A stretch of 64,000 nucleotides of DNA from a virus. The notes beneath the pieces are model-generated. The model was not told the origin of the DNA. It searched no databases and worked only from the letters and a program-made list of their open reading frames with translations. The position numbers and the translations under genes were made by a program. This document shows positions 1 to 64,000 of the stretch, one piece after another; within the stretch, counting starts at the first letter, position 1, and each line of letters begins with the position of its first letter. The stretch spans positions 25,734 to 89,733 of the IMG/VR virus record IMGVR_UViG_3300010430_000013; one strand, given 5' to 3'.

Positions 1-1
1 C

Positions 2-76
2 TCTGGATGGTTTTTTGATTTAGAAACATCCAGTGGCACATTTCATGCTGGAATTGGGCAGGGAGTAGTCCATAAT
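2..76 (+). other. Intein C-terminal splicing blocks F and G inside gmd (partial)
   Basis: The frame reads SGWFFDLETSSGTFHAGIG followed by QGVVHN and then S of SPRRG. This has the layout of intein block F (hydrophobic-D-L, then an H-F-A-G type segment) and block G ending in VVHN, with Ser as the +1 extein nucleophile. In ordinary GMD the residues before SPRRG are FNHE, so the intein would interrupt NHE/SPRRG. Only the last 25 residues are in the window, so any endonuclease domain lies upstream. Confidence 0.8.
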
Positions 77-577
77 TCCCCTCGTCGCGGTGAGAACTTT
101 GTGACTAGGAAAATTACAAAAGCCCTATGTAATGTAGCCAAAGGTGATCTAGCTTATCTCCACATTGGCAACATGGACGCCAAAAGAGACTGGGGACATG
201 CTCGTGACTATGTAAGAGGAATGTATCTGATGCTCCAGCAGGATTCCCCAGAAGACTACGTTCTAGCCACAGGAGAACAGCACAGCGTCAGAGAATTCAT
301 CGAACTAGCCGCTTTAGAGTTAGGAATTGAGATTGGCTGGACAGGCAAAGGACTTAGTGAAGAGGGGTATGTTAAAAGACTGTTCGACACAAAATATGGA
401 GATCCACCACTTGTAGAAGACGAAGTCATTGTGGTTGTTAATGAAGAGTTCTATCGACCGACCGAAGTCGATACCTTGTTGGGCGACCCCAGCAAAGCCA
501 AGAAGGAACTCTCTTGGTATCCTCAGGTTTCATTTAAATCCCTCGTCTCTGAAATGGTGGAAGCCGACTATGACTAA
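2..577 (+). CDS. gmd: GDP-mannose 4,6-dehydratase, C-terminal part, preceded by intein end (partial)
   Basis: The reading frame is open from base 2, so the gene starts outside the window. From base 77 the protein matches the C-terminal half of GDP-D-mannose 4,6-dehydratase, the short-chain dehydrogenase that makes GDP-4-keto-6-deoxymannose for fucose, rhamnose or perosamine synthesis. Family landmarks are SPRRGENFVTRKI, NMDAKRDWGHARDYV and the FYRPTEVDTLLGDPSKA stretch. Bases 2-76 do not look like the enzyme; they look like an intein C-terminus (separate entry). The stop overlaps the next start by 8 bases. Family identity is secure. The sugar route cannot be decided because the partner gene is not visible. 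Confidence 0.93.
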   Translation, partial: SGWFFDLETSSGTFHAGIGQGVVHNSPRRGENFVTRKITKALCNVAKGDLAYLHIGNMDAKRDWGHARDYVRGMYLMLQQDSPEDYVLATGEQHSVREFIELAALELGIEIGWTGKGLSEEGYVKRLFDTKYGDPPLVEDEVIVVVNEEFYRPTEVDTLLGDPSKAKKELSWYPQVSFKSLVSEMVEADYD

Positions 578-755
578 CGATAGTCAAGGATATGGAGCAG
601 GAACATGTTTTAGATCTGGCCATGCGTTTGTTAAGATTTATGATAAGTCATACGGGGAAGCTGTGGGTGGACATGAGCCTACTTTTTTTAAAAGTATTGG
701 ATTTGGAACTAAAAACATCCTCATGATAAAAAAGCTTCTACTAAATAAAAAGTGA
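570..755 (+). CDS. Small protein of unknown function (61 aa)
   Basis: The ATG lies 8 bases inside the end of gmd, a typical coupled start. The product is hydrophilic and Gly/Lys-rich (begins MTNDSQGYGAG, ends KKLLLNKK). I recognise no domain or membrane segment. The first D-arm-like repeat lies 14 bases after the stop. Confidence 0.5.
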   Translation: MTNDSQGYGAGTCFRSGHAFVKIYDKSYGEAVGGHEPTFFKSIGFGTKNILMIKKLLLNKK

Positions 756-768
756 ACTCATTTTACAA

Positions 769-785
769 TCTAGCCAACTGAGCTA
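769..785 (+). repeat. D-arm-like repeat, copy 1
   Basis: Reads TCTAGCCAACTGAGCTA. Its reverse complement, TAGCTCAGTTGGCTAGA, is a tRNA D-arm sequence. It sits between the 61-aa gene and the gene at 792. Confidence 0.75.
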
Positions 786-791
786 AATACC

Positions 792-1010
792 ATGACCAGA
801 CCATATCGGGCGGTGATTGTCCTTGAGACTGACGACGGCTGGTGTGCAGCGGTCGCGGAATATGAGTCAGAGGAACTGTATTACGAGTGTTGCAGCGGTG
901 GTGAGTCATTCCCTGTGCCAGAAAGCGAAATCATGACAACCTGCAGACACCGTCACAGGTCGCCTGCGTCGTGTAGGCGATGTTGCTTACGCATGCAGAA
1001 GACGCTCTAG
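792..1010 (+). CDS. Small Cys-rich protein of unknown function (72 aa)
   Basis: First gene between the D-arm-like repeats. The N-terminus (MTRPYRAVIVLETDDGW) looks like a short beta strand pair. The C-terminal 25 residues are rich in Cys, Arg and His (CRHRHR, CRRCC) without a clean zinc-finger spacing. The TAG stop is supplied by repeat copy 2. Base composition is richer in G+C than the genes after 3180. Confidence 0.5.
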   Translation: MTRPYRAVIVLETDDGWCAAVAEYESEELYYECCSGGESFPVPESEIMTTCRHRHRSPASCRRCCLRMQKTL

Positions 1011-1022
1011 CCAACTGAGATA
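1004..1022 (+). repeat. D-arm-like repeat, copy 2
   Basis: Reads GCTCTAGCCAACTGAGATA. It contains the stop codon of the upstream gene (TAG at 1008-1010). GCTC...GAG(A) can form the short D-stem-like hairpin. Confidence 0.75.
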
Positions 1023-1051
1023 GGAAACCAAACGGAAGGAAACGAAACCAA

Positions 1052-1753
1052 ATGTTTAACCCAGAAACCGGAAAACGAATCCACCTCACTCACGGAGCAG
1101 GCAACGGCGTGGATAAAGCCTGCTTAATTACCGCTTCCAACATGCTGATTGGTCGCGGACAAGACGGCGACAACAATAGTTGCGTCTGCCCTGTCCTGCG
1201 GAAATTCATTATCACTACCAACGACTCGATGCCCGAAGATTTGCTCAGCGAACTCTACGGTCCACTCGCATGGGAAATCCTTGGCACCGCAACCGGTGAC
1301 CCTGCAACCGAACAGCAGCGTGCGTATCGCTTTGTGGACTGGGCGGTGCGGGAGATTACACCAATAGCATTAAGGGCATCAGGGATGGGTGACCACGCAT
1401 CAAAGCTGAAGGCGCTGTCGCCAGTGGTAGACCAGCAGACCGCCCGTGCCGTCGCCCGTGCCGCCAGTGCCGCCCGTGTCGCCCGTGCCGCCGCCCGTGC
1501 CGCCGATGCCGCCTATGCCGCCGCCGCCGTCGATGCCGCCGTCGATGCCGCCGTCGATGCCTCCGCTTATGCCGCCGCCCGTGCCGCCGCCCGTGCCGCC
1601 GCCAGTGCCGCCCGTGCCGCCCGTGCCGCCGATGCCGAATTGATCTGGCGAAAGTGCCCTGACATTATCCGCGAGGTAGCTGCGATTGGGGACAGGCGAC
1701 CTGTTGAGACTGTAATTGACCACTGCGATTTAGCAGCCGCTCTAGCCGACTGA
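1052..1753 (+). CDS. Protein with Ala/Arg/Asp low-complexity repeat (233 aa)
   Basis: Residues 1-130 are ordinary in composition (MFNPETGKRIHL..., with a run of helices). Residues about 131-196 are an alanine-dominated repeat of AARAA, VDAA and DAAYAA type, expected to be a continuous helix. A short unique tail ends in AAALAD. The stop (TGA) lies inside repeat copy 3. A start preceded by an A/G-rich GGAAGGAAACG stretch supports the chosen ATG. Similar Ala-repeat helices occur in planctomycete proteins, but I cannot assign a function. Confidence 0.65.
   Translation: MFNPETGKRIHLTHGAGNGVDKACLITASNMLIGRGQDGDNNSCVCPVLRKFIITTNDSMPEDLLSELYGPLAWEILGTATGDPATEQQRAYRFVDWAVREITPIALRASGMGDHASKLKALSPVVDQQTARAVARAASAARVARAAARAADAAYAAAAVDAAVDAAVDASAYAAARAAARAAASAARAARAADAELIWRKCPDIIREVAAIGDRRPVETVIDHCDLAAALAD
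1441..1638 (+). repeat. GCC-rich low-complexity coding repeat
   Basis: Imperfect tandem units of GCCGCCCGTGCC and GCCGTCGAT type encode the Ala/Arg/Asp helix of the 1052 gene. The same bases give Pro-rich and Gly-rich frames on either strand, which are by-products of the repeat. Unit number is likely to vary by slippage. Confidence 0.8.
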
Positions 1754-1757
1754 GCTA
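1739..1757 (+). repeat. D-arm-like repeat, copy 3
   Basis: Reads GCTCTAGCCGACTGAGCTA, one base different from the consensus. It encodes the last residues (ALAD) and stop of the 1052 gene. Confidence 0.75.
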
Positions 1758-1783
1758 GTTAACTAACCAGAAGGGAAATTGAA

Positions 1784-2041
1784 ATGGAACATCACGAAAA
1801 AGCAAACGAGCAGGAAGAACGTATCAAAGCACTCGAACAGATTGCGAGGCGATACCAATTCTTGCTTTCGCAATTCCAAATGCACTCGCCCGACATGGCT
1901 GGAGCGACTCGCTACCGGTTCCGCAATGGTGGCTGGCCTATGACACATTTTTGCGGCCCGACCATCGAGGCGGCGATTGATAATGCGATGTCGGAAGTAG
2001 AGCGGGAAAAAAAAGACACTCTAGCCAACGGAGCTAATTAA
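1784..2041 (+). CDS. Small coiled protein of unknown function (85 aa)
   Basis: The ATG follows an AAGGGAAATTGAA ribosome-binding region. Residues 1-30 (EHHEKANEQEERIKALEQI) have heptad character and probably form a helix. The rest contains a YRFRNGGWPMTHFCGPTIEAAIDNAM segment. The end (LANGAN) is encoded by repeat copy 4. No family recognised. Confidence 0.55.
   Translation: MEHHEKANEQEERIKALEQIARRYQFLLSQFQMHSPDMAGATRYRFRNGGWPMTHFCGPTIEAAIDNAMSEVEREKKDTLANGAN
2018..2036 (+). repeat. D-arm-like repeat, copy 4
   Basis: Reads ACTCTAGCCAACGGAGCTA. Two changes from the consensus, one of which breaks the outer GCTC/GAGC pairing. Lies at the 3' end of the 1784 gene. Confidence 0.65.
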
Positions 2042-2042
2042 C

Positions 2043-2141
2043 ATGAGAATGATTGCAATTGAACTTATTTGTGCCGGATTGCTGATGGCTCTTGGGGTAG
2101 TCAAGTTAATCGAAATCATACACGACGCTCTAGCCAACTGA
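2043..2141 (+). CDS. Single-pass membrane peptide (32 aa)
   Basis: An open frame of 32 residues, MRMIAIELICAGLLMALGVVKLIEIIH then DALAN. Nearly the whole peptide is one hydrophobic helix. The start overlaps nothing and has no strong Shine-Dalgarno sequence. The last four residues and stop come from repeat copy 5, the same position the repeat takes in its neighbours. That shared position is the main reason to believe it. Confidence 0.45.
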   Translation: MRMIAIELICAGLLMALGVVKLIEIIHDALAN

Positions 2142-2145
2142 GCTA
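2127..2145 (+). repeat. D-arm-like repeat, copy 5
   Basis: Reads GCTCTAGCCAACTGAGCTA, the consensus. The reverse complement continues as GGTTGTG-TAGCTCAGTTGGCTAGAGC-GTCGTG, which looks like the 5' third of a tRNA including acceptor spacing. Confidence 0.8.
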
Positions 2146-2167
2146 CACAACCAAGAGGTAATAAAAA

Positions 2168-2371
2168 ATGAACAAAATGCAATTGCAAAAGATTTCGAGC
2201 GACGTGTTCACGGTCAGCGTTGGCTGCGTGTCTATGGCGGTAGAGCTAGACAGCGATGACGAGAGGCATCGTCTCGTACTGCGAGACATGGTCGACGCAT
2301 ATAACGATGCCATTGAGTTTCGGACAGCCAAGGAACGGCATGCCGAATCACAATACAACAATACGCTATAG
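2168..2371 (+). CDS. Small protein of unknown function (67 aa)
   Basis: The ATG follows AAGAGGTAATAAAAA. The product (MNKMQLQKISSDVFTVSVGC...) is mixed alpha/beta and acidic in the middle (ELDSDDERH). Its TAG stop is inside repeat copy 6. No family recognised. Confidence 0.55.
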   Translation: MNKMQLQKISSDVFTVSVGCVSMAVELDSDDERHRLVLRDMVDAYNDAIEFRTAKERHAESQYNNTL

Positions 2372-2384
2372 CCAACTGAGCTGA
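2365..2384 (+). repeat. D-arm-like repeat, copy 6
   Basis: Reads GCTATAGCCAACTGAGCTGA. Contains the stop of the 2168 gene. Confidence 0.7.
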
Positions 2385-2389
2385 TAACT

Positions 2390-2596
2390 ATGAGTCGAGA
2401 AGAATATAGAAACTTGGAATACGCACTGGGCGGGCGCAAGGCAGCGGATAGGCATATAGCTTCGCGGTTACGTGAACTGGCGGATATTGTCGAATCAGAC
2501 GAGTGGCCAGACGTGATTAGCTGGCAAGACGATAGAGAGTTTGAGCCAATGATGACGACGGTAAAGCTGACGTTGTCACTGCCGCTGGGCGGGTAG
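2390..2596 (+). CDS. Small protein of unknown function (68 aa)
   Basis: MSREEYRNLEYALGGRKAADRHIASRLRELADIV... suggests a helical N-terminal half followed by an acidic stretch and a strand-like VKLTLSLPLGG end. The stop is provided by repeat copy 7. The ribosome-binding sequence is weak. Confidence 0.5.
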   Translation: MSREEYRNLEYALGGRKAADRHIASRLRELADIVESDEWPDVISWQDDREFEPMMTTVKLTLSLPLGG

Positions 2597-2610
2597 CCAA
2601 CTGAGCTAGA
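2592..2610 (+). repeat. D-arm-like repeat, copy 7, with a partial copy after it
   Basis: GGGTAGCCAACTGAGCTAGA carries the core and the stop of the upstream gene. A second, diverged half (GCTCTAGACAACT) follows at 2615-2627. Confidence 0.7.
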
Positions 2611-2646
2611 AAAAGCTCTAGACAACTAATAAAGGAAACCAAACTT

Positions 2647-3018
2647 ATGTCCAATAACAAACAGCCAAATAGACACGTCTGGTTCTTCCGCCTTGCAGGT
2701 GGAGGAAACCAATGCACTGAATACAGAACTAGTGAAAAAGAAGCCGCGATGCGTCTCTTGCACGACGAATATGGAGAAACCGCAGTCGATGCTGTTCGGC
2801 GGGAGTTGACGTTTTTTGAATACGCTGGACTGCTCCGGTGTAATTACGAGGGGTACGGGCGGCAGGTGTATCAAGCGTTGCAGGACTTCTTTTTTCGGTG
2901 CGACCCGCGAGGACATAAGGGCTTTGACGACGAGACGTTAATCCGGTCGCAGTCCGACATCCAAGCAGGCAGGGTGCTGTCCACGGAGGAATACCTTGAG
3001 GACTTAAGGAAAGACTAA
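2647..3018 (+). CDS. Protein of unknown function (123 aa)
   Basis: The ATG follows AAAGGAAACCAAACTT. Residues 1-45 (HVWFFRLAGGGNQCTEYRTSEKEAAMRLLHDEYGE) look like a small alpha/beta domain. The remainder is helical and charged. It is the last gene of the repeat-separated run. No family recognised. Confidence 0.6.
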   Translation: MSNNKQPNRHVWFFRLAGGGNQCTEYRTSEKEAAMRLLHDEYGETAVDAVRRELTFFEYAGLLRCNYEGYGRQVYQALQDFFFRCDPRGHKGFDDETLIRSQSDIQAGRVLSTEEYLEDLRKD

Positions 3019-3019
3019 C

Positions 3020-3038
3020 GTTCTAGCCAAATGAGATA
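3020..3038 (+). repeat. D-arm-like repeat, copy 8
   Basis: Reads GTTCTAGCCAAATGAGATA, the most diverged clear copy, directly after the 2647 gene stop. Confidence 0.6.
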
Positions 3039-3052
3039 ATAAGCATTAAAAT

Positions 3053-3089
3053 GCAAGCGCCGAAGTCGCCCGCCGCTTGTAGTTTTTTT
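3053..3089 (+). terminator. Rho-independent terminator
   Basis: GCAAGCG and CGCTTGT pair around a G+C-rich loop, followed within a few bases by a run of seven T. It closes the repeat-separated gene run. Confidence 0.75.
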
Positions 3090-3181
3090 ATTGTTGTGCG
3101 ACCAGGAGATAATTTTATAGGAATTTTTTCTGCGCTCATTCTTTTGTTGTTGACTGAAGTTAAACTCTAAGGACCATAAAT

Positions 3182-3427
3182 ATGTTAAATATTCTTGCTG
3201 CTTTCGGTGTGCTGCTTCTAGCGAGTTTTCCATTGATTGTTGGATACAAGATCATTCGATGGGTTCTCACAATTGAAAGAAGAATTGATGTAGTGGCTAA
3301 CGCTATTAACGAAGTGGCTCGCACGCAGATGGCCTCAAGCCCTGCGCTGGCTATTTCATCTGAAACGTCTGAAACTCAAATGGGCTTTGTCCAAGGAACC
3401 TACCATGAAGAAGATGGGAATTCATAA
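3182..3427 (+). CDS. Single-pass membrane protein (81 aa)
   Basis: Residues 3-27 (ILAAFGVLLLASFPLIVGY) form a transmembrane helix followed by Lys/Arg, then an amphipathic IERRIDVVANAINEV helix and a hydrophilic tail. The start follows TAAGGACC. The end overlaps the next membrane peptide. First gene of a tightly packed block of tiny genes. Function unknown. Confidence 0.6.
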   Translation: MLNILAAFGVLLLASFPLIVGYKIIRWVLTIERRIDVVANAINEVARTQMASSPALAISSETSETQMGFVQGTYHEEDGNS

Positions 3428-3515
3428 TTTCCTGCTATTGGTCTATTTATTTCTGTTTCTCTTTGCGGTGTTTGTGCCGCTCGGCATTTGGAAACTTTTG
3501 GAGATTTTATTCTGA
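3405..3515 (+). CDS. Membrane peptide (36 aa)
   Basis: Encodes MKKMGIHN followed by one long hydrophobic segment rich in Leu and Phe, ending GIWKLLEILF. It starts inside the 3182 gene and its TGA overlaps the next ATG (TGATG). This gives a coupled chain, which is the main support for translation. Function unknown. Confidence 0.5.
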   Translation: MKKMGIHNFLLLVYLFLFLFAVFVPLGIWKLLEILF

Positions 3516-3742
3516 TGCCCAGCTATGAACTTGGTAGAGCCACCATTGATTATATTTCTGGTAAAAATTCTGATCCATGCGATAATTGCGGTACCACTCA
3601 TGCAACAATGTATTCTGTTGGACTAGCGAAATCGCCTGGAGAAGAAAAGAACATTTCCTGGACCCTTTGTGTTACTTGTAGATCCCACCTAGAAGGCGTA
3701 TTTAATGAGCACACAGAGGACTGGGATTCAATCTTCTATTAA
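3515..3742 (+). CDS. Small zinc-ribbon-like protein (75 aa)
   Basis: I chose the ATG that overlaps the preceding stop over a TTG 27 bases upstream. Two CxxC pairs (CDNC near residue 25, CVTC near residue 52) are spaced as in a zinc ribbon. The sequence between them contains an SPGEEKNISWTL strand. Probably a small metal-binding adaptor; no family assigned. Confidence 0.65.
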   Translation: MPSYELGRATIDYISGKNSDPCDNCGTTHATMYSVGLAKSPGEEKNISWTLCVTCRSHLEGVFNEHTEDWDSIFY

Positions 3743-3753
3743 GTTGAGGTGAA

Positions 3754-3876
3754 ATGATAGACTTAATAAACGCAATAGCTATTGTTGTATTGGTATTCTA
3801 TTGCTTTTATTGGCTACTTTGGATTAGTAAGGTTGAAAAATACATTGACTCTAAGGAAAAAGAGAATGGACAATAA
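3754..3876 (+). CDS. Membrane peptide (40 aa)
   Basis: Encodes MIDLINAIAIVVLVFYCFYWLLWI followed by a charged KVEKYIDSKEKENGQ tail, so one transmembrane helix with a short polar tail. It has a GAGGTGA ribosome-binding sequence and overlaps the following gene by 11 bases. Confidence 0.55.
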   Translation: MIDLINAIAIVVLVFYCFYWLLWISKVEKYIDSKEKENGQ

Positions 3877-4036
3877 ACTAGTCATCACTACAAAAGCGTA
3901 CAGCGAATTAACCTATATTTTGAGGGAGCTGGTAGATGAAATACATGAATCACGCAGATGCTATCTTGTAGATGCTTTAAAAAAACTAGATGATGAGATT
4001 TACACAACAAATCAAGAGGCATGGCAAAATTTTTAA
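3866..4036 (+). CDS. Small helical protein (56 aa)
   Basis: Starts MDNKLVITTKAYSELTYILRELVDEIHES and is predicted all-helical with a Cys in the middle. The ATG follows an AAGGAAAAAGAG stretch. Overlaps the next gene by 47 bases if that one starts at its first ATG. Function unknown. Confidence 0.5.
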   Translation: MDNKLVITTKAYSELTYILRELVDEIHESRRCYLVDALKKLDDEIYTTNQEAWQNF

Positions 4037-4412
4037 TCCATATTCTGATAACAGCTGGCCTTCAATAATCATAGCCCTCGCTTTAGTTGCGCTTTTATGT
4101 GGGTGGCTAATATATTCTCAAGAGAAACCAAAAGGTCCAATCATTCAAACTTGTGAGATGTGTGGGTCTGAATGGGAAGTATATCCTAGAGACCCAAACA
4201 GGCCAGTCCCATCCACTGTGGAATGGTGCTTTAATGATGGGTCATACTGTGAAGAAGGTTTCAAGATGATTATCGAATCAATGGAACACGGAGAAACTCC
4301 TGAACAAAATGTTCAATGGATCAATCATTGTATGAGGTGTAAGGGCTGTAGGTGTGCCGCATTTAGTCCTGAAAGGTGGAAAGAACTAATGGAAGCTTTG
4401 GAGAGAATCTAA
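3990..4412 (+). CDS. Membrane-anchored Cys-rich protein (140 aa)
   Basis: A hydrophobic helix at about residues 24-43 (PSIIIALALVALLCGWLIY) is followed by CEMC and CxxCxxCxC clusters (CMRCKGCRC near residue 120), so a metal-binding domain tethered to the membrane. The start is uncertain: two ATGs at 3990 and 3993 lie inside the previous gene and have weak ribosome-binding sequences. The stop overlaps the next ATG. Confidence 0.6.
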   Translation: MMRFTQQIKRHGKIFNPYSDNSWPSIIIALALVALLCGWLIYSQEKPKGPIIQTCEMCGSEWEVYPRDPNRPVPSTVEWCFNDGSYCEEGFKMIIESMEHGETPEQNVQWINHCMRCKGCRCAAFSPERWKELMEALERI

Positions 4413-4528
4413 TGGAATTTTTTATATTTCTGATATTATGGCTAGCGGCTGTCGCGATAGTGTTTATCATGTACTTCATAATGTATGACATGAACAGAAG
4501 ATTTTCAAGGAATGGCTTCCGTAGTTAA
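4412..4528 (+). CDS. Membrane peptide (38 aa)
   Basis: Encodes MEFFIFLILWLAAVAIVFIMYFIMY followed by a basic tail (NRRFSRNGFRS), so one helix with inside-positive end. TAATG overlap with the preceding gene. Confidence 0.5.
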   Translation: MEFFIFLILWLAAVAIVFIMYFIMYDMNRRFSRNGFRS

Positions 4529-4552
4529 TTATGAATTAATTGAGATGCAAAA

Positions 4553-4750
4553 ATGAGTAACTATATTGGACTTCAACTTAGAGTTTCTAGAAAATTTCTT
4601 TTTATCCCCAGGAAAGTAGGAAAAAGGCTTATGTGGCTTCGCTGGGTTAAAGAAGTAAATTTTTGGTTTGATCCTCACAATTGCTGCATCCCTAGGTGGG
4701 CTCATGTTTGTTTCTACGTACCGAAGTATCTAAGGATAAATAATGATTGA
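4553..4750 (+). CDS. Small basic protein, paralogue of the 5147 product (65 aa)
   Basis: Contains SRKFLFIPRKVGKRLMWLRWV and ends in FYVPKYLRI. The broken gene at 5147 has the matching EKFLFLPKKIDGKFYWLRKV and, in a shifted frame, YYIPKYIKL. So the two are diverged copies with conserved ends. Rich in Trp and Arg; possibly nucleic-acid or membrane associated, but no family is recognised. Confidence 0.6.
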   Translation: MSNYIGLQLRVSRKFLFIPRKVGKRLMWLRWVKEVNFWFDPHNCCIPRWAHVCFYVPKYLRINND

Positions 4751-4916
4751 GTTTCTAACTTTTTTTGGTGGAATGTCACTGGTGATGCTCGGTATCGTGG
4801 GTGTGTTTTTTACAATACATTTCATCTGTGAGACTTACGATTGGAGAAACAAGACAAAGAACCAAATTTCGGATCTTCAGTCAAGGGTACAAGAACTTGA
4901 AAACAAGGAACAGTAA
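4743..4916 (+). CDS. Membrane protein with coiled tail (57 aa)
   Basis: A membrane helix at residues 3-29 (FLTFFGGMSLVMLGIVGVFFT) is followed by a charged heptad region (NQISDLQSRVQELENKEQ). It starts inside the 4553 gene and its TAA overlaps the next ATG. The layout (short N-in helix plus coiled coil) resembles Rz/spanin-like or holin-accessory peptides, but that is speculation. Confidence 0.55.
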   Translation: MIEFLTFFGGMSLVMLGIVGVFFTIHFICETYDWRNKTKNQISDLQSRVQELENKEQ

Positions 4917-5125
4917 TGCATCACATAACATGCGGCGAATATTGGATTAATTACAATTCAGATTTTAGTGGTGACCTCCACATTAGAAAAGATGATTTTT
5001 TTGTAAAGCTTCCTATGGAACTTTTCGAAGCTATAGTTGCCCAAAAAATTCGAACTGAAATGATTACAACTTTAGAGAATGCTGATAATCAAACAATTCT
5101 TTATGGGAAGAACCATGAAAAATAA
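4916..5125 (+). CDS. Small protein of unknown function (69 aa)
   Basis: Begins MHHITCGEYWINYNSDFSGD, mostly strand-forming, with an FEAIVAQKIRTEM helix. Coupled to the preceding gene (TAATG). No family recognised. Confidence 0.5.
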   Translation: MHHITCGEYWINYNSDFSGDLHIRKDDFFVKLPMELFEAIVAQKIRTEMITTLENADNQTILYGKNHEK

Positions 5126-5146
5126 CGATATGCTGGTCAAAATGCC

Positions 5147-5354
5147 ATGAGTTTCAGTGAAGAAATTTTAGCACACACAGCAAAAGATGGTCTACTTTCT
5201 GTAGAAGAGAAATTTTTATTTCTGCCTAAAAAAATAGATGGTAAATTTTACTGGTTAAGAAAAGTCAAAATGCTATCGTTTTCAGTGGTTTTGGACGTAC
5301 GGTTCAGAAAATTATCAATTTTATTACATTCCTAAATACATTAAATTACCATGA
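5147..5354 (+). pseudogene. Frameshifted paralogue of the 4553 gene
   Basis: As read, the frame from ATG 5147 stops at 5335 (62 aa). A +1 shift at TTTT (5279-5282) continues the protein as QWFWTYGSENYQ...YYIPKYIKLP and ends at TGA 5352-5354. That stop overlaps the next ATG in an ATGA, exactly like neighbouring gene junctions. The shifted tail matches the tail of the 4553 product. So either the gene carries a one-base indel in a T-run, a sequencing error is present, or it uses a programmed shift. Confidence 0.65.
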
Positions 5355-5557
5355 GAGTATATGAACCCGGAACAACCGTATTTATTGGAGATGGTACCAT
5401 TCAAGGAGAGCTTTTGAAGGTGTGTATATGCAATGAAAATTACGTTAAATATCAGGTCGTTTGGTGGAATGGCGGGGAAAGAAAAGTAAAGTGGTTAGAT
5501 TATAGGGAAATTCATACTAACTATAACAGCGAAACCATTAGAATAGACTACGAATAA
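5351..5557 (+). CDS. Small beta-rich protein (68 aa)
   Basis: MRVYEPGTTVFIGDGTIQGELLKVCI...YQVVWWNGGERKVKWLDYREI has the strand pattern of a small SH3-like or Tudor-like barrel. This fold is common in tiny phage proteins. Start and stop are both coupled (ATGA, TAATG). Function unknown. Confidence 0.6.
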   Translation: MRVYEPGTTVFIGDGTIQGELLKVCICNENYVKYQVVWWNGGERKVKWLDYREIHTNYNSETIRIDYE

Positions 5558-6258
5558 TGGATTTTGGTGTATGTAAGGTATACACCCGACCCACCCGAAA
5601 CAATGGAAAAATGATCATTCTAAGTGACCTACATTTAGGCTCTAATCGTAACTATCTATATAACTTAAACAGGTGGCTAAAAAAGGAGAATAAAGACCAA
5701 GAAGTAGTTCTGCTTGGGGACACGTTCGACGATTATAAGAAAAGGTTTCTAACCTATGACGACTTGGTGTTTCTGGAGAGAGTTAGAGAATTCAATTCAG
5801 TTCACATATTTCCTGGAAATCACGACGCTCAAGTCTTTCGGAATCATTCTCACCACTTTGCGTCTTATTGTGGGAAAATGCACTGCAATCTAGATAACCT
5901 TCCAGTTCATCTAACCCCCAACATCTTGGCCTTGCATGGCGACCATTGGGACAGAACAAACCCAATCCTTATGAGATGCGCAGATGTAGTGTACGACTTA
6001 ATGCTGGCTAATAACAGAACCGGTTACGGCTGGATCAAACAGCTAGCTAAAAGACGCTGCATAAATTCTTTTCTAAAAAATGCAAAAATTTTGTTTGAGG
6101 AAAAGCCTGAAGTAGACTATATATTAGTAGGCCATCTTCATCAGCAACAGTCGTGGGAGCTACTTCCCGGTAAGACACTAGTGTGCTCTGGATGCTTTGT
6201 TGAGGAGGAAACTTTCCTAACTGTCCAGGGCAAAACCATAACCATGAGAAGGTTTTAA
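5557..6258 (+). CDS. Calcineurin-like metallophosphoesterase
   Basis: The five metal-binding motifs of the calcineurin-type superfamily are in order: SDLHLG, GDTFDD, GNHD, HGDHWD and GHLHQQ. The enzyme would hydrolyse a phosphomonoester or phosphodiester with a di-metal centre. Length (233 aa) and the GDHWD motif resemble LpxH/UDP-diacylglucosamine hydrolase-like and YfcE-like members, but substrate cannot be read from sequence. A later ATG, just before IILSDLHLG, is a possible alternative start. It overlaps the preceding stop and is followed two bases later by a lipoprotein gene. Confidence 0.85.
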   Translation: MDFGVCKVYTRPTRNNGKMIILSDLHLGSNRNYLYNLNRWLKKENKDQEVVLLGDTFDDYKKRFLTYDDLVFLERVREFNSVHIFPGNHDAQVFRNHSHHFASYCGKMHCNLDNLPVHLTPNILALHGDHWDRTNPILMRCADVVYDLMLANNRTGYGWIKQLAKRRCINSFLKNAKILFEEKPEVDYILVGHLHQQQSWELLPGKTLVCSGCFVEEETFLTVQGKTITMRRF

Positions 6259-6260
6259 AT

Positions 6261-6806
6261 ATGAAAAAGTTCATTATTTTAATGGCGCTTTTTGCCATGT
6301 CGATTGGCTGTCAGAGAGTTCCGCAGTATACTGTCGAACTAGTAGATGTTGTCCCAGATGCTCCGGGACCTAATCCGACCCCCCGACCAAATTCCAATAA
6401 GGTTCAGACGGGCAGGGTTTACGAGCCAAGAACCTACAAAGAATACAACGATTTAGTCCAGAAGGCAGTCAAAGCTAAGCAGCCTGTCGCGATTAATATT
6501 GGGACTACTTGGTGTGGCTACTGCGTGAAGATGACTCCTCACTTCAAGAAGCTATCTAAAGAAATGACCAAAGTTGTCTTTATTAAGGCTACAGTGGACA
6601 AGTGGTCCGAAGATGATAGAGTCCGACTGACTATCTTGGCAAAGATCAAGGGCTACCCTAAGACCTTTATTAAGTATCCCGACCGAGAATGGAAAAACAA
6701 TACTGGGTATATGGAAGAGTCTGTTCTCCGAAATTACCTCAGCGAACGTTACAATCTAACTAACTCCCTTTATTACGGCGAAAGAACCCTGTTAAATGAA
6801 AATTAA
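6261..6806 (+). CDS. Lipoprotein with thioredoxin-like domain
   Basis: The N-terminus MKKFIILMALFAMSIGC is a lipoprotein signal with cleavage before Cys17. After a Pro-rich linker, residues about 55-165 are thioredoxin-like: a PVAINIGTTWCGYCVKMTPHFKKL segment with the redox CGYC motif, then a KATVDKW strand and a KGYPKTFIKY cis-Pro loop. The product should act outside the inner membrane in disulfide reduction or isomerisation. Two bases from the phosphoesterase gene and overlapping the protease gene, so likely one exported set. Confidence 0.85.
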   Translation: MKKFIILMALFAMSIGCQRVPQYTVELVDVVPDAPGPNPTPRPNSNKVQTGRVYEPRTYKEYNDLVQKAVKAKQPVAINIGTTWCGYCVKMTPHFKKLSKEMTKVVFIKATVDKWSEDDRVRLTILAKIKGYPKTFIKYPDREWKNNTGYMEESVLRNYLSERYNLTNSLYYGERTLLNEN

Positions 6807-7776
6807 ATTCGAAACTCTAGAGAAAAAAGAGTTGTTCGCAATTGACGCTCTTGTAGATCACTTGTCTCAAAATGTGCATGATGCGGTAGCCGACAATGTC
6901 GCTCCGTACGAACAGCACATGTATTCAGAAGACGCTATTCATTTTCCCGGAGCTGGCTATGGAAAAATGTGTACGGCTGGATTTCCTCAGTTTTGCTTTG
7001 GCGATGACTGGTGGGATGAAAACTTCTTCTTGGCTGAGTATGACTTTACGGGAGTTAACTACGGCCCCAAAAGCGGCACAGTAGTAGCACCGGATATTGT
7101 ACTGTCCGCCGAGCACCACGGTAATCTAACCAGCACCAGTTCTCCATTGCCTGATTATTTGTATTTTTATGACCAAGATGGAGTGGAATATCAAAGATCT
7201 ATCGTAGGTCATATGTATGTTCCGGGCTCTGGTGACTTGAGAGTTAATAAGCTTGACTCACCGCTGCCCGCTGAAATCAAGGTTTACAGCTTGCCTGACC
7301 CAGATTTTCATGCTGATGATTATAGATTAGCTAATGCAGTTTACATGGATCAAGACGACAATGTATATATTGGCAAGTTGGCCAATTATACTCCAGCAGA
7401 CGTATCAGACGTTAATGATCAGTACCAGAGATTAATTAAAGATACCGTCCCTTATGTAGACGAATGGGAAGGTGCAGTAGGAGGAGACTCTAGCCATCCA
7501 ACCTTTATCCTCAATGGAAACGGCGAACTGGTTCTGGCATCAGTTATGCACAAGGGACCGTCTCCAGCGGGTCCAGACCTTGGGGACCCTGTGGTTCAAG
7601 CAAATCTGCAATCTGCTATGGCTACTTTGGGTTCTACATATTCCCTACAAACTGTTGAATGGGGAGTTCCTGCTGATTGGGAGGCTCCAGCACCCGCGTC
7701 TGTTGATGCTATATTTGCATCCTTTGAAGAAGTGGGAGGAAGACGAACGCGAACTGTTAGACAGACTTGGTCTTAA
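6796..7776 (+). CDS. Trypsin-like serine protease with planctomycete-type N-terminus
   Basis: The chymotrypsin-fold triad can be traced: His in DIVLSAEHHG (about residue 106), Asp in GDLRVNKL, and Ser in GGDSSHPTF (about residue 231), followed by NGELVLASV. The motif is GDSS rather than GDSGG. The first residues, KIKFETLEKKELFAIDALV, resemble the LEPR-XLL-like signature at the start of many exported planctomycete proteins. Likely secreted or surface-bound and folded with help from the adjacent thioredoxin lipoprotein; this partnership is inference. The start lies inside the thioredoxin gene. Confidence 0.75.
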   Translation: MKIKFETLEKKELFAIDALVDHLSQNVHDAVADNVAPYEQHMYSEDAIHFPGAGYGKMCTAGFPQFCFGDDWWDENFFLAEYDFTGVNYGPKSGTVVAPDIVLSAEHHGNLTSTSSPLPDYLYFYDQDGVEYQRSIVGHMYVPGSGDLRVNKLDSPLPAEIKVYSLPDPDFHADDYRLANAVYMDQDDNVYIGKLANYTPADVSDVNDQYQRLIKDTVPYVDEWEGAVGGDSSHPTFILNGNGELVLASVMHKGPSPAGPDLGDPVVQANLQSAMATLGSTYSLQTVEWGVPADWEAPAPASVDAIFASFEEVGGRRTRTVRQTWS

Positions 7777-7778
7777 TA

Positions 7779-8189
7779 ATGATTAAAAGCTACAAAAAAC
7801 GAAAAATAGATTTAACTTCAAAGGTGCAGGTTTATAAAAATTTACACAAAGATTGTTACTCAATAAGACAAAACGGCCTGGTGGTAGGGCATGCCGACAA
7901 GGTAGTCCTGTGGGGATGCGCTTTCAAAGTAAGCAAAATGGGTGTCCAAAAGATACGGAAAGAAAAAAAGAAATCCGTAATTGCTTACGTGGAAGGAAAT
8001 ATTTCTCCATGTCGTAGGCCAATAACCAGGGTCTTTGAGCAGAATCTTGAAAATGAAAAAATTTCATCAGACTTCACCTTTAATCCCTATAAAAACGAGG
8101 AGTTTATATGCACCAAGACACAAACCCCACTGAAGACGGCAGCGTATTGTCTCTTGGATTCCAAGAGAAGAAAGGTCGTCCTTTGGTAA
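7779..8189 (+). CDS. Conserved phage protein of unknown function (136 aa)
   Basis: The chosen ATG follows an in-frame TTG by 12 bases. The sequence (SYKKRKIDL, VQVYKNLHKDCYSIRQNGLVVGHADKVVLWGC) resembles a small conserved protein I have seen in several large phages, with no known function. Its last 82 bases overlap the next gene in another frame, which is long for this genome. A frameshift near the end is therefore possible. Confidence 0.6.
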   Translation: MIKSYKKRKIDLTSKVQVYKNLHKDCYSIRQNGLVVGHADKVVLWGCAFKVSKMGVQKIRKEKKKSVIAYVEGNISPCRRPITRVFEQNLENEKISSDFTFNPYKNEEFICTKTQTPLKTAAYCLLDSKRRKVVLW

Positions 8190-8461
8190 CTTTCGGCGTA
8201 GATAGCGCCGGACAACTGGTAATTAAACTTCACGAGGGAGCAACTTCTGACGCAGAGTCATTGTCTGCGGCTATGTTTTACCTGACTCAGAAACCAGAAA
8301 TTGTAGAGCAAAAACTTATCCAGGCCGTTCAAAATATTCTTTTGAATAATCCAGAAAAAGCCACGGAAATGGCGAACGCTTTGACCAGATTTAAAACCTT
8401 GGTAGCCTTAACTTCGGTTGAAAGACCAACTATGAGTGGTTACGATGTTTTTGTAGGATAA
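8108..8461 (+). CDS. Protein of unknown function (117 aa)
   Basis: A good ribosome-binding sequence (CGAGGAG) precedes the ATG. The product has a strand-rich N-terminal third (RPLVTFGVDSAGQLVIKLHEG) and a helical remainder. No family recognised. Confidence 0.65.
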   Translation: MHQDTNPTEDGSVLSLGFQEKKGRPLVTFGVDSAGQLVIKLHEGATSDAESLSAAMFYLTQKPEIVEQKLIQAVQNILLNNPEKATEMANALTRFKTLVALTSVERPTMSGYDVFVG

Positions 8462-8464
8462 TAA

Positions 8465-8899
8465 ATGACTGATTTAGAAAAAGAAAAGTACATTAACGTT
8501 TCTGAGCGGCAAATTGATTTTAAGCCCATTACTGAAAGTGATTTTTTCGAATCTACGGAAGAAATGGTATACTCTGCCCAGGAAGCCGAACAAGTAGCGT
8601 CCCATCCATTATCTAATATTTACGCAAATAACTTGAGATGGGCGCTCAGTTCCTTTAATTTGTTCGAATTTCACACAAATTTTCCAATTACAGAGCAAGT
8701 TCTGGACACAATTGAAAAAACCGCAGGAGTTGAAAGCATTTCTCAGTATACTAAGTACCGTGGGATTATCAGCGTTGGGCGGCTTTTTGATGATGTTGTC
8801 GTCAGAAATGATATTCGAGAGGGTATTACCAAAACTTTCCAGAAGCAGAACGAAGACATCGAACCGCTTTTAAATGAACAAACTAAAGAGGAGGACTGA
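8465..8899 (+). CDS. Acidic protein of unknown function (144 aa)
   Basis: Predicted mainly helical, with acidic ends (MTDLEKEKY and NEQTKEED). It starts 3 bases after the preceding stop, so it is cotranscribed with it. No family recognised. Confidence 0.65.
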   Translation: MTDLEKEKYINVSERQIDFKPITESDFFESTEEMVYSAQEAEQVASHPLSNIYANNLRWALSSFNLFEFHTNFPITEQVLDTIEKTAGVESISQYTKYRGIISVGRLFDDVVVRNDIREGITKTFQKQNEDIEPLLNEQTKEED

Positions 8900-8902
8900 T
8901 AT

Positions 8903-8917
8903 GGTGTATATTATAAC
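8903..8917 (+). promoter_or_regulatory. Candidate phage promoter (GGTGTATATTATAAC)
   Basis: One of six sites sharing GGTGTA plus an A/T-rich -10-like segment. It lies about 50 bases upstream of the 8966 start. Confidence 0.4.
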
Positions 8918-8965
8918 AGGAATACCTTTATTTCTTGTTAATATAGCCAATAAGTGAGACAAATC

Positions 8966-9412
8966 ATGAGTGAGTTCATTCCGAATAATGCTGTGGATGG
9001 CAATCAGGTTGAAAGGGGCGCTATTTGGGGCGTAAAAAGCTCTAGCAACTCGGCTGCTGTGCAAGCACATTACTTTACTGCACTTCCTTCGGGTTCGACG
9101 GACGCTACCAGTTCGCTGGTTTGTAGCCCGTCAAACGTAGGTGATTATGCCTGTACCCCTTGGACTGGCAAAAACGTTGTCGATTATAATAGCTGTCAGG
9201 AGCAATTGTGCCCTGCTACGGCAGAAACTATCGCAGACAACACTGAGTCGTACACAGTAACCTTGTGGGACGACCAGCAAAAATGCGCAACAAAGTATCA
9301 GTTTGCTAGCTGTGGGGGAGACCCTAAAAGCGGTGAACCAATCACTTCCTGGGATGCTGCACAGGTGTCTGGAGTATCTGCTCCAGGTAGTGACGCAGAT
9401 CAAACAATTTAA
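8966..9412 (+). CDS. Cys-rich protein, possibly a virion component (148 aa)
   Basis: Ser/Thr/Ala-rich and strand-forming, with seven or more Cys (CSPSNVGDYACTPW, CQEQLCPA, KCATKYQFASC). This is the style of the minus-strand structural proteins of this genome. It has its own candidate promoter, consistent with high expression. I chose the ATG at 8966 over an upstream alternative at 8954. No family recognised. Confidence 0.6.
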   Translation: MSEFIPNNAVDGNQVERGAIWGVKSSSNSAAVQAHYFTALPSGSTDATSSLVCSPSNVGDYACTPWTGKNVVDYNSCQEQLCPATAETIADNTESYTVTLWDDQQKCATKYQFASCGGDPKSGEPITSWDAAQVSGVSAPGSDADQTI

Positions 9413-9445
9413 TTTTAAACTAGCTATATTAACAGGACACGATTT

Positions 9446-9631
9446 ATGTCTGGATTTGACTATGAGCTTTGGTTAGTAGAACGGGACAACACCGGGAAAC
9501 CGGTGTTGAACTCGTTTGGGAATCCCCGATACAAAAAAATGACATCTAACGATGCTAATGATGTATCGGCTTTCTTCGATAAGTATTCGGGAAAGAAGCG
9601 CAAAAAGAAGACTAAAAAAACTAAAAAATAA
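9446..9631 (+). CDS. Small protein with Lys-rich tail (61 aa)
   Basis: Residues 1-45 are ordinary (MSGFDYELWLVERDNTGKPV). The end, KKRKKKTKKTKK, is extremely basic and suggests nucleic-acid contact or a polyanion-binding tail. An ACAGGACACG sequence precedes the start. Confidence 0.55.
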   Translation: MSGFDYELWLVERDNTGKPVLNSFGNPRYKKMTSNDANDVSAFFDKYSGKKRKKKTKKTKK

Positions 9632-9650
9632 TCAGGTCAAGGATTTGTAC

Positions 9651-9899
9651 ATGTCAGAATTTTTCATACCACGAAGAGACCTGTTAGAAATAAATTGTTT
9701 CTCTATCAATAGGATTTTATTTGAACCAGAAGGCGTTCCAGGTAGGTTTTCTGCTATGAGGCTTTCTATTCTGGTGCAGCTTTTATCTCGAAACGGCGTT
9801 CAGGCTGATGCGGTTGAAAACATGTTTAGAGAATCAGCCGCAAAATGCACAACTGGAATTAGATTTAACACTTCTAAAAATGAATTAATCTATGAGTAA
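9651..9899 (+). CDS. Protein of unknown function (82 aa)
   Basis: MSEFFIPRRDLLEINCFSINRILFEPEGVPGRFSAMRLSILVQLL... shows mixed alpha/beta character. A weak AGGTCAAGG ribosome-binding sequence precedes the ATG. Overlaps the next gene by 8 bases. Confidence 0.55.
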   Translation: MSEFFIPRRDLLEINCFSINRILFEPEGVPGRFSAMRLSILVQLLSRNGVQADAVENMFRESAAKCTTGIRFNTSKNELIYE

Positions 9900-10329
9900 T
9901 ATTTATACTACAGAGGCCGGAACCGGTCAATTCTTGATGAATGATGCATCGGGGAATATGACTTGGTCTGACCCAGTTTACGCTTCTACAACGAACTCAG
10001 TCTACGATACTTGGTCTGGGACCAATCAATGGAACTACACAATAAAAGTTCCTAACCCTAATGAAGAACTCCCAGAAACATTAAAACAGATAACCGACCA
10101 CACTCTTGAAGAATGCTGGAAGGACTCACGAGTCAAGTGCTTTAGTTCTAGAGAAGAGCTATATTCCTACATCGACTCACTAGAATATGAGTCTACGGTT
10201 TTCTTCCATGAAGAGATTTCCAAAAAGGTAAAGCCTAAAACTATTCTTCATGTATTTAAAGATTATGGGCGAGTTGGACTAATCCTCAGTGGCGACTCAA
10301 GTGAAATTTTCTTCGTTAAAGATGAATAG
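9892..10329 (+). CDS. Protein of unknown function (145 aa)
   Basis: The first 45 residues are Gly/Ser/Thr/Trp-rich (GTGQFLMNDASGNMTW, DTWSGTNQW), like a virion surface segment. The rest is a soluble alpha/beta region (PETLKQITDHTLEECW, ILHVFKDYGRVGLILSGDS). The two halves look unlike each other, so it may be a fusion. Overlaps both neighbours. Confidence 0.55.
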   Translation: MSNIYTTEAGTGQFLMNDASGNMTWSDPVYASTTNSVYDTWSGTNQWNYTIKVPNPNEELPETLKQITDHTLEECWKDSRVKCFSSREELYSYIDSLEYESTVFFHEEISKKVKPKTILHVFKDYGRVGLILSGDSSEIFFVKDE

Positions 10330-10474
10330 CTCTGATTTAATCCCAATACTGGCTATGCTGCTGTATTCTACACAGGGCTTCATATTACTACATAAAAGGC
10401 AGTACGGATTTGCCTTAATGTGGTTTTCTTATGCTGTAGCAAACATCGGCATCTTAATTGCACAAAGAAAATAA
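10322..10474 (+). CDS. Small two-helix membrane protein (50 aa)
   Basis: Two hydrophobic segments (LIPILAMLLYSTQGFILL and YGFALMWFSYAVANIGILIA) are separated by HKRQ. A hairpin with this length and a short basic end is compatible with a holin-like or immunity peptide, but there is no direct support. The start overlaps the preceding gene by 8 bases. Confidence 0.55.
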   Translation: MNSSDLIPILAMLLYSTQGFILLHKRQYGFALMWFSYAVANIGILIAQRK

Positions 10475-10475
10475 A

Positions 10476-10700
10476 ATGAATTGGAAATATTATCCATTAG
10501 AGTCGCCCAAGCGGGCTGGAAAATATTTGGTCGTACTTGAGTGCATGGGCGAACGTTGGGTTTCTATTAAACCTTGGGGTCAAACGCAAGTTCATAGCGG
10601 AAGCTCATTTGGTCACAAACAAGAAAAGTGCTGGTTTCTGGGCATGGAATTTAAAGATACGCAAGTTGTAAAGTGGTGTGAGATACCACCTTGGGAATAG
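10476..10700 (+). CDS. DUF551-like protein (74 aa)
   Basis: The pattern KYYPLESPKRAGKYLVVLE...WVSIKPW...VVKWCEIPPW follows the DUF551 layout, in which a P-x-x-G-x-Y-L-V strand is followed by a V-x-x-W-x-x-L/I-P end. These are small phage and prophage proteins with no known role. It is one base away from the membrane gene and is followed by the nrdJ promoter region. Confidence 0.6.
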   Translation: MNWKYYPLESPKRAGKYLVVLECMGERWVSIKPWGQTQVHSGSSFGHKQEKCWFLGMEFKDTQVVKWCEIPPWE

Positions 10701-10731
10701 TCAAAAAAAACTTGATGACGTAACTCGTTGA

Positions 10732-10746
10732 TTGGTGTAGAATACT
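10732..10746 (+). promoter_or_regulatory. Candidate promoter upstream of nrdJ
   Basis: TTGGTGTAGAATACT fits the GGTGTA plus TAxAAT-like motif, 40 bases upstream of the nrdJ ATG. A TTGATG about 20 bases upstream could serve as a weak -35. Confidence 0.45.
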
Positions 10747-10785
10747 ATTAGCCAATTAATTTAACCCAACAATGGACGTATCCCA

Positions 10786-13782
10786 ATGGAAAACAATCTT
10801 CCCACCCCTTACCAAGAGTTCATTCATCTTTCACGTTACGCTCGATGGCTTCCAGAAGAAAAAAGACGAGAGACTTGGGAAGAAACGGTTGATAGATTAG
10901 TTAACTTCTTTGAAGAGCACCTTAAGGAAAACTTTGACTTTGAGTTAGGCAAGGCAAAAAACCGCCTCCGCAAAGGAATCTTGAATCTTCAGGTTGTTCC
11001 AAGCATGAGGGCGCTTTGGGCTGCTGGTCCCGCTGCATCACGCGATAATGTGGCATGTTACAACTGTTCAGCTTTGCCTATCGACAAGCCCGCATCTTTT
11101 GATGAATTATTTTATATTTTAATGAATGGCTGTGGCGTCGGATTCTCAGTTGAACGACAGTTTATCAACAAGCTTCCTGAGGTGTCTGATAGCTTCCATG
11201 AGTCCGATACAACCATCGTGGTGAGTGATAGCACCATCGGCTGGTGCAAGGCGTTAAAAGAGCTTATAGGCATGCTCTACGTGGGGCAGGTTCCAAGATG
11301 GGATCTATCGAAGATTCGCCCTGCCGGAACTCCACTTAAAACCAAAGGCGGTCGAGCTTCTGGTGGCGAAATTCTCGGTCAACTGTTTGACTTTGTTGTA
11401 GTTACCTTTAAGGGTGCATCGGGCCGAAAGCTAAACTCTCTTGAGTGTCACGATATCTGCTGCAAAATTGCTGAAATCGTAACCGTCGGAGGTTGTCGCC
11501 GTTCAGCTTTGCTGAGTTTGTCCAATTTGTCAGATTTACGCATGAGAGAAGCAAAAGTTGGGCGTTGGTGGGAAGAAAGCGCTCAACGTGCAATGGCAAA
11601 CAACAGTGTGGCTTACACAGAAAAGCCAGATATGGGCATCTTTATGGAAGAATGGAAGTCCCTCTATGACAGTAAATCTGGCGAGAGAGGTATCTTTAAT
11701 CGGGAGTCTTGCAAAAAAATTATCGAAAAGATTGGTCGCAGGGATACTGATTTTGAGTTTTTAACTAATCCGTGTGTCACATCTGATACATGGATTGATA
11801 CTTCCGAAGGTCCGATTCAAGCATTCAATCTGATCAACAAGCCATTTCTGGCAACAGTAAATGGAAAAAATTATGAATGTAAAACAGGTTTCTTTAAAAC
11901 GGGACATAAAGATGTTTACGAAATCGAAACCTCTCGCGGATACTCAATTAAATGCACCTCTGACCACAAAATCTTAACAATTAAAGAAGGTCAAGAGCTT
12001 TGGGTTGAGGCGCAACATCTAGACGAGAGTTCAAATATCTGTATTAATCAGCTTGTTCATCAGGATGATTACGATTTGGATTTGAATGAATTTCATCAAG
12101 GTTGGCTAATGGGGGAAGTAGCTGGAGACGGCGGTCACAATCCTGAAAAATATCCTTCGTATGTCAGATTCTGGGGACATAATCGACATCAAATGTCGTC
12201 TATGGCTCACGATTTCGTTAAAGATTTGCCTTATGATTCGCACAGGCCAACAGCGCTTGCTGATGATCCCACTGACAACGGAACTTATAGTCAATCGGCC
12301 AGCAGAGCGCTTGACGAGCTACTGGAGGGCATGCTTGAGCCAGAAACCAAGAATATCCTGCCAGCCCTAGAGGGGGCGTCAGACTCTACTGTGAGAGGCT
12401 TCTTGAGGGGCATTTTTGATGCTGATGGAACCGTGCTTTTTAATAAAGAGAAGGGGCGCTCAGTAAGGCTTGGTCAGAACAATTTAGACCGACTTAAGTC
12501 AGTTCAGAGAATGCTGCATCGTTTTGGTATTGAGTCTTCGGTTTATCAAAATCGAAAACCTGAAGGTTATTACGAAATGCCTGACGGAAAAGGAGGTAAT
12601 AAAGAATACTTCTGTAAGGCTATGCATGAACTGGCTATCTCTCGTGAAAACATTTGCAAGTTTGCAGAATTAATTAATTTTTATGATGCTGACAAAAAAA
12701 CAAAACTAACTGAGTGCATTGATTCGTTAAGTCGAACTCCGTATAAAGACAAAATGACCACGAATTTCGTGTCTCGTCGTCATATCGGTCAGCAAGACGT
12801 TTATGATTGCACAGTGGATGAAGTGCATCGGTTTGGAGCGAATGGAATTATTATTCATAATTGTAGCGAAATATTACTCAGACCTCGTGGATTCTGTAAC
12901 CTCTCAGAAGTAATCCTTAGGGAGGATGATACAGAAGAAACAATCCTTGAAAAGATTGAACTAGCAACAATTCTTGGAACCATCCAAAGCACCTTTACTA
13001 ATTTTCGCTATCTTAGCAAAAACTGGAAGAAGAACGCAGACGAAGAGCGACTGCTTGGTGTTTCGATGACTGGAATTATGGACTGTCCTCTTACGAATGA
13101 TTCCGTAGAAGGTCTTGAAGGAAGGTTAGAGAGATTCAAAGAAAGGGCCATTGAAGTAAATAAAAAATGGGCAAAGTCTATTGGTATTAATCAGTCTGCT
13201 GCTATTACCTGCGTTAAACCGTCAGGCAATACTTCACAGCTTTGCGACACTGCAAGTGGAATTCATACTCGTCACTCTCCTTACTACATCAGAACGGTTA
13301 GGTCTGACAAAAAAGACCCGCTAACCAAACTAATGATTGATAAGGGGTTTCCATATGAGGACGAAATTAACAATCCTCAAAATATTGCAGTGTTTAGTTT
13401 TCCAATTAAAGCTCCTGAGCAATCGTTTTTTAGAAATGATAAGACCGCTCTTGAGCAGCTAGAGCTTTGGAAGAAGTATCAGTTGCATTACTGTGAGCAT
13501 AAGCCATCTATTACGGTTTCGGTAAAAGAAGACGAATGGCTTGAGGTTGGTGCCTGGGTTTATAAAAACTTTGATTTGATGAGCGGCGTTTCTTTCTTGC
13601 CGTTCAGTGATCATGTCTATAAGCAAGCGCCTTATCAGGATTGCACTAAAGAACAATACGAAGAGCTTTTGGCAAAGATGCCGAAAACTATTGACTGGTC
13701 TGAACTATCTGCTTACGAGTCCTCGGATATGACTACCGGAGCACGAGAATTAGCATGTACTGCTGGAGGCTGCGAAATTTGA
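10786..13782 (+). CDS. nrdJ: Class II (adenosylcobalamin-dependent) ribonucleotide reductase, monomeric type, with intein
   Basis: The product reduces ribonucleotides to deoxyribonucleotides with a B12 radical and supplies DNA precursors. Family landmarks are CYNCSALPID with GCGVGFSVE in the N-terminal part, NPC/SEILL with CNLSEV around the thiyl-radical cysteine, VKPSGNTSQL, and the C-terminal redox pair CTAGGC just before the end. Residues 330-692 are an intein. Without it the enzyme is 635 aa, somewhat shorter than the roughly 740-residue Lactobacillus enzyme. The position of the C-terminal CxxxxC fits the monomeric RTPR-like branch. The stop overlaps the next gene's TTG start. Confidence 0.93.
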   Translation: MENNLPTPYQEFIHLSRYARWLPEEKRRETWEETVDRLVNFFEEHLKENFDFELGKAKNRLRKGILNLQVVPSMRALWAAGPAASRDNVACYNCSALPIDKPASFDELFYILMNGCGVGFSVERQFINKLPEVSDSFHESDTTIVVSDSTIGWCKALKELIGMLYVGQVPRWDLSKIRPAGTPLKTKGGRASGGEILGQLFDFVVVTFKGASGRKLNSLECHDICCKIAEIVTVGGCRRSALLSLSNLSDLRMREAKVGRWWEESAQRAMANNSVAYTEKPDMGIFMEEWKSLYDSKSGERGIFNRESCKKIIEKIGRRDTDFEFLTNPCVTSDTWIDTSEGPIQAFNLINKPFLATVNGKNYECKTGFFKTGHKDVYEIETSRGYSIKCTSDHKILTIKEGQELWVEAQHLDESSNICINQLVHQDDYDLDLNEFHQGWLMGEVAGDGGHNPEKYPSYVRFWGHNRHQMSSMAHDFVKDLPYDSHRPTALADDPTDNGTYSQSASRALDELLEGMLEPETKNILPALEGASDSTVRGFLRGIFDADGTVLFNKEKGRSVRLGQNNLDRLKSVQRMLHRFGIESSVYQNRKPEGYYEMPDGKGGNKEYFCKAMHELAISRENICKFAELINFYDADKKTKLTECIDSLSRTPYKDKMTTNFVSRRHIGQQDVYDCTVDEVHRFGANGIIIHNCSEILLRPRGFCNLSEVILREDDTEETILEKIELATILGTIQSTFTNFRYLSKNWKKNADEERLLGVSMTGIMDCPLTNDSVEGLEGRLERFKERAIEVNKKWAKSIGINQSAAITCVKPSGNTSQLCDTASGIHTRHSPYYIRTVRSDKKDPLTKLMIDKGFPYEDEINNPQNIAVFSFPIKAPEQSFFRNDKTALEQLELWKKYQLHYCEHKPSITVSVKEDEWLEVGAWVYKNFDLMSGVSFLPFSDHVYKQAPYQDCTKEQYEELLAKMPKTIDWSELSAYESSDMTTGARELACTAGGCEI
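11773..12861 (+). other. LAGLIDADG intein in nrdJ (363 aa)
   Basis: It begins at Cys330 (CVTSDTWIDTSEGPIQAF, block A), has a TSDHKIL block B histidine, and two LAGLIDADG-type helices (WLMGEVAGDGG near residue 450, FLRGIFDADGTV near 545). It ends VYDCTVDEVHRFGANG and IIIHN followed by Cys693. Both splice-junction cysteines and the terminal His-Asn are present, so splicing should work. The +1 cysteine corresponds to the thiyl-radical cysteine of RNR, a common intein site because it is invariant. Confidence 0.92.
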
Positions 13783-13964
13783 AGCCGTTAAAAGAATTAA
13801 TAGATCTTAATGAAAACTTCTTCTGTGAATGGACCGGGGTAACGGATGACCCCGTAGGTTTGAAATATAGCACTAAGTGTGGAAACACAGTCTTTGAATT
13901 TGAAACCAAGCCTCACGTTTCATGGAAATTTTGTCCATTCTGCGGAAAAATGCTGAAGCCATAA
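13779..13964 (+). CDS. Small zinc-ribbon-like protein (61 aa)
   Basis: I start it at the TTG that overlaps the nrdJ stop, because a GGAGG lies 8 bases upstream; an ATG at 13755 inside nrdJ is the alternative. Cys residues at CEWTG, KCG and FCPFCGKML suggest a four-Cys zinc site. No specific family. Confidence 0.6.
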   Translation: MKPLKELIDLNENFFCEWTGVTDDPVGLKYSTKCGNTVFEFETKPHVSWKFCPFCGKMLKP

Positions 13965-14233
13965 TGTACATTCCAGATTTTAACGTACTAGACCAACTGA
14001 AACCTTGTCCGTTTTGCGGTGGGCCACCTCTTGTTATTGAGAATGACTCATATGGTGGATGCTTTGTAGAGTGTACAAAATGCGATATAGGCTTTATGGA
14101 CGAAGCTGACAATCTACAAAATGTAGTTGAAATTTGGCAAACGCGCAAGTATCGCGAAAATCCATTCAATTTTCTCTATGAATTTGAGCATTGGTTTGCT
14201 TTTGAGGTTGCTATAAGAAACAATGACGACTAA
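13964..14233 (+). CDS. Lar-like restriction-alleviation-family zinc protein (89 aa)
   Basis: LKPCPFCGGPPLVIEN, VECTKCDIGF, then AV/VVEIWQTR matches the Lar_restr_allev pattern: PCPFCG, a strand, CxxC, then a helix ending in E-x-W-N-x-R. Lar of the Rac prophage relieves type I restriction, but most family members are only zinc-ribbon proteins of unknown role. TAATG overlap with the preceding gene. Confidence 0.7.
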   Translation: MYIPDFNVLDQLKPCPFCGGPPLVIENDSYGGCFVECTKCDIGFMDEADNLQNVVEIWQTRKYRENPFNFLYEFEHWFAFEVAIRNNDD

Positions 14234-14528
14234 AATAAAGTGTCAGGAATGTTCGTCAACCGGAAATGTCACAGTATTCGAAGATGGAGATAAGTTATGC
14301 GACAACTGTCTTTGTAAGAAGGCTAGACAAGGCGTAAAAGATTCTCTTAACAAGCGGTGCCCTAAAAAACATTGGGCTTTTGCCTTTCCTGAAATGGCAA
14401 ATAAAGTTGGGATAGACATGAAGAAAATTTGTCCAGATTGCGAACTCGCTGTGGTCAAATTTGAAAAAGACTTGTGGACATGTCCTTCTTGTAAAACAGA
14501 TTTTCCTAAAGAACGATTTAAACAATGA
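14223..14528 (+). CDS. Double zinc-ribbon protein (101 aa)
   Basis: Two four-Cys sites are visible: CQECSS...CDNC in residues 7-30 and CPDCEL...CPSC in residues 70-90. The middle is basic (KKARQGVKDSLNKRCPKKHW). Probably nucleic-acid or protein binding. Overlaps both neighbours by a few bases. Confidence 0.65.
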   Translation: MTTKIKCQECSSTGNVTVFEDGDKLCDNCLCKKARQGVKDSLNKRCPKKHWAFAFPEMANKVGIDMKKICPDCELAVVKFEKDLWTCPSCKTDFPKERFKQ

Positions 14529-15055
14529 ATGAAGAACACGTAAATGAGATTTTAAAAGACCTATCTATTGAGACATGTGCTCAGATTTTGGGTAACACAT
14601 GTCGCTTTAATGGTCGTTATGATTTTAGCAGCGTAGCAACACATAGCGTCTACGTTAGCAGACTCTTAGAAGACAGAGGTTGCTCGGCTGAAGTTCAAAT
14701 GTGCGGATTGTTGCATGATTTGAATGAGATTCTAATTGGGGATATTGTCAAGCCGATTAAACCATATTTGTTAGTTCTTAATGATAATCATTATATCAAT
14801 ATCTCGGTCTTCGAAGGACTCTTGATGGAACAAATTCTAGACTTGCTTGGGCATTATGACTTAAAACAAACGTTTAATGACTTTCGTCACGAGATTAAAC
14901 AAGCAGACAGGGATTCTTTAGCTGAAGAAAAAAAGCTAATCGATAAACAGCACACGGATTACTTTTTTGAAAACCCTGCGGAGGGGCGAGACTCTTTTCT
15001 TGAAAGATACCGAAAGCTTGAACTCTTAATGAAAGAAGAACGAGTTAATGCGTAG
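14525..15055 (+). CDS. HD-domain phosphohydrolase, YfbR-like
   Basis: The HD superfamily metal ligands are present in order: H in ATHSVYV, HD in GLLHDLNE, and D in KQADRDSL. The motif LLHDLNEILIGDIVKPIKP follows the layout of YfbR-type 5'-deoxynucleotidases (HDxxEAxxGDxxxPxK). A role in dNMP dephosphorylation or dNTP pool control fits the neighbouring RNR and dUTPase. ATGA overlap with the preceding gene. Confidence 0.8.
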   Translation: MNEEHVNEILKDLSIETCAQILGNTCRFNGRYDFSSVATHSVYVSRLLEDRGCSAEVQMCGLLHDLNEILIGDIVKPIKPYLLVLNDNHYINISVFEGLLMEQILDLLGHYDLKQTFNDFRHEIKQADRDSLAEEKKLIDKQHTDYFFENPAEGRDSFLERYRKLELLMKEERVNA

Positions 15056-15692
15056 CTTCTCGATTTCTAATAGCGACACACTATTTGACTACTGGAATAA
15101 ACGAGAATCGGGCACAGAAAAAGAATCTCTGATTTGGATTTCCGAATCTAAAAAACTTCTTTACCTTAAGTCTTGTAAGTGTGCAAGTACCTCAATAGCT
15201 CAAACGCTTATTAAAAATATTCCAGATATGAAGAACTTGAGGGCCTACCGCAAAGCTCCTGATTTCTCTAAGTATTACAAAGTTACATTTGTACGGAACC
15301 CATGGGATAGGATGGTTTCTTTGTATCACAATTATTATGATACGAATAAGCTTAAACGAAAATTCGAAGTTCCTGAAATGACCTTTGATGAATTTATGCA
15401 TTCTGATGTGATATTCAAATATCAAACAGTTACCCTTCACGCTATGCCAATTATGGAACTAACAGTTTTTAATGGTAAGCAGCAAATGGACTTCATAGGA
15501 AAAGTTGAAAATCTAAACCAAGACTTCGCCAAGTTAAGAAGGTTTACAACAGCAAAGCTCCCTAAGTCAAACGCTACAAAGAAAAGAAAACATTATTCAA
15601 AATACTATACCGATGAAACGAAGCAAATGATTGCAGAGTGGTATCACAAAGATATCGAGGAATTTGGCTACACATTTGAATTGGAAAAATAA
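15048..15692 (+). CDS. Sulfotransferase (family 2-like)
   Basis: The PAPS-binding 5'-phosphosulfate loop appears as YLKSCKCASTSI (residues about 42-53) and the 3'-phosphate loop as VTFVRNPWDRMVSLYHNYY (about 79-97). These two elements define carbohydrate sulfotransferases of the Sulfotransfer_2 type. The enzyme would transfer sulfate from PAPS to a glycan. It overlaps the HD gene by 8 bases and is followed at once by two glycosyltransferases, so it probably acts on the same glycan. Confidence 0.85.
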   Translation: MRSFSISNSDTLFDYWNKRESGTEKESLIWISESKKLLYLKSCKCASTSIAQTLIKNIPDMKNLRAYRKAPDFSKYYKVTFVRNPWDRMVSLYHNYYDTNKLKRKFEVPEMTFDEFMHSDVIFKYQTVTLHAMPIMELTVFNGKQQMDFIGKVENLNQDFAKLRRFTTAKLPKSNATKKRKHYSKYYTDETKQMIAEWYHKDIEEFGYTFELEK

Positions 15693-16576
15693 TGAAAATT
15701 GTAATGGTGGCTCCAGGGCATAAAGAAATCACAGAAGGAATACATGGCGGCGGGCAACAATCATGTAAAGATATCTGCCAAGGTCTGGCTAAAAAGGGAC
15801 ACGAGATGTTTCTGGTTGGCCATCCGATGACAGATTTGTCTTGCGTGTCTAAGGTTTATCCATACGAGCCAGAAGAAAAGAACGCGGTTAAAGTGCTCAA
15901 GTATGTCTGTAATGAGGTCACGCCGGATGTGATTTTAGACTCTAGCGCTTTTCATACTGCGGCAAACGTAGACCTTGGAGTGGCTCGGGTTAATAGGTTA
16001 CCACAACCACGCCAACCCGGAATCAAATACCCTAACACGGTAGTCAACTCCCAATGGATGGCTGATAGAAACCCTGCCAAAGTCATTAAAACAGCAATGC
16101 GAGACGTTGGATATACTGAACGCATGAGCGAAACATGGCACGATTATGTTGTTTATACTGGAAGATTTTATCCATTTAAAGGATATGAGCATGTAAGACG
16201 ACTTCAAATGGCTGAAGCGCCAATCATCTCGATTGAGAATATTGATAGAGAAGTTTATTTTGATGTACTTTCAAAAGCAAAATACCTACTTCATCCCTCG
16301 GTGGAGGATGCCGCACCAAGGTCGCCAGTCGAAGCGGCTATGATGGGAATACCAACGCTTTGTTTGGATATCAGCGGAACGGTTGACCAAGTTATAGACG
16401 GGAAGACTGGATATGTCTGCTCTTCCCTAAATAACCTTTATGCAAGAATGACTCAACCTAGAGAGCTAAAACCTTCTGACATTAGAAACGCAATGCTGAA
16501 CGATAGGTCCTATGACCAAATGATTAACGAGTACGAACAACTTCTGCAAAACGCAGTCAATGGAGAGACTTGGTAA
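15692..16576 (+). CDS. Glycosyltransferase, GT-B fold (GT4-like)
   Basis: The N-terminal Rossmann start MKIVMVAPGHKEITEGIHGGGQQ and the C-terminal donor site LLHPSVEDAAPRSPVEAAMMGIPTLCLDISG (the E-x7-E element of GT4) are clear. YTGRFYPFKGYE is the usual strand before the donor domain. At 294 aa it is shorter than typical GT4 enzymes. Donor and acceptor cannot be told. Confidence 0.82.
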   Translation: MKIVMVAPGHKEITEGIHGGGQQSCKDICQGLAKKGHEMFLVGHPMTDLSCVSKVYPYEPEEKNAVKVLKYVCNEVTPDVILDSSAFHTAANVDLGVARVNRLPQPRQPGIKYPNTVVNSQWMADRNPAKVIKTAMRDVGYTERMSETWHDYVVYTGRFYPFKGYEHVRRLQMAEAPIISIENIDREVYFDVLSKAKYLLHPSVEDAAPRSPVEAAMMGIPTLCLDISGTVDQVIDGKTGYVCSSLNNLYARMTQPRELKPSDIRNAMLNDRSYDQMINEYEQLLQNAVNGETW

Positions 16577-17355
16577 TGGTTAAAATTAATATTGTGTCAG
16601 ATAAGGATGGATGGGTTCTTCAGAGGATTTCCGAAGAGCTACATAAACGCTTACCCGACAGTAAGATCTATCCTTTTGGGGCTCAATACAGAGACGCTGA
16701 TTGGACTTGGTACTGCCATTTTAGCTTATGCTTGCGTGAGAATGTAAATACAAAAATTGGGGGTTTATTTACACATTTTGTTCCGGGTCAGGAACAGGCA
16801 TGGAAGTTAGCCTCTCGAAAGCTGGATCATTGCTTTAGTATGAGTGAACCTTGGGCGAATCATCTTCCTCCTGAAAAGACCAGCGTGACTAAGTGTGGTC
16901 TCTTTGATCATTTTATTCAACCATTAAGAATCTTATTCATCAACAAAGAAAACAATGGTAATGCATGGCGCAAAGGCGTAACTCTACAGAGAGAGCTTAA
17001 AAGCAGATTTCCCCAGGTAGAGTGGATGCATATTAATGGTGGCCTAACAAATGAACAGATGGTCGAAAAGATACGTTCTGTGGATTATGTTTGTTCTACC
17101 TCTAGGGTAGAGGGAGGAGCTATGCCATACATTGAATCTATCGCGCTGGGCAAATCCTTAATCCTTAGAAACTCTGAAGAGATTGGTTATCTTGAAGAAT
17201 GCAGAAACTATGGAGACGTACTGCGTTATTCCAGTGATGACGAATTATTTAATATTGTCGAAATGCTAATCAACACTAGGGACGCTCTTCATGAAGAATT
17301 CTCATGGGACAAATTCGCAGAACAACACCTCAAAATCTTTTCTGGGAAAAATTGA
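16576..17355 (+). CDS. Glycosyltransferase-like protein (GT-B fold)
   Basis: The C-terminal half has the GT4-type pattern: WRKGVTLQRELKSRFPQVEW, then YVCSTSRVEGGAMPYIESIALGKSLI with Glu at the donor site. The N-terminal half is short. The ATG overlaps the preceding stop (TAATG). Likely adds a sugar in the same pathway as the preceding enzyme. Confidence 0.75.
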   Translation: MVKINIVSDKDGWVLQRISEELHKRLPDSKIYPFGAQYRDADWTWYCHFSLCLRENVNTKIGGLFTHFVPGQEQAWKLASRKLDHCFSMSEPWANHLPPEKTSVTKCGLFDHFIQPLRILFINKENNGNAWRKGVTLQRELKSRFPQVEWMHINGGLTNEQMVEKIRSVDYVCSTSRVEGGAMPYIESIALGKSLILRNSEEIGYLEECRNYGDVLRYSSDDELFNIVEMLINTRDALHEEFSWDKFAEQHLKIFSGKN

Positions 17356-17500
17356 TAAAAAGTCAATAAAATTACCTGTCTTAGAGGAGCCGACAGAGTA
17401 TAATTTAGGTGAGCTTATAGCCAAGCTAGAGCAAAAGCATATTTATGGAATTAAAATAACTATAGAAAAGAACTACATCTCCTTAGAAGGAAAAGTTTAA
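17291..17500 (+). CDS. Small protein of unknown function (69 aa)
   Basis: Overlaps the glycosyltransferase by 65 bases if the first ATG is used. The C-terminal half (YNLGELIAKLEQKHIYGIKITIEKNYISLEGKV) is a helix plus two strands and looks genuinely coding. An internal start just after 17355 is possible. It ends immediately before the next ATG. Confidence 0.5.
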   Translation: MKNSHGTNSQNNTSKSFLGKIDKKSIKLPVLEEPTEYNLGELIAKLEQKHIYGIKITIEKNYISLEGKV

Positions 17501-18001
17501 ATGCCAAGAATTTCAGTTTCCGGTTTAGACGCGCAAGGTCTCACAGTAACCCTATATAGTGATAAAAGTGTCTCATCAGCAGAAGACACAGCAAAAGAAA
17601 CAGCTAAGCTTTTGAAAGACGCTTTCTACCTAGGCCTTAAGGGCGAAGTTGACCCAGATCAACCAAGGGGTCTCGATAGGCAATTTGTAACTCACTTTAT
17701 TCTTCGGAAAAAGGGTGAAGATCTTGAGGTGGATTTGTTTACTAAATATGCAAACATGAAAGTAGTAACTCTTTACCTTTCTAACGAAGGAATGGAAGAA
17801 GCTTTCAAGGATAAGTCTGGCATAGAATCTATGGCGGCATACAAGGTTTATCCAGCAACGGCTTTCGATAAATCTGAACAAGGCGAGACTTCAGAGTTCT
17901 TCCATAAGCTGCCAAAGTCTTTCCCGGTTACGATTAAGCCTAATGGAGTTTACAAAGACGGCAAGGCTAAAGGTAAACAAAAGATGAAAGCGATTCTCTG
18001 A
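17501..18001 (+). CDS. Protein of unknown function (166 aa)
   Basis: Two-part protein: residues 1-55 (SGLDAQGLTVTLYSDKSVSSAEDTAKE) and a strand-rich middle (THFILRKKGEDLEVDLFTKYANMKVVTLYLS), ending in a basic KDGKAKGKQKMKAIL tail. It sits directly between a small gene and a membrane gene, with stop/start overlap at 18001. No family recognised. Confidence 0.65.
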   Translation: MPRISVSGLDAQGLTVTLYSDKSVSSAEDTAKETAKLLKDAFYLGLKGEVDPDQPRGLDRQFVTHFILRKKGEDLEVDLFTKYANMKVVTLYLSNEGMEEAFKDKSGIESMAAYKVYPATAFDKSEQGETSEFFHKLPKSFPVTIKPNGVYKDGKAKGKQKMKAIL

Positions 18002-18213
18002 TGCCTTCTTTAAGAGTTATTTTAGGTATGCTTGGGGCAACTTGGTTATTCTTCGGATTTATGGTCCTGGGACATCAAGTGATTTATTACCCCCTAGCGT
18101 GGTTATTTATTGGATTAGTTGTTTATTCATCAGGACTTGTAAATGAAACTTTCTGTAAAATACAAAAAACTCGCAGAGAATGCTCAAGAACCAACAAAAG
18201 CCCACCCGTCTGA
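18001..18213 (+). CDS. Two-helix membrane protein (70 aa)
   Basis: Hydrophobic segments at about residues 4-26 (LRVILGMLGATWLFFGFMVLG) and 29-47 (YYPLAWLFIGLVVYSSGL). The C-terminal 22 residues overlap dut by 71 bases and are hydrophilic and basic. That end may be poorly constrained. Function unknown. Confidence 0.5.
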   Translation: MPSLRVILGMLGATWLFFGFMVLGHQVIYYPLAWLFIGLVVYSSGLVNETFCKIQKTRRECSRTNKSPPV

Positions 18214-18568
18214 TGGGGGCTGGGACTTGTATGCTTCAGAAATTGTACACGAGGGCTCCACGACTCTTGTTAAGCTAGGTTTTGGAATGAGTGTCCCAGA
18301 GGGCTGGTGTGCCAGAATTGCCCCCAGAAGCTCATTTACGAAGTATGGCTGGGTATTGAGCAACAGCCCAGCTTTGATTGACTGCTCCTACACTGGGGAA
18401 ATTATGCTAAGATTTACTGGCATTTCCGAGAAAATCTTCCCATATGGAGTTGGAGATAGAGTCGCCCAAATGACATTCGAAGAAGTTCCCGAAGTCCTTT
18501 GGGAGCAAGTAGATACGCTGGGAAATACGGCTCGTGGAGACGGTGGCTTCGGCAGTTCTGGAAAATGA
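18143..18568 (+). CDS. dut: dUTP diphosphatase
   Basis: Trimeric dUTPase motifs are in order: DGGWDLYA (motif 1), APRSSF (motif 2), ALIDCSYTGEI (motif 3), VGDRVAQM (motif 4) and GDGGFGSSG (motif 5, the C-terminal P-loop-like arm). Length (141 aa) is normal. It hydrolyses dUTP to dUMP, keeping uracil out of DNA and feeding dTMP synthesis. Confidence 0.93.
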   Translation: MKLSVKYKKLAENAQEPTKAHPSDGGWDLYASEIVHEGSTTLVKLGFGMSVPEGWCARIAPRSSFTKYGWVLSNSPALIDCSYTGEIMLRFTGISEKIFPYGVGDRVAQMTFEEVPEVLWEQVDTLGNTARGDGGFGSSGK

Positions 18569-18586
18569 CCAGAAGTTGCGACTGCT

Positions 18587-18601
18587 TTGGTGTATATAAT
18601 A
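18587..18601 (+). promoter_or_regulatory. Candidate phage promoter (TTGGTGTATATAATA)
   Basis: The best match to the shared motif. It lies 41 bases upstream of the 18642 start and is followed by a small hairpin (GTCAG-ACAA-CTGAC). Confidence 0.5.
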
Positions 18602-18641
18602 CTGTCAGACAACTGACCAAACTTAACACGAGGATTTAAAA

Positions 18642-18857
18642 ATGCAACCGCAAGCTAAATCTATTCTTTTTTCGGTATTGTTTCTAGTTGGCCTTTTACT
18701 TGTTTTTACGGCTAATCTGCAAATTAGTGCAGGTGTAATTTTGATGGTCATTGGATATAATGAATTTCGTTCTTTCGGACTCGCTGAAAAGCTTCTCGCA
18801 GAAATCCGAGATGCGCTTGACGGCGACGATGAAGAAGAAAATTCTGAAGTATCCTAA
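18642..18857 (+). CDS. Two-helix membrane protein with acidic tail (71 aa)
   Basis: Two hydrophobic helices (ILFSVLFLVGLLLVFTANL and AGVILMVIGYNEF) are followed by an acidic end (DALDGDDEEENSEVS). An ACGAGGA sequence precedes the ATG. It has its own candidate promoter, so it may be strongly expressed. Function unknown. Confidence 0.6.
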   Translation: MQPQAKSILFSVLFLVGLLLVFTANLQISAGVILMVIGYNEFRSFGLAEKLLAEIRDALDGDDEEENSEVS

Positions 18858-18916
18858 TAAAAACAAATCTTAAAATCTGAGCGCGACTTCCTCAGCCAAC
18901 ATCCAGGAGTCCCTCT

Positions 18917-19549
18917 ATGTCCAACAAGGTCGGGAGGATTGTACGTCATCGTAATGACGAACAAAAATATTTTTTAGAGGCTTTAAACAACTTTGACTTA
19001 ACTATGGTAGAAGCCAGATTTGGCTCAGGAAAAACTGCATGTGCCGTAGGGCACGGCTGCGAATTACTCTTACATAAAAAGATTGAAAAGTTTTATTTAA
19101 TTAGATCCGTGGGTCATCTCAGCAGCGTTGTTGGTCATACCCCTGGAACTGTTCATGAGAAGTGCGCTAACTTTTTTGCTCAACAGATTGAATACCTTTG
19201 TCAGTTCTTAGGATCACGACAAAAGTATGAAGATTTTGTTAGAGATGGAAAGATTAAGCTATTACCAATTGGTTTATTGCAAGGTCTATCTCTTGATAAC
19301 TCATATGTTTTCTGTGATGAGATGCAAAACTCTTCAAAACAAGAATTTCAGATGTTGTTATCTAGATGGGGTCGCGGTACAACTATGTGCTGGGCTGGAG
19401 ACCGACTTCAGTCTGGGCGTGGTGAAAACTGTTACTTCGCAAGGCTTTTCGATAATCTAGAAGATGAATCTATCCGTAAGGTTACTTTGACGGAATGTTT
19501 CCGACATAAGTCACTGGTTAGAATCTTCAATAAGATGGACAAGATTTAA
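18917..19549 (+). CDS. phoH: PhoH-like ATPase
   Basis: The PhoH family core is present: HRNDEQKYFLEALNNFDLTMVEARFGSGKT with Walker A at about residues 35-41, a STP/LIRSVGHLS segment, GLLQGLSLDNSYVFCDEMQN with Walker B, and the GDRLQSG sensor region. Length (210 aa) is typical of phage PhoH. These are RNA-associated ATPases that are frequent in large phages; their role in infection is not settled. Confidence 0.87.
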   Translation: MSNKVGRIVRHRNDEQKYFLEALNNFDLTMVEARFGSGKTACAVGHGCELLLHKKIEKFYLIRSVGHLSSVVGHTPGTVHEKCANFFAQQIEYLCQFLGSRQKYEDFVRDGKIKLLPIGLLQGLSLDNSYVFCDEMQNSSKQEFQMLLSRWGRGTTMCWAGDRLQSGRGENCYFARLFDNLEDESIRKVTLTECFRHKSLVRIFNKMDKI

Positions 19550-19669
19550 CAAGACGTGAACAAAGCATTGTAGTAGCGTCAGCAAACCAGAATGCTTGAA
19601 AGACCCACAGCCCATTTTTTTGGGTGGTTGAAGCTGTTAGGCTGACATTTTTTTACAAGGAGACTTGAC

Positions 19670-19975
19670 TTGCCTTTATACTGCTTTAAATGCAATAATC
19701 CAAAATGTGAAGAACCATATTTCGAGGCCGTAAATAATATGGCTGAGGCGCATCTAATTCCTAGCTGCCCAAGTTGCGGCAAAGGGGATGTGGAACGAGA
19801 CTGGGGTTCCGAAGGCGCTTATCTCGCTGGACCCACAAAAACAGTTGGTTCTCTCATGGACAAAAATAGTGCAAAAATGTCTGAAGACGAGAAGCAAAAA
19901 AAGCTCTATGATTATGGTAAAGAGCAAAACAAAGGCACGGGATCAATTTCCCCTTGGAAGAGAGTTGACAAATAA
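19670..19975 (+). CDS. FmdB-type zinc-ribbon protein (101 aa)
   Basis: Start is the TTG with an AAGGAG sequence 8 bases upstream; there is no suitable ATG. MPLYCFKCNNPKCEEPYFEAVNNMAEAH...CPSCG follows the FmdB/CxxC ribbon layout (P-x-Y-x-x-x-C, then E, then CPxCG). Small proteins of this type occur in many phages with unknown role. TAATG overlap with the next gene. Confidence 0.65.
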   Translation: MPLYCFKCNNPKCEEPYFEAVNNMAEAHLIPSCPSCGKGDVERDWGSEGAYLAGPTKTVGSLMDKNSAKMSEDEKQKKLYDYGKEQNKGTGSISPWKRVDK

Positions 19976-20391
19976 TGCATCAAGACATTGTTGAATCGCA
20001 ACGCAATATTTACGAACCTGGAGAGAATTGCTTTACTCTTCAGGGCAGCCATCACTTTGAAGACGAGGATGGCAACTTCAGGCTTATTGAACAATACGAT
20101 AAGCGTGGCAATAGAATCGACTTCAGAGAGCATAGACAAGCTTACGCTATTGAAAAAGTTATGCCGTCTATGATTAAGTATTTTGTGATGTCAGATACGA
20201 CTGGGCAATTATTTGACCCCAGGAATGTAGACCATTTACAAACTGCTATGACAGTAAGAAATGGAAATAAGATTTGGCGCTGGGTAACCATCTCAAAGAA
20301 TGGCTTCGAATTTTATAAAGATTATCTAAAAAGAAACAACAAGGTTTTCTACGCGAAAGCCAAAACCGCACTTTCAAATCCAGGAGGCTAA
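19975..20391 (+). CDS. Protein of unknown function (138 aa)
   Basis: A soluble alpha/beta protein (YEPGENCFTLQGSHHFEDEDGNFRLIEQYDKRGNRIDF) with a basic C-terminal helix (YKDYLKRNNKVFYAKAKTAL). Next to an HTH-like gene and upstream of recA. No family recognised. Confidence 0.65.
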   Translation: MHQDIVESQRNIYEPGENCFTLQGSHHFEDEDGNFRLIEQYDKRGNRIDFREHRQAYAIEKVMPSMIKYFVMSDTTGQLFDPRNVDHLQTAMTVRNGNKIWRWVTISKNGFEFYKDYLKRNNKVFYAKAKTALSNPGG

Positions 20392-20392
20392 A

Positions 20393-20911
20393 ATGCCAAG
20401 ACTTAGTAAACTACAACAAAAGAAAATTCGAGAATTGTTCCTCTCAACGGATATGTCTTTTGATGAAATCCGAGATGAGGTTGGATTGAGTAAAAGCTCT
20501 AAGCAGGTTGAAAAACTTGTAGAAGAGGAAAACTTGGAGGAACTCAAAGACAAAATTGTCGAAAATGTAGAAGTAGAAGCTGCCACAGAAGAACTAAACG
20601 ACTACGAAGACGTTGTTGGACGACTTCGGAAAGCTGGACTTAGTGAAAATGATGCAAGAAATGCTCTTCGTCGAGCCCTTAAGTCTATGGAAGAAGCAGG
20701 AAACGAGAATGCCACCTCTGACGAAGTGTTCATCGCTGCAACTTCATTCATTGGTTCAGGTGCCCTTATTCGTAAGACCACTGATTCTGGGCGAGAAGGT
20801 GTAGCGATTATGACGCCAGAAGCATCTCGTGCGGCTAGCCCAGCTCCATCTAATCCTAATGCAACTTCTCGACACCTGAAGAACGCGCATATCAGACCAA
20901 AAGATGTTTAA
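20393..20911 (+). CDS. HTH-like N-terminus, unknown protein (172 aa)
   Basis: Residues 1-40 (KLQQKKIRELFLSTDMSFDEIRDEVGLSKSSKQVEKL) look like a helix-turn-helix of the resolvase/sigma-region type. A long acidic helix and an Ala/Pro/Ser-rich C-terminal region (SRAASPAPSNPNATS) follow. Could be a DNA-binding regulator or recombination accessory. It overlaps the next gene by 8 bases. Confidence 0.6.
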   Translation: MPRLSKLQQKKIRELFLSTDMSFDEIRDEVGLSKSSKQVEKLVEEENLEELKDKIVENVEVEAATEELNDYEDVVGRLRKAGLSENDARNALRRALKSMEEAGNENATSDEVFIAATSFIGSGALIRKTTDSGREGVAIMTPEASRAASPAPSNPNATSRHLKNAHIRPKDV

Positions 20912-21278
20912 TTCGAAGTATACTAAAAAGAGCGTTGACTGGAGGCATAGGATAATTGAGCTTCTTTGCGAAAACAAAGCTAAGATGGACAAGAAGCTTC
21001 CTTTGCCTCCTTCTTTTTGGAATAACAAGCCCTGGTCGCAGTACTGGGCATATCAAGCAAGTTTGATTAAACCAATTGTTGAACATGTTGACTATATTAG
21101 CATTTACAAAGCAATCAAAGAGACTGGCGCGACATCCTTAAAGAATCAAAAATTCAAAAAAAGATGTTGGGCAATATACAAAGCTAGCCAAGCCAAACCT
21201 CAAGTTCAAGTAGATGTCTCTTCGGAAAAGTCTCTAGGGTCGTTTAAGAAAACGAAAACAAATTTAGACCTGCTGTAG
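20904..21278 (+). CDS. Basic protein of unknown function (124 aa)
   Basis: Lys- and Trp-rich and helical (KKSVDWRHRIIELLCENKAKMDKKLPLPPSFW, NKPWSQYWAYQASLIK). It lies directly upstream of the RecA-like gene, so a recombination or replication accessory role is plausible but unproven. Confidence 0.6.
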   Translation: MFNSKYTKKSVDWRHRIIELLCENKAKMDKKLPLPPSFWNNKPWSQYWAYQASLIKPIVEHVDYISIYKAIKETGATSLKNQKFKKRCWAIYKASQAKPQVQVDVSSEKSLGSFKKTKTNLDLL

Positions 21279-21286
21279 GAAAATAT

Positions 21287-22255
21287 ATGAAAATTTCGGA
21301 ACTAGTAAAAAAGATTACTTTCTCTTTTGAAGAGTTTGAGGCTATGCAAGGCGAAAAGCCAATTGTAAGTCTTAGTCCTACATTTAATTCAATTTGCGGA
21401 GGCATTAAAGGCGGCTCGTTTGTTTTGATGGGTGGACCACCTAAATGCGGTAAAACAATTACCTGTCTAGACTTTGCTGCACGCGCCCAGCAAGCTGGAT
21501 ATACAGTGCTTTATCTTAATTCAGAAGGAAGACTCGCCGTAAGAGATATCAAGGGCTGCAAAAAACTTGACTATTCGGTAGAAAAGTTTAAATTGATTAC
21601 TTCTACCACTGAGAACAAAGTTTCTGCGGAGCAATATCTAGGCTCTGTACTTCATTACATGGAAACCGAAGAACGCTTGTTTGTTATTGCGGACTCTCTT
21701 AGCCATATGGAAGCAGAGAAACAGCTTAACGATGCAACTTGCGACCTTACAAGAGATGCCTCTCCAAGAATCATGTCTCAATTCTGCAAGAAGCTGGCTC
21801 CATACATCAGCTCAAGTGACCACATTTTTCTAGGCGTTGTCCATTTAATTGCCAATACTTCTGGTTATGGAAAATCCGTAGTAGAAGGAGGAGGCAATAA
21901 AATTCAATATGCTGCTGATATTAAGCTTCGTCTAAAAAATTACGAACCTATGACGAATGCTGATACCTATAGGGACAGGGAATACGGTCGTAAAATTAAC
22001 TGGATTTGCGAAACGTCTAACATGGGCTTCCCGAAGATGGAAGGAACGTCTTATGTTATCCTTGGAGAGGGCATTGACGACATTGCTGAGCTTTTGCCCA
22101 TTGCACTGGAAACTGGCGTAATGAGCAAGGGGGGAGCGTGGTATAATTATGGAGAGCAAAAGTTTCAAGGAGAGAAAAAGACTATCGAAGCACTGCGCGA
22201 CAATCCAGAAATGTACAAAGAAATTAAAGATGAAGTAGAGGCAAGACTAGCATAA
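21287..22255 (+). CDS. recA: RecA/UvsX-like recombinase
   Basis: Walker A is GGPPKCGKT at about residues 49-57, with a VLYLNSEGR strand following and FVIADSLSHM as Walker B. GKSVVEGGGNKIQYAADIKLRL is the typical RecA C-side region with the L2-like loop before it. The 322-aa length and loop details are closer to phage RecA/UvsX-type proteins than to cellular RecA. It would catalyse strand exchange in recombination-dependent replication and repair. It is coupled to a nuclease gene (TAATG). Confidence 0.85.
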   Translation: MKISELVKKITFSFEEFEAMQGEKPIVSLSPTFNSICGGIKGGSFVLMGGPPKCGKTITCLDFAARAQQAGYTVLYLNSEGRLAVRDIKGCKKLDYSVEKFKLITSTTENKVSAEQYLGSVLHYMETEERLFVIADSLSHMEAEKQLNDATCDLTRDASPRIMSQFCKKLAPYISSSDHIFLGVVHLIANTSGYGKSVVEGGGNKIQYAADIKLRLKNYEPMTNADTYRDREYGRKINWICETSNMGFPKMEGTSYVILGEGIDDIAELLPIALETGVMSKGGAWYNYGEQKFQGEKKTIEALRDNPEMYKEIKDEVEARLA

Positions 22256-22662
22256 TGGCAGACCCTAGAATGAAGGGCCTGGACGGAAAGGAGTATCCAT
22301 TCAAAATGGTCAGTAGACCCAAAGCGAATTGTTCTTCCTACCATAAGGAAGCGATTGAATTAGTTAAGACTGTTTATCCTAACTCAACGATGCTTGAAGA
22401 AGTTTCAGCGAAGATTGGTTATGGAAAAACTCTATATTTAGATATTTATCTGCCAACATTGGGTGTTGCGATTGAAGTCGACGGTGAGCAACACAGCAAA
22501 CGGAACGACTTCTTCCATAAGGACAGACAAGCATTTCTCAGAGCGAAATTTCGCGATGAACAAAAGAAAGAATGGTGTGAATTAAATGACATCAAACTCA
22601 TCAGATTCGACTGCAACGGAAGGGAACAGTGGGAAGAGCTTCTTAGAGGCGCTGTTGAATAA
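22255..22662 (+). CDS. PD-(D/E)XK endonuclease, Vsr/DUF559-like
   Basis: The nuclease core is YLDIYLPTLGVAIEVDGEQHSKRNDFF, with D and the E-V-D catalytic strand, followed by KDRQAFLRAKFRDEQKKEWCELNDIKLIRFDC. This is the layout of Vsr- and DUF559-type nucleases. It sits next to recA, so it may process branched or nicked recombination intermediates. Target specificity cannot be read. Confidence 0.78.
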   Translation: MADPRMKGLDGKEYPFKMVSRPKANCSSYHKEAIELVKTVYPNSTMLEEVSAKIGYGKTLYLDIYLPTLGVAIEVDGEQHSKRNDFFHKDRQAFLRAKFRDEQKKEWCELNDIKLIRFDCNGREQWEELLRGAVE

Positions 22663-23107
22663 GTCAGAAGAACTTATCAAAGAGTTTCGAGAGAAAACAA
22701 AAACCCCCATCTTCGACGAGATTGACGACGTTAAGCATATTCTCTGTCCGCGCAAAGAATACTTAGCCACTCTAACGGCTGACGAATGTTTTACTAATTG
22801 TATGACGCTTATGACTTATAAAGCGGCCTACCAAAACATCGTAAATGAAGTGGCGTCTCAAAAAATAATGCTGCAAAAGTATTTGAATCAGCAATACGCC
22901 AAATATTGGCATAAAGCGCCAGAGATGCTTCCCAAAGAAATTCATTACGCTTGGTTGAATAACGACCAGCAATACCTAATGCCAATCGTTAAACAAGTTA
23001 ATGTATTAGAAGTTTATCTAAAAGAATCAGAAGGCAGGATAGCGGATATCTCAAGGTCGGTCTCATTTTACGAGAGTAAAGGTAAAGCAATCCAGTGGAA
23101 TAAATAA
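22586..23107 (+). CDS. Helical protein, possible UvsY-type recombination mediator
   Basis: Mostly helical. Conserved-looking stretch RKEYLATLTADECFTNCMTLMTYKAAYQ...QKIMLQKYLNQQYAKY, then YLKESEGRIADISRSVSFYESKG. The arrangement (an N-terminal helical pair and a C-terminal helix ending in R-S-x-x-x-Y) together with its place next to the RecA/UvsX-like gene suggests a UvsY-like mediator. This is inference. The start is uncertain: ATG 22586 overlaps the nuclease by 77 bases, while TTG 22655 has an AGAGG upstream. Confidence 0.55.
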   Translation: MTSNSSDSTATEGNSGKSFLEALLNKSEELIKEFREKTKTPIFDEIDDVKHILCPRKEYLATLTADECFTNCMTLMTYKAAYQNIVNEVASQKIMLQKYLNQQYAKYWHKAPEMLPKEIHYAWLNNDQQYLMPIVKQVNVLEVYLKESEGRIADISRSVSFYESKGKAIQWNK

Positions 23108-23290
23108 ATGTCTAAAGAACTTGACGAAATCAAAGCTTTGTTGGCGGGATTAGCTGAAGCTCAGTCTAAAATAGTAGAAAGAATAGATCAAATGGAGTCC
23201 TCCTCGGAAGAGGAAGCTCCTGCTCCAGCTCCCAAGAAAAAACGCGGTAGGCGCAGAAAGAAACAACAAGATCCGGCAGGATCAACGTGA
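23108..23290 (+). CDS. Small coiled-coil protein with basic tail (60 aa)
   Basis: Residues 1-30 (KELDEIKALLAGLAEAQSKIVERIDQM) form heptads. An acidic linker (SSSEEEAPAPAP) and a strongly basic KKKRGRRRKKQQ tail follow. Probably an oligomeric nucleic-acid-binding peptide. It starts directly after the preceding stop. Confidence 0.6.
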   Translation: MSKELDEIKALLAGLAEAQSKIVERIDQMESSSEEEAPAPAPKKKRGRRRKKQQDPAGST

Positions 23291-23317
23291 AGAGTTCCAA
23301 GTGCCGGAGTTTCCGAC

Positions 23318-23605
23318 ATGAATACAGCTCAAGCCAATACAGCCAGACCAAGAAGCGCCCAAAAATTTGGTGACGGCACAAATCAGTTTAATGCAATCCT
23401 TCCAAAGCTCAAGCGAGATAAAGACTATATCAAAGCTGACAAAGAAGATCAGGAAGAAAAAATTGAATACTTCGAAAAAACCAGAAGAGCCCCGGCCAAA
23501 AAGGTTTCGGTTATGTGCAAGATGTGTGGAAAAACAGAGAAAGTAACTCCATATGACGGAATGAGAGAAGTACATCTTTGTAAGTCTTGCAACAAAAAGG
23601 GTTGA
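23318..23605 (+). CDS. Basic zinc-ribbon protein (95 aa)
   Basis: The C-terminal third has CKMCGKTEKVTPYDGMREVHLCKSC, a clean four-Cys ribbon. The N-terminal part is basic and helical. It precedes the DnaB-like helicase gene by 3 bases, so it may be a replication accessory. No family assigned. Confidence 0.65.
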   Translation: MNTAQANTARPRSAQKFGDGTNQFNAILPKLKRDKDYIKADKEDQEEKIEYFEKTRRAPAKKVSVMCKMCGKTEKVTPYDGMREVHLCKSCNKKG

Positions 23606-23608
23606 AAA

Positions 23609-25057
23609 TTGCAAAAAGATTTATCGGCAGAAAATGCCATCATTTCCTCTGTATTTAAGGGCGGCGAAGAAATATTTTGGGACCTACAACCAATCATTGT
23701 AGAACCTAGAACTTTTACAAACAATAACAATGGCGTCTTATGGGACATCTATGAGAAGGCTTTCGTAACCCATAAGCAAAAAACGATAGATTTACCTAGT
23801 ATCTTCAGCATTGCAAAAGAACGGGGTCTCGATTCTTGGGTGGGTCGAGACTCTTTTCAAAAGCATCTTGATGACATTGTCGGTTTGCCTTGTGATCCAG
23901 CCAACGCCTTACCTAAGGCTAAAAAAATCAGACGGCTTTATGTCTGTAGAATGGCGCAAGAATGCGTGGCAAACATCGGTAACGACTTGGAAATCGTAAC
24001 CGGCGACGAACCAATTAGTCAAATATTCTCAATTCTAGAGAAGCCGATTTTCGACTTAGCTGGAAAGATTAATTCGGTTGAGCAAGAACCCGTAATGATG
24101 GGTAACGCCGTTGACGAGTATCTAAAAGCTAGAACTGAAAATTCCGGCGAAGACATTGGCGTATCAACTATGTTGCCAATTTATGATTGGGCGCTAGGTG
24201 GTGGCTTACGTCCAGGCGCACTAGACATCATCGCAGCCAGAGCTAAACAGAATAAGTCCTCTTTGGCGATGAACCAAGCAATCCACTTTGCCAAGATGGG
24301 CCTTAAGGTTCTCTATGTAGATACAGAGCTTTCCTTGGATGACCAAATGTCTCGCGTTTTGTCGAGTCAAACCGGCGTAAAGATGCGCAACATTGAGAAT
24401 GGAGCGTATGCCTCAAGCGAGAACGATGCTCGGCTGATTGACAGCGAAGCAGAAGTCCTTAAAGAAATACCTATTTACCATTTAGATGTCAGTCAGGTTC
24501 CGTCATTCGAGGAACAAATCTCAATTATGAATAGGTGGGTTAGAAAAGTCCCAGGAGTAAACTTTGACAATTCTTCTAATCCTTGTGTTGTAATTTATGA
24601 CTATATCAAACTGCTCAATAAAGACCAGCTCAGTAGGAATGTGGCAGAGTATCAACAGATTGGTTATATGGTGAGTCAATTAAAAAACTTTGCGCAAAAA
24701 TATTCCTTGCCGATTCTGGCGTTGGCTCAACTAAATAGAAGCGGAGTTTCAGATCAAACCTCAACATCTCTCAGTCAATCTGATAGAATTCTATGGTTCG
24801 CATCTAGTGTATCCATCCTAGCTAAGAAAACGCCAGAAGAAATCGAATCAGACGGCGCAGAGAACGGAACACACAAACTTTACGTGTCAGATGCCCGACA
24901 CGGCCCAGGAACTCCGTTCGGTTCTCATATTAATCTGGAAATACAACAAGACTCATTCAAGATGAAAGAAGTCGGTATGAACGTTGCAGAAGAAGATGAA
25001 GACGACGGAAAATCCAAAAAGAAAAAGAAAGAAAAAGTAACTGAAATTGATTTCTAA
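23609..25057 (+). CDS. dnaB: DnaB-like replicative helicase
   Basis: Starts at TTG with AAAAAGGG upstream. The N-terminal domain (AENAIISSVFKGGEEIFWDLQPIIVEPRTF) and RecA-like C-terminal domain (GVSTMLPIYDWALGGGLRPGALDIIAARAK) match DnaB. Further motifs are VLYVDTELS, VVIYDYIKLL (Walker B) and ILALAQLNR. The Walker A reads ARAKQNKSS: both glycines of GxxxxGK[ST] are replaced although Lys and Ser remain. The C-terminal tail is acidic then Lys-rich. Hexameric 5'-3' helicase of the replication fork. Confidence 0.88.
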   Translation: MQKDLSAENAIISSVFKGGEEIFWDLQPIIVEPRTFTNNNNGVLWDIYEKAFVTHKQKTIDLPSIFSIAKERGLDSWVGRDSFQKHLDDIVGLPCDPANALPKAKKIRRLYVCRMAQECVANIGNDLEIVTGDEPISQIFSILEKPIFDLAGKINSVEQEPVMMGNAVDEYLKARTENSGEDIGVSTMLPIYDWALGGGLRPGALDIIAARAKQNKSSLAMNQAIHFAKMGLKVLYVDTELSLDDQMSRVLSSQTGVKMRNIENGAYASSENDARLIDSEAEVLKEIPIYHLDVSQVPSFEEQISIMNRWVRKVPGVNFDNSSNPCVVIYDYIKLLNKDQLSRNVAEYQQIGYMVSQLKNFAQKYSLPILALAQLNRSGVSDQTSTSLSQSDRILWFASSVSILAKKTPEEIESDGAENGTHKLYVSDARHGPGTPFGSHINLEIQQDSFKMKEVGMNVAEEDEDDGKSKKKKKEKVTEIDF

Positions 25058-25304
25058 GGTCTTTCTCTCTGAAAATTTAGAACCAAGCACGGTTGTGATT
25101 AAATCAAGACATTGGGATACACATTTGTCTTACTCGGATGTCATCTCTATTGCCTGTTTTAAGCATGACTGTTTGCGTAGTTACATTACGTCTCCTAAGA
25201 CAGAATACGGATTTCTCTTTATCCCTATTGAGTATATAATAATTGGGAAAGAAGTAAAGCTAATAGAATGTGCGGAACCAATTCCTCTGAAGAGATTACC
25301 ATGA
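25047..25304 (+). CDS. Protein of unknown function (85 aa)
   Basis: Strand-rich small protein (STVVIKSRHWDTHLSYSDVISIACF, YGFLFIPIEYIIIG) lying between helicase and primase, overlapping both. Possibly an accessory of the primosome by position only. Confidence 0.55.
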   Translation: MISKVFLSENLEPSTVVIKSRHWDTHLSYSDVISIACFKHDCLRSYITSPKTEYGFLFIPIEYIIIGKEVKLIECAEPIPLKRLP

Positions 25305-26134
25305 GCGAACGCCTCAAAAAACACGGATTTGTCGACAAAGGTGATTATTGGTCTGGACCATGCCCAGTGCACCGAGGAGATAATACTACAGCTTGTACAA
25401 TTTACAAAGACACAAGAATCTGGCGCTGCTGGACCAGACAGTGTCATCGTAATCAAGATGCCCTATGGGAAGCCCTAAAGATCAATAAAGGGTTAATCCA
25501 CACGGACGAACAACTAGAAAAGAAAAAAGTTGATATTAATGATCTTCCTGAACTTATGTCCAAAATGGAGATCAAGAAACGTTTTTGTATTCCAAGTCCG
25601 TTCTTAATTAATCGCGGGTTTAATAGGGATGTATTAAATGAGTTTTACGTTGGGGCTTGTTTCAACGCAAGAGATTTTCTTGTAAATAGGACGGTTGTCC
25701 CAATGTTCTACAATGGTATAATAATAGGGTGGTCGGCACGCGCACATGATCCGAATGCTAAAAGCAAATGGATTCATTCGAAAGGTCTTCCAAGGTCTCA
25801 ATATTTATACAACATGGACTCAATCCAAGATACCGTTATCCTGACAGAAGGCCCGCTAGATTGTTTAAAGCTTCATGAGGCTGGATACACAAGCTGTGCC
25901 GCTATTTTGGGGTCGTCCATTAATAGCGGTCAAGTTAATCTGCTAGAAAGCAAACAAGTTAAAAAAGTCATTCTGCTGTTTGATAACGACGAAGCAGGAA
26001 AGAAAGCTACGGAAGAATCTCTTAAGAAGCTTTCAAAAGTTGAAACTGTAGTTCCTAAGATATCTGGCGCTGATCCCGGTGACATGGGCGCGCAAGAACT
26101 TAAAAAAGAGTTGGAGGGATTTCTAAATGACTAA
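25301..26134 (+). CDS. DnaG-like primase (zinc-binding plus TOPRIM domain)
   Basis: The ATG chosen overlaps the preceding stop (ATGA). The N-terminal zinc-binding domain has CPVHRGDNTTACTIYKDTRIWRCWTRQCH (Cys-His-Cys-Cys). The TOPRIM region has VILTEGPLDCLKLHEAG with its acidic residue and VILLFDNDEAGKKA with the DxD. No C-terminal helicase domain is present, consistent with a separate DnaB. It makes RNA primers. Confidence 0.85.
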   Translation: MSERLKKHGFVDKGDYWSGPCPVHRGDNTTACTIYKDTRIWRCWTRQCHRNQDALWEALKINKGLIHTDEQLEKKKVDINDLPELMSKMEIKKRFCIPSPFLINRGFNRDVLNEFYVGACFNARDFLVNRTVVPMFYNGIIIGWSARAHDPNAKSKWIHSKGLPRSQYLYNMDSIQDTVILTEGPLDCLKLHEAGYTSCAAILGSSINSGQVNLLESKQVKKVILLFDNDEAGKKATEESLKKLSKVETVVPKISGADPGDMGAQELKKELEGFLND

Positions 26135-26891
26135 AATCATCGGTTTCTGCGGGGAGAAGACCTCCGGGAAAAACACTATCGCCAACATATTTACATTAGT
26201 GGCTCTTCAAAGATATAATCTCGGTGAAAACCTACAGATGAATGGATCTACCGGTAAGATCATCATGGACGGAGAGCCTGTTCATCCTAATAGATTAAAT
26301 TCTATGATTGTAAAACAATATGCCTTGGCCGACGCCCTCAAAGAAATCTGCGTTAATGTGTTGGGTTTGGAAGAGCGATGTGTCTATGGGTCTAATGACG
26401 ATAAGGCTGAGTTGACCGATTACTACTGGGAAAACATGCCTGGGGTAATCACCAACAAAAGAGCCTATACTTCAATAGAAAAAATGTTCAAGGAAAACAA
26501 CTGGAGAGAATCATCGTGGCCTTGGCTCTTCCATAAGAAAGGTCAAATGTCAAACCGAGAAGTAATGCAGTTTGTCGGAACGGACATTTTTCGAAAAATG
26601 AACAGCCAAGTTTGGGTAGACTGCACAATCAAAAGAATTGCCCGAGAAAACCCAGAGTATGCCCTAATTACGGATGTTCGCTTTCCAAATGAAACATTGG
26701 CATTTTCCAAAATTGGAACAGTGGTCGGACTTAATAAAAAGTCTGGAGAAGTCGATACCCACGCCAGTGAACAAATTAACATGCAGAACTGTAAATATAT
26801 AGTTAAAAACGAAAACGCTAAAAACGTTCAAGACTTGATTCAGTGTATTTATGAAACCTTCGGAAAGAATAAGGACTTACTAAGCATATGA
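26127..26891 (+). CDS. Deoxynucleoside monophosphate kinase
   Basis: A P-loop GFCGEKTSGKNT at residues 6-17, then ALADALKEICVNVLG, a long insert, VMQFVGTDIFRKMNSQVWVDCTIKRI and ALITDVRFPNE match the T4 gp1-type dNMP kinase family. It would convert dNMPs to dNDPs and complements the RNR and dUTPase. Overlaps primase by 8 bases. Confidence 0.87.
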   Translation: MTKIIGFCGEKTSGKNTIANIFTLVALQRYNLGENLQMNGSTGKIIMDGEPVHPNRLNSMIVKQYALADALKEICVNVLGLEERCVYGSNDDKAELTDYYWENMPGVITNKRAYTSIEKMFKENNWRESSWPWLFHKKGQMSNREVMQFVGTDIFRKMNSQVWVDCTIKRIARENPEYALITDVRFPNETLAFSKIGTVVGLNKKSGEVDTHASEQINMQNCKYIVKNENAKNVQDLIQCIYETFGKNKDLLSI

Positions 26892-27190
26892 GAAACCTAC
26901 TAATTATTTTGACTTTTTGTTTTATTCCGGCAGTAGCTGATGCTCAGATTAGGGCTCCACAGCCTGACCGTTTGCGACAGCCTGAATGTAGAAATGTCGA
27001 CCGACTGCACAGCGCAAGAGTTCGAACTTACATTTATAGATATCCTGTTCGACCAACTCGACGCCTAGATGAATACTATCCTGGTTTGCGTCAGCCGTTT
27101 CGACTTCGACGGTATGAGCCAGTTCGACCAGTCTATCCCGTTCTTCCTTTGTACGGGCCAGGACCATTTTATTATCGATATTGGTATTAA
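26888..27190 (+). CDS. Secreted Arg/Pro-rich protein (100 aa)
   Basis: MRNLLIILTFCFIPAVADAQ is a good Sec signal peptide with an A-x-A cleavage site. The mature part is very rich in Arg, Pro and Tyr (RRLDEYYPGLRQPF, VRPVYPVLPLYGPGPFYYRY) and lacks a recognisable fold. Could bind cell-wall or surface polymers. ATGA overlap with the kinase gene. Confidence 0.6.
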   Translation: MRNLLIILTFCFIPAVADAQIRAPQPDRLRQPECRNVDRLHSARVRTYIYRYPVRPTRRLDEYYPGLRQPFRLRRYEPVRPVYPVLPLYGPGPFYYRYWY

Positions 27191-27199
27191 GGAATAATT

Positions 27200-27691
27200 A
27201 TGTGTAGCTCTCGCGTTAAAGTTGAACTTACGGACGACGAAGTTAATCGTGTAAGGGAGATAGCTAGCATTAGAGACAGCAATAAAAAAGGCTTTTCCTC
27301 AACGCGACACTGGACAGGGAAAGAGAGCACGCATTTTGTAGGGCTGCTAGGCGAAATGGCATTCGCTAAATACACAGGGCTCGACTTAGACGATACTAAT
27401 TATCGTTATAAGGGGGATGGAGGCATAGACTTCGCAAAAGATGTAACCTGCCAAGTCAAGACCACCAATTATAAAAATCCATCTATTTTGTGTTTTTACG
27501 ACCATCTGAATGATTTCACGGCGGATTATGCCGTACTTACATACAGGGAATCAAACAACGTTATCTGGCTTTGCGGTTGGATTTCGAGACATGATTTTGA
27601 AATGGCGGCACACATTAGAAATTTCGGCTATGGGGATAGACTCGTAATGCGTGATCATGACCTCGAACCAATGTGGGAAAAAGATGCATAG
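27200..27691 (+). CDS. Probable PD-(D/E)XK nuclease-fold protein (163 aa)
   Basis: The sequence HFVGLLGEMAFAKYTGLDL, then DGGIDFAKDVTCQVKTTNY, has the E...D...QxK arrangement of a minimal restriction-endonuclease-like core. The C-terminal half (YAVLTYRESNNVIWLCGWI) continues the beta sheet. Probable DNA endonuclease; specificity unknown. Overlaps the next nuclease gene by 8 bases. Confidence 0.65.
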   Translation: MCSSRVKVELTDDEVNRVREIASIRDSNKKGFSSTRHWTGKESTHFVGLLGEMAFAKYTGLDLDDTNYRYKGDGGIDFAKDVTCQVKTTNYKNPSILCFYDHLNDFTADYAVLTYRESNNVIWLCGWISRHDFEMAAHIRNFGYGDRLVMRDHDLEPMWEKDA

Positions 27692-28694
27692 AGACAGAAT
27701 TTCGGCTTCAGAAATAGCAAAATTCACAGGATGCGAAATGGATTGGTTCTTGAGTTATGTGCTCAAGTTTTACATGCCTGCGGGAATTGCGGCGACCAGA
27801 GGATCAATTTGTCACTCTTTCTTGGAGACCTGCGCAATCAGCAAGATGCACAGGCAACAAGGTGGAGAATTGCTGGACGACCCAATTTTGGGACCTAAGT
27901 CGGTCGGCTCAGATTACGAGCCAGACAAATGGTTTGATGCTGTGCTTGAGTATTACAAAGTGGAGGATTCACATGTCGATATTACAAACAGCGACATAAA
28001 AAAATGCTGGAAGGGCATCGAAAAGGTCCTTGAGCATGAAATGAGTCCTTACAATCTTTATGAGGTTGTAGCTCCAGAATTATTGATCCACCAAGAAATT
28101 GATCAAGACTGGGCTCTCTTTGAGAAAGACGGTGAGCAGAAACGACTTATGATCAAAGGCTTCGTCGATGCCGTGTTCCGAGACGAAGAAGGAAATTTAA
28201 ATTTTATTGACTACAAGAGTTCATCTAGACTAGAATGTTTTTCGACGGGCAAAACTAAAACCGTGTTAAACATGCACGAGGACCCGCAGTTAGTTTTTTA
28301 CTGGTGGGCCGCTAACAGGATGTTTCCAGAAGATCATGTGATTGGACATATTTGGTTTTTCAATCTGGATACCTTCTGGAGCCTCGGCATAGATGAAAAC
28401 GACGCTCAAGCTTGCTTTGACAAGGTTGGCGAGAGAATTCAAAAAATGAGAGAGTTGAAAGTACCTAAGTGCCGATACGAACTCGATAAGAAGCAATCAT
28501 GGAAATGTAAACGATTTTGTCCGTTCAGCAAAATGGTTCATCCGACGATACAGGTAGACTACAACCCAATGAGACACAGGTTCGACCCAATCGACGGAAA
28601 AGCATGTATCTGCGATACTATTAAGCAGGCTTGTGAACAAAGAGACATTCTGACAGTTGTAGAAAATTGCCAGAATAAAGATTCAAAACGATAA
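27684..28694 (+). CDS. RecB/Cas4-like PD-(D/E)XK exonuclease
   Basis: The N-terminus RISASEIAKFTGCEMDWFLSY is the AddB/Cas4-type entry motif. The catalytic part is KGFVDAVF...LNFIDYKSSS (motif D-Y-K). The end has C...SWKCKRFCPFSK, which with the early Cys resembles the four-Cys iron-sulfur cluster of RecB-type nucleases. Likely a DNA end-resection or processing nuclease feeding recombination. The start follows from the overlap with the preceding gene. Confidence 0.82.
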   Translation: MHRDRISASEIAKFTGCEMDWFLSYVLKFYMPAGIAATRGSICHSFLETCAISKMHRQQGGELLDDPILGPKSVGSDYEPDKWFDAVLEYYKVEDSHVDITNSDIKKCWKGIEKVLEHEMSPYNLYEVVAPELLIHQEIDQDWALFEKDGEQKRLMIKGFVDAVFRDEEGNLNFIDYKSSSRLECFSTGKTKTVLNMHEDPQLVFYWWAANRMFPEDHVIGHIWFFNLDTFWSLGIDENDAQACFDKVGERIQKMRELKVPKCRYELDKKQSWKCKRFCPFSKMVHPTIQVDYNPMRHRFDPIDGKACICDTIKQACEQRDILTVVENCQNKDSKR

Positions 28695-28718
28695 CCACTT
28701 TTTTCTCAGGAGGCCACA

Positions 28719-29099
28719 ATGGCTAACTCTTACAATCACTCGGTTCTGGTCGGCAACGTTGTTCGTGATACGGAAATTCGCGATGCCGGAAAGTCTAAGG
28801 TAGCAGACAATGCTATCGCCATTACGGAGACTTTCGGGGAAAAGGAAGTAACAACATTTGTTGACATTACTCTTTGGGGACGAAATGCTGAAACGTTTCA
28901 GAAGTTCTGCCCTAAAGGTCGCACGGTCTTGATTGAAGGCTCTCTTCGTCAAGACAAGTGGACAGACAACGACGGCAACAAACGTTCTAAAATGTTTGTT
29001 AATGTCGACCGATTTGTTCTTTTAGGCTCAAAGCCTGGCGGTGGTCAGCAGCAGGAAACTGTTGCGGCAGGAGCAGGCTCGGATGATCTCCCCTTCTAA
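28719..29099 (+). CDS. ssb: Single-stranded DNA-binding protein
   Basis: An OB-fold SSB of bacterial type: NHSVLVGNVVRDTEIRD, FVDITLWGRNAETFQKFCPKGRTVLIEGSLRQDKW. The C-terminal tip DDLPF is the acidic protein-interaction motif that contacts primase, polymerase and exonucleases. AGGAGG lies upstream of the ATG. A strong terminator follows. Confidence 0.93.
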   Translation: MANSYNHSVLVGNVVRDTEIRDAGKSKVADNAIAITETFGEKEVTTFVDITLWGRNAETFQKFCPKGRTVLIEGSLRQDKWTDNDGNKRSKMFVNVDRFVLLGSKPGGGQQQETVAAGAGSDDLPF

Positions 29100-29130
29100 G
29101 CCTCCCTCTCGCTTAGAAGGCACTTCGATG

Positions 29131-29164
29131 CGCCTGCGTGCTCGTAGCACGCAGGCGTTTTTTA
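29131..29164 (+). terminator. Strong rho-independent terminator after ssb
   Basis: A perfect 11-bp stem (CGCCTGCGTGC with GCACGCAGGCG), loop TCGTA, then six T. Confidence 0.93.
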
Positions 29165-29181
29165 TTCTTTTGGAGTTGTTT

Positions 29182-30687
29182 ATGTATCACCCCGGCGTAA
29201 TGACTCACGGCTCTGTTTTGCAAAGTGCAGTACACCCGGAGCATATTCAGGATTTTATCAATAATTCTGACTACTCCATGCTGCCAATCCTTGACTGGAA
29301 TCTTAGTCAGGCTTACCCGTATATAGACTCGACCGAACAACCTGTAATCGGTCTATTGAAAAACTTTACACAAGATAATGTTGAGATAACCTGCGCCCTC
29401 TATGCCCTCAATCGAAAGGGGTTTGGCGAGCTGCTCAGAATATCCAACGGGCTCCCAATTGCGGATAATTGCAAGAATATTGCAGCACTCTCGCCGGAAG
29501 CTTTAAATATCCCGGATCTTGAAGATATTGACCTGCATATCAAGACATTCAATCCTATAGCCCCAGCGCTCGTTCTAAGGGACTCTCAGCTTGATCACCA
29601 TAAGGTACTCATTAACAAAGCAAAAGGCGAATACGACGCGCCTGTGCCCCTAGAAAACGATGTTACCGATTGGTCTTGTTTAGCGCCGCTTTATGAGGCC
29701 GTAGAGAAATACAGTTTGGACAACAATCCTAGGCTTCCTCACTTTCCAACGGGAGACAAAACTGAAGACGAATTTCTCCGCGAACTCTGCGTTAAATCCT
29801 TAAAAGATAAAAATTTAGAGAGTGAAATATACCTTAGCCGTTTAAATTATGAGCTACAGACGTTCGAAAACGCCGGAATGAGTGGTTATTTCCTAATTAT
29901 GTGGGATATTTGCCGCTTTATTCAGGAGAGTGGCTCTATGTTGGGGGCTGGTCGTGGGTCTGCTGCGGGTTGTTTAGCGAGTTATCTGCTGGGCGTTACT
30001 AAAGTTGACCCGATTAAGTACGACCTAATCTTCGAAAGATTCTATAATCCTGACCGAAAGGGCGTACCCGATATCGATTGCGACATTGTGCCGGAATTTA
30101 GACCTAAAGTTATTGATTATTTAAGAGACAAGTATGGTTCCGAGAAAGTTGCACAGCTTTGCACTTACACTACTTTTAAAGGTCGAGGAGCCCTCAAAGA
30201 AACCCTAAAGCAACACGGAATGTCGCACGCAGAGGCAAATAAGGTAACTGAATGCCTTCATGAAGAATCTAAAATTGATCCACAGCTCAAAGACCAGTAT
30301 AATTCATTAGGGACTAAAAGTGTGCTTCTGTACACTTTAATGCATAGTCGAAGACTCGATTTCTGGTGTAAATTTAATAGGAAGACAAGTAAATACACTG
30401 GTAAGTGGGCGGATGCCTTCAAACTGGCAGTTGAGATGGACAGAACTAATATTGCAATTGGCAAACACGCTTCGGCTTTTATTCTGTCAGATAGAAATTT
30501 GCTAGATCAGTGTCCTGTTATACCAGATCCGGCCAACGGGCCTCACCCAGTTTGTGGCTGGGAAATGAATGCGGCAGAAAGATCAGGTTTGGTTAAGTTG
30601 GATTTGTTGGGACTGGACTGCTTGTCTAAATACCAAAGAAGCAGAGAAGTCATATCTAGTAAATCAATCTACTTGGAGGCCATATAA
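29182..30687 (+). CDS. dnaE-N: DNA polymerase III alpha, N-terminal piece
   Basis: Residues about 1-200 are a degenerate PHP-like region without its HxH metal site. The palm domain follows: GAGRGSAAGCLASYLLG near residue 256, GVPDIDCDI near 295 and VKLDLLGLDCLSKY near 471. These carry all three catalytic aspartates of a C-family polymerase. The frame stops at residue 501, just after the third, where other DnaE proteins continue into the fingers. ATG 29182 has TTGGAG upstream and is preferred over longer in-frame starts overlapping ssb. It needs the second piece to be a complete enzyme. Confidence 0.88.
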   Translation: MYHPGVMTHGSVLQSAVHPEHIQDFINNSDYSMLPILDWNLSQAYPYIDSTEQPVIGLLKNFTQDNVEITCALYALNRKGFGELLRISNGLPIADNCKNIAALSPEALNIPDLEDIDLHIKTFNPIAPALVLRDSQLDHHKVLINKAKGEYDAPVPLENDVTDWSCLAPLYEAVEKYSLDNNPRLPHFPTGDKTEDEFLRELCVKSLKDKNLESEIYLSRLNYELQTFENAGMSGYFLIMWDICRFIQESGSMLGAGRGSAAGCLASYLLGVTKVDPIKYDLIFERFYNPDRKGVPDIDCDIVPEFRPKVIDYLRDKYGSEKVAQLCTYTTFKGRGALKETLKQHGMSHAEANKVTECLHEESKIDPQLKDQYNSLGTKSVLLYTLMHSRRLDFWCKFNRKTSKYTGKWADAFKLAVEMDRTNIAIGKHASAFILSDRNLLDQCPVIPDPANGPHPVCGWEMNAAERSGLVKLDLLGLDCLSKYQRSREVISSKSIYLEAI

Positions 30688-30899
30688 TGGCAGATTCTAT
30701 TACATATGGTCAGTTGACGGTTGGCCAGAAATATACTCTCGTTAATGGAGAGGACACAGATACAATTTGGCTTAAAATCAAAACTCAAACAAAAGGCTGC
30801 TGCCGTAATCGAAAGGTTGTGGCGAATGCTCGTAATTCTGTGGATGCTACTAAAACAGCAATCCATAAACCAAGCGATAAGGTCGTGGTTGTCGGTTAA
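30687..30899 (+). CDS. Small protein of unknown function (70 aa)
   Basis: TAATG overlap with dnaE-N and a GGAGG upstream. The product (SITYGQLTVGQKYTLVNGEDTDTIWLKIK) looks like a small beta barrel. A terminator follows, so transcription from the dnaE-N side largely ends here. Confidence 0.6.
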   Translation: MADSITYGQLTVGQKYTLVNGEDTDTIWLKIKTQTKGCCRNRKVVANARNSVDATKTAIHKPSDKVVVVG

Positions 30900-30928
30900 T
30901 CAATAAAAGATAAATTGATTCTTTTTTG

Positions 30929-30968
30929 AACCCGCTGACTGACCTATAGGCTTTTGGCGGGTTTTTTT
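30929..30968 (+). terminator. Rho-independent terminator
   Basis: AACCCGC pairs with GCGGGTT across a 21-base loop that can fold further, followed by seven T. It lies between the two pieces of the polymerase gene. Confidence 0.75.
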
Positions 30969-30990
30969 ACTTCTTAAATAAGGATTTATT

Positions 30991-31194
30991 ATGGCTAGAT
31001 TTGACTGGGTTCCTTTTGGTGAGCAATTCCGATTTGAGGGGGATATGTTCAAAAAGATAGATTTCGATACCGCTGAGAATATGTTCACAGGCGACTTTCA
31101 GCGTTTTGACTCGATGCAGCAAGTAGAGTACGAAGACTACGAAGAAGAAGCGATGGACGTATTCGCGCTTGATGACGATAACTTGGACTGGTAA
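30991..31194 (+). CDS. Acidic small protein (67 aa)
   Basis: N-terminal half MARFDWVPFGEQFRFEGDMFKKIDF, C-terminal half very acidic (YEDYEEEAMDVFALDDDNLDW). The acidic aromatic end could be a clamp- or SSB-like protein-contact tail or a DNA mimic. An ATAAGGATT sequence precedes the start. Confidence 0.55.
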   Translation: MARFDWVPFGEQFRFEGDMFKKIDFDTAENMFTGDFQRFDSMQQVEYEDYEEEAMDVFALDDDNLDW

Positions 31195-31198
31195 TCTT

Positions 31199-31990
31199 AT
31201 GAAGAAAGTATGCGGCAAGTGCAAGACAGAGAAGCTCACGGAGGAGTTTTACAAAAATAAGTCAACGAAAGACGGCTATGCTGGTTGTTGCAAGTCTTGC
31301 CACACGTCATACTTAGACGCATACAAACAAAGAAATATAAAGATACCAGAAGAAAAAACTTGTTATAAATGTAAAAAGACAAAATCCAAAGACTGCTTTA
31401 GTAAAATGAAGCAAGCTAAGGACGGCTTACAGCAATCATGCAAAGAGTGTTGTAAAAAATACAAAGAGTCTCTAAAGAATAGAGAAGATAAAGCTGAATC
31501 AAAAGCATGCCCAAGTTGTAAGGTTCTTTTAAGTTCTTCCGAATTTAATTCTTTTTGTTATAGCGCTGACGGACTTTCTGTCTATTGTAAAGAGTGTACA
31601 AAAAAGAAAAAAACAGAATATCTTCCAGTAAGACGAAAAAGGAAAAAATTTAGATATGATAATGACGTTCAATACAAAATAAAAGACTCCTTAAGAAAAA
31701 GAATTCGCGTTGCCCTTAAAGGTAAAGCAAAATCAAAAGCCACAATAGCTCTTTTGGGGTGCTCCGTAGATTTTTTAAAAACATATCTAGAAAATAAATT
31801 TGAATCTGGAATGACGTGGGAGAATTACGGAATTGATGGTTGGCACATAGATCATATAATTCCTTGTTCTGCATTCGACTTAACTGATCCAGAGCAACAA
31901 GGGCTTTGTTTTCATTACACGAACCTTCAGCCTTTATGGGCTGAGGACAACATTAAAAAAAGCAACTCACTGAATTGGAGAAAAAGATGA
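31199..31990 (+). CDS. HNH homing-type endonuclease with zinc repeats (263 aa)
   Basis: Three N-terminal zinc units share C-x-x-C-K, a Phe, DG and CKxC (CGKCKTEKLTEEFYKNKSTKDG, CYKCKKTKSKDCFSK, CPSCKVLLSSSEF). A basic linker and then the HNH core WHIDHIIPCSAFDL...HYTNLQPLWAEDN follow. This is the layout of free-standing phage HNH homing endonucleases. Its place between two polymerase fragments suggests it took part in the split. ATGA overlap with the exonuclease gene. Confidence 0.87.
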   Translation: MKKVCGKCKTEKLTEEFYKNKSTKDGYAGCCKSCHTSYLDAYKQRNIKIPEEKTCYKCKKTKSKDCFSKMKQAKDGLQQSCKECCKKYKESLKNREDKAESKACPSCKVLLSSSEFNSFCYSADGLSVYCKECTKKKKTEYLPVRRKRKKFRYDNDVQYKIKDSLRKRIRVALKGKAKSKATIALLGCSVDFLKTYLENKFESGMTWENYGIDGWHIDHIIPCSAFDLTDPEQQGLCFHYTNLQPLWAEDNIKKSNSLNWRKR

Positions 31991-32688
31991 TTTTAGTTAC
32001 GGATTTGGAGACAATAGACTTAAATAAAAATAAGGTTTCTCATGAGACTGCAATTCCCGTACAACTTGCGGCCATCCCTCTGGATGAGAATTCTCTGGAG
32101 ATTATCGACGACCCTCTGTGTATGTGGATTAATCCTGGCGAAGAAATACTTAATTCACCGTCCTTTTATCAAGATTACTCAAATGTTTTGGCCTTTCATG
32201 AAAAAGCACAAGGTAAACCAAAAGAGGAACTTGTCGAACTCTGGCGCTCAGGATTGGCCACGAGAGACGCGATGAAAGAATTTAAGGATTACGTTAAGTC
32301 TTATACCAAGGGCTCAAAAAAAGCATATTTTGGAGGTATGAACGTCAGAAATTTCGACATACCTATTCTAGAGCGTTTAATCGACAAAGGCTGGCCCTTT
32401 GCTAAAGTTAAGACTTGGGATATTAGAGACGTTGCCCAAATGTGGTTCGAATATTCTCGCAACCCACCTAAGTTGAACGGTAGAGTCAGCTATAGCTTCG
32501 ACTCTTTGCGTCAATACTTTGATATGAGCACAGAGAATGCTCACGACGCCCTTGTTGACGTTAGGCAAGAAGCAGACCTGCTCAGAAGATTTTTACGACT
32601 TCAGAAGAACCTAATGACTTACGGTTATCAACACAGAGACCAAAAGGCATTTGCTTGGGCTAAAGTTCTTCATGGAGTTAAGTCTTGA
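31987..32688 (+). CDS. DnaQ-like 3'-5' exonuclease (DEDD family)
   Basis: Exo I VTDLETIDL (Asp and Glu), Exo II GGMNVRNFDIPIL (Asp) and Exo III AHDALVDVRQEADL (His and Asp) are all present. With a C-family polymerase encoded on both sides, this is the likely proofreading subunit; RNase T-like activity is the alternative. It is coupled by overlapping codons to an HNH gene at each end. Confidence 0.85.
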   Translation: MILVTDLETIDLNKNKVSHETAIPVQLAAIPLDENSLEIIDDPLCMWINPGEEILNSPSFYQDYSNVLAFHEKAQGKPKEELVELWRSGLATRDAMKEFKDYVKSYTKGSKKAYFGGMNVRNFDIPILERLIDKGWPFAKVKTWDIRDVAQMWFEYSRNPPKLNGRVSYSFDSLRQYFDMSTENAHDALVDVRQEADLLRRFLRLQKNLMTYGYQHRDQKAFAWAKVLHGVKS

Positions 32689-33281
32689 GCTTAGGCGATA
32701 AGATTAAAGCGCTAAGAAATAAAGGATATTCTTACAACGAAATAGCAAAAGAGCTTGGTTGCTCTAAAGGCACTGTTTCGTATCATTGTGGAGAGGGTCA
32801 AAAGGATAAGGCAGAAGCCAGAAGAAAAAAACGAAGGAAAGAAAAGCCTGTCGACAGAAAGGTTGAAAATTTTCATGCTGAGAGAACATCATCCTTTGAA
32901 CAATCTATTGTTAGAAATAATAACGAAAGAATTTCAGGGAAGATAGCGCTTTTTCATAGTTGTGGGAGTAGAATGAAAACTAAATATACACCAAGAACCT
33001 TCAGCGTGAGCGAAGCAAAAGAACTACTAGAAGAACGAGGAGTTTGTTATTTGACTGGAGATCCAATCGACCCAGAAGACAGTCAATCTTATCATTTTGA
33101 TCACATTAAGCCAAGGTCCGCAGGGGGAGAAAATACAATCGATAATTTAGGAATTTCTTCACCAGAGGCTAATTATGCCAAGGGAAGCATGGAATTTGAG
33201 GACTTCATAAAAATGTGTCATAAAATAGTGAAGAGATATCCTGATCCAGAAGACCCAAGACCAAAACACGAAAGGGGCTGA
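32685..33281 (+). CDS. HNH endonuclease with N-terminal HTH (198 aa)
   Basis: It starts at a TTG overlapping the preceding TGA. The N-terminal helix-turn-helix is KGYSYNEIAKELGCSKGTVSYHC, then a very basic linker. The HNH core is GVCYLTGDPIDPEDSQSYHFDHIKPRSAGGENTIDNLG...AN. This is a homing-type or mobile endonuclease unrelated in layout to the 31199 one. Its stop overlaps the start of the structured RNA. Confidence 0.82.
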   Translation: MSLGDKIKALRNKGYSYNEIAKELGCSKGTVSYHCGEGQKDKAEARRKKRRKEKPVDRKVENFHAERTSSFEQSIVRNNNERISGKIALFHSCGSRMKTKYTPRTFSVSEAKELLEERGVCYLTGDPIDPEDSQSYHFDHIKPRSAGGENTIDNLGISSPEANYAKGSMEFEDFIKMCHKIVKRYPDPEDPRPKHERG

Positions 33282-33410
33282 AATAGTTTCGATTCGAAGT
33301 CAAGTGATGCGTCTGCCGTGGGAGGCAAAAAGGTCTAACTGCACTAGCAAAAAAGCCTTGGCGTTATCAGCAGCTTTTGAAGACCTCGGGGCAGGACCGA
33401 GCAGCTCCAC
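33274..33410 (+). ncRNA. tmRNA-like structured RNA (about 137 nt)
   Basis: The 5' end GGGGCTGAAATAGTTTCGA is close to the conserved tmRNA start (GGGGCTG, spacer, TTCGA). The 3' end CAGCTCC-A pairs with GGGGCTG as a 7-bp acceptor-like stem. It is directly preceded by a 5-bp T-arm-like hairpin (CTCGG, 7-base loop, CCGAG). GGTCT (33332) and AGACC (33381) enclose an internal segment whose reading frame contains AKKALALSAAF-like residues, reminiscent of a tag. A T-run follows. Against a normal tmRNA: it is very short, the T-loop is not TTCRA, and no tag stop fits. It could be a reduced tmRNA or another tRNA-like RNA. Confidence 0.45.
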
Positions 33411-33429
33411 TTTTTTCAAAGGAGAAGCA

Positions 33430-33633
33430 ATGGGTGAATTTTTTGTAGAGGCCATTTTTGGCATGATAGTGTCTGCGGTTATTGTAACCGCGCTTGTTGT
33501 GGGAGGAGTTACGTTTGCCGTGACTTGGTATTTCAGTCAACCTCCTTCAGAAGCTCAAGTCTTAAAAGAAGGGCAACGACAACAAGTTATCGAAAAACTT
33601 ACACCTGAAGAACGAGAATTGCTGGGCGTTTAA
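33430..33633 (+). CDS. Single-pass membrane protein (67 aa)
   Basis: I use the ATG with AAAGGAGAA upstream rather than a longer frame that would read through the structured RNA. A hydrophobic segment (FGMIVSAVIVTALVVGGVTFAVTWYF) at residues 9-34 is followed by a charged tail (EAQVLKEGQRQQVIEKLTPEERELLGV). Function unknown. Confidence 0.65.
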   Translation: MGEFFVEAIFGMIVSAVIVTALVVGGVTFAVTWYFSQPPSEAQVLKEGQRQQVIEKLTPEERELLGV

Positions 33634-33634
33634 T

Positions 33635-35221
33635 ATGATTTTTGATTGTGGGTGCGAATTTCACCAAACAGAAGACGGCGGCTGGACTTGGGACGACGAG
33701 AATATTAATTTTCAATGTCCAAAAGTTTGGAGGTTAATTTGTTCTGGCAATACGTCTGGCGTCTTTCAGCTGGACGCTATGCTGGGTCAACATTGGTCCA
33801 GGCAGGTCAAGCCAGAAAACATTAATGAATGGTCTGATCTTATTGCTATTATCCGTCCTGGTATGCTGGAAGCTATCGTGGACGGAAAGAGCCAGACTCA
33901 GCGCTATGTTGACAGAAAACACGGCAAAGAGAGTGTCGCGTTCGACCATCCAAAGCTAGAGGAGGTTCTAGGACCAACTCAAGCTACCATGCCGTTTCAA
34001 GAGCAAGCCATGAGAATCGCCACAGACTTGGCGGGGTTCACAATGGCCGAGTCGGATACTTACATTCGCAAGGGTATCGGCAAGAAGATTCCTGAGGTGA
34101 TTGCCAAAGCCAAGGAAATGTTCATCGAGGGATGCCTCAAGAATAATATCTCCAAAGAATTAGCCGAAAGAATCTTTACGTCTATCGAGGCTGCACAGCG
34201 ATATTCGTTCAATAGGTCACACAGTCTTAGTTACGCTCTGGATGGTTATATTTATTCAGCATATATCAAAGCGCATTTTCCGCTGGAGTTTCATTGCACA
34301 GAATTAGACTTTGCTAAGGGCAAGCAGCCTAAGACTGACCTTGAGGCCGTCTGTGACATCATCGAGGATGCCCTAAAGATGGACATCAAGGTTATGAAAC
34401 CCGACCTTAGATATTTAAATGAAAGATTTTCTATAGTTGACGGCACCATCCTTTACGGCTTAACTAAGATAAAGCATCTCGGTCCCGATAAAATTCGAGC
34501 ACTTCCAGAGCTGAAAGACGCTACTTACATAGAGCTTATCGCTGCCTTAGACAAAATAAACAAAACTTCCGCAGAAAACTTAATCAAAAGCGGGTCTTGT
34601 GATTGGATCAAAGCGCCTCGTTCTAAAATGTTGGCAGACTATGCGGCTTACTCCAAGCTAAATGTGCAGCAAAAAGAAGTTTGTGTAGAAGAATCTGACG
34701 TTCTTAAGGGAATTCAAAAAATTATAGAAATTGGGCCGTCCACCAAGAGCAAGCTGTGCTATAATAAAGTGTCGCTAAAAAAATTAAAGGAACTTGAGAA
34801 TCTCCTCGTGAATCCAATCCGACAGCCAAAAGACACCCCTCAAAAGATTATTGACTGGGAAAAGGAAACACTTGGGCGCTCATTTACTTTTGATGAGGCT
34901 TTGACTCGTTATTGGGATGGGAATTACAAAGAGTTGATTGATGTTAAGCATCATTCTGTCCCCCTAAAAGATCAATTCCTGTTGAGCGCGGTTCTCAGGG
35001 ACTTTAAAGAAATTTACACCAAGAAAAAACAAGAACCTATGGCTCGAATAACTGTTTACAGTTTAGATTGGGTCAGTGATGCGGTTATATTTCCTAGGGC
35101 TTGGGAATTGTGCAAGCATGCGATTGAATCTAATGTCGGCCAGCCGCTTTTATTCAAAGCCAGAATGAATTTCTACAACGAGCAATGGGGCCTAGTAATC
35201 GAGGAGATAGAAGATGTCTAG
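33635..35221 (+). CDS. dnaE-C: DNA polymerase III alpha, C-terminal piece
   Basis: It takes up the polymerase where dnaE-N ends: CPKVWRLICSGNTSGVFQLDAM, IIRPGMLEAI, the fingers segment YIRKGIGKKIPEVI and YSFNRSHSLSYALDGYIYSAYIKAHFP are all DnaE signatures. The later part has a helix-hairpin-helix (YGLTKIKHLGPDKI) and an OB-like C-terminal region. About 30 N-terminal residues (FDCGCEFHQTEDGGWTWD) have no clear match. Together the pieces give 1029 aa, near normal DnaE length. No intein residues flank the break. Confidence 0.87.
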   Translation: MIFDCGCEFHQTEDGGWTWDDENINFQCPKVWRLICSGNTSGVFQLDAMLGQHWSRQVKPENINEWSDLIAIIRPGMLEAIVDGKSQTQRYVDRKHGKESVAFDHPKLEEVLGPTQATMPFQEQAMRIATDLAGFTMAESDTYIRKGIGKKIPEVIAKAKEMFIEGCLKNNISKELAERIFTSIEAAQRYSFNRSHSLSYALDGYIYSAYIKAHFPLEFHCTELDFAKGKQPKTDLEAVCDIIEDALKMDIKVMKPDLRYLNERFSIVDGTILYGLTKIKHLGPDKIRALPELKDATYIELIAALDKINKTSAENLIKSGSCDWIKAPRSKMLADYAAYSKLNVQQKEVCVEESDVLKGIQKIIEIGPSTKSKLCYNKVSLKKLKELENLLVNPIRQPKDTPQKIIDWEKETLGRSFTFDEALTRYWDGNYKELIDVKHHSVPLKDQFLLSAVLRDFKEIYTKKKQEPMARITVYSLDWVSDAVIFPRAWELCKHAIESNVGQPLLFKARMNFYNEQWGLVIEEIEDV

Positions 35222-35513
35222 AAAGCCTCTAGAAACGAGCCCTGGAAATATTTACGTGTACAATTGCGACTTATGTAACTGTGATAAAAACTTTTACAGA
35301 GAGTGCGAATACTGCGAAAAAGACGTTTGCGAAAAATGCTGTGAGTATATAAAAAAAGATTTATTTTGGCATAATAGTAGCAATAGTTGCTTTGTTTGTG
35401 ACGATTGTCTTGCAAGATTTAATGAGAGGTATAAAAAAACCACCACTCATATGAATAAGGCTATTAAAGAATTTGAACTCGAATTTAGAGAAGATAGAAA
35501 TGCTAAGTCCTAA
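35214..35513 (+). CDS. Zinc-finger protein (99 aa)
   Basis: About ten Cys in residues 17-68 (CDLCNCDKNFYRECEYCEKDVCEKCCEY, CFVCDDC) form a B-box/FYVE-like double zinc site. A helical charged tail follows. Overlaps both neighbours. Role unknown. Confidence 0.65.
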   Translation: MSRKPLETSPGNIYVYNCDLCNCDKNFYRECEYCEKDVCEKCCEYIKKDLFWHNSSNSCFVCDDCLARFNERYKKTTTHMNKAIKEFELEFREDRNAKS

Positions 35514-36978
35514 AGACTCAAAAATACTTGTGATTGGCGACTCCTCAACAAAAAAGACAGGATTTGCTGTAGCTAAAAGACAATTGCTTGATCTATTGTG
35601 GGGCGAAGGCTATAATATAGCAGAGTTCGGATTTGCTGGAGCGCAACGAAACAAGCAGTTGGTTCCATGGAAATACTATCCAGTTGTTCCAACAGATAGA
35701 AACTCTGAAGAGTATGCGGCTTACGGAAGAAACCCCAAGCACAAGCAGGGCGGCGGCAGATGGCACGACTTATGTTTGCACTATAAGCCGAACCTCGTTA
35801 TTATGTTCTGTGATCCGTGGGACGTAGACACGATGGTGTTTTCGCCATTGTCAGATTTTTACAAAACTGTGCTTTATGTACCTTTGGATTCTGGTCCGGT
35901 TAATGCGCATTTGACTTCCGTGCATCATGCAGCAGATTATGTTATTCCATTTACCCATTTTGCTAAAGATGAATTGGCCAAAGTTGGCATTGAAACCCTT
36001 GAGCCAATCGCGCCGGGGTTTAATCAGGTGCATACAGACAAAGCTGCTTGCCGAAGAGCTTTGGGCATTCCCATGGAGGCAGAAGTTTTTGGCTGGGTGG
36101 GCAGAAACCAGCCACGAAAAAGAATCCTGGAGTTAATTAATGCCTTCGAACGATATCTTGCATCCACAAATCGTGATTCTTATTTGTTTTTGCATACTGG
36201 TTTGGTTGATGTCAGCTCTTGGGATTTACCTAGCCTCCTAGTAAACTCGGACTACGCTCATAGAATCTTGTTTTCCTACAAAGAAAAGGATACGCAAAAC
36301 ATAATTGCTCGACCGTTTCAGCATGTGAGAATTCATGCAAATGATAAAATATACAATGCATGTAACGCCGAGTCGACCGTTATTGAGTCTATGGCTACGA
36401 TTTATGGAGCCATGGATTGTTATGTTCAGGCAGCAAATTGCGAAGGATTTGGCATTCCGATTGCTGAAGCGGCTGCCCACGGGACTCCAAACATCTGTGT
36501 TGACCATACAGCAATGGCTGAGGTTTGTCGAAACACAAAAGGTCTTCCGGTTAAGCCAGCCTCTCTTTTGTATGAACCAATCATTTCAACATTAAGGGCT
36601 TCAATCGACCAAGAAGCAATGGTGGAAGCGATGAAAAATCGACCCACTGCTGTCGAACATTACTACACTATGGAAAAGTTTGAAAGAGATTGGCTTAAGT
36701 TCATCAATGAGGTAGAATTAGAAAACCTTTGGGATCAACCTCAAAGACGATTTGACCAAAACCACCCATATGAATTAATGAGCACGGCTAGCTTTGCAGC
36801 GTGCGGGAACATACATCCTTACGTTAGTTTGCAAATCTTACAAGATTCTTACATTCATGATAGAAAATCTGAGGAAATAACAAATAGAGTTCGTGACGCC
36901 GAAGGCAAACTGAAGCATATGGAAGCTATTCGTTTAGGCTTAGTTCCACTAGAAGAAAAAGATTGGATGAAAGATTAA
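35500..36978 (+). CDS. Glycosyltransferase, GT4-like (about 492 aa)
   Basis: N-terminal Rossmann start KILVIGDSSTKKTGFAVAKRQLLDLL, middle VFGWVGRNQPRKRILELINAF, and the donor site DCYVQAANCEGFGIPIAEAAAHGTPNICVDHTAMAE with the GT4 E-G-F-G-x-x-x-x-E-A pattern. The start could also be an in-frame ATG at 35473. It is the third glycosyltransferase in the window and is separated from the others by 18 kb. Confidence 0.85.
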   Translation: MLSPKDSKILVIGDSSTKKTGFAVAKRQLLDLLWGEGYNIAEFGFAGAQRNKQLVPWKYYPVVPTDRNSEEYAAYGRNPKHKQGGGRWHDLCLHYKPNLVIMFCDPWDVDTMVFSPLSDFYKTVLYVPLDSGPVNAHLTSVHHAADYVIPFTHFAKDELAKVGIETLEPIAPGFNQVHTDKAACRRALGIPMEAEVFGWVGRNQPRKRILELINAFERYLASTNRDSYLFLHTGLVDVSSWDLPSLLVNSDYAHRILFSYKEKDTQNIIARPFQHVRIHANDKIYNACNAESTVIESMATIYGAMDCYVQAANCEGFGIPIAEAAAHGTPNICVDHTAMAEVCRNTKGLPVKPASLLYEPIISTLRASIDQEAMVEAMKNRPTAVEHYYTMEKFERDWLKFINEVELENLWDQPQRRFDQNHPYELMSTASFAACGNIHPYVSLQILQDSYIHDRKSEEITNRVRDAEGKLKHMEAIRLGLVPLEEKDWMKD

Positions 36979-36979
36979 T

Positions 36980-37726
36980 ATGGCCAAAAGTCAAGAATAT
37001 CAAACAAGCTGCGTAAACTGTGTTTTTGCTGATTGGGACCCCGAAAGCCCATATCAAATTGGTTGCAAGGTTCGTCCGCTTATGGAATGTGACGAGCACC
37101 TTGGGGATGGCCATTGGAATTTGCGCAGACGATGCCATTACAAAAGAGAAGACGGATGGCTTCAGTCAGCAGCACGCAAACAAGTACGCAAGGAAGTTAC
37201 CCCAAGTTACACGGTAGCCTTTTCTCTCAAGGAAAATAACGCTGACCGCATCTTTGATGCTTTTGTTGGGGCTCGACTGATGCCTAAGCAAATTTTGGCC
37301 TATACTACAGACGTAGACAAGTTCTACTCTATGATGGATAAAATCAAAACTCGACCATCTTATTGTTCAATCAGGTTGATGCAAGATGATATTGATCCCA
37401 AGCTAGAAATCTTGCGAAACGAAAAAAACAAGTATGTTTGGTTTTTGAATCCAGGCGAAGACCCATATAAGGACCTGTTCTGGTGGATGGACCGACAAGT
37501 AAACGACTTGGAGTGGCGTTACGGTCTCATTGATGGAATCTGGCCCGTATCTCTGTTTAAAGCTTTGCCAGGATTGTCTCTGGAAGAAATTAAACAAAAA
37601 ATTATGTCTGAGGAAAACCTTTACTATGAGTACGATTTTATTACAGACTGCGCAACATCCGGTGCTGATTGGGCTTGGAAACAGGCTCGCTTTATCAAAC
37701 CAAGTAAAGATGCTGGATCTGAATAA
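36980..37726 (+). CDS. Unknown protein with N-terminal Cys cluster (248 aa)
   Basis: Residues 10-52 hold CVNCVFADWD, CKVRPLMEC and RRRC, likely a metal site. The remaining alpha/beta part (YTVAFSLKENNADRIFDAFVGARLMPKQILAYTTD, KNKYVWFLNPGEDPYKDLFWWMDRQV) resembles a GT-A-type nucleotide-sugar fold without an obvious DxD. It directly follows a glycosyltransferase. Function unassigned. Confidence 0.6.
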   Translation: MAKSQEYQTSCVNCVFADWDPESPYQIGCKVRPLMECDEHLGDGHWNLRRRCHYKREDGWLQSAARKQVRKEVTPSYTVAFSLKENNADRIFDAFVGARLMPKQILAYTTDVDKFYSMMDKIKTRPSYCSIRLMQDDIDPKLEILRNEKNKYVWFLNPGEDPYKDLFWWMDRQVNDLEWRYGLIDGIWPVSLFKALPGLSLEEIKQKIMSEENLYYEYDFITDCATSGADWAWKQARFIKPSKDAGSE

Positions 37727-38180
37727 TCCAGAAAAAGCAGACGTAATTCTCCTGGATAATCCAAGCGAAGTTCCAAAGAATATGGTCTCGCACTTTGGCA
37801 AGGCGTGCCGATGGATATGCATTAACGCGCCTAAGCCATTTGCGTCAAGCCGCTTCGAGGAAGTGCAAATCGACAATATGGAATACATTGACGATGTAGC
37901 GTTTAGCCCCTCGAAGAAGTTTAATCTAGAAAATGTTGTTTTATTCTATTCATCCGAGCAGTCGGAAGAAGAGTATGAGTACGATATCGCGACTGGTCCT
38001 TACAAAGATGTAGAAAACTATATTGGATATAGCACAGCGGCAGAAGCTATCGAAATGGCTCTCTCGGCTAAGGGTTTTGTGACCAACAGCGCAACCATGG
38101 AAAACATATTCAAGCATTTCAGCGGTGAAACAACTCTTAAATCGTACAAGGCGCTTGCAGAAAGGTTAGAACTGTGTTAG
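37710..38180 (+). CDS. Protein of unknown function (156 aa)
   Basis: The ATG overlaps the preceding gene by 17 bases. KADVILLDNPSEVPKNMVSHFGKACRWICINAPKPF suggests an alpha/beta fold. The C-terminal half is helical and acidic. No family recognised; cotranscribed with the glycosyltransferase group. Confidence 0.55.
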   Translation: MLDLNNPEKADVILLDNPSEVPKNMVSHFGKACRWICINAPKPFASSRFEEVQIDNMEYIDDVAFSPSKKFNLENVVLFYSSEQSEEEYEYDIATGPYKDVENYIGYSTAAEAIEMALSAKGFVTNSATMENIFKHFSGETTLKSYKALAERLELC

Positions 38181-38560
38181 GAATCTACATTAACTCTCAC
38201 GACCTCCAAGATGAAAAACTTATCAATCTTGTGCAGGCTATCCCAGCAGGAAAATGCAAGATATTCTTTAATACGGATGTCTTTGCCCATTGGGAACATC
38301 CAACTTTTCACGCCCAGTCTTTGTCCATTTTTAACGGTAAGCTAATTTGTACTTGTCCTTTTACTTATAAGTTTGCCAGAAAAACTTTTCCAAATCAAGA
38401 GAATTTATACTTGATGTGGAGACCGGAAATGGCTAAGATATATAGGGCGGCTGATACAGCGGAGGCTTTATCGGAAGCTAATGTACTTGGTGATGTTGAG
38501 CCACCTTTTTGTAAAACTTTTAAACCATGGAACGACTTTCTGAAAGAGCAAAATGTCTAG
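38174..38560 (+). CDS. Protein of unknown function (128 aa)
   Basis: Starts with GTG overlapping the preceding stop. LGIYINSHDLQDEKLINLVQAIPAGKCKIFFNTDVF and SIFNGKLICTCPFTYKFARKTF suggest a small Rossmann-like protein, perhaps related to the glycosyltransferase group. No motif identifies it. Confidence 0.55.
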   Translation: MLGIYINSHDLQDEKLINLVQAIPAGKCKIFFNTDVFAHWEHPTFHAQSLSIFNGKLICTCPFTYKFARKTFPNQENLYLMWRPEMAKIYRAADTAEALSEANVLGDVEPPFCKTFKPWNDFLKEQNV

Positions 38561-38900
38561 TAAAGATTTGATTCTAGATGCCCTAGCGGCAAAAGCTGAG
38601 GCCGAAGTAAAGTGTTGTCGCGCCAACATCGAAGCGATGCTTGACTATCCGAAAAGCATTCCTGATCACACAGAAATGGTAGAAGACGTGTTTGCACTTT
38701 TTGTTAAGCTGGAAGCCGCGCAATCAATGCACTATTGTATTGAAGCTTATATTGAAAGCGATATGGAAATCACAGAAGAAGAAACGATTGATCTTTCAGA
38801 ATTGAAAGAGTATCTGGAGAAAAATGTAGAAGGATGCTGTGGAGGGGGCACCTGCGAAACAGTCAACGAAGCAGACTTGGAGGAAGACGGATTTATTTGA
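38553..38900 (+). CDS. Acidic helical protein (115 aa)
   Basis: Helical (LILDALAAKAEAEVKCCRANIEAMLDYP) and acidic, with a Cys/Gly-rich end (GCCGGGTCETVNEADLEEDGFI). Overlaps the preceding gene by 8 bases. Unknown function. Confidence 0.6.
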   Translation: MSSKDLILDALAAKAEAEVKCCRANIEAMLDYPKSIPDHTEMVEDVFALFVKLEAAQSMHYCIEAYIESDMEITEEETIDLSELKEYLEKNVEGCCGGGTCETVNEADLEEDGFI

Positions 38901-39129
38901 TACACCGCAGGCTTTGGCGTTGCTTGTTAAATCTAAACTGTTAGCCCTGCGGGGCGGGTTTATTTCGAATCAAGCGTGCGAGACGCCAAGCGCAAATTTA
39001 TTGATGATTCGCACTCATTAAATATCTTTGCGTTACGCTAAAAGCGGTGTTTTTTGGAGAAGCTAGGCTACAAGCCAAGCGGGGTATGGGTGGGCACAAT
39101 ACAATTGATTTCTTTTTGGAGAATTGACT
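38901..39129 (+). other. 229-base gene-free stretch with a structured segment
   Basis: CCGCAGG (38905) pairs with CCTGCGG (38946) around a 34-base loop. A GGGGCGG...TTTCGAATCAAG stretch starting near 38951 faintly resembles the 5' part of the 33274 RNA, but no matching 3' strand is visible. A possible weak terminator (ACGCT/AGCGGT plus six T) lies near 39035-39056. A TTTTTGGAG ribosome-binding site ends the region. Confidence 0.4.
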
Positions 39130-39822
39130 ATGGCTAGAGCTAAAGCCAAAAAAGACTTGATTAAGTTTGCATCTAACGAATGGCAAGACTGGTTCATCGA
39201 GCAGCTTGAAGACGACGAGGGCTTTGATAAGGATGGTAAAATTCTACCTAAAGCCATGGGTCTATTGCGAGCTACCCAGCGCGTTATCGGGGATATTACC
39301 TATGAAACTTCAGTTATTAAAGCAGCCACTGAGCAGGATATTTCGGCAACTGTAATGGTTGACGTTAAAATCCAAACTAGGGACACGATTCTTAATGAAT
39401 TCGAAAATGCCCCTGCGATTATGGCAGCTCAAGGGGTTGCAGACGCTGGGCGCTCCAACACGGAAATGCCATTTGGCGCTCATGCAGCAGCTACTGCTCA
39501 TACACGAGCCCTGGGCCGAGCAATCAAACAAGCTCTTTTCTTAAATACGCATTGCGCCGAAGAAATCTTTGGGACAATCAAACCTGAAGATTGCAAGAAT
39601 CTAATCTCTAGCGCTAACACAGTTAGTGAAACTAAGATTAAATCTATTCTAAATTTGCTTAAACGACTTGATGCCAATGAGCAACTCTCCCTCGACAAGC
39701 TCGGAGGACCGGCGGAAAAAGTTTTGCGAGATGGCAGCGTCAGCCCAGAAATCGCAAGCGCGTTTTTGTCTCTTCTTAATGAATTTCAAAACAGTGAAGT
39801 CCCAGAAAAATACAGAAAGTAG
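39130..39822 (+). CDS. Protein of unknown function, perhaps recombination-related (230 aa)
   Basis: Contains ATSxxEW near the start, a strand region (DISATVMVDVKIQTRDTIL) and AAATAHTRALGRAIKQALFLNTHCAEEIFG. That segment recalls the A-x-T-R-A-x-G-R-A-L block seen in some phage single-strand-annealing or ssDNA-associated proteins. The match is only a short motif, so a recombination role is a suggestion. TTTTTGGAG precedes the ATG. Nine bases before the membrane pair. Confidence 0.55.
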   Translation: MARAKAKKDLIKFASNEWQDWFIEQLEDDEGFDKDGKILPKAMGLLRATQRVIGDITYETSVIKAATEQDISATVMVDVKIQTRDTILNEFENAPAIMAAQGVADAGRSNTEMPFGAHAAATAHTRALGRAIKQALFLNTHCAEEIFGTIKPEDCKNLISSANTVSETKIKSILNLLKRLDANEQLSLDKLGGPAEKVLRDGSVSPEIASAFLSLLNEFQNSEVPEKYRK

Positions 39823-39831
39823 AGGGAGTTT

Positions 39832-40293
39832 ATGTCTTCTAAAAAGAAGTTTCTGTCGTGGTTGTTGATTAGTAGCGTTTATGTTACATCTTTCATTGGG
39901 GTTGAGTCTCAGACTGGCATTCTTTCAGAAATGGCGAACAACGACGTAAGTCGAATTTGTTATGTTATTTTGGGTTTGTTTGTTTTTGGAATGGTTATCG
40001 CTGGAATTCAATCTTGGAACAACGCGATGCACTTCAAGCGCATTGATCAAATTGGTGGAATGTCTCAAAGCATGGGACTCCTCGGAACTATCATTGGTTT
40101 GGTTATGATGTTTGCTCAGATTAACTCTGGCAACTTGGACCCATCGGACAAGCAGGCGGTACTATCTATGATGGAACAAATGTCCTCCGGCTTGGCAACA
40201 GCTCTAAATACTACAATGTGTGGGATTATATCCAGCTTGGCTTTGGGGCTCTATACTCTAGTTCTCAGAGACACCGGAGAATCCAAATCATGA
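39832..40293 (+). CDS. TolQ/ExbB/MotA-like proton-channel protein
   Basis: 153 aa with membrane helices near residues 9-27, 40-63, 80-96 and 120-145. The family core is visible: SMGLLGTIIGLVMMFAQI (compare GLLGTVxG of TolQ) and, after a polar loop, GLATALNTTMCGIISSLALGLYTLV (compare GxAxALxxTxxGL). It would form the stator-type ring of a proton-driven motor with the next gene's product, which overlaps it by ATGA. Short for TolQ but complete in the core. Confidence 0.8.
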   Translation: MSSKKKFLSWLLISSVYVTSFIGVESQTGILSEMANNDVSRICYVILGLFVFGMVIAGIQSWNNAMHFKRIDQIGGMSQSMGLLGTIIGLVMMFAQINSGNLDPSDKQAVLSMMEQMSSGLATALNTTMCGIISSLALGLYTLVLRDTGESKS

Positions 40294-40862
40294 AAAACGT
40301 ACCAATCGCCATGCTGGACCTCTTTTTGGTGTTGCTGCTTATTGTGATGCAGCAGTGGGTCTTTGCGATGCTTCTGATTAATCCAGCTGAAGAATCGAAA
40401 CCAACTCTTGAGCCAACAGCACACTTTACTATGAGAGTAACCTGGGACGAACCTAGCTCAGATGTAGATTGCTGGGCTATGATTACGAATGATCCAGATA
40501 GTATCTGTGGGTTCAAGCGACGAGAAGTTGGTAATCTTCAACTGACAAACGACCATACTTCTTTAACCTACGGAAGTGTCGATGGAAAACCGGTAACTCA
40601 AGCAGTAGAAAATCTAAATATTACATCTATTCATGCTGCTGAGTATGCGTTTAACATTGATGGTTACTCAATCAGAACTAACCCAACGAATGTCACTGTC
40701 GAAATCTACAAGAATAATCCCAAGAGGTTGCTTTACTCAAAGCAGCTTACTATTGATACAGGGCAAGAGGAACACATTTGCAGAGTTACGATTGACTCAG
40801 ACGGTTCTGTTCTGAGCGTTGATGACTCTCTCCCGATTTACTTTGTAAGGAGCCAACTATGA
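40290..40862 (+). CDS. TolR/ExbD-like protein with beta-sandwich domain
   Basis: The single N-terminal helix IAMLDLFLVLLLIVMQQW carries an Asp at the position of the essential TolR/ExbD/MotB aspartate. The periplasmic part is not the usual TolR fold. It reads HFTMRVTWDEPSSDVDCWAMIT, then AEYAFNIDGYSIRTNPTNVTVEIY, which resembles DUF2135/YfaP-type beta-sandwich domains (WDxxxSDxDxW). It is coupled at both ends to its neighbours. Role in infection unknown. Confidence 0.72.
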   Translation: MKNVPIAMLDLFLVLLLIVMQQWVFAMLLINPAEESKPTLEPTAHFTMRVTWDEPSSDVDCWAMITNDPDSICGFKRREVGNLQLTNDHTSLTYGSVDGKPVTQAVENLNITSIHAAEYAFNIDGYSIRTNPTNVTVEIYKNNPKRLLYSKQLTIDTGQEEHICRVTIDSDGSVLSVDDSLPIYFVRSQL

Positions 40863-41422
40863 CCGAGTTTTTAGCTGCACTAGTCGTTCTCAGTGCTGTT
40901 GCGTGGATGCTTATCGATGGACGTAGTCACTGGGTCGTCAAGGCGTTCTTTATCGTTGCGCTTGTGTCTGCCAGCTTGGTCATCTTTGGCAGAATTTCAA
41001 AGTATAAGGGTTCTCCAAGAGAGGTGTCAGAACTTCCGATAGAGTTTATCCATGTTTCGTCGGTGGTTGATGAACCAAATGGCTTTATCTATCTTTGGAT
41101 GAAAGATATCGACTCAACCAGGATCTATCCAACAAGTGTTAAAATTGCCTACAATAGACAGATTCACAAAGCTGCCCAAAAAGGCAAAGAAGCCACCAAA
41201 GGCAAGCCGTTCAAAATGAGCCTCGAAAAGGCACAAGGAGGCAACGGCTCTGGTGCTGAGGGGTCACCTGGTGGCGAGGGAGCTGGTCAAGGCCAGGGCG
41301 GCATGGGTCAAGGCTCAGGCTCCAGTGGAACCAAAGGCTCTGGTTCTCTATCGCTTGAATCTATTGGGGGCGCTAGCATTGGAATTGTACCGCCATCCTC
41401 AATGCCTATCAAGGAGAACTAA
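40859..41422 (+). CDS. Membrane protein with Gly-rich C-terminal region (187 aa)
   Basis: Two hydrophobic helices (FLAALVVLSAVAWMLI and AFFIVALVSASLVIFG) are followed by a soluble segment (LPIEFIHVSSVVDEPNGFIYLWMKDIDSTRIYPTSVKIAY) and a Gly/Gln/Ser-rich tail. ATGA overlap with the TolR-like gene makes it the likely third component of that module. Confidence 0.65.
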   Translation: MTEFLAALVVLSAVAWMLIDGRSHWVVKAFFIVALVSASLVIFGRISKYKGSPREVSELPIEFIHVSSVVDEPNGFIYLWMKDIDSTRIYPTSVKIAYNRQIHKAAQKGKEATKGKPFKMSLEKAQGGNGSGAEGSPGGEGAGQGQGGMGQGSGSSGTKGSGSLSLESIGGASIGIVPPSSMPIKEN

Positions 41423-41423
41423 T

Positions 41424-41705
41424 ATGTTTAAAGATATGCTTCAAAACCTAGCCAACAAAGCAGTACATGACCGAAACGAAGAAATCAAGCAAAAATTTGA
41501 ACTATCTAAAGCCCCTCTCAAAGAATTTCTGATTAAGCACGCTAAAAAGGGGAACTTCTCTATACCTAGAAAGGATATAGTAGAACAAATAGACAGCGAT
41601 ATTAGGTACTCAGGACTAGTTAGAGAATGGCTTGAGGCCTTCTTAGAGGATGAATTACGGTTAACTAAATCAAACTCGCCGGAGTATTATTACTGGCAAG
41701 ACTAG
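41424..41705 (+). CDS. Small helical protein (93 aa)
   Basis: ATG has AAGGAGAA upstream. Charged and helical (KDMLQNLANKAVHDRNEEIKQKFELS), with an EWLEAFLEDELRL end. Last plus-strand gene; its TAG shares bases with the stop of the converging minus-strand gene. Confidence 0.6.
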   Translation: MFKDMLQNLANKAVHDRNEEIKQKFELSKAPLKEFLIKHAKKGNFSIPRKDIVEQIDSDIRYSGLVREWLEAFLEDELRLTKSNSPEYYYWQD

Positions 41706-42007
41706 CTCCAAACGCCATCCGGGCATTTCTCTGTTTTGAATTGAATCTTGTTAAGCTCTAGCAAGTTCTTGCGGTCCTTTAAATAGCACCCACAAAGATT
41801 ACACTCGCCTTCGTCTTGATGGAATCTATTAAAGTGCTCGCAAGACCCACACTTGTTGTGGAAAATGTCGTGAATTTCTTCCTCAGATCTAGTTGGACAG
41901 CCAGCAATAAACCACTTGCCATAAGCTTCAACTGCTGAGAGAATCAACAATGGGTTGTGGTAAAGTTTATTGAGGGCTTCGTTGATAGTTTTAATAATTT
42001 TGCTCAT
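41702..42007 (-). CDS. Cys-rich protein (101 aa)
   Basis: Residues 1-40 are helical. CGSCEHFNRFHQDEGECNLCGCYL...CPDGVW is a compact Cys cluster, probably a zinc or structural site, of a kind common in small phage proteins. Last gene of the minus-strand tail block; no terminator separates it from the converging gene. Confidence 0.65.
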   Translation of the reverse strand: MSKIIKTINEALNKLYHNPLLILSAVEAYGKWFIAGCPTRSEEEIHDIFHNKCGSCEHFNRFHQDEGECNLCGCYLKDRKNLLELNKIQFKTEKCPDGVWS

Positions 42008-42030
42008 TTTATATGTCCTTATTGAGTAAC

Positions 42031-43809
42031 TTAGGGTATGCGTACAGTAGCTGTGGCGCTAGACCAGTCTAGATATTTATTTCCACCAAGTGGTGGGGCA
42101 TCACGAACAAACGTGCTATATTCTTGATAGCAACTTTCGCTTAAATTTTCACCATAAAGTTCGTCTATTTGGGAAGATCCTCCGGTATTAACTGCTCCTG
42201 AAATTTTCCAGGTATCATAACCACCGCCACTAGGTCTTGAGGTCATCGCTATGGAAATAAAGCAAGACGTGTTAAGCGGGCTTCCTCCAGAATCTTCGGC
42301 TTCGACATCAAAATCTATTTGCCCACCAGGATTACCTAAAGCACAATTCATTGGTATGGTGTGGGTTTTATTAAAATAAGACAGAAGAGTGGGCGAAGCA
42401 TTATCATAGTTTGGCTTAAATGGGTCGCTATCCCACGGAACATACGTCACTCCAGTTATAGTGACCTCTAGCTCCGTTGGAACAGAACCTTCCAAACAAC
42501 CAGCACATAAGACATACTCCGTCCCAGAAGGACATCCGCAAACATCTCTGGCATTCGTAATTCCAGAAGCGAGGGTTTCTGCTTCCCCTGTGGTTATGTC
42601 GTTGTTCTTGTCGAGAATGTTTACAACTGTTTCTAAACTATTAATGATTGCACAAAAACAATCTTTGGAAGCAAGCCCACTCGTAGACGCGCCTCCGCTA
42701 GGCGTTGCCGTGGCAGCAGCGGATAAAGCAGTAACCGAGTCGCTAAATATACTCCAAACACATTTATTTCTATCCCATCTAAGATCCACCGGCCCAACAG
42801 GCCAAGTGTTCGGTTTTCTCAAATGCCCCTCAAGAAACTTGTTGTCATCGAGTCCGTCCTTGGTAAAGTTTCCGGTTGAGGCGGCTGTTTCGCTGTCGCC
42901 CAAATTTGGGACTGGGCGGTTGTTCGTATCGTAACCCCAGCCATGAACAACCATCGGGCCTTTGTGCGCCATTACTCGGTAATTATCTCGATGGTCCAAC
43001 GAAGAGAACCCAGAGCCCTGAGCGATAGCCGCTTGATACATTCCTAGACCACCGTCTGGTGTTTCTCCTCTGGCTGTTCCGCTACGTGCTGCTACTTCTA
43101 AGTCATGTCCGACTTCCTTAGTATCTGATCTATTCGCGGCCACATGATCCCACAGAAGACCGGAAGGGTTCTGCCAAGGCTGCAAATCATAAATAGTTAG
43201 TGCATTAAAACCAGCAGCGCTGTACGACCCGCCCGTATAACCGCTTGGTTGACCGCCAGACCAAACAAACGGAATAGGGTTATTCGAATCAACACATGAG
43301 ACAACCCCGCTACTCGGAGAAGAGGTCTCGCCATCTATTTCGAGAATCCAAGCTGATCCATTATAATATATAGATATGTTTCTAGCCGCATCGTAATTCC
43401 ATTTGCACCCGCTAATCCTGCTAAGTGAGTAGATTCCATTTATATCAGTCAGACCACTAGCGGCAGTCACATCCTCAACGGTTAGCAAGAAAGTATTCGG
43501 TGAGACACCTGAGCATCCTGCACAGTCTTCAAATATTTCACAATAGGCATATTGCGGCAACCCACTCTGACGAGATATAGAGATAGGGCGGAATAAACCA
43601 TCCCAACTCATGAAAGCTTTCTCGGAATAGTTGTTTTGAAGCTCCACAGTCATCGCTTCGGCATCCTGCTCTCGAACGATGGTCCTGTAGTAACCTAATC
43701 CGCTGCCCTCAGCATTTTCTATTTCGATGATCTGCCCAGTCAAACCAATAAAATTGTTTGCATTATTAAGGGCTTGACCGTTAAATCTGTCTGCTTGTCT
43801 ATAATTCAT
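42031..43809 (-). CDS. Virion or tail-associated protein, paralogue of the next (592 aa)
   Basis: The first 130 residues match the 43814 product almost segment by segment (RFNGQALN, GQIIEIE, QDAEAM, VELQNNY, EKAFMSWDG, FRP, SGVSPNTF). GLGMYQAAIAQGS, HKGPMVVHGWGYDTNNRPVPNLGDSE and LRKPNTWPVGPVDLRWDRN are shared as well. The C-terminal 150 residues differ. Strand-rich and Cys-containing, next to tail-tip genes, so a receptor-binding or tail-tip protein is likely. Confidence 0.65.
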   Translation of the reverse strand: MNYRQADRFNGQALNNANNFIGLTGQIIEIENAEGSGLGYYRTIVREQDAEAMTVELQNNYSEKAFMSWDGLFRPISISRQSGLPQYAYCEIFEDCAGCSGVSPNTFLLTVEDVTAASGLTDINGIYSLSRISGCKWNYDAARNISIYYNGSAWILEIDGETSSPSSGVVSCVDSNNPIPFVWSGGQPSGYTGGSYSAAGFNALTIYDLQPWQNPSGLLWDHVAANRSDTKEVGHDLEVAARSGTARGETPDGGLGMYQAAIAQGSGFSSLDHRDNYRVMAHKGPMVVHGWGYDTNNRPVPNLGDSETAASTGNFTKDGLDDNKFLEGHLRKPNTWPVGPVDLRWDRNKCVWSIFSDSVTALSAAATATPSGGASTSGLASKDCFCAIINSLETVVNILDKNNDITTGEAETLASGITNARDVCGCPSGTEYVLCAGCLEGSVPTELEVTITGVTYVPWDSDPFKPNYDNASPTLLSYFNKTHTIPMNCALGNPGGQIDFDVEAEDSGGSPLNTSCFISIAMTSRPSGGGYDTWKISGAVNTGGSSQIDELYGENLSESCYQEYSTFVRDAPPLGGNKYLDWSSATATVRIP

Positions 43810-43813
43810 AGGG

Positions 43814-45649
43814 CTATGGCGCAGGGGTGGTAGAAATAGTTATCGTGGATGTGTCTAAGTATCTATCTGCGGTATTGGTAATTAAAGCATCGCTAAAGTC
43901 TGCTGTATCGTCCGCTATACAGTCTTCACTGTTATTTACACCGTCAAACTGAGATGTTTGAGCCAGAATTCCGACCGGGGTGTTAACCTCTCCAACATTA
44001 TTGACGAAGATAGTGTATCTCCATTGTGCTCCAGCTTGCATTGCCAACCAAAGCTCAACTCGTACATCATATGGGTTGTTGCCCGAGTTGGAAGGAGAGT
44101 AATTATTTGCAGCGAAAGTTTGCGAGACGAATCCTGCCGGGGCTCCAGATTGTCCTCCTGGAATGCCGTCACAATCAAGTGTAATTGTGTGAGTTTGATT
44201 CAACCAAGCCGCAATATCGCTTCCTGTGAAATCCCAGAAGGATGTATTAGACGGATAAGCAACGTTACTAATGTTGGCCACAGTTACGTCAACAGCTACT
44301 GGCATCTGATTAGATGATCCAGAGCAATTCTCACAATCAACAACGCTCTGTGGACATTCGCACGTTGTTATAGCGGTTGCTATTCCAGAGTTTAAAGTTG
44401 TGGCTTCTGCAGAATTTATAGTGGCGTTGTTTTCCAATATATCAACCAAACTCTGCACCACGTCTAAAACTGCGCATGCACAATCCTGCGTAGCATAACC
44501 AGAACAATCAGCAACCCCTCCTCCAGATGATCCGTCAGAAGAAATCACCCCGTCTGATCCACAACCTGGAGACACCCAGACGCACCTGTTTCTATCCCAC
44601 CTTAGATCTACTGGGCCAACTGGCCAAGTGTGAGGTTTTCTGAGATGTCCCTCTAAAAATTTATTATCGTCCAGTCCATCTTTGGTGAATACACCTGAGC
44701 TGGTTGCTTCTTCTGAGTCGCCAAGGTTTGGCACAGGTCTTCCGTTACAATCATAACCCCAGCCGTGTACAATCAATGGACCTTTCAGGGCCATAAATCT
44801 ATAATCATCCCTATAGTCAAATGCGTCCGCTCCAGTGTCCCCTTGAGTAACTCCGGCTTGATACATACCAAGTCCACCAGAAGGAGTAGAGTTTCGGTCC
44901 GTACCTGTTCGACCGACTACTTCTAAGTCATGACCAATTGTAGATGTGTCAGACCTCTCAGAGGGCACCTTATCCCAAGGGGGCATTCCAGATGGGTTTT
45001 GCCAAGGTTGTAAATCATAAATAGTTATAGCATTAAAGCCTACCGCTTCGTAGGTTCCTCCTGTGTACCCACTTGGAGGTGAAGCCCAGGTAAACTGAAT
45101 TGGGTCATTTGAGTCTGCGCAAGCAACTTGCCCTGAAACCTGATTAGAGGTTTGCCCGTCGATACTTAGGTTCCAGCCATTGCCGTCGTATGCAACCTTT
45201 AAGTTAAGTCCGTTGGCAGCATTTCCAGACCAAAGACATTCTCCCTCGCGGGGGATATTATAAATGCCGTTGATTTCCTGAAGACCGCTTGCCGCTGTAG
45301 TGTCTTCAATAGTTAAAATAAAGGTATTTGGGGAAACCGCAGAGCATCCAGAGCAATTTGCAAAGGTCGGACACCTAGCATATCTTGGAAAGCCTCCTTC
45401 TCCATCCATAGAAACTGGTCGAAATATGCCATCCCAGCTCATAAAGGCTTTCTCAGTGTAGTTATTCTGCAACTCAACTGACATAGCCTCAGCGTCCTGG
45501 CTGCGGGTTATGGTTCTATATAGTCCTAGCGCGTTTCCGCTTTCGTCAGCTATTTCAATGATTTGCCCTGCAAGCCCTAAGTTATTGTTAGCGCCGTTCA
45601 GAGCCTGTCCATTAAATCTATTTGACTGACCTAAGTTTCTATAAGGCAT
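43814..45649 (-). CDS. Virion or tail-associated protein, paralogue (611 aa)
   Basis: Tandem copy of the 42031 product with the same N-terminal and central blocks (LRKPHTWPVGPVDLRWDRNRCVW, VHGWGYDCNGRPVPNLGDSE) and its own C-terminal domain. Duplication followed by C-terminal divergence is typical for host-contact proteins. The start overlaps the end of the 45639 gene by 11 bases. Confidence 0.65.
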   Translation of the reverse strand: MPYRNLGQSNRFNGQALNGANNNLGLAGQIIEIADESGNALGLYRTITRSQDAEAMSVELQNNYTEKAFMSWDGIFRPVSMDGEGGFPRYARCPTFANCSGCSAVSPNTFILTIEDTTAASGLQEINGIYNIPREGECLWSGNAANGLNLKVAYDGNGWNLSIDGQTSNQVSGQVACADSNDPIQFTWASPPSGYTGGTYEAVGFNAITIYDLQPWQNPSGMPPWDKVPSERSDTSTIGHDLEVVGRTGTDRNSTPSGGLGMYQAGVTQGDTGADAFDYRDDYRFMALKGPLIVHGWGYDCNGRPVPNLGDSEEATSSGVFTKDGLDDNKFLEGHLRKPHTWPVGPVDLRWDRNRCVWVSPGCGSDGVISSDGSSGGGVADCSGYATQDCACAVLDVVQSLVDILENNATINSAEATTLNSGIATAITTCECPQSVVDCENCSGSSNQMPVAVDVTVANISNVAYPSNTSFWDFTGSDIAAWLNQTHTITLDCDGIPGGQSGAPAGFVSQTFAANNYSPSNSGNNPYDVRVELWLAMQAGAQWRYTIFVNNVGEVNTPVGILAQTSQFDGVNNSEDCIADDTADFSDALITNTADRYLDTSTITISTTPAP

Positions 45650-48600
45650 TGAGTCTCTCTGAAATCTTTTCTAATTTTTTAACCCGCTTAATCAACTCTT
45701 GATTCAGTTTGTTGGCTTTTTGCAAGCGGTCCAACAATTGTCTATCCATGCCGCCTCGTCGAGGGGCGTAAGACCTAAACGAATAAGTCGTGGTGGCATT
45801 ACAGCTTGAGTCAATCGATACACTAATGTTTGTAATATTAGGACCAAAGTTTCCTGACCAAAAATTACCAAAGTCTACCGTACTGTAATCAAACGAATAT
45901 GGGTTTCCGTCTGCTCCAGTTTCATTCTGGGTGGTTGAACTAAATGTTCTTGTTTCTGTAAGGTACTGTGCGCCCAGCCCGTTAATAGTTCCCAGTTCTA
46001 CTCCGAGGGGTGCCGTAGGATAACCTGGAACAGTAATGTTCCCAATCTCTGCTCCAAGACCATCTTGTCGTCCCGCGCAAGCGTAGAATAATCCTGCTCG
46101 ATTCATCTTTTCGTATGAACCAAAGTTCCACGGTGCGAATTGGTCATCCTGAATGAATTCTCCACCCCAAGAGGGGTTGCTAGGATTGCACCAAGGTCCA
46201 TAATGAATCTCATTGTGTTTCATAGGAATTGCTGCCCCCTCAATCATGCACGGTGGCGGCTGCTGAGGTAGCCATGCGTCTTCGCCGCCAACATTTCCCA
46301 GGGCGCTATTTCCTGCGTTTTGACCAGGAGTAAGTCTAAATTCATTAATTCCATCTAAAGTATCTACGTTTCTTTCAAAGACTGGGCCTGGAGTTGATAC
46401 TACGACTCGCGGAACATAGCATAGCGCTTTATCATGAAAAACGTATTCGGTTTGAACGGAAGCTCTAACGTACAGAGTGACAGCAAGGGTTCCTACTTCT
46501 GTAATCGAAGTAATGAAACTGTTAGAGTTAACTGTATAGGCTGTAATGATGTAGCCCAAACCGGTATTTGTATCAAACCAGACTAGCGGCACATCTGGGC
46601 TTCCAAATAACTGTAAATCTAGATCAGTAGGATGAGCATCCTTCGCAACAAAAGGCAAAAAGGTAATTTTAACCCAATCACTACCGTCGTAGATGTAAAT
46701 CATTCCAGTTAGATTGTCCGCATAGGCATCTCCGAGACTACCTCCGCCTGATGGCGCACCGTCCCCAAAAGTCATTCCTGAGAGTAAAGCGTCAGAAGCT
46801 TGCCATTTGAAAAAGAAAGAATCCTTAGGTAGAGACGTAGCGTCCTTTAATGCGCCTTGATCAAATCTAACAAACGGAAGAATTTTTCGGTCTTCAGTTA
46901 AGAAGTAGTTTTTTAAGTCAAAGTCATTTCCTAATTCATAGCCGAATCCAGTAACGCTGCCGTCTGCATAATTTCCATTTGGGAGTCCAAGCACCTCGCA
47001 AACTTCAGTCCATCCTCCGTCATTTGTGGGACTTTCTGTTATTCGAGTAGTTTGGTTCTCCAGATCTGGATAACAGCAAGTAAATGGAACTCTGACTGCC
47101 CATTTGCTGCCTAAGTTCTCTCTTGCATATTCCTGCACCCATTGGTAAATGGTTTTTACGTCATTAAAAAACTGATCTTCCAAAGGCAAAAATCTATTAA
47201 CATCTGGCATATTCCAGTCGGCTGGATTCTTGCTATTTCTGTCTTGTGGAGTTGCTCGAAAACCTTTAGCAGTTAACATTCTGTCGTCTGAGTTACGAAT
47301 GTATGCTCCGATTTGGCTAACATTCGGAATGTCTGGGTCCATAACATGTTTATACCAAGTATCATATGAAACTAGAGCTGCTCGCATTTCACTTTCGGTA
47401 ACTCTAACATATGGATCAGAAATTAAAACACTAGCCAGCGAAGTGCTCACTCCAATCGATGGCAAATCCCAAGCGTATTCAGTTAAACTAAATCCACTAG
47501 GGTCTGGCACACCACTAATTTTAGATTGACCAGTAATCTCATAAGTATTTAAAATATCCCCATTCTGGTCAACTCCCATATAAGGAATAATCATATCATC
47601 CATAGCTCCAGATACCGAAGCTGTAACTGGAAGAGCCCCGCTGTTTATAGTGTATCCAGCCAAAGTAACAGCATCATTCGCTGGAGAAGTAAAGAATGCA
47701 TCTGGGTTGATGTCTTGTCGAGCTTGGAAAATAGTTTGTTTATGTGCGCCTAAAACAAATCGCGAAGCTGCATCTGTCCTTAGTTCTCGTCCTTGGGTGA
47801 ACTGAATTTGACATTGCGGAAAGTCAGTCAGTGAACAAATTGCATTATTTTGAGCAGGCGCTACTTTCTTGTTGATTACACGAAGCTTAATAAACTTTTC
47901 TACAGACGTACAAGTTTCAGCAGGAGCGCCCGAAGGATTCTTGACTGGAACCATATCTACATAGTAGTCAAACCCAAAGTCTTTAGACATTTGTTCTATC
48001 ATTTCCATGACGGTCATCGAAGTGCCGCTCATCCGATAGGATTTGTCTAGAGAAGTGGGAAGGTCGGCACCACAAGTAAAATTACCAACATCAAAGACTT
48101 GCGTAAGCTCAGACAAATCTAAATAATAATAATTTAATGTTGAAAAACACCCTGCGCCGGAGTCTGGTGGCATAAGCCCACCAAATTCATCTGTGGTTAA
48201 ATCGTATGCCAGCGGCAAACCGTATTGAAGACTGGCAGGGGCCGAGGGATCACTCCAGTCGGCAAAGTATGAATGCTTAGCAAAGACAACTCGCCCATAT
48301 GGGGAATACGCATCAAAGCCAGATCCATCGACGGCTACAGAAGGAACCTTATTAACTAGTGTGTTTAAACCGAAGTAAATTCGGTTCCAAGGCATTCCAT
48401 CTTCTGTCCAGCATGATCCTCCGAAACCGCTAGATGGAGTACCAAACACAAGGCCGTCTCTACTGACTCCAGCACCTATTGTAAGGTTGGCTACGCTATC
48501 ATAGAAGCCCCATTCAGAATCAACAGGATTACAGTCAAAATTCTGCTGAGCGTAAGCTGTACAGGGCGTGCCCCCAAAAAACTCCATGAATCCATAAACA

Positions 48601-49181
48601 TTAATCAGGTTAGCGTTAGGACAAGACGGATCACAGTTCACTGCGCCCTGATAGTCCCCAATAATCATGTTTACCTTTTCAAGGATGATCTTTGGGTCTA
48701 CAATCTTAACTCTATACTTGACGCCGCCATTACAGTCTACGTCCTTTGCCCAGTCGCTAACGACTCCGCACCACTCAAACAATCCAAACTTAAAGAATAC
48801 CGGAACGCCTTCCAGGTTAATCGCTGGTCTAACTAGCGTGTCTGCTACATTTTCCTTAGTGCAAGAACTATACTCGCTGCCAGACGGATAAGCTACTTTT
48901 CCTCCGATGATCAAGTCGGCAGAACGCCTCCATCTTGTGTCACCAAAGAACCCAGGATCTGGAGCGCTCCAGGTTTGCTCGGAAAGACATTGGCTGCTGT
49001 AATAGGTCTTATCAGTAGAACATGCAAAATCTTCATACAACACCACATCCATAGATGAAACTGCGCTATTCCATCCGGCAGTCGCGCTAAAACTCTGAAT
49101 AGAGCAACCTAAGAAAAGAGTTTGCTGTACGTCTAGGTTAATTCCACTGCAAACGCAGGTTTGTGTATCTATAATAGCCAC
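45639..49181 (-). CDS. Large tail protein, probable tail-tip or hub (1180 aa)
   Basis: Located downstream of the tape measure gene, where hub and tip proteins lie in siphovirus order. The N-terminal part (FSATAGWNSAVSSMDVVLYEDF, FFKFGLFEWCGVVSDWAKDVD, GGVKYRVKIVDPKIILEKV) resembles a baseplate-hub-type protein. The middle is beta-rich. The last 45 residues (LLDRLQKANKLNQELIKRVKKLEKISERLNAL) are a coiled coil, suggesting a trimer. Many Cys residues. Confidence 0.65.
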   Translation of the reverse strand: MAIIDTQTCVCSGINLDVQQTLFLGCSIQSFSATAGWNSAVSSMDVVLYEDFACSTDKTYYSSQCLSEQTWSAPDPGFFGDTRWRRSADLIIGGKVAYPSGSEYSSCTKENVADTLVRPAINLEGVPVFFKFGLFEWCGVVSDWAKDVDCNGGVKYRVKIVDPKIILEKVNMIIGDYQGAVNCDPSCPNANLINVYGFMEFFGGTPCTAYAQQNFDCNPVDSEWGFYDSVANLTIGAGVSRDGLVFGTPSSGFGGSCWTEDGMPWNRIYFGLNTLVNKVPSVAVDGSGFDAYSPYGRVVFAKHSYFADWSDPSAPASLQYGLPLAYDLTTDEFGGLMPPDSGAGCFSTLNYYYLDLSELTQVFDVGNFTCGADLPTSLDKSYRMSGTSMTVMEMIEQMSKDFGFDYYVDMVPVKNPSGAPAETCTSVEKFIKLRVINKKVAPAQNNAICSLTDFPQCQIQFTQGRELRTDAASRFVLGAHKQTIFQARQDINPDAFFTSPANDAVTLAGYTINSGALPVTASVSGAMDDMIIPYMGVDQNGDILNTYEITGQSKISGVPDPSGFSLTEYAWDLPSIGVSTSLASVLISDPYVRVTESEMRAALVSYDTWYKHVMDPDIPNVSQIGAYIRNSDDRMLTAKGFRATPQDRNSKNPADWNMPDVNRFLPLEDQFFNDVKTIYQWVQEYARENLGSKWAVRVPFTCCYPDLENQTTRITESPTNDGGWTEVCEVLGLPNGNYADGSVTGFGYELGNDFDLKNYFLTEDRKILPFVRFDQGALKDATSLPKDSFFFKWQASDALLSGMTFGDGAPSGGGSLGDAYADNLTGMIYIYDGSDWVKITFLPFVAKDAHPTDLDLQLFGSPDVPLVWFDTNTGLGYIITAYTVNSNSFITSITEVGTLAVTLYVRASVQTEYVFHDKALCYVPRVVVSTPGPVFERNVDTLDGINEFRLTPGQNAGNSALGNVGGEDAWLPQQPPPCMIEGAAIPMKHNEIHYGPWCNPSNPSWGGEFIQDDQFAPWNFGSYEKMNRAGLFYACAGRQDGLGAEIGNITVPGYPTAPLGVELGTINGLGAQYLTETRTFSSTTQNETGADGNPYSFDYSTVDFGNFWSGNFGPNITNISVSIDSSCNATTTYSFRSYAPRRGGMDRQLLDRLQKANKLNQELIKRVKKLEKISERLNAL

Positions 49182-49194
49182 TATAAATCCTCAA

Positions 49195-50682
49195 TTATGG
49201 GCAGTCGTTTGGCAGAGTGTCGGTGCAATTCTGATAAACCCAGGTTACATTTCTGCTATATGTACCATCCGGGAAGGAGAATCCTTCATTATCTACTTCT
49301 CTAGCTAAAAAATCCACCCCAGACATGGTTTCTTCAACACAACACAAGAAATTTTCAACATGTGTTCTTTGTGTTGCACTCAATCCGAAGGCGGCTAGTC
49401 GAGCTGTTGAGCAGCCGCTTGTAGCAGCAGGACAGTCCTCATATGGAAAAATAACCTGAATGTTTACACTTTTTCTTTTTGTCGGCTGAGTTTGACAACT
49501 ACGCAAGATTGGTCCCGGAACACGTCCTGGAATTGGAATCTCAATGATTTGTTCTTGGTTATTGTCATCAGTAATCGAAATATTTTCAAAGATTGCGCCC
49601 TCGACAAGGGATAGTGGGCGATTATCATATGTATAATTATATGTAACCGTACCAGCTGTCGGACTATAACCTTTACTCTTGGTAACGGGCAGTGGATTTA
49701 TGCCGCAAAGCACCCCAGTAGGAGCACATAAACACTCAATCCTGGCGTATAGATTGTCCTCTATGGCGCTAAAGCATCCTAGAGCTTGCTCTATCTTGGT
49801 TTCAGTAATCTCATTAAAGTCTGCGGGGTTTCTAGTTTCAAAACCCGTTATCGTGCCTTGAATAGAATAGGTATTAATTCTAGATTGTGTATTCTCTTCG
49901 CAGGTAACGGTATAATCGTCAAGACAGCAATTGCCTGAACGATTACTTACTGTGAAAGCTTCGGTCATACTGTATGAACCAGCATGACGATTTAGGGTGC
50001 CTGAGCGAACATGGCCGCATACCGAAAAGTCATCAGCTCCAAAACCAAATTTTGGGTCTCCGGCAAACAAAGAAGCGTCGAATCCCAGTTGGTCATTTAC
50101 CCAATTTTGTGCAATAACATATCCAGAAGTAGTAGCTCCACTAATACAGCAATCAACGGCTGTAGCCTCTACCGTATGCTCAAATTGGAAGAAGGCAGTT
50201 CCGCTACACGAACCGACTGTATATGCAGCAGGCGTCTCCAATGGGGAGAAATTCCAGTTATCGGCAATACTTCTAATGCAAGAAAGACATTCTGCTCCGC
50301 CTGAAGTGGTAGCGATATTATCTTGTGCCTCATCCCATTCAACAGTCACAGAAATAGGAATAGTAACAGTCCAGTTGTCCGCTGACTGACCCCAAGAAAT
50401 ATTCTGTATCCTAACATAGGAGTCAATAATAACTCCAGAATCACACGAAAGGGTCATCTGAACACAGTTGTCACATGACTCAAATGCTTTATCCATCTCG
50501 TCTCGAAGCGAGAGTGGATTGTCTGGGTTGCTTTTATTTTCAGATAGAAGCGTACCTGTAAACGTAGCCGTTTTAAGGGCACCGATTGGCGCGCCAGCGT
50601 CTGTACGAATCCATGTTTTTTCAATGGAGACCACGGGAACTGGATCAAATTCGTAGCCACCTAGAGTTAATGATGCTGCCAT
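49195..50682 (-). CDS. Tail protein, possible distal-tail-type (495 aa)
   Basis: Starts 1 base after the tape measure stop and is strand-rich (SLTLGGYEFDPVPVVSIEKTWIRTDAGAPIG, WTVTIPISVTVEWDEAQ), with paired Cys (CDNC, CLSC, CC). By position it corresponds to the distal tail/tube-end protein. No specific family is recognised. Confidence 0.6.
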   Translation of the reverse strand: MAASLTLGGYEFDPVPVVSIEKTWIRTDAGAPIGALKTATFTGTLLSENKSNPDNPLSLRDEMDKAFESCDNCVQMTLSCDSGVIIDSYVRIQNISWGQSADNWTVTIPISVTVEWDEAQDNIATTSGGAECLSCIRSIADNWNFSPLETPAAYTVGSCSGTAFFQFEHTVEATAVDCCISGATTSGYVIAQNWVNDQLGFDASLFAGDPKFGFGADDFSVCGHVRSGTLNRHAGSYSMTEAFTVSNRSGNCCLDDYTVTCEENTQSRINTYSIQGTITGFETRNPADFNEITETKIEQALGCFSAIEDNLYARIECLCAPTGVLCGINPLPVTKSKGYSPTAGTVTYNYTYDNRPLSLVEGAIFENISITDDNNQEQIIEIPIPGRVPGPILRSCQTQPTKRKSVNIQVIFPYEDCPAATSGCSTARLAAFGLSATQRTHVENFLCCVEETMSGVDFLAREVDNEGFSFPDGTYSRNVTWVYQNCTDTLPNDCP

Positions 50683-50683
50683 G

Positions 50684-53600
50684 TTATGCTCCGTTATCTC
50701 CGGCTGGGCTTACTCCGGGAGTTGGTGTTTGATTTGCGCCATCTACAAGAGCTTGTGCGTTTTGCTGAACTACTTGGCCAACTTTTTCTGCCAATTGATT
50801 TGTAAATGTTTCTGTTCCCTCGATTCTCAGAGGTGATGTGAATGCAACAGCAATTTGACTATTTGCTAAAGTTTCAGATGCTGCGATTTGTCTGTTGATT
50901 AGGTCCTCTTGGAGTCTTAGCTGTTCTCTCCGTGCTTCGTTCTCCAGATTGAATAGTTGCTCTCGTCTAGAGATAGCGTCCAGCTCTGCTGGATTATCTG
51001 GGCCGCTAAGTGCATTTGGAGTCAATGTGTTAGCCAGGATGTCTCTCGTGGATGCATTTCCAGCAACCCCGCCTAGTTGTTGACCCAGTCTACTAGCGAT
51101 AAGGTTTTCTAGGTCTTCTGATGAGCGTACTTGCGTTCCAAAGACGTTGTCGAAAGCTCCAGAAGCTAATTGATCAGCATTGAGAGAGCCTGCAAATTGT
51201 CTAGCGGTTTGAAGAGCCCCTCCAAGGTCCTCGCTCCTTACATTACCCCCGCCAGCGAATGCCCTAAAGACATCTAGATTTCTAGTGGCTTGACGTTGAG
51301 CCGTCGCTCCACCTGTTGCTAAGCTTTCAAGCAAGCTTCTAGACCCTTGACGAGCCTGGCCAATAGATGCAAGTTCATTGTTTACACTGGCTAGAGCTGC
51401 GGTCTGACTGGCGTTGAGAGTCAGCGCTTGAGTAAGACGAGCTATTTCCAAATTAGCCTGGGCTTGTGCTTGCTGACTTAGTCCACCGTTCTGAAGGGCG
51501 TTTCGCAGCTCTAAAATTCTGTCTCCAATTCCTGAATTATTTGTAGCAGAAATACCTCCAGAGAAAAACTGAGTTTGACTTCTAGAAAAAAGCCTTGCGC
51601 TTAAGGTAGCCGCTCTAGTGCCCTGAGGAGCGCCCCTACCAAAGAATTGATTTGACTGTTGTCTCTGGGAGAACTCTCGACCTCTCTGTTCTGACAACCC
51701 TCTCTCAAATTCAATAATAGAAGAATTTATAGTATTAAAGGCGTTTGCCAGGGAGGCAGAGCTTTGTTCAATAACCTTCAGACCATCTCCAGCAAATTTA
51801 GCCGCTCTTTCAAACTCTTCCAGTTCTGAGAGAGTATTGGTTAAGTTTCTGAGGTTATTTCCCTCAAGGAGACCGCCAAGGGTTCCTTCTACCCCCTGAA
51901 TTCCTCTTTCAATAGCATCCCGACCAGCAGCCGAAATATCATTATTATCCAAGAAATTCGATACGACTTCCTCAATGCTTGTTCCAATGTTAGCTTGTCC
52001 AGAACGCAACTGTCCTTGAATAGATCCAGCTAATTGATTTTGGACGGTCGCCCTGTCATTAATCAAACCGCTAGTCAGTCTAGCTGTTGAGCTATCTGTT
52101 ACTCTAGTTAGGTTGGTTAATTCTGCGGCAGCTCTCGCAGCAGCTGGCCCACGAAGATTTGAGAAGTCCCCAGAGAATGTTTGTCCTTGAACTCGACCCG
52201 AACCAATAGCTTCAAATGACTGAACGTTTCTGGCAAGAGAACTTGATAACTCTTGAAGACGTGCTGCAGCAATATCGATTCTATCAGAAAAAACAGACAG
52301 ATTTTTGCTAAATTCATTAGAAATTGATTGAGCATTAATGTCTGAAATAAATTGATCAATATTATCTCTAAGCCGATTCAATAAAACCGCTTCGCCAGAC
52401 TGTCCACCGCCTGCAGTCAATCCAACTGATCTAATTTGCGCTTCATTTAAGGTATTAAGAAAAGATTGACCAAGGTTTTCAGAGAGTCTATCTACTACAG
52501 CAACACCCGAATCTGAATCATCATTTACACTTGGAAGAGTTTCGCCTGATCTAATGCGCTCTTGAAGAGCAGTTCTAGCAAACGTATCTAATTGATCTTT
52601 AATAACATCCGTTGTGGGACCCAATGCTGAATTGATTTCTTGTTGCCTAGCCGCTCTTTCAGAAGAAACTACTCTGTCTCTTGCCGTGGTTCTTCGCTCA
52701 AGACCCCCTAAGAAAATATCGCTTGCGACAGCTAAACCTTGCGTGCTTAGACTAGCTCGGTTAAAATCTGCCCTGTCTCTTTGGTTTAGTCCAACGAGAC
52801 CGCTGTCAATTCCTCGTCTAAATTGTCTGCTTTGAGTTCTTATTGCTACATTAAATTCTCGAAGATCACCCTCTGTGGCCTCGGCAAAATTACTGATTTC
52901 TTGAGTAACTTTTTCTAGCGAAATGTCTCCACTTAAATCTGGCGGTATGATATCAGCCAAAACATCTCGGAATTTTTCTAGCTCCTCTGTGTTTGCAGCT
53001 TTTGTTAAATTTCTTAAGGTTCCTTCAAGACCAACTAAAGCCCCTACGGCTGCCCCAACAGGACCGCCAAACTGAGCGCCTACTGCCGCGCCTGTTAATC
53101 CAGCACCTACAGATCTGATTGTATTGTCTTCAGATTGGCCCAAAGCTAATCCGCCAATACCTGCGCCAACAGATGCTGCGCTTAAAAACTGACTTTGTCC
53201 AAACAACTGAGAGAATCCTGGTCGTCTTGCATCGATTGCAGATCTAGCGCGGTCACGAATATTGCTCGCAACAACACCAGTTCTTCGACGAATCCGATTA
53301 AGCCTGCTTTCGATAGGGGCAGGATTAAGGGCGTCTAGAGCGTCTCGGCGTAATCGGGCGTCTCTATTTGATTCAAAAGCCTCCCTTGACGGACCAAATT
53401 GTTGTCCTGGGCCGACTCCAGCAAGCGCCTGAAGCGCATCGATTCTTTGTGCAGAAGCCGAGTCTAGTTCAGCCTTTACAACGGGCTTGAGACCGGGAGT
53501 TCCTCCTCCAAGGTTAACCCTACGAGACTCTACTTGTGCCCTTGTTGCTGGATTAGTTAAATCAACGACACCAAAAGCGCTTCGTGCCTGCGTTGCAGAA

Positions 53601-55996
53601 GCATCGCGAGCATTCGCTCTTGGGGCGCTTCTAGCGGCAGCTTCTCTAGATTGTCTCTTTAAAAACTCTATCTCTGATTTTTTTCTTTCTTGGGCCTGTT
53701 TGATAGAAGTTTCTTGTTGTTGGAATAAATCAATAGCTTCTGATTGCTGTAAATTCTTTTTAAGCTCACGAAATTCGTTGGTGGCTTGTTGATCTTTTTG
53801 CGCTTGACTAGGGGAAGGTAAATTCAAGCTTCCGCTGTTTGTCCCGCCCCCCCTTACTGGGCCTCTAACATTATCGGGCTGCGTTGTATTGCCTTCGCGC
53901 CCCTGGCGGTCTACTGCTCTTTGAACTCGAACTTCTTCTGCGCGTCTGTTTCCAGCTGTTAAAACGTTAGATTCTTCGAGAGCGTCGAAAGAATTCTGAA
54001 CGCCTTCAGCAGTCAGTTTGTTTACCGCAGCTAAATCCGAAGAAGCATTTCTAATGATAGACGCGACTCTAGTAATTGAGGCACCGGCATTTTCTCCTGC
54101 TCCAACTAATCTCTGGAATGCTTGATTGGCTGCAGCAAAAAGACGCTGGTTTGTTTGGGCTAAACTATTAATTAGAGTTAAATCAGCAGGGCTTCCGCTG
54201 CGCCCCCCAACGTTAAATCCTACTCGACCCCCTTTATTAAACCCTTGAGATAAAAATCTAGCAGCTCCGCTTCTTCTAATTACAACTCCAGGAGGAAGCT
54301 CTGTTGGAATAGAGTCAACATTAGCAGCAGAGCCAGCTGTAAATAGGTGAACGCCACTTGCAATCTCAGTAGCGCCTCTGATTCGCCCGCCTGCATTGTA
54401 ATTATTGTAAGCAAGTACGTTGCTTGCTCCGCCATACTTTCCAAGTTGAGACTCTTCAATAAAAATCTCACCTTTGGTCGTCATGGCATTGATGCTTCCG
54501 CCAACTCGTCCTCCAGAATTAAACCCTCGACCTCTCGCAAAACCTCTGCCTGCTCCCAGGAGAGATGCCCCAATACGTACCGTGCCGATTGCCGCGATAA
54601 GCGGAATAAGCGGCTCTAAAGCGTTGGCAAGTGAAACTGCTGCGTTCGCAGTTGTAATAAACGTTCCAGCAATAGTTTGAAAAGCTTCGCTTCCTACGAT
54701 GGTTCTGGCTAATGCTGCAAATCTTTGTTGAAGTTTTTCAATTTGAACTGACAGGTTCTGCTGAGCAAGAGCAACGTCTTCTGCGACAGATCCGCTTGAA
54801 CTTTGAGCCTCTGTTAGCAACTCTTGAATACGACGAGTTCGCGTCAGCAAAGGAACCACTCTGTTGAACTGACGAAGTCCACCAATCTGTTCTGCAATTC
54901 TTGAGAAAGCTGGGTCAGTAGGAGCTAATCCGCTAAGGGCTTCTCCAATTTCTCTTAAGGCATTCGCTGCACCAATAAACTCAGTTCTGTTGGTTTGTTC
55001 GTTGGTTTTTTGTAGTTCAATATTGAAGTCTCTAAGAACTTCTACAGTTTCCCTACGATTCAACCTCGGAAGAATAGTTCTAAGAGACGTACCTACAGTA
55101 GCACCGCTCTCTCGGGTGGTTTCAATAACTGTGGCAAAGATAGCCGAGAATTCTCTCAAGTTATCCAGATTAAGAGCAGAGCCGGTTGCTCGTTCCGTTG
55201 CTCCACTTAGGGCGGCAAAAGCAGCACCACCACGTCTCAAGCCATCAAACAACTCAGCAACACTAGTGTTGGCTTCTTTGGCGACTGCATTCAAAGAATC
55301 GAATACGTCTGTACTTTGTCTCTCAAGAAGGCGAAACTGAGTATTCAATGCGAGAATAGAGTTAGCTGTAGTTCTCAGATCTGGAAAGCTTGCAGTCAAA
55401 GTAGTCTGACCAACAGCCTCAAGAAGAGTCTGAGTCTCGCTGATTGACTTACCGGCCTGAAGGAAGACTTGAGCTACCCGAGCCAGTTCAACCGCCGAAG
55501 TTCCATAGCTTTGAGAAACTTCGCTAATAGTGTTAGCTAGGCCTCTAGTGGATGCATTGGTTACGTTGGCTAGCTGAGCTACTCTGACAAGCTCTCTATT
55601 AAACTCAAGCGCCTCTCGGGTCGCTCCAGCTAACGTATCAACAAGTGTGCTAATGCCTCGACTAGCAATCAAGTAACCTGTAAATCTACGAACAGTGATT
55701 CGAGTTTGCTGACCAAGCTTTTCTGTTTCAGAAGTAGTTTTTTCAATTCTACTAGTAAGCAGGGTATTAGTCTGAGCAGCAGCTCGATTGGCTCTAGAGA
55801 GAGTGTCTAGCCCTTTAGCTGTCGCGCCCGCTGAATTAGCAATGGCGCGTAGCTGATCTGGAGTTTGAGCAAGCTGGGGGTCTACCGTCACACCTCGCCT
55901 AGACAACTTGTTGAGCTGGGATTCAGCTTGTTTAAGTTGCTGATTAAGGCGTTGTGTTTGAAGACGTAGTTCTATATTAAGATCAAAATCTGCCAA
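50684..55996 (-). CDS. Tail tape measure protein (1770 aa)
   Basis: The longest gene. Long helical and coiled-coil stretches (RLQTQRLNQQLKQAESQLNKLSRRG), a TP901-type region (RFTGYLIASRGISTLVDTL, EFNRELVRVAQLANV), a Gly-rich NKGGRVGFNVGGRSG segment of the type seen in tape measures, and a hydrophobic LTGAAVGAQFGGPVGAAVGALVG stretch. By the usual scaling of about 0.15 nm per residue it predicts a tail near 265 nm, if uncleaved. Confidence 0.88.
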   Translation of the reverse strand: MADFDLNIELRLQTQRLNQQLKQAESQLNKLSRRGVTVDPQLAQTPDQLRAIANSAGATAKGLDTLSRANRAAAQTNTLLTSRIEKTTSETEKLGQQTRITVRRFTGYLIASRGISTLVDTLAGATREALEFNRELVRVAQLANVTNASTRGLANTISEVSQSYGTSAVELARVAQVFLQAGKSISETQTLLEAVGQTTLTASFPDLRTTANSILALNTQFRLLERQSTDVFDSLNAVAKEANTSVAELFDGLRRGGAAFAALSGATERATGSALNLDNLREFSAIFATVIETTRESGATVGTSLRTILPRLNRRETVEVLRDFNIELQKTNEQTNRTEFIGAANALREIGEALSGLAPTDPAFSRIAEQIGGLRQFNRVVPLLTRTRRIQELLTEAQSSSGSVAEDVALAQQNLSVQIEKLQQRFAALARTIVGSEAFQTIAGTFITTANAAVSLANALEPLIPLIAAIGTVRIGASLLGAGRGFARGRGFNSGGRVGGSINAMTTKGEIFIEESQLGKYGGASNVLAYNNYNAGGRIRGATEIASGVHLFTAGSAANVDSIPTELPPGVVIRRSGAARFLSQGFNKGGRVGFNVGGRSGSPADLTLINSLAQTNQRLFAAANQAFQRLVGAGENAGASITRVASIIRNASSDLAAVNKLTAEGVQNSFDALEESNVLTAGNRRAEEVRVQRAVDRQGREGNTTQPDNVRGPVRGGGTNSGSLNLPSPSQAQKDQQATNEFRELKKNLQQSEAIDLFQQQETSIKQAQERKKSEIEFLKRQSREAAARSAPRANARDASATQARSAFGVVDLTNPATRAQVESRRVNLGGGTPGLKPVVKAELDSASAQRIDALQALAGVGPGQQFGPSREAFESNRDARLRRDALDALNPAPIESRLNRIRRRTGVVASNIRDRARSAIDARRPGFSQLFGQSQFLSAASVGAGIGGLALGQSEDNTIRSVGAGLTGAAVGAQFGGPVGAAVGALVGLEGTLRNLTKAANTEELEKFRDVLADIIPPDLSGDISLEKVTQEISNFAEATEGDLREFNVAIRTQSRQFRRGIDSGLVGLNQRDRADFNRASLSTQGLAVASDIFLGGLERRTTARDRVVSSERAARQQEINSALGPTTDVIKDQLDTFARTALQERIRSGETLPSVNDDSDSGVAVVDRLSENLGQSFLNTLNEAQIRSVGLTAGGGQSGEAVLLNRLRDNIDQFISDINAQSISNEFSKNLSVFSDRIDIAAARLQELSSSLARNVQSFEAIGSGRVQGQTFSGDFSNLRGPAAARAAAELTNLTRVTDSSTARLTSGLINDRATVQNQLAGSIQGQLRSGQANIGTSIEEVVSNFLDNNDISAAGRDAIERGIQGVEGTLGGLLEGNNLRNLTNTLSELEEFERAAKFAGDGLKVIEQSSASLANAFNTINSSIIEFERGLSEQRGREFSQRQQSNQFFGRGAPQGTRAATLSARLFSRSQTQFFSGGISATNNSGIGDRILELRNALQNGGLSQQAQAQANLEIARLTQALTLNASQTAALASVNNELASIGQARQGSRSLLESLATGGATAQRQATRNLDVFRAFAGGGNVRSEDLGGALQTARQFAGSLNADQLASGAFDNVFGTQVRSSEDLENLIASRLGQQLGGVAGNASTRDILANTLTPNALSGPDNPAELDAISRREQLFNLENEARREQLRLQEDLINRQIAASETLANSQIAVAFTSPLRIEGTETFTNQLAEKVGQVVQQNAQALVDGANQTPTPGVSPAGDNGA

Positions 55997-56020
55997 GATT
56001 AGACCCCTTTGCTTTTAAGT

Positions 56021-56815
56021 TTATTCTTCCTTGGGAGCTTCTGGCTCTTCAGGAGTGTCTGCGTTTTCAGAAGCTTCCGTGTTTTCAGAGGCTTCCGTGT
56101 TTTCAGGCTCAGGCTCGGAAACTTCTACTTTTTCTGGAGCATTTAAGAATGGTTTCTTTTCTTTGGGCTCTGGCTCAGGTTCCACTTCTGGTTCTGGATC
56201 AATAGGGTTCCCGTCCTTATCCAAAATAATCATTTCATCATTCATTCGACCATAATCAAGAAGGAACTTGTTCTCGGGCAGGGTCTTGTAGAAATCGTTA
56301 TTCAGTCCAATATCTTGCGACACAGCGACATAAATCAATGGATCATTTTCTTCTTTAGCAACCAAAAAGTCCTCAAAGGTTTTATATGGACGACGCTTGT
56401 TCTTTGATTGCTTTAGGCTTGCCCAAAGAAGATAGTCAGATTCAGCAGTTTCAGCTTGACGCTCAGCCGAATGAGAGAGTAGCTCAGAAATAGTCATGTT
56501 CATTGCGAAGATTTTATTTCTAAGTTCTCCAGCTTTAACTGCATCTTCTACGGCCTCCTCAAAGTCATATCCCCCCTCATCCAACTTTTCTAGAAGCGCC
56601 TGCAGCTCAATCTGGAGTTCTTCCATCTCTTGGTCCTTCTTTTCAGACCAAACACCCCATTCTTTAGCTTTTTCCAGAGCGTTAGCTTGCAAAAATGCAC
56701 CGTCCTCAAGAGCCTTAAAAAAAGCTCGGCGATAGACGGTCTTTCCCTCTTGGCGCTCTTTAGCGCTTACAGGTGCCAAAACATACTCTGTGTCTTGATA
56801 TTCAAAAGTCTTCAT
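56021..56815 (-). CDS. Tail-assembly-region protein with acidic repeat tail (264 aa)
   Basis: Directly upstream of the tape measure gene, where tail assembly chaperones lie. N-terminal two thirds are helical and charged. The last 60 residues are Pro/Glu repeats (PEPEVEPEPEP) and ENTEAS units. I see no clear frameshift partner, so the chaperone assignment is by position only. Confidence 0.6.
   Translation of the reverse strand: MKTFEYQDTEYVLAPVSAKERQEGKTVYRRAFFKALEDGAFLQANALEKAKEWGVWSEKKDQEMEELQIELQALLEKLDEGGYDFEEAVEDAVKAGELRNKIFAMNMTISELLSHSAERQAETAESDYLLWASLKQSKNKRRPYKTFEDFLVAKEENDPLIYVAVSQDIGLNNDFYKTLPENKFLLDYGRMNDEMIILDKDGNPIDPEPEVEPEPEPKEKKPFLNAPEKVEVSEPEPENTEASENTEASENADTPEEPEAPKEE
56061..56107 (-). 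repeat. 18-base tandem repeat coding ENTEAS units
   Basis: Two units (GCTTCCGTGTTTTCAGR on the plus strand, at 56073 and 56091) and a partial third encode the repeated ENTEAS residues near the C-terminus of the 56021 gene. Confidence 0.75.
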
Positions 56816-56831
56816 TTAATAAATCCTCAAT

Positions 56832-57119
56832 TCACTCGTCATAGTAATTACGGTTTTTACGAATAGAAAAATTGTTAATATTATTAAGCAGGATATCTTG
56901 CGACTCCTTGCCTCTTTCCTTAATTTGATGTCTAACGTACTCCCAGGTTTCACGAAACTCCTTTTGGTCTTCTGTTAATTCTTCAAGCTCTAGTCCGTGT
57001 CCCCAGAGTTCTCCGAAGTTGGTTTCTAATATCTCAAGAACGCCGATGGTAATTGTTTTTACACTGATTCGTACGCCATTCTTGAGGTAGGACTTATCTG
57101 ATATTCTATTGTTAGACAT
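56832..57119 (-). CDS. Small tail-region protein (95 aa)
   Basis: Charged and helical (LENGVRISVKTITIGVLEILETNFGELWGHGLELEEL). Its ATG overlaps the stop of the 57119 gene. Together with its neighbours it fills the chaperone position between major tail protein and tape measure. Unknown specific role. Confidence 0.6.
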   Translation of the reverse strand: MSNNRISDKSYLKNGVRISVKTITIGVLEILETNFGELWGHGLELEELTEDQKEFRETWEYVRHQIKERGKESQDILLNNINNFSIRKNRNYYDE

Positions 57120-58078
57120 TACTTAAATACCTGTGTTCGTTTTTTGAACTCCGACTCCTTAACGGCACCTTTTGTTTGGAGTTCTTTGAATCTTGCTTTT
57201 TGCATGGTTCTGGCACTTCCAGAATTACTTGAATAGATAGCATTTGCCTCTTCTTGAGTTTCTGCAGTAATAAATACATTTTCTCTATTTTTTACTGAGG
57301 CAGGGATGTTATCAGAGGCTTTCCCTTTATCCTGACTCAAAATCCAACCGTCCAGAGCATCGTCATCATTTATGATGAAGGCCGGAGGACAATCCGTATG
57401 TTGGAAAATATTTTCGTACATATTTATATATGACAAAAACATCAACTGTAGCTCATTTGGATACTTAGGGAAAACTTCACCCTTTTTTAACCCAAAAAGT
57501 AGCTGTGTAGAATTAGCTCGCGCTAGCTTGCGAATTTCTTCTCCATCTGGATAGGTTGAAAGTATTTGATACTTTGCTTGGTCGATTAGAGAAGTTTCAA
57601 CTTCGATTGGCTCACGAGTTCTTAAATCAAGAAAACATTTAGAGATTAGATAGTCCTCTGCGGCGTCCGCTATATGGCCTTCTCGGGACTTTTTACGAAT
57701 AGTAGCAAGGCTGCTCTCAAAGAATCTGAGACGATTTTGAGGGCCCTCTAGGGCTCTACGGGCCTTTTTAAGTTGTGGGTCTTCTAGATTACCCTTGGCA
57801 GAAATTGCAGCGCCATAAATGTCTTTTTTAGCGCTTTTTATTTGAGACTCTAAGGACTTCATATGGCTCTCATAATCATGATCAAGCAAGCCCTTAAATA
57901 AGTACCAGTCGATTAATTTTTTTTCAGGCCAAATTTCAAGCCATTTTGTTGACTCAACTATTTCGCTCTTGTATTGTTCAGAATCCCAAACAATCTCTGG
58001 AGCGGGACATAAGTCCACTAAGTATCTATTTTTATTAAAGGTTATTGGGTAGTATTGCAGCAAAATTCTACTGAGCAT
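57119..58078 (-). CDS. Tail-region protein of unknown function (319 aa)
   Basis: Mostly helical and basic, with a coiled central part (SHMKSLESQIKSAKKDIYGAA, RFFESSLATIRKKSREG). LMFLSYINMYENIFQHTDCPPAFIINDDDALDGWILSQ may be a separate domain. First gene after the major-tail terminator, so expressed at a different level from it. Confidence 0.6.
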   Translation of the reverse strand: MLSRILLQYYPITFNKNRYLVDLCPAPEIVWDSEQYKSEIVESTKWLEIWPEKKLIDWYLFKGLLDHDYESHMKSLESQIKSAKKDIYGAAISAKGNLEDPQLKKARRALEGPQNRLRFFESSLATIRKKSREGHIADAAEDYLISKCFLDLRTREPIEVETSLIDQAKYQILSTYPDGEEIRKLARANSTQLLFGLKKGEVFPKYPNELQLMFLSYINMYENIFQHTDCPPAFIINDDDALDGWILSQDKGKASDNIPASVKNRENVFITAETQEEANAIYSSNSGSARTMQKARFKELQTKGAVKESEFKKRTQVFK

Positions 58079-58111
58079 GTACGGCTTCCGCGCAAAAATC
58101 TATGGAAGAAT

Positions 58112-58145
58112 AAAATGTTAACCGGGAGAATTTCCCCCGGTTAAC
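58112..58145 (-). terminator. Terminator after the major tail gene
   Basis: A perfect 10-bp stem (GTTAACCGGG with CCCGGTTAAC) with a 9-base loop, followed on the minus strand by CATTTTA. Confidence 0.8.
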
Positions 58146-58153
58146 GCGTTACT

Positions 58154-59473
58154 CTAGTTACACAACCAAGTGTCACGAGCTGCCCACCATGTGGCTGCAT
58201 TGTCTTCGCAACCATTTTCGTGCATGACCGTCATCGTGTTAAACGTCTGGAAGTTATAAGTAATGGTCATGTTATCACCATCGGTGGATGCACCACTCAT
58301 GGAGATACTTTGAATCTTGTTTTGGGTTCCAGTGTAGATTCTCAAACCACCACAGATAGCAACTCGAATCGTTCCTTGGCGTAGGTTTTCACCAGCCGTA
58401 TCACAGAAAGAGCCAGTCGGAAGACTTGGGGTAAATGCACCAGCTTCGGTAGCACTCAATGCCGAGTCAAATTCCGAAACAACCTCAATCGATGTGTTAA
58501 CTGTAATAGGAGGCGTAATCGTACGAGTACGAGGGGCGCGAGTTCCAAGGGCAGTCAACTCTTCTCGGTTAAGGTCAGCGCTGAATGAGATACTTTGAAC
58601 AGCAACTGCGTTATTCAGGTTTGTGCCATCGCAAGCAACACCAGGAATAATAGCCGGGAGAACCGTCGTATCAGGGTCGCAAAGAGCACCATTTACATCA
58701 AGCGTTTCTGTAAAGTCTTCATTCGACTCATCCCAGATAAAGTCTTCACGATACTGAGGCTTACGAACCTGACCGCTTGGCATAGCTGGGCCAGGAGTAC
58801 CACTCTCACAACAAGCATCAAAGCTAATCGAGGCAACATCAGCCAAGAATTGAGCCGTGTAGCTAAAGTTCAGTGTACCCGTACAGTCAGCAATGTCGTT
58901 AATGTCGTCGGTTGGGTTCGTCCAAATAATATCATTACCAACGAAGGTGATGTCTTCGGAGAACGGAGTGTTGTCCGAACCGAAGGTGTACGAGATGCTA
59001 TTGATCTGTGCATCAGGGAATACTACAACTGCGCGTGGCGTCGAGCTACCCGAGCTACCTGTGCTGTCTTCATCACAAGGGAAAATAGCACTTGCGATAT
59101 GACATTTGCAAGCGGCGCGACCAAAGAGAGTCGGCTGGTTTGCTTCTTTGGTAGCCATAGAGTAAATTGGGCAGCTACCATCCAAAATTTTGTTTACAGT
59201 AATTTCTACCTGAGGCAAGCCTTCGTTAATGAAGTAAGGCTCACTGTCACAGAATTCGAATACTGGACTCAGGTCAAAGTTAGCGTCGTAGCCCATGCTT
59301 TGAACGCCAAATGCCTGTTGTTGCGAAGCGTCTCCGGGAATAGGCGCACCACAACCAAAATTGTATTTCGTTCCCGGCGTGCCTGATTCTTTGGCGTCAC
59401 TATCAGCCTTGGACATAATACCAAGCTGGCGATTCGCCCATTTGACACTTCCGCAACTTCCAGCACTAGCCAT
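58154..59473 (-). CDS. Probable major tail (tube) protein (439 aa)
   Basis: It lies between head-tail joining genes and the tape measure region and has its own promoter-like motif and terminator, as expected for an abundant structural protein. The sequence is strand-rich with several Cys (CGSVKWANRQLG, NFGCGAPIPGD, FDACCESG) and an N-terminal ordered region. The assignment rests on position and expression signals, not on a recognised domain. A major capsid role is less likely at this place in the order. Confidence 0.62.
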   Translation of the reverse strand: MASAGSCGSVKWANRQLGIMSKADSDAKESGTPGTKYNFGCGAPIPGDASQQQAFGVQSMGYDANFDLSPVFEFCDSEPYFINEGLPQVEITVNKILDGSCPIYSMATKEANQPTLFGRAACKCHIASAIFPCDEDSTGSSGSSTPRAVVVFPDAQINSISYTFGSDNTPFSEDITFVGNDIIWTNPTDDINDIADCTGTLNFSYTAQFLADVASISFDACCESGTPGPAMPSGQVRKPQYREDFIWDESNEDFTETLDVNGALCDPDTTVLPAIIPGVACDGTNLNNAVAVQSISFSADLNREELTALGTRAPRTRTITPPITVNTSIEVVSEFDSALSATEAGAFTPSLPTGSFCDTAGENLRQGTIRVAICGGLRIYTGTQNKIQSISMSGASTDGDNMTITYNFQTFNTMTVMHENGCEDNAATWWAARDTWLCN

Positions 59474-59514
59474 ATTATTTATTCCTAATTTTAATTAAAA
59501 TAAAGGGTATTAGT

Positions 59515-59532
59515 CTATTATATATACACCAA
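59515..59532 (-). promoter_or_regulatory. Candidate promoter of the major tail gene
   Basis: Minus strand reads TTGGTGTATATATAATAG, matching the shared motif, about 42 bases upstream of the start codon. Confidence 0.5.
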
Positions 59533-59539
59533 AAATTGG

Positions 59540-60439
59540 TCACTGGGGATAAACTTCTAGGTTCCATCGAATAATTCCTTCATATAGTCCAGTATTTATC
59601 TGGGCAAATGACCGAATTTCCGTAGAATTTATCCTCGCGCAGCCCCAAAGGTGATTAGTTAAAAGATCTGGATACTGCATTCCAGAGGGATTTAGGAAGC
59701 CGTTGCAGTCAAGTGGGAGTTCGGCTCCGTCAGGATCAAATAAACAAAATTGTTTGTATTCTTGGAGGTTCAGAATATCCGCAATATTTTGCCTATCTCC
59801 CTTTTGGTCTGTATAAATGTATAAATCTATTGGCATTTGGAAGCCGTTTGTGCAGTCTCCAAGGCCCCTGCGAATAAGCTGGCTGGCCCCAAAAGAGTCG
59901 ATTACGACCGCTGGAAGCTGCACTCTATTTTGGCTTTGCATGCCGATAGTCCAAGTTCCGCAGTTATCTCGGGTAAAAAAGCCATCTTGAATATCCCAAG
60001 AATTAAGCTCAAGCTCTTTCCACCAGGATTCCTCGTTGGCTATGAGAACACTAACTTGTTTAGCGGCATACTCTGCAGAAGGAACTACTCCCTCCACATA
60101 ACCGTACTTATAGTTAATATTCCCGCTAATCGATGGAGTCGAAGGAGAATGAACGCCCCCCTCGGTATCTGTATAAGTCACGCCTGTCTCGTGGACCCAA
60201 TTGGCACGCCATCCTTGGGACGCTGTTCCACCTACATAGCAATCAACCTGGCTTAATAAGGATGCGTCTTCACCATTAGGTCCGGGAAAACCCGAACGAA
60301 TTTCCACCCATGCGCCGATTTCTAGAAAGGCCCAATCTAAAAAGAATTGTATATTTTTTTCTACTTTGGTAATTGGCGTCGTAAGGCCAAAATGCGCAAA
60401 GTTCTTAAACCCGGAGGTTGGATCACATCCGCAAGACAT
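59540..60439 (-). CDS. Head-tail/tail completion region protein (299 aa)
   Basis: Strand-rich with paired Cys (MSCGCDPTSGFKNFAHFGL). FQMPIDLYIYTDQKGDRQNIADILNLQEYKQFCLF contains a tail-terminator-like strand-helix pattern. The start overlaps the preceding gene's stop. By order it would be a tail completion or terminator protein. Confidence 0.55.
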   Translation of the reverse strand: MSCGCDPTSGFKNFAHFGLTTPITKVEKNIQFFLDWAFLEIGAWVEIRSGFPGPNGEDASLLSQVDCYVGGTASQGWRANWVHETGVTYTDTEGGVHSPSTPSISGNINYKYGYVEGVVPSAEYAAKQVSVLIANEESWWKELELNSWDIQDGFFTRDNCGTWTIGMQSQNRVQLPAVVIDSFGASQLIRRGLGDCTNGFQMPIDLYIYTDQKGDRQNIADILNLQEYKQFCLFDPDGAELPLDCNGFLNPSGMQYPDLLTNHLWGCARINSTEIRSFAQINTGLYEGIIRWNLEVYPQ

Positions 60440-61122
60440 TATCTAACTCTCCTTCTAACTCTAGTTAAATAGGTTTTAAGCGCTAAGTCAGTTTGTCGTC
60501 TTATTGAGATAAGGCGCTTGTTCAGCGCTCTTGTCACAAAGTTATTGTTCACGGTTCCGGCAAACTGAGTTGGGACGGCCCAGCTTCTAGCTCGCCCCTT
60601 TCTCATGACTACATTTGTTTTACTTCTGGAGTTTTTAGCAGCCGGGGTGCCTCTTGCATCATAAACGTCCCACCCTAGAACTTGAACTACAGCTCCAGAA
60701 AGAGCTAACCATTTAAACCAAGGTAATTGAGGTGGTCCATTTTTTCCGCTATTATCTTGAAATGCCCAACCCTCGGATGCCATTGCAGTTACATCAGGTG
60801 TAAACTCGATATTGACTCTTCCTAGCTTTCTTCCAACTGCTCTTTCTCTTTTTACTTTGACGTTCGTAAGTATAGAGCGTTTCATCAAGTTAACTTTTTG
60901 AGCCGCGCTAGTTAAACCAAGCTGAGCTTTCAAAGATCCAATGCTTCTCCCGTTAACCATTGAGTCAACTTCCGGGGAATTCGCTGGGTCGAAAGCAAGC
61001 TCGATTTGATCATCTACAACCTCTTTAAGCTCTTTAGTTAATGCAGGAAGCTCAGCATTAAGGGCGGAGTTTACGGCTTTTGAAATAGCTCTACTAGCTA
61101 AGGTTGCTTTGAATTTGGCCAT
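60439..61122 (-). CDS. Neck/tail-joining protein, HK97 gp10-like (227 aa)
   Basis: Basic and helical at both ends (KATLASRAISKAVNSALNAELPALTKELKEVVDD; ALNKRLISIRRQTDLALKTYLTRVRRRVR). The centre (RVNIEFTPDVTAMASEGWAFQDNSG) has the pattern of the HK97 gp10/neck family. Position between the 61122 protein and the tail genes supports this. Moderate confidence. Confidence 0.6.
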   Translation of the reverse strand: MAKFKATLASRAISKAVNSALNAELPALTKELKEVVDDQIELAFDPANSPEVDSMVNGRSIGSLKAQLGLTSAAQKVNLMKRSILTNVKVKRERAVGRKLGRVNIEFTPDVTAMASEGWAFQDNSGKNGPPQLPWFKWLALSGAVVQVLGWDVYDARGTPAAKNSRSKTNVVMRKGRARSWAVPTQFAGTVNNNFVTRALNKRLISIRRQTDLALKTYLTRVRRRVR

Positions 61123-61664
61123 TATCTAGATGAAACTCCAGTCCAAGCCGCGCCAACAAAATTAGGATTGCCAATTCCACAGGGCTCTACATCTCCAACT
61201 CTCTCGAATCTCCTGCCAGAGAAACAAGGGTCAGTATTGTATGGGATTAAATATTGAGCAGTCCGCAATTTATTTGCAAGGTCTATATGGCAGAATGTTT
61301 CTAATTCTACTCTAGCGGCATTTACCCCTTGAGACTCAGTAGTCCACCAGGACTTGCTGTCCCAGATTACCATCAGAGAAACGTCTTCAGTTTGGCTCGA
61401 TAGAACCTTGCCCTTACCTGAACAAGTAATGCATCTTTGACCAGGGTAATGAAATGGAGTCGTTCCATCGGGGCCGAAAACCCCTGCATTACAGGTTGGG
61501 CAATCTACATAAACATTAGCAAAAACAAGCCCGCACGATACCGCGCAAGCGCAGTCTTCTAGGAGGGAGTTAATAGCTGCATTGAATTGATCCTTAAAGT
61601 TTTGACCAATTATGCCGGAGTAAATTCCGTTGTTCGAGGGGTTACCCGAAATTTCACACGCCAT
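61122..61664 (-). CDS. Neck-region protein with CxxC zinc motifs (180 aa)
   Basis: Contains CAVSCGLVFANVYVDCPTCNAGVFGPDGTTPFHYPGQRCITCSGKGKV, two CxxC-G pairs like a DnaJ-type zinc site, then a strand-helix region (VSLMVIWDSKSWW, ARVELETFCHIDLANKL). The layout CPTC...CxTCxGxG is found in some head-tail joining proteins of large phages. Starts by overlap with the membrane peptide gene. Confidence 0.6.
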   Translation of the reverse strand: MACEISGNPSNNGIYSGIIGQNFKDQFNAAINSLLEDCACAVSCGLVFANVYVDCPTCNAGVFGPDGTTPFHYPGQRCITCSGKGKVLSSQTEDVSLMVIWDSKSWWTTESQGVNAARVELETFCHIDLANKLRTAQYLIPYNTDPCFSGRRFERVGDVEPCGIGNPNFVGAAWTGVSSR

Positions 61665-61734
61665 TTAGAACCTCCTCCCAGAAGCTTAAACAAAAAATAA
61701 TTACAAGGAAAAACAACGCCCAGAGCACATGCAT
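61654..61734 (-). CDS. Membrane peptide (26 aa)
   Basis: MHVLWALFFLVIIFCLSFWEEVLNGV is one hydrophobic helix with a short polar end. GGAGG inside its end serves the downstream gene, whose ATG overlaps its stop region. Translation is plausible but unproven. Confidence 0.35.
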   Translation of the reverse strand: MHVLWALFFLVIIFCLSFWEEVLNGV

Positions 61735-61747
61735 CAGGACGCAGACA

Positions 61748-61993
61748 TTAGTTCCCTTGCACACAGCCTGGGCATCCACAGTTAGAGCATTTACATGGAT
61801 TGCAAACACACAAGCAGCCTTCGGAGCTACACTGGCATTCACACTCATCGCAGTATTTAACTACATCGCTCTTAACTGGAACTTTTTTGGCCGTAGCGAG
61901 ATCAAAGACAATCGCGCAGAGAAGCGTTCCAGCGGTCAAAGCAAGAATTACTCCGATATTTTTCCACATGTCATCATTCATATTTTCACCCAT
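61748..61993 (-). CDS. Membrane-anchored Cys-rich protein (81 aa)
   Basis: One transmembrane helix (IGVILALTAGTLLCAIVFDLA) and then 12 Cys within about 31 residues (YCDECECQCSSEGC, LCVCNPCKCSNCGCPGC), a metallothionein-like density. It could bind metals or form disulfides outside the membrane. ATG overlaps the stop of the upstream membrane gene. No family recognised. Confidence 0.65.
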   Translation of the reverse strand: MGENMNDDMWKNIGVILALTAGTLLCAIVFDLATAKKVPVKSDVVKYCDECECQCSSEGCLCVCNPCKCSNCGCPGCVQGN

Positions 61994-62123
61994 ATATTAA
62001 ATATAAGAACACGCCTAATACTATAGCGGCCAATATCATCAAAAACTTTAAGCATCCCTTCAAGTTCTTAATAATAAGATATACCGTAACTATAGACACC
62101 ACGGCGCTTAGAATGAGTTCCAT
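61986..62123 (-). CDS. Two-helix membrane peptide (45 aa)
   Basis: MELILSAVVSIVTVYLIIKN and KFLMILAAIVLGVFLYLIYG are two helices joined by a short basic turn (LKGCLK). Holin-like in shape, but such peptides are common. It is tightly placed between two other membrane genes, 2 bases after one and overlapping the other. Confidence 0.5.
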   Translation of the reverse strand: MELILSAVVSIVTVYLIIKNLKGCLKFLMILAAIVLGVFLYLIYG

Positions 62124-62125
62124 GA

Positions 62126-62464
62126 TTACTCCTCAATGGGAGCAATTGGGCGGACTTTCATAGGGTCTTCCCATTCGTTTAAATCGGGGAAATCACGTCC
62201 TTCTCGGCCAAAAAGCTTATCAAAGAAGCCTTCTGCGCGAGATTTTCCACTGACAGCTTGGAATTCCTGTTTGACCCAGTTAAAGAAACCATAATAATTA
62301 TTCTTGATAACCTGCACAGCCTGCTCTTTTTCGGCCAGTGTCACGGAAACTTGGGCAAATTTCCACCCAAACCATAGATTTGAGGCAACCAGTGCCGCGA
62401 TAATAAGCATTGAGATAGTCGGACCTAAGCCTGGTTTTACTACTATTTTTTCATCTTTTGCCAT
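62126..62464 (-). CDS. Single-pass membrane protein (112 aa)
   Basis: I chose the ATG after the terminator rather than the longer frame. Residues 12-35 (LGPTISMLIIAALVASNLWFGWKF) form one helix; a coiled, charged domain follows (VTLAEKEQAVQVIKNNYYGFF) and a KLFGREGRDFPDLNEWEDPM tail. Could be a membrane-bound endolysin partner or spanin-like protein; unproven. Confidence 0.6.
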   Translation of the reverse strand: MAKDEKIVVKPGLGPTISMLIIAALVASNLWFGWKFAQVSVTLAEKEQAVQVIKNNYYGFFNWVKQEFQAVSGKSRAEGFFDKLFGREGRDFPDLNEWEDPMKVRPIAPIEE

Positions 62465-62471
62465 AATAAAG

Positions 62472-62493
62472 AAAAAGCCGCCCGAAGGCGGCT
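62472..62493 (-). terminator. Rho-independent terminator after the 62523 gene
   Basis: AGCCGCC pairs with GGCGGCT around a TTCG tetraloop on the minus strand, followed by TTTTTC. Confidence 0.9.
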
Positions 62494-62522
62494 CTCCGTA
62501 GGTTAAATTAACTCGCCGTTGA

Positions 62523-62843
62523 TTAGGCAGGAGCCGTAGCCGGTGCTGGAGCTGGCTCAGCGGCAGCTGCTGCTTGTGCAGCTTCCTGAGTAGCAATCTC
62601 CTTCTTTAGATAGTCCATAATCGGTGCAACGTGTACATATGGAAACTTACCCAAAGCACCGCCGATAACATTCCAATGAACGTCCGACAGCTCAACCAGG
62701 TACTGGTCCTGTTCTTCTGACTCAACCACAGCTGGCACCAAGTCCAGAATAGGTTTTGCTTCGTTAAAAGGAAGCGTCTCAACCGCACTGCGCATCACTT
62801 CAAGATGCTGTTTAGAAACATTAACAGAAAAAGTCTTGTCCAT
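62523..62843 (-). CDS. Protein of unknown function with Ala/Pro tail (106 aa)
   Basis: Helical, duplicated-looking halves (KQHLEVMRSAVETLPFNEAKPILDLV and DVHWNVIGGALGKFPYVHVAPIMDYL share spacing) and a low-complexity tail (QAAAAAEPAPAPATAPA). It ends in a strong terminator, suggesting high expression. Possibly a virion or scaffolding accessory. Confidence 0.6.
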   Translation of the reverse strand: MDKTFSVNVSKQHLEVMRSAVETLPFNEAKPILDLVPAVVESEEQDQYLVELSDVHWNVIGGALGKFPYVHVAPIMDYLKKEIATQEAAQAAAAAEPAPAPATAPA

Positions 62844-62898
62844 GAAAAATCATGTCTCCAAAAAAAGTAAAAAGGTACGTACTGTAATTGAACCGAAA

Positions 62899-63189
62899 TT
62901 ACTGCTTCACCATAACAATTCCAGCTGCATTTAATGGTGCAGAACCGGAACCGGTCGTTTGGTAGAGGTCTCCAGCATTCAAGCCGGAAGCAGCAGCGTC
63001 ATCGTCATAAGCAGGCAAACCGATGCCCGAAAGCGACTCAAGAACGCAACAGCCCCAAACGAATGGAGTATCAGTGTTGTTCGAAGATACGATATCAGTA
63101 TCAAGCGCTGGAAGCTCTTTGTTTTGTCCAGACAAGCTGTACTGACCGCCAAGATCTTGTGTAGATCCACCACCAGAATAAATAGCCAT
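62899..63189 (-). CDS. Small virion-type protein, paralogue of the 63298 product (96 aa)
   Basis: The N-terminus (MAIYSGGGSTQDLGG, KELPALDTDIVSSNNTD, GCC) matches the 63298 protein. The C-terminus (AGDLYQTTGSGSAPLNAAGIVMVKQ) is a common end of small phage structural proteins. It has a candidate promoter 52 bases upstream. A decoration or head-fibre role is inferred. Confidence 0.65.
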   Translation of the reverse strand: MAIYSGGGSTQDLGGQYSLSGQNKELPALDTDIVSSNNTDTPFVWGCCVLESLSGIGLPAYDDDAAASGLNAGDLYQTTGSGSAPLNAAGIVMVKQ

Positions 63190-63240
63190 TAGTTTTCTCT
63201 CTTTTAAAAAGCGTTAATTTAACCTAAAAAGGCAATATGC

Positions 63241-63259
63241 CCTCTATTTATACCCCAAA
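63241..63259 (-). promoter_or_regulatory. Candidate promoter of the 62899 gene
   Basis: Minus strand reads TTTGGGGTATAAATAGAGG; it fits the shared motif and contains TATAAATA, the T4-type late promoter core. A small GGCA/TGCC hairpin with T-run follows. Confidence 0.45.
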
Positions 63260-63297
63260 AATAAAAATAATGAATATTAGAGTGATCCTTTATAACT

Positions 63298-63819
63298 TTA
63301 TCGGAAGTACCAAGTGTCATTAGCTGAGCGGTATCTCAATGAGATAGAGTCACCGCTTGTTACCGTCATAGGAAAATTGCCCAAAACGGTACCACCAGTA
63401 AAACTAAAGGCGTCAACCACAATATCTCCAAAGGAAATTTGCCCCCCAAAATGATACTCAGCTAAATCTCCATTAGTTGGGGAAGAAGGAAGGGCTTGAC
63501 TAAGAGAGGCTTGTTGTGAAGCCGGATCAACATAAATAACAGTAATTGCATCAGGAGTAAGAGCCGCCAGCGCGGTCACATCCGAATCAAGCTCGGCTAT
63601 GGCCGACTGTACGGTATTTGATACAATACTTCCTGTGGGGACAAACGAAACCTGAGAAGCGCTCGTAGCAATGCTACAACAACCCAAACCGATATTTTCG
63701 TCAGAATTATTAGAAGTAACAATCCCAGGGTTAACTTCGGGCAAATCTTTTACAGCGCTAGAAGTTGAAAAACTTCCGCCAATATTCTGAGTTGTTGCGC
63801 CATTTGTGAAGATTGCCAT
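63298..63819 (-). CDS. Virion-type protein, paralogue of the 62899 product (173 aa)
   Basis: Same N-terminal block (MAIFTNGATTQNIGG, KDLPEVNPGIVTSNNSD, GCC) followed by a strand-rich C-terminal domain (GDLAEYHFGGQISFGDIVVDAF, SLRYRSANDTWYF). A helical linker (SAIAELDSDVTAL) joins them. Likely a head decoration or fibre-like protein; own candidate promoter. Confidence 0.65.
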   Translation of the reverse strand: MAIFTNGATTQNIGGSFSTSSAVKDLPEVNPGIVTSNNSDENIGLGCCSIATSASQVSFVPTGSIVSNTVQSAIAELDSDVTALAALTPDAITVIYVDPASQQASLSQALPSSPTNGDLAEYHFGGQISFGDIVVDAFSFTGGTVLGNFPMTVTSGDSISLRYRSANDTWYFR

Positions 63820-63850
63820 GGTTTTACCTGATTGTTAAGTAATTTTCTAC

Positions 63851-63870
63851 CACTCTTATAGACACCAAAA
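63851..63870 (-). promoter_or_regulatory. Candidate promoter of the 63298 gene
   Basis: Minus strand reads TTTTGGTGTCTATAAGAGTG, 32 bases upstream of the start codon, matching the shared motif with one change. Confidence 0.45.
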
Positions 63871-63877
63871 CAGCCGC

Positions 63878-64000
63878 TTATTCAGCTAAACGCTTCTGAA
63901 CAACGATTTCCCCAACTTGAGGGGCCTCTGGGTCTTTTAGTACGGCTAATTCTTCGTAATTTTCGGTTTGTCGGGTGATTAGCATGTTTGCTTCGTCCCC
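63878..64000 (-). CDS. C-terminal end of an unknown gene (partial)
   Basis: The frame is open from the window edge to a TAA at 63878. The visible 40 residues (MLITRQTENYEELAVLKDPEAPQVGEIVVQKRLAE in part) show no domain. By position the gene is likely part of the head module. Confidence 0.55.
   Translation of the reverse strand, partial: GDEANMLITRQTENYEELAVLKDPEAPQVGEIVVQKRLAE

Follow-up and report, generated by a model that had tools for sequence, protein, structure and literature searches.

The window, a stretch of 64,000 nucleotides corresponding to positions 25734-89733 of a virus record that is 89,733 bases long, harbored an array of seven small genes, each followed on its 3' side by a near-identical tag of 15-22 letters. 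The 18-mer CTCTAGCCAACTGAGCTA was encountered in eight copies with zero to three mismatches, all on the + strand and spanning positions 768-3038. These copies, designated W1 to W8, start at 768, 1005, 1740, 2019, 2128, 2366, 2591 and 3021. The features of the region are the following:

570..755, + strand: backbone ORF of 61 aa to the left of the array, making no use of the repeat and as low in G+C as the rest of the phage
768..785, + strand: repeat W1, left border of the array, lacking the GACGCTC flank (repeat search, alignment)
792..1010, + strand: cassette gene 1, 72 aa, stopped by the TAG of W2; no Pfam or PHROG match
1005..1022, + strand: repeat W2, left border of the homology common to a second phage
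1052..1753, + strand: cassette gene 2, 233 aa, with an alanine-rich repeat region, stopped by the TGA of W3
1740..1757, + strand: repeat W3, right border of the shared homology, then the leader GTTAACTAACCAGAAGGGAAA, also found at one second-phage copy
1784..2041, + strand: cassette gene 3, 85 aa, which runs through W4 because the TGA of W4 is mutated (CGG), and stops at a TAA just beyond
2019..2036, + strand: repeat W4 (repeat search)
2043..2141, + strand: cassette gene 4, 32 aa, hydrophobic, with C-terminus -DALAN, stopped by the TGA of W5
2128..2145, + strand: repeat W5, the exact 18-mer (repeat search)
2168..2371, + strand: cassette gene 5, 67 aa, stopped by the TAG of W6
2366..2383, + strand: repeat W6, variant GCTGATAAC-ATG, the same variant occurring at one second-phage copy
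2390..2596, + strand: cassette gene 6, 68 aa, stopped by the TAG of W7
2591..2608, + strand: repeat W7, lacking the GACGCTC flank (repeat search, alignment)
2615..2640, + strand: probable decayed second copy (GCTCTAGACAACTAATAAAGGAAACC)
2647..3018, + strand: cassette gene 7, 123 aa; no Pfam or PHROG match
3021..3038, + strand: repeat W8, right border, with low-G+C phage genes beyond (repeat search)

All eight recurrences listed in the original prediction were recovered, its starts being right within one or two bases. Shuffles yielded a mean of 0.02 matches to CTCTAGCCAACTGAGCTA and a maximum of one, against the eight observed, which ruled out a chance origin of the copies. A decayed ninth copy probably occupies 2619-2633, 25 nt past the seventh; the tract that contains it may be what remains of a lost cassette. 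When sought in the rest of the genome, the motif turned out to be confined to the array: no + strand match to its 15-mer core with up to two mismatches was present elsewhere in the whole 89.7-kb record, which displayed a single isolated two-mismatch match on the - strand (window position 57449). A scan of IMG/VR for the exact 18-mer returned at least 119 stretches, nearly all of them inside tRNA genes recognized by ARAGORN. Among the fetched tRNA loci, the core most commonly belonged to tRNA-Ala(TGC), Lys(TTT), Met(CAT) and Thr(TGT); stretches missed by ARAGORN were few and resembled tRNA genes by eye. The exact 18-mers elsewhere in IMG/VR are real tRNA D-arms, and the earlier identification of the reverse complement of the repeat as a D-arm was right. 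A motif equally frequent in unrelated coding sequence, which had been named beforehand as counter-evidence, was seen neither in the shuffles nor in the IMG/VR scans.

A second array was retrieved from IMG/VR with a pattern designed against tRNA genes, namely the core followed by AACCA and ATG in that order. It is located in IMGVR_UViG_3300010430_000383 (27,981 bases), a phage encoding an HK97-type major head protein, and comprises five copies on one strand. The first gene of this array has a repeat on its 3' side and none on its 5' side, so that the unit is defined as a gene plus its 3' repeat; at the end of the array, a convergent gene is stopped by the final repeat, read on its reverse strand. 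The two known arrays have one cassette in common. By blastn it covered 766 columns at 73% nucleotide identity, from W2 to W3 in the window and from Lc to Ld in the second phage; the homology opens at window position 995, a few bases 5' of W2, and closes at 1757 with the final base of W3, and the genes on either side are unrelated between the two phages. Its alanine-rich protein (cassette gene 2) displayed 71% overall identity to the 225-aa protein of the second phage, with 75% and 84% over the two conserved ends. Other similarity between the phages, according to an all-against-all comparison of open frames, amounted to one small protein (61-64%) and weak tail-type similarity. With further junction patterns, IMG/VR yielded the second array again, one unrelated coding match and no other array, and scans of bacterial genome contigs revealed no further arrays. 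Protein scans of IMG/VR recovered the second array and two distant homologues without repeats. Globally, the distant homologues of the shared protein, on two IMG/VR contigs and in one fecal phage, were all devoid of repeats.

Apart from the shared alanine-rich protein, the cassette proteins were unrelated to one another, both within and between arrays, in agreement with the earlier description of the genes between repeats as unrelated. No Pfam, PHROG or PADLOC match of weight was obtained for the cargo families; a phage collection contained no match for the array DNA or for four other cassette proteins, plasmids contained none for the alanine-rich protein, and the AlphaFold2 model of the latter (pLDDT 43) was unusable. 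Cargo genes of such regions often encode counter-defence or host-takeover proteins. The G+C content of the array was 0.534, or 0.495 without the alanine-rich gene, and none of 1,659 other stretches of equal length in the record (maximum 0.489) reached either value, so that the higher G+C first noticed for these genes is confirmed against the whole record. The whole records displayed 0.424 for the window phage and 0.548 for the second phage, the latter being near the array value. Third-position G+C was 0.53-0.62 in six of the seven cassette genes and 0.45 in the 32-aa gene, against 0.37-0.44 in three neighbouring genes outside the array. Since its G+C exceeds that of any equal-sized stretch of the genome, the window array was probably imported. 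The phylum Planctomycetota can be offered as a guess at the host, from one export-signal-like N-terminus at 6796; Pfam models gave no support for this N-terminal motif.

Alignment of the 13 copies of both arrays reduced the conserved unit to the almost invariant 15-mer TAGCCAACTGAGCTA, the complement of tRNA positions 8-21. A weaker GACGCTC flank precedes the core and is absent from W1, W7 and the second-phage copy La; the leaders on the 3' side are loosely conserved, and flanks beyond 15-22 nt are not conserved. The core carries stops in each frame (TAG at 0, TGA at 8 and TAA/TAG/TGA at 13), and three-frame stops were present in 10 of the 13 copies; copies ending in G instead of the last A keep a stop (GCTGA). 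Nine of the 12 upstream genes of both arrays terminated inside the 15-mer, four with TAG and five with TGA, which bears out the claim that the repeat supplies the stop or last codons of the upstream gene. A shared -ALAN/-ALAD C-terminus (degradation tag) does not account for the conservation and was rejected, since the core is read in two frames as a gene end and some copies sit beyond the stop. Pure selection for three-frame stops was insufficient alone, since all 15 core bases are conserved, those of stop codons and the others equally. This pattern suggests that a sequence which is bound or paired is under selection, beyond the needs of recombination at chance homology, and hints that something may also recognize the core.

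The exact match to the D-arm led us to infer that the repeat derives from a tRNA gene. A tRNA gene or remnant at the locus itself was discarded: ARAGORN and Rfam RF00005 detected none in the window or in either virus record, and the repeat flanks contain no cloverleaf. The original prediction had proposed either an array of exchangeable cassettes or an RNA-processing hairpin. According to the latter, the transcript or its antisense would fold as a D-arm and be cut or bound by tRNA enzymes, and the antisense strand does display the exact D-arm sequence; the D-arm is nevertheless on the non-mRNA strand and has no tRNA-like flanks. D-stem pairs were formed in 71% of the cells of the 13-copy alignment, with no excess over shuffles. 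The stem was incompletely formed in about half of the copies and no compensatory change was found in any of the 13. An alternative 4-bp stem was better kept than the D-stem, yet without covariation, and at six junctions folding energies were no better than those of shuffles. From these pair counts, the missing covariation and the folding energies, a hairpin or D-arm mimic was rejected and is considered very improbable. The cassette half of the proposal stood, owing to the second array and to a shared homology running from repeat to repeat.

Four copies had the next start 6 nt past the core and seven had it 20-63 nt away; for two copies no next gene was assigned. The motif AACCA-(A/G-rich)-ATG, said beforehand to follow often, was displayed as AACCA plus a purine-rich leader ahead of the start by about half of the copies; in another four, the start lies exactly 6 nt after the core. 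The core consensus GACGCTCTAGCCAACTGAGCTA of the 13 copies contains no AGGAG or 16S-complementary core and no strong Shine-Dalgarno sequence, which is carried instead by the leader 3' of it. The leader types GTYAACTAACCA and ATAACYATGAG were each encountered in both phages ahead of unrelated genes. This sharing of leader subtypes gave permutation p values of 0.0007 and 0.0003, the best two of 91 pairs and marginal after correction. A longer stretch comprising leader and core matched between the phages with a blastn E value of 1e-8. Two promoter-like sites were counted in 2.9 kb against 2.4 expected, non-sigma70 promoters not being covered, and terminator-like sites were at shuffle level.

These data also bear on a second explanation, in which the repeat would be a regulatory connector (a binding site, or a translation or transcription signal at gene starts, comparable to start-associated sequences, SAS, or to phage promoters) and the shared cassette would have moved once, together with its connectors, by ordinary illegitimate transfer. 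The occurrence of the repeat at every gene boundary in one orientation only, the conservation of 15 out of 15 bases and the start codon placed exactly 6 nt past the core in four copies would all suit such a role. The SAS of Cluster K mycobacteriophages, which may include the upstream stop, offers a similar case (PMC3203893). A connector is less easily reconciled with a distance to the next start ranging from 6 to 63 nt, with a Shine-Dalgarno sequence situated in the leader rather than in the core, and with promoter-like and terminator-like sites at shuffle level. Moreover, the repeats are restricted to the imported block and absent from the other genes of the phage. On balance, a regulatory connector was judged rather unlikely.

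The interpretation preferred here, and held to be fairly probable, is that the region is an imported array of cassettes, each a gene plus its 3' joint, exchanged by homologous recombination or by short-homology annealing. The tags look like joints for the swapping of small genes between phages. Each cassette would consist of one short gene and a 3' joint of 15-22 bp that is complementary to a tRNA D-arm. This joint would have two roles. By closing the upstream gene in any frame (TAG, TGA, TAA/TAG/TGA), while the next gene can start past a short leader, it would allow a gene to be spliced in without damage and properly ended. As repeated DNA, it would also provide a stretch common to otherwise unrelated arrays, at which homologous recombination or short-homology annealing could add, remove or exchange single cassettes. 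The model is built on the following observations: the repeats exist and serve as stops in two frames, they recur in a second array, the shared cassette is bordered by a repeat at each end, and the G+C content is foreign. Except for that one shared repeat-to-repeat unit, cassette content differs between the two arrays. Several points count against it: the arrays known are only two, with a single cassette in common; RecA-type recombination would have little to work with in 15-22 bp; breakpoints fall naturally at gene ends in any case; and conservation extends to all 15 bases and not just to stop codons.

Regarding the machinery, exchange at the joint would appear to proceed via homologous recombination and not via a dedicated recombinase. 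Genes for a RecA/UvsX-like recombinase and for a PD-(D/E)XK nuclease are present in the window phage, and this pair fits homologous exchange. A dedicated site-specific recombinase acting on the D-arm sequence in an integron-like manner, with its enzyme provided by the host, a helper element or the missing part of the phage genomes, was considered improbable. Units of a gene plus a 3' repeat, in a single orientation and of foreign G+C, do recall integron cassettes; the core is kept as a fixed sequence, and tRNA genes are common targets of integrases. Against such an enzyme, neither a tyrosine recombinase (PF00589) nor a resolvase (PF00239) was detected in either record, both of which may be fragments, and the repeat displayed no attC-like second half and no conserved inverted repeat beyond 4 bp.

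The swapping of small genes by phages without breakage of operons is an old question of modular evolution. If the cassette-exchange model is correct, a standard joint that closes genes in any frame and recurs in unrelated phages would constitute a concrete and testable answer, and it would explain how tRNA-like sequence builds up in phages without tRNA genes. In practice, the 22-mer is a handle for the collection of cargo genes. More tentatively, and rather doubtful for now, the arrays may represent a phage system of mobile cassettes that has not been described before and works without an integrase, the D-arm complement serving both as a frame-independent stop and as a recombination joint. D-arm sequence occurs in nearly every bacterial genome as well as in the tRNA clusters of phages, and such joints would therefore make a cassette homologous to almost any partner.

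No description of such an element was found in the literature that was searched. It seems to work like the PeSL (promoter early stem-loop) and to look like the SAS, while missing defining features of PeSL, SAS and integron cassettes. PeSL, attributed to Arbiol et al. 2010 and Comeau et al. 2014, are reportedly short intergenic repeats between small variable phage genes, with an early promoter and a stem-loop terminator. According to a passage in PMC4503421, they are thought to mediate modular shuffling in T4-type phages. The present repeat likewise lies between small variable genes, and content differs between the two arrays, from which shuffling itself would follow. In contrast to PeSL, it displayed no detectable early promoter (two sites against 2.4 expected in 2.9 kb, for sigma70-type sites) and no detectable stem-loop terminator, and it is a D-arm complement that provides the upstream stop codon.

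The SAS/ESAS of Cluster K mycobacteriophages are 13-bp asymmetric repeats found in one orientation at gene starts, sometimes including the upstream stop and conserved across phages ahead of different genes; their function is unknown (PMC3203893). They lie 3-7 bp ahead of the start, contain AGGAG and occur throughout the non-structural half of the genome (PMC3203893). The repeats described here are also asymmetric, of single orientation and associated with non-structural genes. They differ from SAS by their distance to the start (6-63 nt instead of 3-7 bp), by a core without AGGAG or 16S complementarity and by their restriction to one imported block.

With integron cassettes they share units of a gene plus a 3' site, a single orientation, a foreign composition and occurrence in unrelated replicons. 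Unlike integrons, the two records, possibly fragments, displayed no IntI-type tyrosine recombinase (PF00589), and the repeats have no attC fold with paired R and L boxes, their stems being without covariation; the conserved core is merely 15 bp long and is located in phages. Lambdoid phages have short conserved boundary or linker sequences at gene boundaries, which have been proposed as guides of modular recombination. Those linkers differ from joint to joint, whereas here one sequence serves every joint.

Besides the alanine-rich cassette gene, the only close gene common to both phages encoded a small protein with a RRLWKWHGKTLSGLA motif, which displayed 61-64% identity between the copies of the second phage contig (G001) and that of the window's own record (L139, cited here for coordinates outside the window).

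L147:8013-8387 and 8641-9060, RRLWKWHGKTLSGLA-motif protein, two copies in G001
L139:3446-3772, RRLWKWHGKTLSGLA-motif protein, window's record
L139:3900-9400, succession of short ORFs whose repeats are glycine-rich and of the GYG type
Window 1052-1753, L127:8391-9068 (G001) and contigs L148, L151 and L152, alanine-rich repeat protein family

After the array, the glycine-rich ORFs made up the most G+C-rich part of the record. The alanine-rich family had three distant members in other phage contigs (L148, L151 and L152). Each of them sat at the end of its contig, where assembly had probably been broken by the repeat.

Two genes of the window phage were interrupted or divided. An intein with a LAGLIDADG domain was inserted in the ribonucleotide reductase gene, and DNA polymerase III alpha was encoded by two separate open frames (29041-35221), between which three ORFs were assigned by eye; this split perhaps reflects an intron, or homing elements dividing the gene.

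Window 10786-13782, ribonucleotide reductase with intein
Window 29041-30687, DNA polymerase III alpha, NTPase part
Window 31169-31990, HNH-like ORF
Window 31975-32688, exonuclease-like ORF
Window 32685-33281, second HNH-like ORF
Window 33635-35221, DNA polymerase III alpha, finger part

Outside the window, the same record carried a reverse transcriptase gene (Pfam RVT_1) matching an Ec107-like retron reverse transcriptase in PADLOC (1.7e-34). Two direct repeats just upstream may be part of the non-coding RNA of this reverse transcriptase.

L139:10173-10218 and 10310-10355, 46-nt direct repeats
L139:10399-11103, retron-type reverse transcriptase

Follow-up and report, generated by a model that had tools for sequence, protein, structure and literature searches.

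The catalytic subunit of bacterial-type replicases is treated as a single chain. Cyanobacterial DnaE is encoded in two genes and its product is rejoined by split-intein protein trans-splicing; the locus described here likewise has DnaE in two genes, but the break lies at another site and no intein is present. In group 2.2 jumbo phages, the Pol III alpha catalytic module occurs as two standalone proteins thought to reconstitute the enzyme (PMC7824862, 2021). Alpha is minimal in these phages, with widely separated genes and a break that divides the NTP-binding part from the Mg-binding part; the phages have a family B polymerase as well (PMC7824862). Among T4-like phages, Aeromonas phages 25 and 44RR carry a split gene 43 (43A/43B) and phage Aeh1 carries a split nrdA (reviewed in PMC2988022).

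The window, a 64,000-nucleotide stretch of the virus record IMGVR_UViG_3300010430_000013, resembles the jumbo-phage case in that two standalone phage proteins, dnaE-N and dnaE-C, encode the catalytic module of Pol III alpha. In contrast to the jumbo phages, alpha is near full length and its genes form one block with dnaQ between them. The break parts palm from fingers and leaves all metal ligands on the first protein; 20 records of the clade described below yielded neither a family A nor a family B polymerase. A Pol III alpha split in another way is already known from jumbo phages, and the palm/fingers form is a new variant of it. As with split gene 43 and nrdA, an essential phage enzyme is made from two adjacent genes, between which an endonuclease may lie, and the products assemble, here presumably, without splicing; those cases concern a family B polymerase or a ribonucleotide reductase in T4-like phages, whereas the present one concerns a family C polymerase in a diverse clade whose gap consistently holds a proofreading gene.

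Two isolates also have a divided dnaE. In Rossellomorea phage phiT1 (PV767480), Pol III alpha is encoded in two genes (gp20/gp18) broken at the same palm/fingers linker, with only a 49-aa ORF between them and no endonuclease; unlike the clade, phiT1 lacks dnaQ at this place, its polymerase falls among intact phage DnaEs in trees, and its split is apparently an independent event at the same site. In Bacillus phage KLEB27-3 (OM634661), as in the window, an HNH gene lies between two dnaE ORFs, but the interruption is within the fingers, at GLFQIE, which could reflect an intron-type insertion, and dnaQ is missing. Three other loci (L026, L028 and L029) were considered as related splits and rejected, the interruption sitting in the fingers.

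The two halves of Pol III alpha

The preliminary description of the window placed dnaE in two ORFs, and this was confirmed, with dnaE-N at 29182..30687 and dnaE-C at 33635..35221 (both + strand). The 501-aa dnaE-N product matched DNA_pol3_alpha in Pfam (PF07733, 1.6e-62) and comprises a PHP domain, here truncated and degenerate, followed by palm and thumb. The 528-aa dnaE-C product matched DNA_pol3_finger (PF17657, 7.4e-35) and HHH_6 (PF14579, 1.1e-9), and carries the fingers, HhH and OB parts of DnaE-type Pol III alpha, as the structural match also indicated, behind a CGC-bearing N-terminal extension; a CGC...C extension is present on a subset of dnaE-C proteins. On the phrog_405 profile, positions 313-615 were covered by dnaE-N and 619-1054 by dnaE-C. 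The two proteins jointly span Pol III alpha with nothing missing, and the break corresponds to residues ~572-582 of E. coli DnaE, at the transition from palm to fingers.

The catalytic aspartates D297, D299 and D474 of dnaE-N correspond to D401, D403 and D555 of E. coli DnaE, so that all three indeed reside in the first piece as had been proposed. The last residue of dnaE-N lies 27 residues after D474, and 41 residues precede GVFQL in dnaE-C, in agreement with an end shortly past the third Asp motif and a start before GVFQL. D297, D299, D474, G255 and R258-S260, which make up the palm PDxDxD, third Asp and GRGS motifs of DnaE-type family C polymerases, were invariant in 25 clade members, as were the fingers residues of dnaE-C. 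The AF2 model of dnaE-N (pLDDT 77) matched residues 6-582 of E. coli DnaE (5fkv, Z 19.9) and 7-640 of the Taq enzyme (2hpi, Z 25.7), and that of dnaE-C (pLDDT 84) matched residues 572-1073 (5fku, Z 20.6) and 632-1121 (2hpi, Z 20.5), respectively. As modelled in single chains, dnaE-N and dnaE-C are structurally complementary. The single polypeptide that is usual for DnaE, though not strictly defining, is replaced by two ORFs in 46 distinct loci.

A twin contig (IMGVR_UViG_3300027820_000066) had the same arrangement at 99.99% identity, with 2 mismatches in 17.5 kb. The split recurs in this contig and in a further 45 distinct ones, which makes misassembly an unlikely cause, and it was rejected.

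Gene content of the gap

Upstream of dnaE-N lies a replication block encoding a DnaB-like helicase, primase, dNMP kinase and exonuclease (23609..28694), which is syntenic in the clade; it and all features of the gap are on the + strand. Directly 3′ of dnaE-N is the small ORF70 (30687..30899), followed by a strong intrinsic terminator (30928..30968; -17.2 kcal/mol versus -7.0 in shuffles, z -4.9, then a T run), which could uncouple dnaE-N from dnaQ-dnaE-C. Of two terminator-type or RNA structures placed in the gap by the preliminary description, this is the clear one; the other (29130-29158) lies upstream of dnaE-N. ORF67 (30991..31194) encodes a small acidic protein without a family match in Pfam or PHROG. 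It is followed by HNH1 (31199..31990), a CxxC-rich protein with HNH at its C-terminus (phrog_1035 endonuclease VII, 1.6e-31), dnaQ (31987..32688), HNH2 (32685..33281), an HTH and HNH endonuclease (phrog_6050, 1.2e-25; Pfam HTH_38 and HNH_4), and a membrane-anchored ORF of 67 aa (33430..33633), which has a hydrophobic stretch and no family match. The two HNH genes, the DnaQ-like exonuclease and the membrane gene noted earlier were thus recovered, HNH2 being unrelated to HNH1.

The dnaQ product is a DEDDh 3′-5′ exonuclease (phrog_192, 3.2e-13; Pfam RNase_T at 7e-5, just below the cut-off), whose residues D6, E8, D124, H186 and D191, forming the DxE, D and HxxxxD motifs, are shared with DnaQ of the near-basal relative L124. 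Small ORFs after dnaE-N are frequent in relatives. Homology of ORF70 to the small ORF of L124 (36% in a MAFFT alignment) was considered and dropped, as BLASTP gave nothing and a profile of 34 clade ORFs did not recognise ORF70.

A clade with the same split

Scans of IMG/VR with the single proteins dnaE-N, dnaE-C and DnaQ returned nothing but the twin contig and, at ~33% identity, intact DnaEs, and a mixed alignment of dnaE-C with intact relatives was too divergent for scanning. The split relatives were revealed by a scan with the helicase; the single-protein scans would have left an origin by homing endonucleases standing. Profile scans of IMG/VR then gave 93 loci (46 distinct) from uncultivated phages in which dnaE-N, dnaQ and dnaE-C are separate ORFs in that order, and the common gene order is helicase-primase-dNMP kinase-exonuclease-dnaE-N-dnaQ-dnaE-C. 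A fused dnaE was found in none of the 80 loci picked up by the dnaQ profile; 77 were split, and three were unscored, dnaE-N and dnaE-C not both being on the contig stretch. The break was the same in all 46 distinct loci, dnaE-N ending 12-24 residues after a (K/T)xDxLG motif, and dnaE-C had its own ATG in 24 of the 24 examined, in several with a 4-nt overlap with the dnaQ stop. Each of 20 clade records searched had PF07733 and none had a family A or B polymerase (family B PF00136, 0/20), though many clade records are fragments and may have left a further polymerase outside the sequenced part. None of the isolates in a set of 50,697 phage records showed the arrangement palm-dnaQ-fingers, and the open-access literature, which was the range covered, gave no published account of it.

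dnaQ lies between dnaE-N and dnaE-C in all 93 loci and is the only gene conserved there; the gap itself differs in length (0.66 to 5.6 kb) and in the genes it contains. Besides dnaQ, no more than a single small ORF is present in it in most loci; gaps of 0.66-0.95 kb, too short for an endonuclease, include those of the near-basal L124 and L131. Elsewhere in the clade, the gap contains methyltransferases, a glycosyltransferase, endonuclease VII (L170 and L207) or a non-specific endonuclease (L134). Most relatives lack HNH1 in the gap, and dnaQ is flanked by HNH genes in the window's phage only; HNH1, HNH2 and the short membrane ORF very probably entered this variable gap later and are specific to the phage.

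The split polymerases formed one clade (SH-aLRT 99) in a tree of 39 split, 29 intact and 2 other split polymerases, and again (SH-aLRT 100) in a second tree to which MAG contigs and L223 were added. In both trees intact phage DnaEs fell outside this clade with no intact member within it; the split has a single origin. The window's phage lies near the base, but its branch is long (1.7-1.9 changes per site) and its precise position in the clade accordingly unsure. The basal relative L223 has the same break site with unrelated genes in the gap in place of dnaQ, and dnaQ is therefore not essential to the arrangement. Comparison of close relatives gave dN/dS of ~0.01-0.14 for both dnaE-N and dnaE-C, values that indicate strong purifying selection on both halves in relatives.

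Probable origin and working of the two-gene polymerase

Very probably, these genes encode an ancestral, working two-subunit replicative Pol III alpha whose one split goes back to the ancestor of a large, uncultivated phage clade. A single split at the palm/fingers boundary would have been retained since, one protein bringing the PHP-like domain, palm and thumb and the other the fingers, HhH and OB. Both would be expressed from a single block of replication genes that has dnaQ, for the proofreading exonuclease, between the two; they would be translated separately and assembled non-covalently into an active polymerase. We infer that the halves physically assemble, that the product has polymerase activity and that DnaQ may belong to the complex; the earlier statement that the halves must assemble holds as a conditional, if they are to work.

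Joining of the halves by RNA splicing of a dnaQ-holding intron, or by protein trans-splicing through a split intein as in cyanobacterial DnaE, has analogues in intron- or intein-type interruptions of phage dnaE elsewhere (candidates L030 and L113) and in an intein-like insert in the phage's own ribonucleotide reductase. However, a search of Rfam for group I or II introns or other RNA families at the locus was empty at both the gathering score and E up to 1, and no intein (HINT) domain was detected in dnaE-N, dnaE-C or the gap proteins with Pfam and PHROG profiles, which bears out the preliminary description as to inteins and extends it to introns. As every member examined also has a stop on dnaE-N and an own start on dnaE-C, and the gap varies in length and genes, we regard splicing as extremely improbable. 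The truncated PHP domain might instead suggest that the two genes are decaying relics in a phage relying on the host replicase, but the invariant catalytic and fingers residues in 25 members, dN/dS values well under 1 in relatives, for dnaE-N and dnaE-C alike, and a gene order conserved in 46 distinct loci make decay highly improbable.

The preliminary description held that HNH endonucleases had fractured dnaE and trapped dnaQ, and it named ancestral two-gene relatives lacking endonucleases as evidence that would speak against this; such relatives were looked for and found. A recent fracture of an intact dnaE by homing endonucleases, which brought in or trapped dnaQ, would fit the HNH genes on either side of dnaQ, the intact dnaE of many phages, the T4-type precedents (PMC2988022), and the endonuclease-associated break, at a different site, in KLEB27-3. 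In genes fractured in this way the break lies at the endonuclease insertion and close relatives are intact, whereas here the same break with dnaQ and no endonuclease occurs across a monophyletic clade whose additional gap genes vary between members, and we consider a recent fracture very improbable. An endonuclease may instead have broken dnaE in the clade ancestor and been lost, the present HNH genes having re-invaded a gene already split. The recurrence of nucleases in the gap (HNH in the window, endonuclease VII and non-specific endonuclease in others) and the parallel of gene 43 in Aeromonas phage 25, where an endonuclease may have entered an already split gene (PMC2988022), are consistent with this; against it, the gap holds no trace of a common ancestral endonuclease and the gap genes of basal L223 are unrelated. 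Moreover, one of the trees places as sister group an intact clade with dnaQ directly upstream of a PHP-less dnaE, so rearrangement of dnaQ is an equally good origin. We view the ancestral endonuclease as a possible, though not probable, origin.

An extension of the two-subunit reading, which we think rather unlikely, is that the clade's core replicase truly has three parts, with palm, proofreading exonuclease and fingers synthesised one after another as individual proteins. The two polymerase halves would then be held together partly by DnaQ, or by a metal site that the CGC...C extension of some dnaE-C proteins would form; if true, this would be a core polymerase architecture without earlier description.

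The retention of a two-protein Pol III alpha by a diverse phage clade suggests that two chains can form the active site, and can keep doing so over long periods of evolution. The locus also cautions that nuclease genes sitting in a gap need not have made the gap. The gene order is a marker for a phage group without a cultured member in the collection searched, and the clade offers natural material for testing palm-fingers assembly and the coupling of proofreading to synthesis.

Division of the Pol III alpha gene in the window

In the 89,733-base IMG/VR virus record that contains the window, DNA polymerase III alpha is encoded on the + strand by two separate ORFs, dnaE-N (29182-30687; 501 aa; Pfam DNA_pol3_alpha, 1.6e-62) and dnaE-C (33635-35221; 528 aa; Pfam DNA_pol3_finger, 7.4e-35, and also HHH_6). 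In PHROG profile matches, dnaE-N covered positions 313-615 of phrog_405 and dnaE-C positions 619-1054, and in PDB sequence matches Taq polymerase was matched by dnaE-N up to residue 641 and by dnaE-C from residue 640 on. The AlphaFold models of the two products (pLDDT 77 and 84) resembled residues 6-582 (5fkv, Z 19.9) and 572-1073 (5fku, Z 20.6) of E. coli DnaE, respectively. As the sequence and model matches of the two products continue one another, Pol III alpha is divided at approximately E. coli residue 572-582, at the transition from palm to fingers, with no part missing. All three catalytic aspartates (D297, D299, and D474) lie within dnaE-N. The identical layout was found on a second contig, with 2 mismatches to the window in 17.5 kb.

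The gap between the two genes contains ORF70, ORF67, a membrane ORF of 67 aa, and dnaQ (phrog_192), flanked by the endonuclease genes HNH1 (phrog_1035) and HNH2 (HTH plus HNH; phrog_6050). Of the two terminator-type or RNA structures that the preliminary description placed in the gap, one, at 30928-30968, is located there and is a strong intrinsic terminator (-17.2 kcal/mol, z -4.9), while the other, a second strong terminator at 29130-29158, precedes dnaE-N and lies outside the gap. An Rfam search found no families in the gap, and Pfam and PHROG profile searches of dnaE-N, dnaE-C and the gap proteins found no intein domain. Elsewhere in the window, an intein-like insert (CVTSDTWIDTSEGP ... 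GANGIIIHNCSEI) lies in frame within the ribonucleotide reductase gene (10786-13782; 998 aa); the phage thus carries another homing-type element. The protein encoded at 6796-7776 starts with MKIKFETLEKKELFAID, similar to the LEPRxLL-type N-terminus often seen on proteins secreted by planctomycetes, which hints weakly at a planctomycete host.

Phages with dnaQ between the two halves

Scans with dnaE-N yielded about 100 phage loci (30-35% identity) in which dnaE is a single ORF; considered by themselves, these would make the window resemble an isolated fracture. Phages with split dnaE were reached through a helicase-gene scan, and show the gene order uvsX, helicase, primase, dNMP kinase, exonuclease, dnaE-N, dnaQ, dnaE-C. 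At one such locus, L124, the gap holds a 62-aa ORF and dnaQ and nothing else, and dnaE-C begins a few bases past the dnaQ stop; the adjoining exonuclease gene (L124 13094-15010), a 638-aa ORF with two separate matches, appears to carry an intein-like insert. Profile scans with dnaE-C and DnaQ enlarged the split clade to 93 loci, 46 of them distinct by shared 5-mers, and dnaQ lies between dnaE-N and dnaE-C in all 93. Among the 80 DnaQ-profile loci 77 were split, and the other three did not have both dnaE-N and dnaE-C on the stretch examined. dnaE-N terminates 12-24 residues past the third-aspartate motif in all 46 distinct loci, where the median distance from its stop to the dnaE-C reading frame is 0.9 kb, corresponding to dnaQ plus at most one small ORF (≤1.05 kb in 33 loci); the longest gap, in locus L143, is 5.6 kb. 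dnaE-C has its own ATG in all 24 members examined; in several of them there is a 4-nt overlap with the stop of dnaQ.

A conserved N-terminal extension of dnaE-C, predicted to be ordered (window 33635-33720), is present in 15 of the 46 distinct loci. It carries CGC and, a short distance ahead of the WxLI motif, a third Cys, a residue that is missing from most members lacking the extension; the extension is possibly a metal site or docking element. Inserts further break both halves at clade loci L134-L136 (3110-9302), the first insert resembling the intein-like one in the window's ribonucleotide reductase. Records G002 (206 kb) and G003 (221 kb), which contain L163 and L167, each have the Pol III alpha palm domain at two loci about 146 kb apart, representing either two split polymerases per phage or joined genomes.

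Group 2.2 jumbo phages have been reported to encode a split Pol III alpha (PMC7824862), but that form is minimal, its two genes are distant from one another, NTP binding and metal binding fall on opposite sides of its cut, and it occurs alongside a family B polymerase; the split-clade form differs from it in all four respects. Rossellomorea phage phiT1 is broken at the same linker as the split clade, where a 49-aa ORF, and no endonuclease, separates the pieces. In Bacillus phage KLEB27-3 the dnaE break falls within the fingers and is accompanied by an HNH gene, and in Bacillus phage Jayan it precedes PDIDTD. No isolate with the palm-dnaQ-fingers arrangement was found among 50,697 phage records; DnaQ of clade member L153 had no match, and the best-ranked matches were 37% identical for L153 dnaE-C and 30% for L209 dnaE-N. 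Other interruptions were a LAGLIDADG-type ORF at PDxDxD of a phage dnaE, with an altered motif repeat on the far side (L030 8380-9430), and a gene encoding an HNH-bearing reverse transcriptase/maturase of the group II intron type, beside the third catalytic Asp of a chromosomal dnaE in a Clostridiales MAG (L242 5092-7884).

Origin of the split and proposed assembly of the halves

The first tree comprised 39 polymerases of the split clade, 29 intact ones and 2 that are split otherwise; a branch supported by SH-aLRT 99 set the split-clade polymerases apart from the rest, and this support was 100 once contigs from MAG bins were included. The window's phage and L131 have long branches and were placed near-basally. 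The contig L223, from a Lokiarchaeota bin, was basal and has the same split site, but its gap (6808-7972) holds two unrelated genes instead of dnaQ, one for a macro-domain-like protein and one for an unknown protein of 246 aa. Given the tree and this basal member without dnaQ, the split predates, or is independent of, the HNH genes, and is perhaps also older than the position of dnaQ in the gap. In a clade with intact dnaE, sister to the split clade in the first tree but not in the tree with MAG contigs, most members tested carry dnaQ at, or close to, the upstream end of a dnaE without PHP; the split may have arisen by a rearrangement involving dnaQ.

Within our sample, the two HNH genes are peculiar to the window's phage. 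In other members the occupants of this gap include endonuclease VII, a non-specific endonuclease, a glycosyltransferase, or methyltransferases of the FkbM and TylF types; the gap is a site where cargo settles. In Aeromonas phage 25, too, the endonuclease may have entered a gene already split (PMC2988022). For the window's phage, the case supported is endonuclease invasion of an already split gene, rather than the fracture by such genes suggested in the preliminary description.

Across 25 members, dnaE-N and dnaE-C show no variation in the signature residues of palm and fingers, and dN/dS between close relatives was about 0.01-0.14 for both halves, to be read as an order of magnitude because several dS values were near saturation. 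PF07733 was detected in all 20 clade records searched, which are possibly incomplete, and family A and B polymerases in none; control genomes gave matches for each family. From these observations, made on metagenomic fragments and with the window's own sequences on a long branch, the simplest reading is that dnaE-N and dnaE-C constitute the replicative polymerase of the split-clade phages and assemble. Two precedents also point to assembly: the split polymerase halves gp43A and 43B of Aeromonas phage 25 are active and co-purify, and the split NrdA of Aeh1 is active (PMC2988022).
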